This document shows positions 1 through 24,926 of a stretch of DNA of 24,926 bases, piece after piece; positions within the stretch are counted from its first letter, which is position 1, and every line of letters starts with the position of its first letter. The stretch covers positions 1-24,926 of IMG/VR virus record IMGVR_UViG_3300030107_002668. One strand, 5' to 3'. The notes below the pieces were generated by a model that saw nothing but the letters and a program-made list of their open reading frames with translations, was not told the origin of the DNA and did not search any database. The translations under genes and the position numbers were made by a program. This stretch comes from a virus.

Positions 1-681
1 TTTTTGGCGAAACTGAATTATGATTCAAGGGGTTTAGAAGACGTAGAGTTTGCAGCTTTAGATATGCGATTTAAAAAAGATTTTGGCAATCTTGCATTAT
101 CTATGGGTGTAGCAGGTAGAAGCCACCCTGCATACTTAGACTTTAGACCTATTGATTTATGGTGGGATGAGCAAGGTATAGACATAACAGAATCTATACC
201 ATTCTGGGAGTTTGCATACTTCTATGGATACACAGATGAGTGGGTAGAGCAGTTTACACAATACGGTTATAGTTACTTTGATTATAAGTGGTATAATGCA
301 GAAGGTGAACTTGTTGCTAATACAGATGACCAATTTTATAAACAGATTTATGGTAGAATAGTAAGAGAGTACAACGAAGAATATGCTAAAGACCTAGGTT
401 ATCAAAATGAATTATCTTTAAGTGTGGGTGCAGATTATTATAAATACACACCGAAGAATTGGTTTCACTTCTGGGCTACTGCATATCCAGTAACTAAAGG
501 TATGTCTGATTATTCATTTAATTATGATGTAGCAGAAAATGGAATGGATTATGATTTAGGCTTAGTGTATGGTTGGAAGCTTAGTAAAAAGTTTGGTATT
601 TTCTTAGAAGGAAGATACTTAAGTATGTATGATGTTCAATCTTATGAATCTAAGATTGGATTTAACTGGTTAATATATTAA
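1..681 (+). CDS. Beta-barrel outer-membrane-like protein, 5'-partial
   Basis: The frame is open from the left edge. A TTG at 4 could be read as a start, but only three bases precede it, so no ribosome site can be judged and the gene is probably cut by the window edge. About 226 residues are visible. They alternate polar and aromatic or hydrophobic residues in the way of membrane beta-strands (for example LSLSVGADYYKY and FGIFLEGRYLSMYD). The protein ends in a strand closing on aromatics (KIGFNWLIY), typical of outer-membrane barrels recognised by the BAM machinery. It is rich in Tyr, Trp and Phe. No signal peptide is visible because the start is missing. It lies just before the holin genes. 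It may change the host surface (receptor masking, superinfection exclusion) or be a virion component. The fold is a moderately confident inference; the role is unknown. Confidence 0.5.
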   Translation, partial: FLAKLNYDSRGLEDVEFAALDMRFKKDFGNLALSMGVAGRSHPAYLDFRPIDLWWDEQGIDITESIPFWEFAYFYGYTDEWVEQFTQYGYSYFDYKWYNAEGELVANTDDQFYKQIYGRIVREYNEEYAKDLGYQNELSLSVGADYYKYTPKNWFHFWATAYPVTKGMSDYSFNYDVAENGMDYDLGLVYGWKLSKKFGIFLEGRYLSMYDVQSYESKIGFNWLIY

Positions 682-685
682 TGAT

Positions 686-690
686 AGGAG
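686..690 (+). promoter_or_regulatory. Ribosome binding site deciding the start at 696
   Basis: AGGAG lies 5 nt before the ATG at 696. An alternative in-frame ATG at 681 overlaps the upstream stop (TAATG) but has no such site. The site therefore favours the 52-residue product over the 57-residue one. Confidence 0.55.
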
Positions 691-695
691 AAAAT

Positions 696-854
696 ATGGT
701 AGGATTTATAGTAGGATTAGCTTTAGGCTTTGGCCTTCATTATGCACTATTTTGTGCTGATGATTTGAAACAAAGATGTAAACAATGTTTTGAATTTGCA
801 AAACTTAAAGCAAAAGTTGTAAAAGCAAACAAAAAAAGAAAAGGTAAAAAATAA
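696..854 (+). CDS. Small single-TM protein, 52 aa
   Basis: A 52-residue protein starts at ATG 696, behind an AGGAG ribosome site. Its stop overlaps the next start as TAATG at 852-856. Residues 2-20 form a Gly/Leu-rich hydrophobic helix (MVGFIVGLALGFGLHYAL). A Cys-containing stretch follows (C20, C28, C31), then a strongly basic tail rich in Lys (residues 36-52). This fits a small inner-membrane protein with a cytoplasmic Lys-rich tail. Its place directly before the holin suggests a lysis accessory role (second holin, antiholin or spanin-like). No lipobox or coiled coil typical of spanins is seen, so this is positional inference only. Confidence 0.55.
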   Translation: MVGFIVGLALGFGLHYALFCADDLKQRCKQCFEFAKLKAKVVKANKKRKGKK

Positions 855-1225
855 TGCCTAAACTAAATGTAGTTGCTGGTATTATTGATAAGGTTGCAGG
901 TCATGTAGACAAGTTTACTTTAGACAAACAGGAGAAAGCTGAGTTAATTGCAGAAATTAACAAAGCACAAATGGAAGTCAATAAAGTAGAAGCTGGTCAT
1001 ACAAGCATCTTTGTTGCGGGCTGGAGGCCCTTCACGGGATGGATATGCGCTACGGCGTTAGGGTATCATTTTATTTTGCAACCTTTACTTACATTTATTA
1101 TGTATAGTTTAGGAAATGAAGTTGCATTACCAACCTTTGATATGGGTACTCTTACAACAGTACTTCTCGGAATGCTCGGTCTTGGGGGAATGCGCAGTTT
1201 TGAGAAGGTGAAAAGAAGTGCCTAA
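854..1225 (+). CDS. Holin, 3TM GTA-holin-like family
   Basis: This 123-residue protein has an amphipathic N-terminal helical region (about 1-45), then the motif WRPFTGW at residues 57-63, hydrophobic segments at about 63-86 and 97-113, and a basic end. The A-G-W-R-P-F-x-G-W signature followed by membrane segments is what I know of the 3TM holin family of gene transfer agents and alphaproteobacterial phages (GTA_holin_3TM type). Holins permeabilise the inner membrane at the end of infection. The start overlaps the upstream stop by TAATG, and an AAAGG site precedes it. No endolysin gene is seen nearby; it may lie left of the window. Codons in the WRPFTGW stretch (about 1015-1065) are unusually GC-rich for this genome. 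Confidence 0.75.
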   Translation: MPKLNVVAGIIDKVAGHVDKFTLDKQEKAELIAEINKAQMEVNKVEAGHTSIFVAGWRPFTGWICATALGYHFILQPLLTFIMYSLGNEVALPTFDMGTLTTVLLGMLGLGGMRSFEKVKRSA

Positions 1226-2801
1226 ACAAGAATATAATATATTAGGATTTCATGGTGGAATTAATGACCATTCAGATGCAAAAGATATAAGAGATATAGA
1301 ACTTCGTGCAGCTGACGGAGTTTCTGTTCATAGAATTGGTAAATTAGTTTCATTAGGAAACAAAGATAGTGCTTTAACAAATTTATCAGGAGCAAGTGCA
1401 GATATAGAACCAGGATATGGATTATATTTTTTTTCTACTGATTATAACAATAGTGAATCAAATGTAAGCGAAGATTGGTTATCAATTTATAATAAAACTA
1501 CAGACAAAGTTCGTTTTTATTATAGAAATAAAAATGGAGGAACGTCTGATTTTACTTCTTCTGGAAATGAAGTTGATATGAGTCCTAGTCAATCAAATAC
1601 TAGTAAATTAAATTTTTATTTTGCTGATGGATTTTTAAGAATATCAGATGCTTCTTTTACTAATACAAGTAAATATTTTGGTTATATTGATAACGCTTTA
1701 TTTTGGAAAAATAAATCTGGTAATTCTGAAAATTATCACGACATACATAAATGGCAAAAAGGCGACCAAGAAATTAAACCTTTAGTTCCAGATTTATTAG
1801 GAGAAGAAAATAGAATGGTTTTATTTAATGCCCAATCTGCTTCTCCCGAAGATGGAACAGGTAGAACCAACATACATCAAACTCAAAAAAAATTAATATT
1901 ATCTTATTGGACAAACGAAGGTGGAGATTGGAATGGAACATATGAATTTGCTGCTACTCCTATTATAATTGGAAATCAAGAAGGTCCTATATCTACATTT
2001 CAAGAAGATTTAGATACAATAAGTACTGCAAATTTTTATAATGATGAAGTAATTTTTCAAGTTTTTATACCTACTGGAGAAGATAGTAATAGTGGAATTA
2101 CAGCAGATGCTGACCATAGACTAGGAGATGATAGAATTATAGGTGTCAATTTTTATTTTAGAAAACAAGGCGATGAAGATTGGACTTTTTTAATGAATAC
2201 TGATTTAACTGAAGGAGGTAAACATTATTGGAAATTATATAATTCAGATACTCAAACTGGCTATGGATATTGGACTGGATTTGAATTTACTCCAAGCGCT
2301 GGAGGTTCTTCTCAAACAGTATTTGAAGGAATTGATATAATGAATAATAGTTCTACTTCTAATGATTATATAGCTTTTTCAGATAATGCTAATGGTAGTG
2401 GAACTGATTGGATGAATGGAAGCGATGGAGGTAGTGGTCAAGATGGTGATTCGTTTGCTAATGTTTATTTAAGAGTTAAACTAAGAAATACAAATGTTAA
2501 TGGTTTTGATAATAGATATGGATTTTTAAGAATTTGGGGTGGTGCTTTTAGTCCTTTTTATGTTGGGACAGTAAGTGGAGCTCAAATTCCTTTAAAAACA
2601 AATGACGGAACTGCTTATGACACATATTATATTCCAATGACATTGCCTGGAATAGGAACTCAAAGAGAATTTAGAGTAGAATTATTAGATGAAAATTTTA
2701 CAGTTATAGCTGATAGCGGAATTAAAACTATGGATATTAAAGATAGTGGTAGAACTCAGCCAGAAGATTATAACCAAGAAGATTATGAGGATAGATTGTA
2801 A
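1218..2801 (+). CDS. Tail/virion structural protein, N-terminal half type
   Basis: This 527-residue protein starts at GTG 1218, overlapping the holin end by 8 bp, with an AAGG site about 9 nt upstream. The N-terminus (NILGFHGGINDHSDAKDI, then ELRAADGVSVHRIGKL) matches a pattern I associate with large beta-rich structural proteins of marine podovirus-like phages, which open with a G-G-I-N-x-x-x-D motif and a V-D-x-x-G-K-I element. The rest is Gly, Ser, Asn and aromatic rich and beta-prone, with no transmembrane segment. It is followed without a gap (TAATG at 2799-2803) by a 399-residue protein that looks like the C-terminal half of the same kind of protein. It is probably part of the tail tube, tail-tip or adhesin. 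The specific position in the virion cannot be assigned. Confidence 0.5.
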   Translation: MPKQEYNILGFHGGINDHSDAKDIRDIELRAADGVSVHRIGKLVSLGNKDSALTNLSGASADIEPGYGLYFFSTDYNNSESNVSEDWLSIYNKTTDKVRFYYRNKNGGTSDFTSSGNEVDMSPSQSNTSKLNFYFADGFLRISDASFTNTSKYFGYIDNALFWKNKSGNSENYHDIHKWQKGDQEIKPLVPDLLGEENRMVLFNAQSASPEDGTGRTNIHQTQKKLILSYWTNEGGDWNGTYEFAATPIIIGNQEGPISTFQEDLDTISTANFYNDEVIFQVFIPTGEDSNSGITADADHRLGDDRIIGVNFYFRKQGDEDWTFLMNTDLTEGGKHYWKLYNSDTQTGYGYWTGFEFTPSAGGSSQTVFEGIDIMNNSSTSNDYIAFSDNANGSGTDWMNGSDGGSGQDGDSFANVYLRVKLRNTNVNGFDNRYGFLRIWGGAFSPFYVGTVSGAQIPLKTNDGTAYDTYYIPMTLPGIGTQREFRVELLDENFTVIADSGIKTMDIKDSGRTQPEDYNQEDYEDRL

Positions 2802-4000
2802 TGGCTAAATATGCATTAATGAACCCAGGTAAATATCACTTAGGTGTACCTTTTAGTTTTCCTCCTATACAAAATAGAACGTATCAAGAAGAAGATGCAA
2901 TAAGAAAAATAAGTTGGAAAACTTCTGTTTTAATAAATAGAAAAATATATGTAGGAAATGTTAAAATAGAATATAAAGACGGAAAAGAAAAAACATTAAG
3001 CGATAGTATATTTAAATCTAAACCAAATCAATTTGACACTTTTAATTTAGATAGTCGTATAGATGTAGCAGTAGGCGATGGAGAAGATATTGTACGTTTA
3101 GCTGGATACGCTGATAGATTGTTGCAATACAAACAAAACACTTTACATATTATAAACGTGCAAAAACAAGGAGAATTTTTAGAAGCTACTCATAAATTTA
3201 AAGGAGTTTCTCATCATAACGCAGTATGTGAATTTGATTATGGAATTGTTTGGTGTAATGCTCACGGAGTATATATGTATGACGGTGAAATGGTTAATGA
3301 ATTATTTTTAAAAGAAGGAGTAAGAACTGTATCTGAAGAAACTTGGAGCGCTTTTTACAAAGAAGGAGAAACTATGGTTGGTTATGTTCCTAATGCAAAA
3401 CAATTATTATTTATTAAAGGAGTTACAGGAGCAGATAGTGGAGATGTAATGTTGTATGATATTATTTCTCAATCTTTTGTTAAAGGAACAGCACGACTAG
3501 GAATTACCGATAAAACAAATTTAGTAAATATGTGGGATAATCAATTAATACATGGATTTGAAACTAGTAATAATTCTGGAACAATAACTGTAGTTCCTTG
3601 GAAAACAAGTCCTTCTGAAGATGTAGATAATTATTTAGTTCAAACAAAAGATATAAATTTTGGAACAGAATCTAAGAAAAAAATATCTAAAGTTAGAATT
3701 ACATACAAAGGCGGAAACGGACCTAATGATAATGGAACAGATGTTACTACAAAAGTATTACCTAAATATTCTATTAACGGAGGAGATTTTGAGCATTCTT
3801 TTCAAGATGATGCAGGTGCTACTATAACTGATATACCAGGTAGCGTAAATTGGACTGAAATAGAGCTATATACAAACTCTAATGCAAATAATGTAAGAAC
3901 ATTCTCAATTCAGCTTACAGACGCTTCTGGGCAAAATGTTGTATCTGGTTTTGAAATTAATGATATTACAATAATTTTTAGAGGAAAGAGTATTAAATAA
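2801..4000 (+). CDS. Tail/virion structural protein, propeller-like C-terminal half type
   Basis: This 399-residue protein starts at ATG 2801, overlapping the previous stop, with GAGGA about 10 nt upstream inside the preceding gene. Blade-like repeats are visible: LLQYKQNTLHIINV, GVSHHNAVCEFDYGIVWCN, GVYMYDGEMVNEL, VGYVPNAKQLLFI, VMLYDIISQSFVKG. Alternating strand/turn units ending in Y-D-G or Y-D resemble a beta-propeller, as seen in phage tail-tube and tail-hub proteins. A beta-sandwich-like end follows (KKISKVRITYKGG onward). By recollection, this block is normally fused behind a G-G-I-N type N-terminus like that of the preceding gene, so the pair probably acts as one structural unit. No signal peptide or transmembrane segment is seen. 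Confidence 0.5.
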   Translation: MAKYALMNPGKYHLGVPFSFPPIQNRTYQEEDAIRKISWKTSVLINRKIYVGNVKIEYKDGKEKTLSDSIFKSKPNQFDTFNLDSRIDVAVGDGEDIVRLAGYADRLLQYKQNTLHIINVQKQGEFLEATHKFKGVSHHNAVCEFDYGIVWCNAHGVYMYDGEMVNELFLKEGVRTVSEETWSAFYKEGETMVGYVPNAKQLLFIKGVTGADSGDVMLYDIISQSFVKGTARLGITDKTNLVNMWDNQLIHGFETSNNSGTITVVPWKTSPSEDVDNYLVQTKDINFGTESKKKISKVRITYKGGNGPNDNGTDVTTKVLPKYSINGGDFEHSFQDDAGATITDIPGSVNWTEIELYTNSNANNVRTFSIQLTDASGQNVVSGFEINDITIIFRGKSIK

Positions 4001-4293
4001 TGAAAGCTAGTGAACAAAAATTTGCAAGAAAAAATAAAAGTGTAGGGGGACATGTTCGTAATGCAACTAATAGAATTTCTAGAAGGTTAGAAACTATTAA
4101 TCAATTTACGCAAGAAATACCATCAAACTCAGAAGGAAATGATGGAGATGTTTTATTGTATGAAAATAAAAGTAATTACAATATTATAGAACAATTTTTA
4201 AAAGTGCAGGGTAGATGGATTAATATAACTACAGGTAGACCATTAACTGATTCTGCTGTAGTAAAAAAATGGATTAAAGGCAAGACAGGATAA
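4000..4293 (+). CDS. Small hypothetical structural-block protein
   Basis: This 97-residue protein starts at ATG 4000, overlapping the previous stop (TAATG), with AGAGGAAAG upstream. It has a basic N-terminus (residues 1-33, many Lys and Arg). A central GNDGDVLLY stretch is followed by VQGRWINIT. A G-D-x-x-Y ... G-x-W pattern is common in short beta segments of phage tail-fibre or neck proteins. I do not recognise a family. The tail gene context suggests a minor virion or assembly protein. Confidence 0.55.
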   Translation: MKASEQKFARKNKSVGGHVRNATNRISRRLETINQFTQEIPSNSEGNDGDVLLYENKSNYNIIEQFLKVQGRWINITTGRPLTDSAVVKKWIKGKTG

Positions 4294-4359
4294 AATGATA
4301 AAACAGTTGTTTAATAAGAATAAAATTTATAAATTATTGATAAAATCATAGGAAAAATT
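4294..4359 (+). promoter_or_regulatory. Largest + strand gap, possible late internal promoter
   Basis: This 66-bp, very AT-rich gap is by far the widest between + strand genes here. It holds a 12-bp perfect palindrome (AATTTATAAATT, 4324-4335), and TGATAAAA occurs twice. TTGTTT at 4307-4312 and TATAAA at 4328-4333 resemble -35/-10 boxes, but the spacer is only 15 nt. An 18-codon open frame (4295-4351) begins behind AGGA and could be a leader peptide, but it is too short to support. A promoter here would drive the ejection-protein genes separately from the tail genes. Confidence 0.2.
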
Positions 4360-5574
4360 ATGGCTGAACCTAAAATACAATCTCCAAACATGTCAACAGC
4401 AATTGGTATGGGAACATTAAGTTCTAATACCGATTTGGCTTTAGCTGAAGTAGACATAGCGGAAATCAATGCTAAAGCTATAGAAGATAAAGAAAATCGA
4501 AGACAAAGAACGTATGAAACAACTCAAGATAGTTTAAAAACAATTAAAAATATTAACAAAGCACAAAAATTAGAAGATAAAATAAAAAAAGGTTATAAAT
4601 TATATCAAGAAAAAACTGGTCATCAGTTAAAATATGATAAAATTACACCAATGGATGTTTTAGATGACCCTAGTTTGTGGAATCAAGTAGGAGATGTAAT
4701 TATTACAGATACTGTTACTGGCGCTACATTTGAGCCTGGAAATTTTGCTGGTTTTGCAGATATACAAACTACTGAAGATTTTAAAGCTTTTGCTAATTCT
4801 ATAGATAAAGGCGATAAAAGTTATGTTAAACCAACTGAATACGGCGTAGAATATAAAGATGAAGGTTTTGATAGTGAATTTTCTATAAAAAGAGCTCAAA
4901 ACCCTGTTGTAAATGAACAGTTAGCAAGAGTTAAATATAGAGATATAGGTTTAAAAAATTGGGCTGGAGGTTCAGAAGTTTATGTAATGCAAATGCATGC
5001 AAATAGAGTTGGTGGCGTATATGATGAAAAAAATAAAATTATTAAATTTAAAGATAGTGATGAAACATTATCTATAGAAGATTTTAAAACTGGTGGAAAA
5101 GTATCATTTGATGATATAAAAAAAGATTTAGCTACATGGGAATCTAAAGGCGACCCTAATTTTATTGGATATAATACTGAAGAAAAAGGTGTAGAAAAAG
5201 ATAGTTTATATTACGGAACAAGAGATGTTGGTTTGTATGGTATAAATGAAAAAGATTTACGAGTAGACACTTGGACATATACTGACCCTGATTCAGGTTT
5301 TACAAAAGAAATAAAAACTCATGAAATTAGTAGTATACAAAATCCAGATGGAACATATTCTAAAGATAGACAATATGCTGAAATTCAAGGAATTATAGGT
5401 TCTTCTAGAGTTTTAACGCAAAAAGATGACGTATACCAAGGAGGAGGTATGGCAAGATTTTTAGGAAAACAATTAAAGAATTTTTTCACAAGAAAAAAAG
5501 ATGATAAAGATAAAAATTATGCTAGTAGCGCACAACATTCAATAGATTTATATAAAAATCAAGGAACAGAGTAA
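4360..5574 (+). CDS. Putative internal virion/ejection protein, 404 aa
   Basis: This 404-residue soluble protein starts at ATG 4360, with AGGA 7-10 nt upstream. The N-terminal 25 residues are low in charge (Ser, Thr, Met rich). A helical, probably coiled-coil stretch follows at about 26-90 (many Lys, Glu, Ile). A mixed alpha/beta middle comes next, and then a strongly basic C-terminal part (LGKQLKNFFTRKKDDKDK). I do not recognise a family. It is the first of five consecutive genes with the helical, charged make-up of internal or ejection proteins, which would put it in the capsid core or portal vicinity. This is inference from context. The start and frame are well supported by composition and by the overlap with the following gene. 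Confidence 0.5.
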   Translation: MAEPKIQSPNMSTAIGMGTLSSNTDLALAEVDIAEINAKAIEDKENRRQRTYETTQDSLKTIKNINKAQKLEDKIKKGYKLYQEKTGHQLKYDKITPMDVLDDPSLWNQVGDVIITDTVTGATFEPGNFAGFADIQTTEDFKAFANSIDKGDKSYVKPTEYGVEYKDEGFDSEFSIKRAQNPVVNEQLARVKYRDIGLKNWAGGSEVYVMQMHANRVGGVYDEKNKIIKFKDSDETLSIEDFKTGGKVSFDDIKKDLATWESKGDPNFIGYNTEEKGVEKDSLYYGTRDVGLYGINEKDLRVDTWTYTDPDSGFTKEIKTHEISSIQNPDGTYSKDRQYAEIQGIIGSSRVLTQKDDVYQGGGMARFLGKQLKNFFTRKKDDKDKNYASSAQHSIDLYKNQGTE

Positions 5575-6092
5575 TGAGTGCGGATGTAGGATTAGGATGG
5601 GCTAGTTTAGGTTTACAAACTATATCTACTATAGGTGCAGCTTCTGGTCAAGCGAGAGCAAATAGAGCAACTATAAAAGGTAATAATAAAGCAATTAAAT
5701 TATTAAATGAAAATTTAAGCTTATTACCAGAAATAGCGCAATCAAGAAAAGAAGGAGCTATGTCTGATTTAAATTTAGCTATGGGTCAAGCTGGATACGA
5801 AGGAAGAGAATCTTCTATTACAGCGTTTCAAGATTATGAAAACGCTTTAGGTAGTACTGGTTTTGCAGCAGATTATAGTATGCAAGATGCTTATGGAGAT
5901 TTTCAAAGAAAATTAAATGATAATTTTATGCAACAAAGAAAATCATTATTTTCTAGTTTAGATAAAAATCTAGCAGACATTGCAGAATGGCAAATGTCAA
6001 CAGAAGGACAATTAAAGTCCGAAAAAATGAAATTAGAAGCACAAAACGCTCAATTAAGAACTCAAGATTCTTTTTGGGAAAACATATTTTAG
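5574..6092 (+). CDS. gp14-like internal virion protein candidate, 172 aa
   Basis: This 172-residue protein starts at ATG 5574, overlapping the upstream stop (TAATG), with AAGGA about 10 nt upstream. The N-terminus is a mildly hydrophobic Gly/Ala/Ser helix (GLGWASLGLQTISTIGAASG, residues 6-25). A basic, Ala/Asn-rich helix follows (QARANRATIKGNNKA), then long amphipathic, Gln-rich helices to the end. This resembles in size and layout the smallest ejection protein of T7-like phages (gp14, about 200 aa, which enters the outer membrane). I see no diagnostic motif, so homology is not claimed. It is followed closely by larger internal-protein-like genes, as in a gp14-gp15-gp16 order. Confidence 0.45.
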   Translation: MSADVGLGWASLGLQTISTIGAASGQARANRATIKGNNKAIKLLNENLSLLPEIAQSRKEGAMSDLNLAMGQAGYEGRESSITAFQDYENALGSTGFAADYSMQDAYGDFQRKLNDNFMQQRKSLFSSLDKNLADIAEWQMSTEGQLKSEKMKLEAQNAQLRTQDSFWENIF

Positions 6093-6100
6093 GATAAAAA

Positions 6101-7558
6101 ATGGCAATTAGAAGAGCAAATATATTAGGAATACTTAATGAAATGTATGAAGCTGAACATAAAGAACATCAGCAAGAAAGAGATTTTGCTATTAAAGGAG
6201 TAGGACTTGCTATAGACGCAAAAAATAAAAAAGAATTAAGAAGATTGGAAGAAAAAAGACTTGCTATTACAGAAGCAGATGCTAAAGTACGTGCAAAACG
6301 TACAGAACAAATAATTAAATTAGAGGATGCTAAAGCTAAAAATGAAGAAAATAAAGAAATATTTAACAAATTAAGTACTTTAGCAAGTAACAATCGAAAA
6401 GAATTGGCAATAATGACTCAAGAAATGGCAACTAGATTGTACGATAGAATTATTGTACCTTCATTTACAATGTCTAATGGAGAAGTTGGATTTACCAATA
6501 CAACCATGATAAAAAAATTTACAGAATTAATTGGCAATGAACCTTTAGCTAAAGATTTAATTCAATTTGGTATGACAAGAAATGCAGAAAGCGGACTATT
6601 TCCAGAAATAGAAACAGAAGCTTTGTTATACGAATTATTTGGTAATGAAGATACAGCAAATTTATTGCAACAAGGTTTTGGTTTTTATGGAGATAACCAA
6701 TTTGCTATAGATAGAATGACTAAAATACAAGATGATTTTTTCTTATTTAAATCTCAAAACGATGAAATTGCTCAAGAATTACGAGAATATCAGGGTTTAG
6801 GAGATACTTCAATTGGCGAACCTTTAAAAAATTTATTATTATATGGAAGTACTGAAGCTCCTTTAAGAACAGATGAAGATACAATTGTTGATTTAGGTAA
6901 TGATATGATAGGAACTATTCCTGAAGGTGGATTAGAAACTTCTGAATATGAAGTTGTAAGTGAAGAAGAAATTGTAAAAAGTTTAGCATTAAATAAAGAC
7001 ATACCAAATGAAATATTAGATATACAAAATCTTTTAGGTCCTTTGCCTAGTTCAGAATTTGATAAAATAGCATATTTTGATAAAGTAGAAGATGTATTAA
7101 ATCAAAATAGTACTGCATGGACTGCTTATAAAGATGAATATGGAGATGTAGATACATCATTACCTCCTAGAAAAAATTATAAACAAGCTAAAAACTTTCG
7201 TCTTGATATTGTTCAAGAAATAAATAAAAGCGAAAATGCTTTGAGACAACATGAAAGAAAAATCTATGAAAAAGAAACATTGCACGGTAAAAGTACTGAT
7301 AAACAATTTTATTATTCTGACAAAGATAGAGCAAACGATGCTAAAATAGCATATTTGTTTAAATTGCAATTAGATTTATTAAATTATCATAAAGGTGTAG
7401 CAAATAAAAGAACAGACGATTTAACTGAAGTTATGAGCCCAGCTGGTAGATTTTTTAGTGGAGCAGGTTTAGACCAAGCTTTTGAAGAGTTAGAAAAAGA
7501 AAGTGAAATTAACACTCTATCTCTCTACGGCTTACCATTTCAAAGAAGAAATAAATAG
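6101..7558 (+). CDS. Putative internal virion/ejection protein, 485 aa
   Basis: This 485-residue protein starts at ATG 6101, with AGGA 6-9 nt upstream and 8 nt after the previous stop. Residues about 10-115 are a long, highly charged helix (for example KNKKELRRLEEKRLAI), very likely coiled coil. Two mixed helical regions follow, separated by an acidic, less ordered segment at about 230-300 (ending ...SEYEVVSEEEIVKSL). The C-terminus is basic (PFQRRNK). No transmembrane segment or catalytic motif is seen. Position and shape fit the middle ejection protein of a podovirus-type set (gp15 place), but this is inference. The stop lies 8 nt before the start of the giant gene. Confidence 0.45.
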   Translation: MAIRRANILGILNEMYEAEHKEHQQERDFAIKGVGLAIDAKNKKELRRLEEKRLAITEADAKVRAKRTEQIIKLEDAKAKNEENKEIFNKLSTLASNNRKELAIMTQEMATRLYDRIIVPSFTMSNGEVGFTNTTMIKKFTELIGNEPLAKDLIQFGMTRNAESGLFPEIETEALLYELFGNEDTANLLQQGFGFYGDNQFAIDRMTKIQDDFFLFKSQNDEIAQELREYQGLGDTSIGEPLKNLLLYGSTEAPLRTDEDTIVDLGNDMIGTIPEGGLETSEYEVVSEEEIVKSLALNKDIPNEILDIQNLLGPLPSSEFDKIAYFDKVEDVLNQNSTAWTAYKDEYGDVDTSLPPRKNYKQAKNFRLDIVQEINKSENALRQHERKIYEKETLHGKSTDKQFYYSDKDRANDAKIAYLFKLQLDLLNYHKGVANKRTDDLTEVMSPAGRFFSGAGLDQAFEELEKESEINTLSLYGLPFQRRNK

Positions 7559-7566
7559 GATATTAG

Positions 7567-10500
7567 ATGCCAGATTTAAAAACTATATTAGATGCACAAT
7601 CTAATTTATTAGATTTAAACCCAGAAGAAAAAGTACAACAACGTATTGCTGGGAATACAGTACAAACTCAAACAAACAGACCTCCTTCTGTTGCAGGAAT
7701 GATTCAACCTAGGCAACAACAACAAGTAAAGCCACAAGATGATAGAAATTTATTACAAAATATAGGTAAAGGATTGTGGGATTTTGGAGAAGAATTTATA
7801 CAACAAGGAATTGATACCGCATTATTAGGTATGCCTAGCGCTGGTACATTTACAGGTGGAAATCCATGGTTTGGTTTGTCTTATGATACAGACATAGATA
7901 GTTTTGCTGGTAAAGCTGGTCAAGCTATTGGTGGAGCTGCTGGTTTCTTGGTTCCTTTTGCTGGAACATCTAAATTCATTACTAGTCCATTAAGTAGAGT
8001 AGTAGCTAATGCTACAATGAATGCTGGTGGTAAAACTATGCAAAAGAAAGCTTTGAATGCAATTAAAAACGCATCTGGAAAACCGGGAGCAGTTACATAC
8101 GCAGATGATGCAATAGATAGTGTTAAAGAATCTAAAAATTTATCGGAATTATTTGATGAAACTATAGCTGCTCCATTTGCACAAAGTATGCGAGGTTTTA
8201 ATAAATTAAATCCTGAACAAAAAACTACATTTGCTAGTAAAATTGAAAAAGGTGCAGGTGAATTTATAAAAGAGCTTGCAGAAACTAAAGGTATAGTTTT
8301 AAGTGACGATGCTGTTAAAAGTATTACAACAGAAGTTGGTGAAATATGGATGCAGGCTGGAGGTAGACCTATTAATTCTTTACAAGGCTTAATTCATAGA
8401 GCAATGGGTCAAGGCAAATATACTGGATTCTATAGTCATATGTTTGAAGAAGGAGTAATTTTTGCAGCAGTAGAAAGTGGTATGCACGCCGTAGAAGTTA
8501 ATGCTGGAAACGAAGAAGCGCATTTTGGAACAGTAGCTAAAGATGCATTTTTGCTAGGACACGCATTTGGTTTAGTAAGATTTATACCTGGTGGTGTAGA
8601 AGGTGGAATGGGAATGAATCCAATTACCAAGACAGGTAGAGAGCGTATAGCCGCATTAATAAAAGGAGAAAGAGCTTATGCTAGAAGATATAATGTAAAT
8701 GACTCTACTGATAGAGAAAGTATTGCAGCTATGTATCAAAGTTATATGAATATTCCTAAAACTCCATTTAAGTATCCTGGTAGAGATTTAAGAGACGAAC
8801 CTATGGAAGAAATAATGACTACTATAGGAGAAAGAATGGGAGCTGGTAATTTAACAATGAACGGCGAAAGAATATTAAACCCTTCCCCATCAAGAATATT
8901 AAGAATATTACAAGATGGTACTGAAGCCGAACAAAAAGCAGCAGCTAAACACATGCAAGAAGTTTTACAAGAAATTATGAGAACAGGTCAAAGCAAATAT
9001 CGTAGAGAGTTTTTAAAAACAATGGGAGATGATGTATTAAAAAGTTCATTTAGAATGGCTGCTGGTGGAGTTGTAATGACTGGACCTGGAGTATTAATGG
9101 ATGATAATATTCCATTTGAAGAAAAAATGTTGCATTTTGCTATGGGTGCATTTTTAATGAAGAAAGGTAAAGTCTTAAATTATAGAGAAAAATTACCTGG
9201 AGGAGAGTTAGGAGCTTATAAAAAACATAGTTTAATGAGAGAATTTCCTAAAGATTTAAATAAAATAGGAGATTTTTACAAAACATTAGGAGTAGAAATT
9301 GTTAACAAAGATGGAAACATAGACCCTTTATGGTTAAAAACATACTTAGAAACAACAAAATTTGAAAAAGAATCAGGGGGAGAACAACAATTAAGTTTTT
9401 CTAATCCAAAAGCTATACAAGGATTAATAGATTTAGCACAATCTGGACAACCAATTGGTAAAGGTGAAATTTATAACCATTTTATAACAGACGCTAAAAA
9501 ACCATTAAAACCTCACAAAAGAGAATCTACTTTAGATAAAGAAAATTCATTTGTAAATGAAAGAGGAGAAAGACAAGTAATAATAGAAAGAAAAGTAGAT
9601 GAAGCAATTTATGAAAGTTTTACACGTAAGTTAAATAGCGTATTATCAGATAAACAAAGATTTAAAGAATGGAGCGAATTATCTCCAGCTGAAAAACAAA
9701 TGTGGAAAGATGGCATGGACAAATTGGAAATGCCTACAACTGAACTACAATTTGGTCAACAAAAATTAGAAAGATTGTTTGTAAAAGCTAATATAGATTC
9801 AGTTACAAACACTATGGAAGCATTACGAAATAGAGCAAATGAAGCAGCAGAAGCTTTAACTATTGACGGAAAAAATGATTTAACTCCATTGCCTATTGAG
9901 CTAGCTGATGGTAGTATGGCATTAGAATATAAAAAAATAGATATAAGAAATGCTGATTTAACAGCAGAACAAGCATATGCTATAAGACAATATAATCATT
10001 TAATAGAATTGTTAGCAAATAATGGTAGAGATAGAGTAGCAAATGCTAATGCAGATTTATATTTAAACACAAGAGCTACAAATATTCAAGGATTTGAAAA
10101 ATTCTTAAATGCTATTGATGAAGGTTTAAAAGATATGAATGGAGTTAGAATATCTGAAAACGGAAAAAGAGTTGGATTAGATTTGATACCAAAAGATTCT
10201 AATGGTGAAATTAATTGGGAAACACAAGACTACAAAACTAATTTTTCTGACCCTTGGCTATATAGATTATTAAGTTTAAATAAAATGGAAACATTAATAG
10301 ACTATACAGCTACTCATTTATTAAAGTATATGGATGTTTCAAACGCTAAATATGGTAAGAGTAGTTTAGGTAATAAATTGCGTGAAGTATTTATGGATGA
10401 TAATGGATTTTATGTTGCAACTGGAATAAAAATAACAAATTCTGATGGAAGCACAAATGTTAAAGAAACACAAATAGCTAGACTTTTATTAGAAACAATA

Positions 10501-13500
10501 AAACTATCAGGAGCTACAAGGTCAGAAGTAAAAAAGAATGAAGTTTCAAGAAGTGTAGACGAATTTAATGAATTGAAAAAAAGATTGTTAGGAGAAGGAT
10601 TTGATATATATCAAGAAAAACTAGCAATTAACGATTTTGATTTAACAAAATTAATTAGACAAAGAACTCTTGAATATAAATTAGCAAACGGAGAAATGCT
10701 TGTAGATGGAAAGCCAGTAAAAATAACAATGTCTGAAGTTCAAAAAATACAAGAAGGTATTGATAATGGATTAATTAATGACAATTTAACATTTACTCCT
10801 ATTGCTGATGTATTATTTGAATCATTAAACATTAAAGGTTTTCAAAAAATATTTAAAAACATAGGAAAAGAAGTTGAAATATTAAACTATGAAGATGCTT
10901 TTAAAATTATAGAAGCAGATACTTCTTTAAGCAAAGATAAAAAAGCCCAATTAATATCATTGTTAAAACAATTTCAAAAAGATAATCCTATGGAATCTGT
11001 ATTAGGTATATTTTCTGATGTAAAATTTATAAACGACACATTTATGTCATTAGTAAGAACTAAAGAAAATCCTAATGGTGTTTTGCATTTAGGCGATAAA
11101 GAATTTACAATGATGGATGATGCAAATATAAGATTGTTTAAAGAAAAATTATATCTTATGAAAAATCAAGCGCATTCAGAACAAGTAAATCAATTTATAT
11201 TTAAATTGGGAGAATTAGCTAATATTGAATCTAAACACAACAAAAGACTTATTAATACTTTAATAGCTGAATTACAATATTCTCAAAATCCATTAAGCAT
11301 ATATGCAATAGCTAGAGAATATGGTTTTTACAAAGAAGAAACAAAATCTTTTAAAGAAACACTTCCTGAAAGTGATGCAAATAAAATTATAGAAGCTATT
11401 AGAGATAGAACTCTTAGAGATTGGTCTCAAGATGACAAATTCTTACAAGAAGACGCTCAAAGATATTTAGAAAGTAGTCAAAAAGCAGAAAAAAATAAAA
11501 GTGACGTAAAGCCTCTTCGTATGCAAGAACTTATAAATACTTATGGTATTGCAGATGTATGGAAGCTTTCACCTACAAGCGAAAAAACTCAAACTCAATA
11601 CTTGCAAGATATTTGGAGAGATTCATATTTAAATAAAGAAGGTAAAGATGGACAAATTAATTGGGCTAAAAATGCAACTGATTTTGTAACAGACTTATCA
11701 AACAGCATAGCAAAAGCTTCTGAAGGAAAAAAGAAAGTAGAAGAAATATTACCAGCTGTACAAAAGTGGTTTAATACTTCTATAGAACAAAGAGACCATG
11801 TAATTGTTAGATTAAATTACGGAGCTCCTCAAAATTCATCTTTATCAAAAGGCGTACATCAAAATAATTTAGCTTTTGACCGCATAGATAAATTGCAAAC
11901 TGATAATAAGCAAAAAGCTAAAGTAATATTTTTAGATGGAAGTATTAATGTAGAAGGATTGCCAAAAACATCTACAGAATTAATGAGCGAAATAAAATCT
12001 ATGTTTTTTGGTGGTAAAGTGCAAACGTTGCCAGAAAATTTAGCTTCTAATCCATTAATAGAATCAAGTATGAACTTAAATGGTAAATCATTTTTTGTAT
12101 ATAAATTAGGAAATACTGATGCTTCATTTTTAATAAGAAATAGTCCACAAAATATAAATGCTATTGTTAATAATTATGGTAAATATTTAAAAGAATTAGT
12201 TGATGCTGGTATAATAAAGCAAAAATTTATGGATAATATTTTGAACAATAGTGGAAATGCTTCAATTAGATATAACGAAACAACAAAAAGATATGAACCT
12301 GTTAACGAACAATTTGGTGGAAAAGATATTGGAAATGAAAGAATACATGAAATTATGAATGATTATATTCTTGGTGGAATTTTTCAAAAAACATATTGGG
12401 AAAGCAATATGCGTGATGCTAGAGACAAAGAAGTTGGTGATTTAGTAAAAAGATTACCTTTAATAGCAAATACTAACGCTGTTAAATATGACGCAAATAA
12501 AATCTTATCAGTTTCTGAAGTATTAGATAAAAATAATATTAAAATAGATAATAAAGCAGAAGTTGTTAAAACTTTACAACAGCTTGCAAAAGGCGAACTT
12601 AAAGAAGTTGTATATGCTGATGAAACAATAGATGGAACAGGTTCTGTTTCAGAAAGATTTGATGTATTAAAAATAATTGAAACAGAATATAACGCTCTTA
12701 TAGAAAAAGCTAAAGCTGACCCAAATGCTCCTGCAGACTTAATAGAATCATTGACATTTGAAAAACAAAAATTATTAGAAAGCGCAGAAGCAAGTAGCGT
12801 AAATGGAATATCTTTTGTTACAGATAATCTTTTTGCAGCTACAAGTTATTTAGGCGGGGAACCAAATTGGAAAGAAGCTGGAGGTGTAAAACCTATTATT
12901 GTTAAAAATGTTAACGGACATATATTTGTACAAAAAACAGCATTCTTAAGAAATTCAGAAATGAAAGAATATTTTGACAACAATAAAGATGTTGCAATGG
13001 TAAGCTTCACAAGTGCTACTAAAAAAATTGGTAATAATTTAGATAACATAAAAATTATAGATGGACAAAAATTTGAATCACATTTAGAAGGAGCTGAAAG
13101 TATAGGAGTTGACTTTTTAAGACCTATTACTCCAGAAAGTATTAATATTGTAAGCGTAAAATCTAATAAAACACAAGCTTCTTTAGCAAGAAACAATACT
13201 GTGCATTTAAGAGGTAAAGAATTGGATGCTTATTATGATGCTATTCATAAACAAAGTATAGATAAAATCTTTCGGGATATTGCAGAATTAAAAGACCCAT
13301 ATGCTACACACCAAAGAAGTGCTTTATATAAAATGTTAATGAATGACAGAAAAACACAAGCTAGTGGAGATTTTAATTACGCAGAAAGTCAATCAGGAAT
13401 AGAAACTTTATGGGCTGAATTAGGAGGAGAACCATCCATGTTTCCTAGAAGTTGGGAAAATATGATAAAATCTGAATACATAGATAAAGAAATAGCTAAA

Positions 13501-16407
13501 AAAATAAATGGAGGACAAGGAGTTTTACAAGCTGATTTAAAAAATGAATTAAAAAATACTATTGTTGTAAATGGCGAAGTATTTCAATACGGAGAAGCAA
13601 GAATAGGTGATGTAAATAAAAATAAACTTATTAATCCAGACAGAATTACATTAATTAAAAGAAATGAAACAATAAAAGATGATTTAATGTCTTTAAGTGG
13701 AAACAAACCATTTGCTTTATTGCATAGAGAACTTAAACAATTAAGACAACAAGAATTAAATACATTAGAAAAAACTTTAGAATTATTTGAAAAATTTAAA
13801 AAAGACAATAATTTAAAAGATTATGACATTGCAATGAGCGCAGAAAGAAATCCTCATACAAAACCAAGTAGTGTTATGGTAGTTGCGTTAAAAGGATTTA
13901 CTAAAAATGGTAATGACGTAATATTAAATCACGCTGATTTAAAAAGAGCCGCTGAAGGAGATTTTGATATAGATACTGCTAACGTGTATTGGGAAATGCC
14001 TACACAGGTAGTTCAAGGATATGCTAGAGGTAGAGGTAAAGTTCAAGATTCTAATGTTATAGGCATAGAAACTAACGATGCTGCTTCATATTTTGGTGTA
14101 GAGCTTAAAAACCAAGGTAGTATGTTTGAGTTCTCAAGACGTGCTAAAGAAGCAGAGAAACTTAGAGGTCCTTTGATGAATATGCAAGGAGTACTACAAC
14201 ATTTAGAAAGTCATAGTAGTATGAGAAGTACTTATGAAAATAGTTCAGGAGTAGCTGAAAAACTAGTTATACGAGTTGGTCAAAATACTTATGTAACATT
14301 AAAAAGCGATTTAACAAAAACGCATCAATTAATCGCAGATTATGTTCAAGCTACATTAGACTCTAACAGCGGTTATGATATGAATAAAATAACATACGAC
14401 AATACTGTTAAAGAAATATTGTTTGGTGAAAATGGTGCATTTGAATTGAAAAAAATGAGCGATAAAATTAGTAAAGACACTGGTAATAAATATTTAAGAA
14501 GAGTTGTAAAATCTAAAGAAGGGGATAAAATAGAATATGTAGATTTAATAAACAATTTAGAAGCTCAAACAGTTGTTATGAAAATTATAGACCCTTATAG
14601 AAGATTGTTAAATTTAAGTACAGCTATATATGAAGGTGGAGAAGCACGAAGCGTAGGTTTAAGAGAGTTAAGTTCTGGTGTAAAAAATTATGAATATGAA
14701 ATGAAGAATGCTGAATTTGAAGCAATACAATATCTTCAAAAAGAAAAGAATTTCTTTATAGACAAAAAGGAAAACATATTTAATGGTTGGAATATGAACG
14801 CAAGACCTTCCCAGCAAACAGGACCTAATCAAGTTATTTATGATAAACTTTTAAGAAAATTATCTAAAATAAAAGAATTAAGCTTAAATGAAAAAAGCGA
14901 AGGACAATTAGATAAATTTGGTCAAGAAATTAATGATATGACTAACGAGGAAAGACTTGGGTCTAAAATATTTGTAGAACAATCTTCTGAAGGATTTACC
15001 AAATTAAATGATTTTGTAAAAAATCAAGCAGAAGCTGCTGAATCTCTTAATGCTATAGATAAAAAAATAGACGAAATGTATGCAGCTAGAAGACTTGCTA
15101 CAAACAAATCTGATAGAGATTATTATGATAGAAAAATAAAAGAATTAAGCAATAAAGATGGAACAGGACTTAAACAAAAAATACAAAAAAGATTATCTGA
15201 AGAATTTACTAAAGAAAAGAATGGAAAATTTAAGGGAGAAATTGCTAAAAAAATGTTGAAAAGATGGGAACAAAAAGTTACTGAAGAAATTTTAGCAAAA
15301 AAACCAGAAAACGAAAGATTTTTAACTGATAAAGATGTTAAAAATATTAAACAAATAGCAAAACAAAGATTAATAAAAAATGGTATTATTATAGAAGGAG
15401 CTCCTAAATCAGAAGTTATTCATGCTTTAACTTTACAAAATATGTTTTCAACTTATGCTATAGATTTTAAATCAGTAGGTTTAAATAAAATAAAATCTAA
15501 AGAACTTGATAAACAGGTAGAATTAATAAGAGATGAATTTAATAAAGCAGTAGATACTATAGTTAAAAGTAAAGAAGGACATACTTGGGATAATTTATAT
15601 AATCATACAGTTGATAGAATTGCAAAAGTTATAGATATGAATGCTAGTGGAAAAGAACGTTTTGCAGTAGAACAAATTTTTATGGCAAAAATTATGTCTC
15701 CTAGAGCTGATATTACAAAATTAATTAGTTATAAAGGAAATCTATATCCAGCTCCTCAATCTAAAAGAATGGATACTTTCGTTAAACTTGGTTTAAGCTA
15801 TTATGCAAAACAATATAAAAATGAACCGTTGATACTAAACGAAATTTATAGTAGATTAATAAGGTTTCATAAACAAGCTGATTATAAACTTAGAGGATTA
15901 GAAGCGGAAGGATTACCAGAAGGACCTTTAGCTAGACAAGAATTTTATCTTGAGCCATTAACATACAATGGTATGAAAAAAGATATGTTATTAGAAGTAT
16001 TTAGAGGAGATTTTCAAGCTAGTTTAGCTGGTCAAACAGATTTTAAACATTCAAGATTAAATGCTTATGAACAACTACATAAAGCTTTTGGAAGTGGTTT
16101 AATAAGAGATATTATGACAGATGGTACATTATTTACTTTACCAGATAGAGCAGTCATTGAAGCTGGAGCACACACAAGAGATATATCATTTGGTGGAGTT
16201 GCAGAATTTCAAAAAGCTATGGACCAAGGAATGAGGTCTGTTAAATTTGACAAAGATGGTGAAACGTATATAAGTACAGACGGAGGCGTTTTAAGAGTTA
16301 CAGATAGTGCAAAAATAGAAAATATTGGAAATACAAATAAAAAACCAAAAAATGTTGTACAAGATAAAGAACAAAAAAGAATTGATGAACTATTGGAGTG
16401 TTTTTAA
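7567..16407 (+). CDS. Giant virion-block protein with predicted two-barrel (DPBB) RNA polymerase core
   Basis: This 2946-residue protein starts at ATG 7567 behind AGGA. Residues 1-600 are Gly/Ala-rich with hydrophobic helices (about 114-138, 329-343, 495-512, 521-532) that could touch membranes during ejection. Residues 600-1600 are mostly helical. Residues 1745-1823 carry GGVKPIIVKNVNG, FVQK and SATKKIG, giving candidate catalytic lysines K1775 and K1790. Residues 2088-2142 carry RNP (2094-2096), LKGF (2108-2111) and GDFDID (2131-2136) followed by TANVYW. D2132, D2134 and D2136 would bind the catalytic magnesium. Residues 2254-2280 (LIADYVQATLDSN... NT) resemble the segment following this motif in crAss-like polymerases. 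The C-terminal third is helical with coiled coil around 2490-2530. The polymerase family is known from QDE-1/RDR, YonO and crAss-like virion polymerases (phi14:2 gp66). Packaging and injection are inferred from the ejection-gene context. An unrelated polyvalent-type protein is the alternative. Confidence 0.7.
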   Translation: MPDLKTILDAQSNLLDLNPEEKVQQRIAGNTVQTQTNRPPSVAGMIQPRQQQQVKPQDDRNLLQNIGKGLWDFGEEFIQQGIDTALLGMPSAGTFTGGNPWFGLSYDTDIDSFAGKAGQAIGGAAGFLVPFAGTSKFITSPLSRVVANATMNAGGKTMQKKALNAIKNASGKPGAVTYADDAIDSVKESKNLSELFDETIAAPFAQSMRGFNKLNPEQKTTFASKIEKGAGEFIKELAETKGIVLSDDAVKSITTEVGEIWMQAGGRPINSLQGLIHRAMGQGKYTGFYSHMFEEGVIFAAVESGMHAVEVNAGNEEAHFGTVAKDAFLLGHAFGLVRFIPGGVEGGMGMNPITKTGRERIAALIKGERAYARRYNVNDSTDRESIAAMYQSYMNIPKTPFKYPGRDLRDEPMEEIMTTIGERMGAGNLTMNGERILNPSPSRILRILQDGTEAEQKAAAKHMQEVLQEIMRTGQSKYRREFLKTMGDDVLKSSFRMAAGGVVMTGPGVLMDDNIPFEEKMLHFAMGAFLMKKGKVLNYREKLPGGELGAYKKHSLMREFPKDLNKIGDFYKTLGVEIVNKDGNIDPLWLKTYLETTKFEKESGGEQQLSFSNPKAIQGLIDLAQSGQPIGKGEIYNHFITDAKKPLKPHKRESTLDKENSFVNERGERQVIIERKVDEAIYESFTRKLNSVLSDKQRFKEWSELSPAEKQMWKDGMDKLEMPTTELQFGQQKLERLFVKANIDSVTNTMEALRNRANEAAEALTIDGKNDLTPLPIELADGSMALEYKKIDIRNADLTAEQAYAIRQYNHLIELLANNGRDRVANANADLYLNTRATNIQGFEKFLNAIDEGLKDMNGVRISENGKRVGLDLIPKDSNGEINWETQDYKTNFSDPWLYRLLSLNKMETLIDYTATHLLKYMDVSNAKYGKSSLGNKLREVFMDDNGFYVATGIKITNSDGSTNVKETQIARLLLETIKLSGATRSEVKKNEVSRSVDEFNELKKRLLGEGFDIYQEKLAINDFDLTKLIRQRTLEYKLANGEMLVDGKPVKITMSEVQKIQEGIDNGLINDNLTFTPIADVLFESLNIKGFQKIFKNIGKEVEILNYEDAFKIIEADTSLSKDKKAQLISLLKQFQKDNPMESVLGIFSDVKFINDTFMSLVRTKENPNGVLHLGDKEFTMMDDANIRLFKEKLYLMKNQAHSEQVNQFIFKLGELANIESKHNKRLINTLIAELQYSQNPLSIYAIAREYGFYKEETKSFKETLPESDANKIIEAIRDRTLRDWSQDDKFLQEDAQRYLESSQKAEKNKSDVKPLRMQELINTYGIADVWKLSPTSEKTQTQYLQDIWRDSYLNKEGKDGQINWAKNATDFVTDLSNSIAKASEGKKKVEEILPAVQKWFNTSIEQRDHVIVRLNYGAPQNSSLSKGVHQNNLAFDRIDKLQTDNKQKAKVIFLDGSINVEGLPKTSTELMSEIKSMFFGGKVQTLPENLASNPLIESSMNLNGKSFFVYKLGNTDASFLIRNSPQNINAIVNNYGKYLKELVDAGIIKQKFMDNILNNSGNASIRYNETTKRYEPVNEQFGGKDIGNERIHEIMNDYILGGIFQKTYWESNMRDARDKEVGDLVKRLPLIANTNAVKYDANKILSVSEVLDKNNIKIDNKAEVVKTLQQLAKGELKEVVYADETIDGTGSVSERFDVLKIIETEYNALIEKAKADPNAPADLIESLTFEKQKLLESAEASSVNGISFVTDNLFAATSYLGGEPNWKEAGGVKPIIVKNVNGHIFVQKTAFLRNSEMKEYFDNNKDVAMVSFTSATKKIGNNLDNIKIIDGQKFESHLEGAESIGVDFLRPITPESINIVSVKSNKTQASLARNNTVHLRGKELDAYYDAIHKQSIDKIFRDIAELKDPYATHQRSALYKMLMNDRKTQASGDFNYAESQSGIETLWAELGGEPSMFPRSWENMIKSEYIDKEIAKKINGGQGVLQADLKNELKNTIVVNGEVFQYGEARIGDVNKNKLINPDRITLIKRNETIKDDLMSLSGNKPFALLHRELKQLRQQELNTLEKTLELFEKFKKDNNLKDYDIAMSAERNPHTKPSSVMVVALKGFTKNGNDVILNHADLKRAAEGDFDIDTANVYWEMPTQVVQGYARGRGKVQDSNVIGIETNDAASYFGVELKNQGSMFEFSRRAKEAEKLRGPLMNMQGVLQHLESHSSMRSTYENSSGVAEKLVIRVGQNTYVTLKSDLTKTHQLIADYVQATLDSNSGYDMNKITYDNTVKEILFGENGAFELKKMSDKISKDTGNKYLRRVVKSKEGDKIEYVDLINNLEAQTVVMKIIDPYRRLLNLSTAIYEGGEARSVGLRELSSGVKNYEYEMKNAEFEAIQYLQKEKNFFIDKKENIFNGWNMNARPSQQTGPNQVIYDKLLRKLSKIKELSLNEKSEGQLDKFGQEINDMTNEERLGSKIFVEQSSEGFTKLNDFVKNQAEAAESLNAIDKKIDEMYAARRLATNKSDRDYYDRKIKELSNKDGTGLKQKIQKRLSEEFTKEKNGKFKGEIAKKMLKRWEQKVTEEILAKKPENERFLTDKDVKNIKQIAKQRLIKNGIIIEGAPKSEVIHALTLQNMFSTYAIDFKSVGLNKIKSKELDKQVELIRDEFNKAVDTIVKSKEGHTWDNLYNHTVDRIAKVIDMNASGKERFAVEQIFMAKIMSPRADITKLISYKGNLYPAPQSKRMDTFVKLGLSYYAKQYKNEPLILNEIYSRLIRFHKQADYKLRGLEAEGLPEGPLARQEFYLEPLTYNGMKKDMLLEVFRGDFQASLAGQTDFKHSRLNAYEQLHKAFGSGLIRDIMTDGTLFTLPDRAVIEAGAHTRDISFGGVAEFQKAMDQGMRSVKFDKDGETYISTDGGVLRVTDSAKIENIGNTNKKPKNVVQDKEQKRIDELLECF
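12781..13035 (+). other. Predicted first DPBB (beta-subunit-like) with two lysines
   Basis: These are residues 1739-1823 of the giant protein. The order is SVNGISFVT, a 20-residue linker, GGVKPIIV (K1775), NGHIFVQK (K1790), an acidic DNNKD stretch, then SFTSATKKIG. In RDR/QDE-1 polymerases the same place has a D-G-x-G-x-I-S motif, a G-G-x-K-G motif and a second lysine. In crAss-like polymerases, from memory, it has K-P-x-x-Y and S-A-V-K-V-G motifs. The order matches; the exact spacing was not tested by alignment. Confidence 0.5.
13828..13992 (+). other. Predicted second DPBB (beta'-subunit-like) with metal-binding DFDID
   Basis: These are residues 2088-2142 of the giant protein. AERNPHTKPSS is followed by a short strand, LKGF, a turn (KNGNDVI), a helix, then EGDFDIDTANVYW. 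D-x-D-x-D is the absolutely conserved magnesium site of all two-barrel RNA polymerases: DFDGD in cellular enzymes, DLDGD in RDRs, DFDxD in crAss-like phage enzymes. The glycine before it, the V-x-W after it, and R-N-P about 37 residues ahead are the RDR-type surroundings. Confidence 0.65.
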
Positions 16408-19253
16408 TGGCTAAAAAATCATGCGCACCTTTAACAATAGGACAAAAACATCGTATGAAAGCGTTGTTAGAAATGTCTGCTGATTTTGGTAAAAACGAAA
16501 GTGTAAAACAATTAGGAGAATATGGCGATGTTCTTTGGCAAAATATTAAAAGAAAAGTTATTGGAGATAATTTGCCTTCAGATGGATTGCCAAGTGTTGA
16601 GCAATTAAGTATGATTAAATCTACTTACAAAAGAGAATTAAAAAATATGACCAAAGATAGAAAAGGTTTTGGTGAGTGGTTTTATTTGCCTTCAGAAATA
16701 TATAAAGACGTAGGATTTGTAAAAAATTGGTTTAATAGTGTCCAACAATCACACGCTGTTAAAAAAGGTAATGATTCTCAATCTAAAATTATGATGCAAA
16801 ACATATATGATGCACTTAAAGCAGCAGCTATAGATAAAGGTTTTATGGAAAATTTTGATAAACCAGGAACTATAAAAGGAGCTTTTCAATCAAACATACA
16901 TAAAAGAATAGCACAGCATTACATGGAATATAGAAAACTTTTAAAAGAAAGTAAAAGTAGAGCTTATGAATATTATAAAAACACTATTGAAAAATTTTTA
17001 ACAGAAGGAGAAGGGGTTGTTTTAAAAGAATTTCACGAATTAGTCACTATGTCTCCTAATCAATATAAACGAGCTGTTAAAGGTGGACAATATGGCTATT
17101 TAGCAAAAGCGGCAATTGAATGGAAAAAATTAGATAAATTTGCTATGGATTTAAATTTAGCTGGATTAAAAAATTATTACAATGCTTTAAGATATAATCA
17201 TTCGGTGTTAAAAAATTATGACGGATACAATACAGTATTAAGACAAATAGATTCTATGTATAAACAATTAAAAAAACATAGAGACCAAGGTAGTGCATAT
17301 TTTCCTGTATTAACATTTGATATATTACCTACTTTAGCAGAAGTTTCTGGGAATCTGTTTAATTCAGGACAAAAATCAGGAAAAAGTTGGAAAGAAGGAG
17401 TAGATGCTGTTAATAAATTGCAAGATATTTTAGATAAAAATGTATATGTTAGTAGAAACCTTAAAGATGGTTCTATAGAATCTAAAGAAATAGAATACAA
17501 TGTTATTCCTATTATGGATAATTACATTAAAACAGCAACAAGATTTAATTATGTTAGTTATAATAATGCTAAATATATAGAAGCTACAAAAAATTTATGG
17601 AAAAGTTTTAGTAGTGATTCTAAAAACTCTCCTACAGCTTTAGATAAAAAATTAGAGTTTTATGAAAGTTATATGTCAGATACTCACGGATTAATTACAG
17701 GAGAAGCTTATCAAGGTAGTGAAGCTCAAAGAAATTTTGCAAGAGCTTTAACTTCATATCAATTTATGAGTAAACTCGGTTTAAACGTTAGAAGTGCGGC
17801 TAGAAATTCTTCGCAAAGTTTGTTAAACTATGTTTATTTTGGAGGTAAAGGTATAAGTGATTATTACCAATGGAAAGGTAATCCAGATAACAAAGTAAGA
17901 GTAGAGCAAGGATTAGCAAATAATGGTACTTTATTTGGAGAAATTCGTGAAATTTATATGGATGGTTTACAACAAAATGTAAAAAATGCTGATGGTACAT
18001 ATTCTCAAAAATTTGATTTAACTATGGGAGACAAAATAGCTGAAGGTTTAAATATAGCTGCTGAAAAATCTGGGTTTATGATGCAAGCAGTTGAAAATAA
18101 ACTTAATCGTAGATATACTTTTGAATTAGGATATTCAGAAAAATGGAAAGCAGATGATAGAATTGAGCCTCAATTAAGACAAAGATTTGAAAAAAAACTT
18201 GCTAAAGATTTAAAAAATGAAGGCAAAGGAGAAACAGTAGAACAATTAAAACAAGAAACTGATTCATTGTTTGAAAAAAATGACAGCACTCGTTTTGAAG
18301 TAAAGTTTGAACAATACAGAAGACAAAGAGCAGAAAGAATGGGTGAAAAAGCTGTTAATATGTTACACTTTGATTATAGTCCTTTAGCTAAACCTAAAGC
18401 TTTAATAACTCCTCTAGGTTCTGTTGTAGGTCAATTTCAATTTTATGGATTGTCTTTTTTTAATTTGCAAAAAAACATAGTAACAAAAGGTAAAGACGCT
18501 ATGTTGGCTGGTGCTTGGAATCATCCACAAGCTTTTAGAATGTATCGTTTAGGATTTTTATATGCTGGAGTAGTTGGATTAGTTTCAGCTTTAACAAATT
18601 CTGATGTAGGCAATCTTGTACAAAATGATACAATTGAAAGAATAAATCAAATTAGAAATTATTCATTTGGAGACGATGAACAATCTGAAAGAGCTTATTA
18701 TGGTAAAGGTCCTATTGCTGGTAATTTAGGTCCTACAGTAGCAGACATGGTTAATTTAGGAAATTTAAGTTTATTATATAATTTAGATGAAGAAGGTTAC
18801 GCTGCATTGGTTTTAGGATATGAAGACCATCGTGATAAAAGTCCAAGTGAAAGATTAGAATTGTTAGTAAGAGGACTTAATACTCAAGCAGGTAGAACTA
18901 TTTATGATACAATACCTAAATTAAGAAAAGGAGTAAATCCTTTTATTCTCTTACAGTCAGAATTAGGATTGTGGAGTAACAATGAAATTAAAGAAAGAAG
19001 AAAATGGCTAGGAGAAAATGTTCCTGTTTTAGGTAATTTCTTTTTAGATGAAGATATAGTTCGTAACAAACTTTTAAGTTCTCCTAAACCTAGAGGTTTA
19101 ACAAGACAAGAATTTCAACAACAAAATTTACAAAGATTTCAAGTTGCAATAGGTTTAAGAGATGAAGTAGAGCCTGTTAAAAACCCATTTGGTCAAGATG
19201 AAGCAGTTATAGAATCTTTAAGACGACTATCAGAAGCAGAAGTTAATTTCTAG
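16407..19253 (+). CDS. Large helical internal virion protein, polyvalent-like, 948 aa
   Basis: I choose ATG 16407, which overlaps the previous stop (TAATG) and has GGAG 8 nt upstream. A GTG at 16398 would add three residues but has no ribosome site. The protein is almost entirely helical and Lys-rich. A segment LGLNVRSAARNSSQS (residues 457-471) resembles a short motif seen in large phage polyvalent or internal proteins. A hydrophobic helix lies at about 713-731 (LGFLYAGVVGLVSAL) and is preceded by an aromatic patch (GQFQFYGLSFF) and followed by Gly-rich loops. Such a C-terminal membrane-active region suits an ejection channel protein. It directly follows the predicted polymerase and could help it cross the envelope. 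No catalytic motif is recognised. The 3' end overlaps the convergent gene by 11 bp. Confidence 0.5.
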   Translation: MAKKSCAPLTIGQKHRMKALLEMSADFGKNESVKQLGEYGDVLWQNIKRKVIGDNLPSDGLPSVEQLSMIKSTYKRELKNMTKDRKGFGEWFYLPSEIYKDVGFVKNWFNSVQQSHAVKKGNDSQSKIMMQNIYDALKAAAIDKGFMENFDKPGTIKGAFQSNIHKRIAQHYMEYRKLLKESKSRAYEYYKNTIEKFLTEGEGVVLKEFHELVTMSPNQYKRAVKGGQYGYLAKAAIEWKKLDKFAMDLNLAGLKNYYNALRYNHSVLKNYDGYNTVLRQIDSMYKQLKKHRDQGSAYFPVLTFDILPTLAEVSGNLFNSGQKSGKSWKEGVDAVNKLQDILDKNVYVSRNLKDGSIESKEIEYNVIPIMDNYIKTATRFNYVSYNNAKYIEATKNLWKSFSSDSKNSPTALDKKLEFYESYMSDTHGLITGEAYQGSEAQRNFARALTSYQFMSKLGLNVRSAARNSSQSLLNYVYFGGKGISDYYQWKGNPDNKVRVEQGLANNGTLFGEIREIYMDGLQQNVKNADGTYSQKFDLTMGDKIAEGLNIAAEKSGFMMQAVENKLNRRYTFELGYSEKWKADDRIEPQLRQRFEKKLAKDLKNEGKGETVEQLKQETDSLFEKNDSTRFEVKFEQYRRQRAERMGEKAVNMLHFDYSPLAKPKALITPLGSVVGQFQFYGLSFFNLQKNIVTKGKDAMLAGAWNHPQAFRMYRLGFLYAGVVGLVSALTNSDVGNLVQNDTIERINQIRNYSFGDDEQSERAYYGKGPIAGNLGPTVADMVNLGNLSLLYNLDEEGYAALVLGYEDHRDKSPSERLELLVRGLNTQAGRTIYDTIPKLRKGVNPFILLQSELGLWSNNEIKERRKWLGENVPVLGNFFLDEDIVRNKLLSSPKPRGLTRQEFQQQNLQRFQVAIGLRDEVEPVKNPFGQDEAVIESLRRLSEAEVNF

Positions 19254-19258
19254 TTTTT
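19238..19258 (+). terminator. Weak terminator candidate at the convergent junction
   Basis: AGAAG-TTAA-TTTCT (19238-19251) can form a 5-bp stem with one G-U pair. It is followed by AG and five T. It sits across the stop codons of the two convergent genes. The stem is short and AT-rich, so termination would be inefficient. Confidence 0.2.
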
Positions 19259-19518
19259 AAAGCTTCAATTTCAAATAAATAATTTTCTTTAGAAATTCCA
19301 GCATTATCTAAAGATTTTTCAGCTTCTAATAATTTTTTCATATCATTTGATAATTGTTTATATACTTTAGGGTTTTCAAAATTTTCTACCATTAAATTAT
19401 GAGTGTTTTCTTTTATAGCTTCTAATTGAGTTCTTAACATTTTATTATTATGTTTTTTTTCTTTATTTAATATATCATTTATTTTTTTAACTTGTTTTAC
19501 ATTTTTTACTTTAAACAT
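19243..19518 (-). CDS. Small coiled-coil protein, 91 aa
   Basis: The start is the ATG at 19518, which overlaps the stop of the resolvase gene (TAATG) and has GGAGG four nt upstream. A longer in-frame reading beginning inside the resolvase gene lacks such a site. The protein is basic at the N-terminus (FKVKNVKQVKKINDIL) and then forms long charged amphipathic helices with Leu/Ile heptad spacing, likely a coiled coil. I do not recognise a family. It is the last gene of the - strand block, and its stop lies inside the 3' end of the convergent 948-aa gene. Confidence 0.6.
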   Translation of the reverse strand: MFKVKNVKQVKKINDILNKEKKHNNKMLRTQLEAIKENTHNLMVENFENPKVYKQLSNDMKKLLEAEKSLDNAGISKENYLFEIEALKTRN

Positions 19519-19958
19519 TATTCCTCCGTTAATGCGTACATTCCAATGCAAATTGCATCTGCATTTTTTAATGTAACTTTATGATTATTACCTGCCCAAT
19601 CTTGAGCAACTTTTTTAAAATATCTTTTTCGTTCTGTATAATCTTTAGGTATCTCTCCTCCAATGAACTGTTGCCACACTTTAGGCAATACATCTACTCT
19701 TTCTAATTTTAATGACGCTATAATACCTAACCAAACGCCATAATTTTCACCAAAAGTAAAAGCACCTCTTTCGTAAGGTCTAGCCCACACTCTTTCTAAG
19801 TATACTTTAGGTTTTTTACGACCTATAGCGTTTTTTATAACTTTAACCATATCTTCAGGTTCCCTGGAAGTAGGACAATTGGTAGTGAATTGGAGGTTCG
19901 TTGAGTCAAAGAAAGCAACTGCCCCACTCCATCCAGGGTCTATAGTTATGATTTTCAT
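19518..19958 (-). CDS. RuvC-like Holliday junction resolvase (RNase H fold)
   Basis: This 146-residue protein has the RuvC/RNase H-fold acidic triad in the expected places. D7 is in ITIDPGWSGAVAF at the first strand, E55 is in VYLERVW, and D134 is in NADAICIGMYA near the end. The D-P-G-x-x-G start and the closing D-A-x-x-x-A/G helix are typical of phage crossover junction endodeoxyribonucleases. It would resolve branched replication or recombination intermediates before packaging. It overlaps the helicase gene by 4 bp (ATGA) and is followed by a TAATG overlap, so it is part of a replication operon. Length fits the family (about 150 residues). A close alternative is an RNase H-like nuclease with another substrate. 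Confidence 0.8.
   Translation of the reverse strand: MKIITIDPGWSGAVAFFDSTNLQFTTNCPTSREPEDMVKVIKNAIGRKKPKVYLERVWARPYERGAFTFGENYGVWLGIIASLKLERVDVLPKVWQQFIGGEIPKDYTERKRYFKKVAQDWAGNNHKVTLKNADAICIGMYALTEE
19523..19527 (-). promoter_or_regulatory. Strong ribosome binding site deciding the start at 19518
   Basis: GGAGG (- strand) sits four nt before the ATG at 19518. It lies within the last codons of the resolvase gene and supports the shorter 91-residue reading of the downstream gene. Confidence 0.6.
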
Positions 19959-21307
19959 TTATTCATCATTCTAATTGCTTCATTTCGGTCAAAGTATACA
20001 CTACATTTGTCTCCATTAAAGCCCATATTATATGAACCTAATTGCCCATATCTAGCTTTTTGACATATTACTTCAATTTCATACTTATCATTGTCTCTAT
20101 TATCTACCGCATAAGGATAGTATACAAAGAAAGCCGCTTCAGCAGTTTGTTCAATAACACCACTTTCCGCAAAGTCTGATAACTTTGGTCTAGGGTCTAA
20201 TCTTCTTTCAATTTCTCTATTTAATTGAGATACTAATATAGCACTACATTTAAGTTTCTTACAAATCCATTTGTAATCAAGCATAATGTCTTCTATTTCA
20301 AACCTTCTGTCTTTATTACCTCCATCTGTACGAATAAGTTGGATATAATCATCAAGGACTACATCTGGTTTTTCTTTACTTATCTCTTTCATAGCATCTG
20401 CAAGTGTTTTACAATCATCTAACATAATTAAGTTCTTGTATTTTTCACCAAGTTCTTCTTTCTTTAGATTAATTTCAGTTATTTCTTTACTAATATCAGA
20501 AGCTTTTCTAATACGTTCATAACTAAATTGCTGAAACTCCATTACTAAAATCTTTTTCATCATCTCAACATTAGTCATCTCACGATTAAATAACATAACT
20601 TTCTTACCTTGTTCAAGTAATCGTTTAACAATATTAATAATCATAGTAGTTTTACCATGTCCTGGTCTACCACCTACAACTGTAATTTCTCCTCTTGTCA
20701 TACCACCTGCTGCACTATCTAGCTGTTCAATACCAAAGGGTATTAAGTTTGTGCCTTCTTTTAATGCTTTAACTGTATTGTCTAATATATCTTTAGTTTC
20801 TACAATTTTACTTGGAGCAATATCTTTTAAGTCTTGTATAATCTTTTCATGTTGATGTAAGACTTCTACAATATCATCCGTATTTTGTAAAGTTAAGTTA
20901 TATAATATCTGGGAACTTTTTACCGCTTTACGTTGTATAAACTTATACCAAATGTTCTTAGCGTAAGTTTCAGCGTTCGCAGTAGTAGGAACTCCATCAG
21001 CCAATCCAGTTAAATAATAAGTAGTTAAAGTATGGTCTTTCACATTATCCTTTAAATCTCCAAATACTGTAACAGTATCTATTGGCACATTATTCTTATA
21101 CAGCCTATGAAATGATTTCCACAACTCTTGATGCTTTGTAGTATAAAATGCTTTAGATTCTTTTATAACTGATTTAGCTTTTTCAAAGATTTCATCGCCT
21201 TCTAGTAAAATACTACCTAATAAGGCTATTTCTGCTTCTTCATTCTTAGGCATAGGTTCCAGTCCGTTTGTCTGCTTAAGTTCTTTTTTATCTGTAAGCT
21301 CTTTCAT
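19955..21307 (-). CDS. dnaB: DnaB-type replicative DNA helicase
   Basis: This 450-residue protein has full DnaB-family architecture. Residues about 15-125 are the helical N-terminal domain (NEEAEIALLGSILLEGD; YYLTGLADGVPTTAN). A linker follows, and the RecA-like ATPase begins around 190 (LIPFGIEQLDSAAGGMTRGE). The Walker A motif is GGRPGHGKTT with K219. Walker B is around PDVVLDDYIQLI (314-325). The later motif SQLNREIERR (360-369) continues into LSDFAESGVIEQTAEAAFF. It unwinds DNA at the phage replication fork, driven by ATP. No primase or polymerase gene lies in the window; they may be outside it or supplied by the host. The start overlaps the methyltransferase stop (TAATG) and has GGAGG upstream. 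Confidence 0.93.
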   Translation of the reverse strand: MKELTDKKELKQTNGLEPMPKNEEAEIALLGSILLEGDEIFEKAKSVIKESKAFYTTKHQELWKSFHRLYKNNVPIDTVTVFGDLKDNVKDHTLTTYYLTGLADGVPTTANAETYAKNIWYKFIQRKAVKSSQILYNLTLQNTDDIVEVLHQHEKIIQDLKDIAPSKIVETKDILDNTVKALKEGTNLIPFGIEQLDSAAGGMTRGEITVVGGRPGHGKTTMIINIVKRLLEQGKKVMLFNREMTNVEMMKKILVMEFQQFSYERIRKASDISKEITEINLKKEELGEKYKNLIMLDDCKTLADAMKEISKEKPDVVLDDYIQLIRTDGGNKDRRFEIEDIMLDYKWICKKLKCSAILVSQLNREIERRLDPRPKLSDFAESGVIEQTAEAAFFVYYPYAVDNRDNDKYEIEVICQKARYGQLGSYNMGFNGDKCSVYFDRNEAIRMMNK

Positions 21308-22137
21308 TACACCTCCGATTCTGTAAATAGACTAATTTGTCTTTCTTTTGGAATATAGTTTGTAATAACTAATTCATTTTTCTTTTCATCACTATGTAAT
21401 TGACCAGCATATTTGATTGGTATGACATTTATAAAGTAAAATCTATACATTTGCCATATTTCAGGTCTATCATCATAAGACACCATAAACTTTCCCCCGC
21501 TTGCATCAATTTCATCGCAAACTTCTTTTAAGCTAAAATGGTCATCTTCTGTAAATGAATGTATATAGTAATCATTTCTATCTGTAGCTGCAAAGTAAGG
21601 AGGGTCTAAATACCACATGTCTCCTTCTTTTGGCTCATACTTTTCAATTAACTCTCTAAAATCCATATTTTCAATAAATACATTATTTAGTTTTCGTCTA
21701 CTTGGTTCTAAATCAGCCAGAATATCATCATTCCATTTTGCATCTTTAGATAAAGGCAAATGTGGATTCTTATTAAAAGCAGTTTTAAGTACAAAGAAGT
21801 ACATTGCCGCTCTTTTATAATCTGGTATGTCTACTTTTGATTTACTATGTATTAGTTTCCTATAGTCTTCGTGAAGAGTTCTAGACAATAATATGTGTTT
21901 ACAATAATGTCTAAACTTGTCGAAATCCTCCGCTACTGAAATATACAAATTTATTATATCATTATGCAAATCATTTAATATATTTATTTTTGCTTTGTCT
22001 TTTCTGAAGAACATACTCCCGCCACCAAGAAATACTTCAATATATCGTTCATGACTATGAAGCTTAGGAACAAGTTTCCTTGATAAACTATACTTGCCTC
22101 CATAATAAGGGAATATAGTTGGACAATCATTCTTCAT
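21307..22137 (-). CDS. dam: Dam-family DNA adenine methyltransferase
   Basis: With the start at ATG 22137 the product is 276 residues, the usual size for the D12-class family. An AGAAGG-type site precedes it. An in-frame ATG at 22158 would add seven residues but has only a poor site. Motifs: FPYYGGK near the N-terminus (9-15), the S-adenosylmethionine motif VFLGGGS (35-41), NDLHNDIINLY (55-65), the catalytic DPPY (178-181, in WYLDPPYFA), and ELVITNY near the end. It methylates adenine N6, typically in GATC-like sites, here probably to protect phage DNA from host restriction or to mark replication. Target specificity cannot be read from the sequence. It overlaps the upstream gene by 11 bp. Confidence 0.9.
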   Translation of the reverse strand: MKNDCPTIFPYYGGKYSLSRKLVPKLHSHERYIEVFLGGGSMFFRKDKAKINILNDLHNDIINLYISVAEDFDKFRHYCKHILLSRTLHEDYRKLIHSKSKVDIPDYKRAAMYFFVLKTAFNKNPHLPLSKDAKWNDDILADLEPSRRKLNNVFIENMDFRELIEKYEPKEGDMWYLDPPYFAATDRNDYYIHSFTEDDHFSLKEVCDEIDASGGKFMVSYDDRPEIWQMYRFYFINVIPIKYAGQLHSDEKKNELVITNYIPKERQISLFTESEV

Positions 22138-22393
22138 TTTTCCTTCTTCCAGTACCATATGTTTTCCAAAATACTAAATCGTGTGCTGAATCGTAATATT
22201 CAAACACAAATTTATCTACAACACCACCAGCATAATCTGGATGAAACTTTTTCTTTATAGCCATATCAGCCATCATTTGATAATGTATAGCTGTATAAAA
22301 CATTCTTTCATCGTGATTGTCAGCTGTAGTCCACCAAGGGTCTTCTCCGTAAGATAAGTCTAATAATTCTTCAAATGTATATTTCTTAACCAT
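22127..22393 (-). CDS. Hypothetical early protein, 88 aa
   Basis: The start is ATG 22393, with GGAGG six nt upstream (22400-22404); a TTG six nt earlier is less likely. The protein is acidic and aromatic. It has a conserved-looking DPWWTTADNHDERMFYTA region (residues 18-35) and FVFEYYDSAHDLVFWKTYG near the end. No transmembrane segment is present. I do not recognise a family. It is tightly coupled to the methyltransferase gene (11-bp overlap) and to the preceding gene (8-bp overlap). Confidence 0.65.
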   Translation of the reverse strand: MVKKYTFEELLDLSYGEDPWWTTADNHDERMFYTAIHYQMMADMAIKKKFHPDYAGGVVDKFVFEYYDSAHDLVFWKTYGTGRRKNEE

Positions 22394-22784
22394 CTTCAAC
22401 CTCCGTTAGTTCAGTATGACCAGCTTCTTCCCAACTTTTGTTATTTAAACCATGCATTGTTAGCCACATTTCTTTATATGATGAATGGCTTTCTACGCCT
22501 ACTGGTAAACAAGAAGCACATAATTTATCTTTCTTAAACTCTTCTCTACGTTCATCGCTCATACCAACATGTAAAGCACCTGGACCATTACCTTCATCAT
22601 CCATTCCTACAAAGAATACATCGCCTTTATCTGTTTGAAAACAAAATCCAGTACCTTCATCTGGGTAATCTTCATCCCATTCTTGCCACCATACACGTTC
22701 AATGGTTCTATCTACAAGCAATTTCTGTGCTGAACTATACCACATTTTAGTTCTATCGTATTTTTCTTTTAAAGTTTCTTTCAC
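22386..22784 (-). CDS. Hypothetical early protein, 132 aa
   Basis: The start is GTG 22784, with GGAGGG four nt upstream and the previous stop ending just before it (22785). The 132-residue acidic protein has an N-terminal helix (1-30), Trp-rich VWWQEWDEDYPDEG (31-44), a beta-rich Asp/Gly part around GDVFFVGMDDEG (54-65), and one C-x-x-C pair (C89, C92). The single pair gives at most half of a zinc site. I do not recognise a family. It belongs to the run of small early genes between the gap at 23916-24282 and the replication genes. Confidence 0.65.
   Translation of the reverse strand: MKETLKEKYDRTKMWYSSAQKLLVDRTIERVWWQEWDEDYPDEGTGFCFQTDKGDVFFVGMDDEGNGPGALHVGMSDERREEFKKDKLCASCLPVGVESHSSYKEMWLTMHGLNNKSWEEAGHTELTEVEDG
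22400..22404 (-). promoter_or_regulatory. Ribosome binding site deciding the start at 22393
   Basis: GGAGG on the - strand lies six nt before ATG 22393. This is the ideal spacing and settles the start over the alternative TTG at 22399. Confidence 0.6.
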
Positions 22785-22982
22785 TTAACCCTCCATATGT
22801 TTAGTTCTTAAATGGTCATCACGTTCGTGATTTAGATTAGATATATCATCTTCTATTTCACCTAACCTTGACATAAATTCATCTGTTATGCCTTCTCTAT
22901 CAAGATAATATCCTGTTTCTTCATCAAAAGAATAGTATACATCTACACTAATAGTGTCATCTATTTGTTTTTCTTTTTCCAT
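22785..22982 (-). CDS. Hypothetical small acidic early protein, 65 aa
   Basis: The start is ATG 22982, behind GAGGAA. The 65-residue protein is very acidic, with Tyr-rich VDVYYSFDEETGYYLD (residues 14-29) and a helical second half ending in basic residues. Small acidic early phage proteins are often host-inhibitors or DNA mimics, but nothing here proves that. It overlaps the upstream 50-residue gene by 26 bp. Confidence 0.6.
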   Translation of the reverse strand: MEKEKQIDDTISVDVYYSFDEETGYYLDREGITDEFMSRLGEIEDDISNLNHERDDHLRTKHMEG

Positions 22983-23109
22983 AATTCCTCTTTCTTCTTA
23001 TTGAGCTTATATTGTTATAATACATATATTCAAATCCAAGCTCGTTTAATTTATCTATTAACTTTGAAATTTTTTCTTGCAAATCAAATGCTTTTTCAGC
23101 GTCACTCAT
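22957..23109 (-). CDS. Hypothetical small early protein, 50 aa
   Basis: This is a short gene easily missed because of its length. ATG 23109 has GGAG about 9 nt upstream and overlaps the end of the preceding gene by 8 bp. The stop is TGA at 22957-22959. The product has an amphipathic helix (DAEKAFDLQEKISKLIDKLN, residues 3-22), then LGFEYMYYNNI, and a highly basic tail (SIRRKRNYGKRKTNR). It fills what would otherwise be the only gap in this run, and its ribosome site and overlaps match its neighbours. The basic tail suggests nucleic-acid contact. No family is recognised. Confidence 0.6.
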   Translation of the reverse strand: MSDAEKAFDLQEKISKLIDKLNELGFEYMYYNNISSIRRKRNYGKRKTNR

Positions 23110-23404
23110 CTCTATGCTCCTTCAATTTATCATCAACTTTTTTCATCTTTTGGTAAAGTTTTTGATATTTATTAGTATGGAAGATTATATTATTTTTATT
23201 CAAATGTCCTTCGTGTTTAATACTCCACACAAACTCTTCTCTAATATGGTCTTCTTTATAAAGTTCTTGCTTAGTATCTTCTATTTCTTCTTCCGTAGGT
23301 ACATGTTCTATAGGATACCTATCTACTCCATCTTCAAAGTCTTCTGCTTCTCTTAACTTGTAGTTATCCATACGTTCTATTTCTTTTTTCTTAAAATATC
23401 CCAT
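23102..23404 (-). CDS. Hypothetical early protein, 100 aa
   Basis: The start is ATG 23404, overlapping the previous stop (TAATG), with GGGAG about 10 nt upstream. The product is charged and helical throughout: a basic start (GYFKKKEIERMDNYKLR), an acidic middle (HVPTEEEIEDTKQELYKEDH), and a Lys-rich end with coiled-coil tendency (YQKLYQKMKKVDDKLKEH). No cysteine or transmembrane features are present. I do not recognise a family. Confidence 0.65.
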   Translation of the reverse strand: MGYFKKKEIERMDNYKLREAEDFEDGVDRYPIEHVPTEEEIEDTKQELYKEDHIREEFVWSIKHEGHLNKNNIIFHTNKYQKLYQKMKKVDDKLKEHRDE

Positions 23405-23685
23405 TACATTCTACTCCCATCCATTATTTTGTCATACTTGTCTTTATTGCCTCCGCATTCTTCAGCAATTTTTTCTTGCCATTCGTGATAATACATTGGA
23501 GACACTTCTTCATTGCAACAATTACACCAATAATTAGTATAATCATCTGGTTCTGTAATCATACCAGTGTTCATATTTACCCATGCTTTTTCATCTACTT
23601 CTTCTGTTCCGCAATAACTACATACCCACATCTCGTCTAAATCTTTATCTTTTGCTTCTTCAATTATCATATAACTTTTACTCAT
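23404..23685 (-). CDS. Zinc-ribbon early protein, 93 aa
   Basis: The start is ATG 23685, overlapping the previous stop by ATGA, with AAGGAGGAG upstream. Two cysteine pairs, C22-x-x-C25 (VCSYCGTEEV) and C54-x-x-C57 (WCNCC), about 28 residues apart, make a classic zinc ribbon. Between them is AWVNMNTGMI, a pattern I associate with small phage zinc-ribbon proteins (W-V-N-x-N-T-G). The C-terminal third is acidic and helical. Such proteins may bind nucleic acid or host transcription partners. The exact role is unknown. Confidence 0.7.
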   Translation of the reverse strand: MSKSYMIIEEAKDKDLDEMWVCSYCGTEEVDEKAWVNMNTGMITEPDDYTNYWCNCCNEEVSPMYYHEWQEKIAEECGGNKDKYDKIMDGSRM

Positions 23686-23915
23686 CGCTCCTCCTTAACT
23701 CTAAACTGTTCAATCCATTGGTCTTTATACTTATCAACTTGTTGAGTACTACAAAATATCCACCAAGCTCTACCATGTTCTTTTGCAAACCTTTCAGTTA
23801 ATGCATTATGTTCTTCTGTGTAAGCATAGATTGTCTTAAAATTTTTAAGTCTTTCTTCAAAATCGCTTTCACATTTTAAAGGATTGTTGTTTTTATCATG
23901 TAAACTTAAACTCAT
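23682..23915 (-). CDS. Hypothetical small early protein, 77 aa
   Basis: The start is ATG 23915, with GGAG 6-9 nt upstream. The 77-residue protein is helical and charged, with FEERLKNFKTIYAYTEEHNA and HGRAWWIFCSTQQVDKYKDQW. No known family or membrane segment is recognised. Another open frame coming from the gap at 23916-24282 runs 20 bp into its start region. Confidence 0.65.
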   Translation of the reverse strand: MSLSLHDKNNNPLKCESDFEERLKNFKTIYAYTEEHNALTERFAKEHGRAWWIFCSTQQVDKYKDQWIEQFRVKEER

Positions 23916-24149
23916 ATTTTCTCCAATTTAGTTTATTAGGAGTAGCTAGTCTTTGGACACTTAAGCTCATTACTGCAATTAACCCTTCTGTTGCTACTCC
24001 TAATGTTTTGGCTGTGTTATTACGTAACCATTTAACTATCACTCCGATAGCACCATATAGAAAGAAACTCTGTCCCCAACCGATTATATTAAAGGTATCG
24101 CCCTAGGGTTCGGTCCGTCATTGAGTTTTACGATATAAGTTTTCTTCAT
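23896..24149 (-). pseudogene. Possible small two-TM protein, start unclear, may be split by a frame shift
   Basis: On the - strand a frame is open from just after a TAG (24103-24105) to a TGA at 23896. It gives about 68 residues with two hydrophobic stretches (NIIGWGQSFFLYGAIGVIV and LGVATEGLIAVMSLSV) and a basic tail. It runs 20 bp into the next gene, as other genes here do. No ATG opens it; a GTG at 24042 lacks a ribosome site. A 21-codon frame starting at ATG 24149 (MKKTYIVKLNDGP...) ends at 24084 in the other register, and a -1 shift near 24090 would join the two into about 85 residues. It may be a broken gene, a recoded gene, a sequencing indel or chance. Confidence 0.3.
23936..24003. 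repeat. 11-bp perfect inverted repeat with 46-nt loop
   Basis: TTAGGAGTAGC at 23936-23946 is the exact reverse complement of GCTACTCCTAA at 23993-24003. It lies just upstream (- strand sense) of the ribosome site of the gene starting at 23915. It could shape that leader, act as an operator, or be a promoter hairpin. No T-run follows on either strand, so it is not an intrinsic terminator. It is not a tRNA, because no T-loop is present. Confidence 0.5.
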
Positions 24150-24164
24150 ATCAACTTTCTAATT

Positions 24165-24298
24165 ATCAGCAAGAGAATAGACTTTGTAGAGAGGGTCACG
24201 CTACGTTCTCTATATGACTTCTGTACAGTAGCCAGTCTCTATCAAGTGGTCTAATCTCAGGGACCTTATGCATTTTAGGAACCTACGCTCTTGCTAAT
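24165..24298 (-). ncRNA. Candidate structured RNA element
   Basis: On the - strand an 11-bp helix with one G-U pair closes the element: 24298-24288 with 24175-24165 (core GCAAGAG/CTCTTGC). Inside are three local hairpins: GGTC/GACC (24265-24248), GACT/AGTC (24237-24216) and TAGAGA/TCTCTA (24212-24187). GC is about 40% by count over 24061-24300, above most of this AT-rich window. The 5' arm covers the last codons of the DUF932-like gene. No known RNA family is recognised (no tRNA, group I intron core or riboswitch motif). The 25-codon frame inside it (24273-24196) has only a weak ribosome site. Confidence 0.3.
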
Positions 24299-24926
24299 CT
24301 TGTTATTGTTGGATAAATCTGATTCTCCATAATATGAATAGACTCTCTATCTCTATGCGCAACGTGTGTTGCTACATAAGTACAAGCATTCAATAAATCC
24401 CAATATGTTTTCATATTATTATTTAAACAATACCTTGTAAAGTCTTCCATATATTGTTGTGGAATCAGTTTAGCCATATCAACTAAATGTTTACCTCTTA
24501 ACTTAGTTTGTGTTAGTCTTGGAAATTCTGTTTCAAACATCTGAACTAACATAGCAACTGTATCAGTAATAGTACTATCTATTTGATTAATGCTAGTATT
24601 ATTATTCTTATGTACAGCTTTCTTTTTCGTTAAGACATTACCAATTGTCAATCCATTTAAGCATACAAGCCTAAATGCACCACCCATAACATTAACAGAT
24701 GTGCTACCATCGTAACTATTTGCTACTATTAATTGTGGATTTATTAAATCACCCTTTTCAACCTTTACTTCGGTTTTAGGAAAATTCCATTTCCAAATAG
24801 CTTTTGAACCATTGGAAAATGTTCTAGCTTCTGACAACTCAGCACCAGAACCTTTTAATACTTTTTGAACTTTGTTAACAACTGATTTGTTATCAACTAC
24901 TTTATATTCATCAGTCATACAAGACA
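24283..24926 (-). CDS. DUF932-like phage/plasmid protein, probably 5'-partial
   Basis: The frame is open to the right edge. An in-frame ATG at 24918 would give 211 residues, but no ribosome site is seen in the eight bases before it, and the first residues (DEYKVVDNKSVV) resemble an internal part of the family. The gene therefore probably continues outside the window. Family hallmarks are IVANSYDGSTSV (residues 64-75 from the 24918 ATG) and GGAFRLVCLNGL (79-90), with a helical C-terminal half. DUF932 proteins are common on phages and plasmids, often near replication or repair genes. Their biochemical role is not established. It is the first visible gene of the - strand early block. Its 3' end overlaps the candidate structured RNA. 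Confidence 0.75.
   Translation of the reverse strand, partial: SCMTDEYKVVDNKSVVNKVQKVLKGSGAELSEARTFSNGSKAIWKWNFPKTEVKVEKGDLINPQLIVANSYDGSTSVNVMGGAFRLVCLNGLTIGNVLTKKKAVHKNNNTSINQIDSTITDTVAMLVQMFETEFPRLTQTKLRGKHLVDMAKLIPQQYMEDFTRYCLNNNMKTYWDLLNACTYVATHVAHRDRESIHIMENQIYPTITRLARA

Follow-up and report, generated by a model that had tools for sequence, protein, structure and literature searches.

What is the function of a 2946-amino acid viral protein that is the largest of its phage group and had no annotation in the libraries searched? The window analyzed here, meaning the whole stretch of DNA, comprises the 24,926 bases of an IMG/VR virus record. An open reading frame on its plus strand (7567..16407) starts with ATG, encodes this 2946-aa giant without an internal stop, and has AGGA 6 bases 5' of the start codon, in line with the clear Shine-Dalgarno sites claimed in a preliminary description made without database searches. 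The same description had predicted the product to be a virion-delivered, single-chain two-barrel RNA polymerase, pointing to GDFDID at residues 2131-2136 followed by VYW, RNP at 2094-2096, LKGF at 2108-2111, and the lysines K1775 and K1790, which close GGVK and FVQK, respectively. All of these motif positions held. The order of the putative active-site motifs along the giant is that found in RNA polymerases. The explanation favored here is that the giant, as the largest ejection protein of a podovirus, incorporates a DNA-dependent RNA polymerase of the single-chain two-barrel kind that is packaged in the virion; this reading is considered likely (probability about 0.8), with packaging and activity being inferred. 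The regions of the giant are listed below.

7567..16407, plus strand: the 2946-aa giant, an ejection-type protein that contains a predicted single-chain two-barrel RNA polymerase (motifs, conservation, predicted fold)
7567..9246, plus strand: glycine-rich conserved N-terminal region, residues 1-560 (conservation peaks in bins 101-150, 301-350 and 451-550)
12064..14886, plus strand: folded polymerase core, residues 1500-2440 (AlphaFold2 pLDDT 81.7, pTM 0.81; PDB matches)
12784..13041, plus strand: beta-like double-psi barrel region, residues 1740-1825, with K1775 (12889-12891), K1790 (12934-12936) and K1819 (three lysines invariant in 24/24)
13846..13974, plus strand: beta-prime-like barrel motif, R2094-x-P2096 and the metal-binding loop G2131-D-F-D-I-D2136 (R, P, G and D-x-D-I-D invariant in 24/24)
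14113..14211, plus strand: residues 2183-2215, probably a bridge helix (an inferred name), predicted in the model as helices 684-699 and 701-716 with the break close to G2201, which is invariant

The N-terminal region (residues 1-560) consists of 11.1% glycine, and its hydropathy shows no clear transmembrane helix. That this region interacts with a membrane or a channel is an inference and no more than a possibility.

Relatives and invariant residues

A scan of IMG/VR gave a 96% identical protein on a 44.6-kb contig, and a query of 68 amino acids around the motif returned 13 loci, this contig among them. A profile scan added one further locus (L030), and a profile that included it then added the distant loci L050, L059, L060 and L064-L072. 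Core identity to the window protein drops to about 20% among these relatives. Two near copies of L006 (L007 and L008) and L072, a fragment beginning just ahead of the metal loop, were dropped before positions were counted. Three of the 24 rows retained in the alignment are without the N-terminal part (L030, L064 and L066) and one is without the C-terminal end (L050).

Twenty-six positions of the window protein were invariant in all 24 aligned proteins. These included K1775, K1790, K1819, R2094, P1776, P2096, E2130, G2131, D2132, D2134, I2135 and D2136, as well as G2201 of the probable bridge helix and, further on, A2257, Q2261 and D2265. Counted by residue type, only 3 of 286 lysines, 1 of 128 arginines, 2 of 82 prolines and 6 of 183 aspartates were invariant. 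All seven putative active-site residues that the preliminary description had named (K1775, K1790, R2094, P2096, D2132, D2134 and D2136) fall within the 26; with one sequence to work from, it had named two of the three invariant lysines and the sole invariant arginine. K2109 of LKGF is arginine in 7 of the 24 proteins and F2133 is tyrosine in 12, so neither LKGF nor DFDID is invariant in the form first given; the invariant forms are R-x-P and G-D-[FY]-D-I-D. Homologues without conserved DFDID aspartates had been named as a finding that would refute the identification. The metal-loop aspartates and both lysines were kept in 24 of 24 homologues, and on this point the claim is not refuted.

The putative active-site residues are unvarying in all aligned relatives, which bears on the possibility that the giant carries a decayed polymerase domain retained as structural filler of an ejection protein. 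Core identity between groups of as little as 20% or so would be in keeping with decay. Against it, the putative active-site residues stay fixed while most others change, and decay is regarded as very unlikely.

No convincing match to the giant was obtained in PHROGs (best E 0.019 for any member) or among INPHARED phages by tblastn (best E 2); Pfam gave no significant match (best E 0.08) and no T7-like polymerase domain was recognised; and the best hit among PDB sequences, searched with the single protein and with profiles, was unrelated (E 0.22). A pattern scan of bacterial genomes returned 55 pattern matches and no relative, and there is thus no link to a prophage or host from the genomes scanned. 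Seven unnamed predicted viral proteins in BFVD matched the first, weaker structural model described below (E 6.5e-31 to 4.4e-4), from which it appears that relatives of the giant probably exist in public protein data. At the sensitivities used, no convincing sequence kinship to crAss-like RNA polymerases was found in PDB sequences, PHROGs or INPHARED. Many families of two-barrel polymerases have no significant similarity outside the DxDxD region (PMC10770324), and the missing sequence match is therefore not decisive.

Predicted fold of the core

Residues 1500-2440 were modeled with AlphaFold2 using 23 sequences (L015 was excluded as a near copy) and no templates, giving a pLDDT of 81.7 and a pTM of 0.81. 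Support for the model is limited insofar as it rests on 23 sequences. In a Foldseek search of the PDB the first rank was taken by the virion RNA polymerase gp66 of phage phi14:2 (6vr4_A, E 4.5e-9) and ranks 2-4 by QDE-1 chains (E about 3e-7), while P74 gp62 and P32 gp64 were found at E 0.004-0.01 and cellular RNA polymerase subunits from E 0.007 up with low probability. The TM-scores were modest, with a TMq of 0.40 to gp66 at about 10% identity.

The model was also compared by VIA-align with 901 chains preselected by Foldseek, and the best 50 entries were considered. The matches included RDR2 (Z 13.1, 443 residues aligned, rmsd 4.6), QDE-1 (7y7s_A; Z 12.7, 510 aligned, rmsd 5.7), P23-45 gp96 (Z 10.6, 308 aligned, rmsd 4.5), phi14:2 gp66 (Z 10.3, 688 aligned, rmsd 5.5) and P32 gp64 (Z 10.1, 404 aligned, rmsd 4.5). 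Rows 1-18 were all single-chain two-barrel enzymes with Z of 10.0-13.1, cellular and vaccinia entries followed from row 19 onward with Z of 8.1 and below, and the titles of all 50 entries were those of RNA polymerases or transcription complexes. An earlier model built from 13 sequences (pLDDT 63) was not relied upon. Its best Foldseek match in the PDB reached only E 0.2, and a crAss-like match in BFVD had a probability of 0.82 and E 0.047. VIA-align placed RDR2, QDE-1, P32 gp64 and P74 gp62 within its first 13 rows (Z 5.2-6.6), with the caveat that unrelated chains scored up to Z 5.1 and gp66 was absent from the best rows.

By computation, then, residues 1500-2440 show a single-chain two-barrel RNA polymerase fold; the fold is predicted by a model, and there is no experimental structure. 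A structure prediction without the barrels had been named beforehand as a second possible refutation, and here too the claim is not refuted: the two-barrel identification is supported by both conservation and predicted fold. The lysines had further been expected to face the aspartates. K1775 and K1790 fall in neighboring predicted strands (model positions 274-283 and 286-291), and the metal-loop aspartates lie in a loop between a predicted helix (623-630) and a strand (638-642); this is strand and loop placement only, with no measured distance.

A different enzymatic identity was also considered, in which the barrels belong to a PolD-like DNA polymerase or to an RNA-templated polymerase of the QDE-1/RDR type. 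In its favor, PolD also has two barrels (PMC10770324), the top Z values were those of RDR2 (13.1) and QDE-1 (12.7), and a search of 9 records for a family A DNA polymerase was negative, with none either among 25 of the 33 PHROG families of the early genes of G006, a related contig. Against it, the best Foldseek match, phi14:2 gp66, is titled a DNA-dependent RNA polymerase, the best 50 VIA-align rows are RNA polymerases or transcription complexes, and an enzyme of replication should be encoded among the early genes. Such phages are not known to have an RNA-templated step. This alternative is judged very unlikely, and a DNA-dependent RNA polymerase remains the preferred identity.

Among known systems, phi14:2 gp66 (6VR4) resembles the giant in being a single chain with two barrels, in giving the best Foldseek match, and in the 688 residues aligned. 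It differs in that the searches detected no sequence similarity, in its size (2166 residues in the PDB chain against 2946) and in its phage, which is crAss-like, whereas the giant's carrier has terminase relatives of N4 and Zobellviridae type and not Crassvirales. P23-45 gp96 (8H2N) is likewise a two-barrel virion polymerase inside a giant virion protein (PMC10770324), but there the polymerase is the N-terminal part of a 5,002-residue tail tape measure, while the core of the giant lies at residues 1500-2440. QDE-1 and RDR2 share the single-chain two-barrel fold (Z about 11-13) and lack the parts for phage delivery; they are eukaryotic cellular enzymes that make small RNA in RNA interference.

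Genome setting of the giant

The genes of related contigs run in the order terminase, endolysin, portal, head proteins, fibres, a small-protein block, the giant, and a protein of about 900 amino acids. Beyond a strand switch lie genes for a Holliday-junction resolvase, a DnaB helicase and a DNA methyltransferase, and small early genes. The window and all six contigs for which ORFs were listed (G006, G008, G011, G013, G014 and G021) have the giant on the late strand. Two further claims of the preliminary description held in the window, namely a GTA-type holin (PF11351 at 854-1225, E 2.4e-13) and a strand switch next to the giant (after 19253). G006 (53,449 bp) carries one such giant and has 123 identical bases at both ends, which indicates a probably complete genome of 53.3 kb. 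G011 and G013 each contain two terminase/portal-like sets and are probably chimeric records. Both were used for gene order and giant proteins and not for gene absence, except that G013 was included in the searches for T7-type RNA polymerase and family A DNA polymerase.

In the closest relative the terminase belonged to phrog_38, the portal to phrog_156 and the major head protein to phrog_1328. The annotated relatives of the terminase (best 40 of 325 records) included Roseobacter, Vibrio ICP2-like, N4-like and Zobellviridae-type podoviruses, and no crAss-like phage was named among these 40; the portal gave 5 weak matches. Of the proteins scanned, which covered only part of the ORFs, none was recognised as a tape measure, and this is consistent with a short tail. 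The carriers are likely to be uncultured podovirus-like phages, probably short-tailed. It is also likely that the giant is not carried by a Crassvirales genome, as judged from terminase relatives and PHROG families and not marker by marker. The proposal that this polymerase type occurs in another phage lineage is supported insofar as the terminase relatives are N4-like and Zobellviridae-type and not Crassvirales. A T7-type RNA polymerase was not found in 19 records, a weak result since the positive control of that search gave no signal.

Three genes lie immediately upstream of the giant in the window.

4360..5574, plus strand: 404-aa cysteine-free late-operon protein (no convincing family match)
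5574..6092, plus strand: 172-aa cysteine-free protein, by inference the positional counterpart of a T7 gp14-like ejection protein (gene order kept in related contigs)
6101..7558, plus strand: 485-aa cysteine-free protein, by inference the positional counterpart of a T7 gp15-like ejection protein (gene order kept)

None of the three small upstream proteins matched an ejection family (best E 0.0061, to an entry without function). The preliminary description had placed the giant in an ejection-protein run; position, sizes and the absence of cysteines fit this, but none of the upstream proteins gave a family match.

Promoters were sought in the early region. Within the intergenic part of that region in G006, sigma-70-like sites showed no excess (24, against a shuffle mean of 22.0). 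An N4-like hairpin promoter (repeats and the word TACATCAA) was dropped as a candidate, the hairpin-like block shared by G013 and G008 being within a longer conserved stretch. Another candidate early element, ATAACATGGGSATA, was present exactly in 5 of 20 records, G006 not among them, and gave 8 matches with one mismatch allowed, against 6 for a reversed control. Its matrix scores were 24-29, but the sites scored were those that had built the matrix, and a shuffled short record once reached 23.3. A role of ATAACATGGGSATA as an early promoter is conceivable and unproved, and no promoter has been established. Rfam at the gathering threshold returned nothing on L048, L044, L032 or the window.

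Cysteine content and delivery

The giant contains a single cysteine in 2946 residues, against about 21-23 expected from the 0.73-0.79% cysteine of other ORFs in G006 and G008, or 15 at the 0.51% of the late-gene stretch of L040. The upstream 404-, 172- and 485-aa proteins have none, and the same is true of their counterparts in G006 and G008. Several other late proteins also have few or no cysteines, and the depletion is accordingly not unique to the giant gene. According to PMC3715699 and PMC3915230, N4-like virion RNA polymerases contain no cysteine, perhaps to allow transit of the tail and the periplasm, and in a podophage paper a virion RNA polymerase was proposed from the absence of cysteine (PMC10747016). 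In ICP2 (Zobellviridae) the large late proteins of 1416 and 660 aa have neither DxDxD nor cysteine, which shows that a cysteine-free internal protein occurs without the DxDxD motif in that phage. The giant is cysteine-depleted with one terminal cysteine; gp66 was not compared on cysteines.

These observations bear on the alternative that the giant is a two-barrel RNA polymerase made late and acting inside the cell without being packaged, as for P23-45 gp64, its size being due to other intracellular domains. Such a non-virion two-barrel enzyme does exist in P23-45 gp64 (PMC10770324), structures of this kind match the model (8f72, 8f5m), and direct virion evidence for the giant is absent. Against this alternative, the near absence of cysteine in 2946 residues would be needless for an intracellular enzyme, the gene lies in the late operon between those for cysteine-free small proteins and a one-cysteine protein of about 950 aa, and the solved gp64 chain has 595 residues against 2946 in the giant. 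The non-packaged reading is therefore held to be unlikely. That the giant is packaged and injected, as had been proposed, remains an inference, to which cysteine depletion and the cysteine-free small neighbors add support.

Under the preferred reading of a packaged polymerase, the head would hold about 2900 residues of nearly cysteine-free chain together with the products of the small upstream genes. The giant would be threaded unfolded through the tail and the periplasm ahead of the DNA and would refold in the cytoplasm, where, by analogy with phi14:2 gp66 and N4 gp50, it may transcribe the early gene block. Packaging, ejection and promoter use are all inferred by analogy with phi14:2 gp66, P23-45 gp96 and N4 gp50. 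The first of these is a virion component that enters the host along with the DNA (PMC7886860). N4 gp50 (Schitoviridae) resembles the giant in size (about 3500 aa), in being the largest ejection protein, and in having N- and C-terminal parts around a polymerase core (PMC12633501); two other ejection proteins go with it (PMC12633501). The N4 enzyme is of the T7 type, a single-subunit polymerase with a fold unrelated to that of the giant. T7 gp16, by inference from gene order, holds the place that the giant has, that of the largest protein after two small ones (roles of gp14, gp15 and gp16 in PMC12633501), but it recruits the host enzyme and is not described as a polymerase (PMC12633501). No transcription assay, virion proteomics or known host is available for the giant, and this counts against the main reading.

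In the open-access literature searched, which included few subscription papers, neither a two-barrel polymerase in this kind of podovirus nor terminal cysteine pairs of the kind described below were found to be reported. A paper on podovirus evolution (PMC10386132) makes no mention of such an enzyme in its passages on RNA polymerase, internal virion and ejection. Injected single-chain two-barrel polymerases as a kind have been described before; what is new is the family, the lineage that carries it and the way its cysteines are arranged. The giant would extend injected two-barrel polymerases beyond crAss-like and P23-45-like phages to a podovirus-like group with contigs of about 52-56 kb, and it suggests that in separate phage lineages the largest ejection protein came to include a polymerase, with unrelated folds being used, T7-type in N4 and two-barrel here. 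With 24 diverse sequences and a confident core model, the class is open to annotation and assay.

The single cysteine of the giant is its penultimate residue, and the next protein has a single cysteine near its other end.

16399..16401, plus strand: codon of C2945, the giant's sole cysteine and penultimate residue (translation)
16407..19253, plus strand: downstream protein of 948 aa when read from the ATG at 16407, its only cysteine at codon 6 (16422-16424); an alternative GTG at 16398 would give 951 aa

All 23 aligned giants whose C-terminus is intact, 20 of which are full-length, had exactly one cysteine, as the last or penultimate residue; the L050 giant, cut by the contig end, has none. 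At 24 of 24 loci the downstream protein had a single cysteine, placed at one of residues 3-7 from its ATG, with N-termini such as MAC, MGC, MAEC, MARC, MPC, MVKC, MAKKSC, MTDFTKC and similar. These 24 loci include L072 and leave out L050; four are cut at the 3' side and L009 is broken in two, so that cysteine counts refer to the visible part, and several are near-identical and hence not independent. Among 72 other ORFs of 300-2000 aa, 14 carried exactly one cysteine, which in one case fell within the last two residues. The ORF in question can only be the G014 giant, which is truncated (1870 aa).

A second lineage of giants (B) was recognised in G011, which holds a second giant of 3056 aa with RNP...GGADKDAD. 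Lineage B comprises 8 loci (L079 and L080 are left out of these counts), and all six proteins examined (3056-3218 aa) have RNP...GGADKDAD and 0 cysteines. In HHalign comparisons the first-barrel region of lineage A, that of the window, matched B 853-939 with a score of 40.6, against 24.7 for the best of 20 shuffled decoys (probability 12.9%). The second-barrel region matched B 1125-1277 (score 32.0, probability 1.9%) and the N-termini matched each other (32.9 against 24.6 for decoys, probability 2.5%). Residues 632-751 of the downstream protein matched B 2847-2963, at the C-terminal end of that giant, with a score of 56.5 and E 3.4e-5, against 31.5 in 30 decoys (probability 72%); the downstream-family profile consisted of 19 sequences, shortened by taking a later ATG. 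The C-terminal part of the giant gave no match to lineage B by HHalign (29.2, below the 31.3 of decoys). The matches keep the same order along the chain. The lineage B giant thus appears to be a fusion of the polymerase with the downstream protein, a conclusion that rests on score excess and order, the HHalign probabilities being low.

A split pair with one cysteine at each new end and a fused form with none are the basis for proposing a reversible disulfide tether between the giant and the downstream protein. Here the C-terminal cysteine of the giant would be bonded to the N-terminal cysteine of the next protein and both would travel as one chain; an oxidising milieu, in the released virion or the host periplasm, would staple the two proteins together, and the reducing cytoplasm would free the polymerase. 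This addition is weaker than the polymerase reading itself, being a possibility put forward without direct support. The alternative, to be weighed for the tether only, is that the terminal cysteines are unlinked and kept by a nucleotide constraint at the gene junction or for another purpose such as a homodimer, and the balance at present tips slightly toward it. In its favor, no cross-link has been seen, and at most junctions the two genes overlap briefly, often as TAATG, with the last codons containing a GGAG-like site. Against it, the cysteine is kept at non-overlapping junctions (gaps of 14 nt in L064 and 9 nt in L072), both TGT and TGC codons occur, and the position is either last or penultimate, all of which argues against a mere DNA-level constraint; the six fused lineage B proteins without cysteine also speak against it. 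For the tether, the terminal cysteine pair provides a simple, testable prediction on the coupling of giant proteins during transit of the envelope.

A second giant family and probably chimeric records

Giant proteins of a second family, which lack cysteine, are 3056-3218 aa long and bear the motif RNP...GGADKDAD, were recognised in the IMG/VR record G011 (locus L038) and at loci L078-L085. These proteins are likely to represent a further family of two-barrel polymerases, and a counterpart of the protein encoded downstream of the window's giant appears to be fused to the same chain.

L038:7972-17139, - strand, second giant of G011, cysteine-free, RNP...GGADKDAD

The records G011 (L036-L039) and G013 (L032-L035) each carry two differing sets of late structural genes. 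These sets meet near the fibre genes, and both records are probably chimeric assemblies.

Non-coding elements

Pattern matching located exact copies of the element ATAACATGGG[GC]ATA in five of 20 records, one copy in each.

Exact matches to ATAACATGGG[GC]ATA
G013 14753, + strand, locus L032
G008 36614, - strand, locus L044
G014 16976, + strand, locus L041
G009 9626, - strand, locus L073
G017 35859, - strand, locus L074

In G013, G008 and G014, the three records in which its setting was examined, the element lies in the long non-coding stretch ahead of the early genes and is oriented towards them; shorter copies in G013 and G008 point to the late operon. With one mismatch allowed, the element was hardly commoner than its reversed control (8 matches versus 6), and it was absent from G006, a probably complete phage genome. 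It may be a phage promoter or replication element.

G006 and G008, from phages diverged elsewhere, share a block of about 290 nt with 84% identity, and no gene was called in the stretch around it. A structured RNA is possible; Rfam returned no match for the block.

G006 about 44,970-45,255 (L048), block conserved with G008
G008 about 35,473-35,761, block conserved with G006

Replication genes and holin

Early genes of G006 match the DnaB, Sak, SSB and exonuclease families. Family A DNA polymerase, the only DNA polymerase family searched, was not found in nine records (G006, G008, G013, G014, G017 and G019-G022), and on this restricted search these phages may use the replicase of their host or one that escaped recognition.

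Window 854-1225, GTA_holin_3TM-type holin (PF11351)

At L001, the locus of the window's closest relative, an ORF at 3281-3652 equals this holin ORF in length and place.
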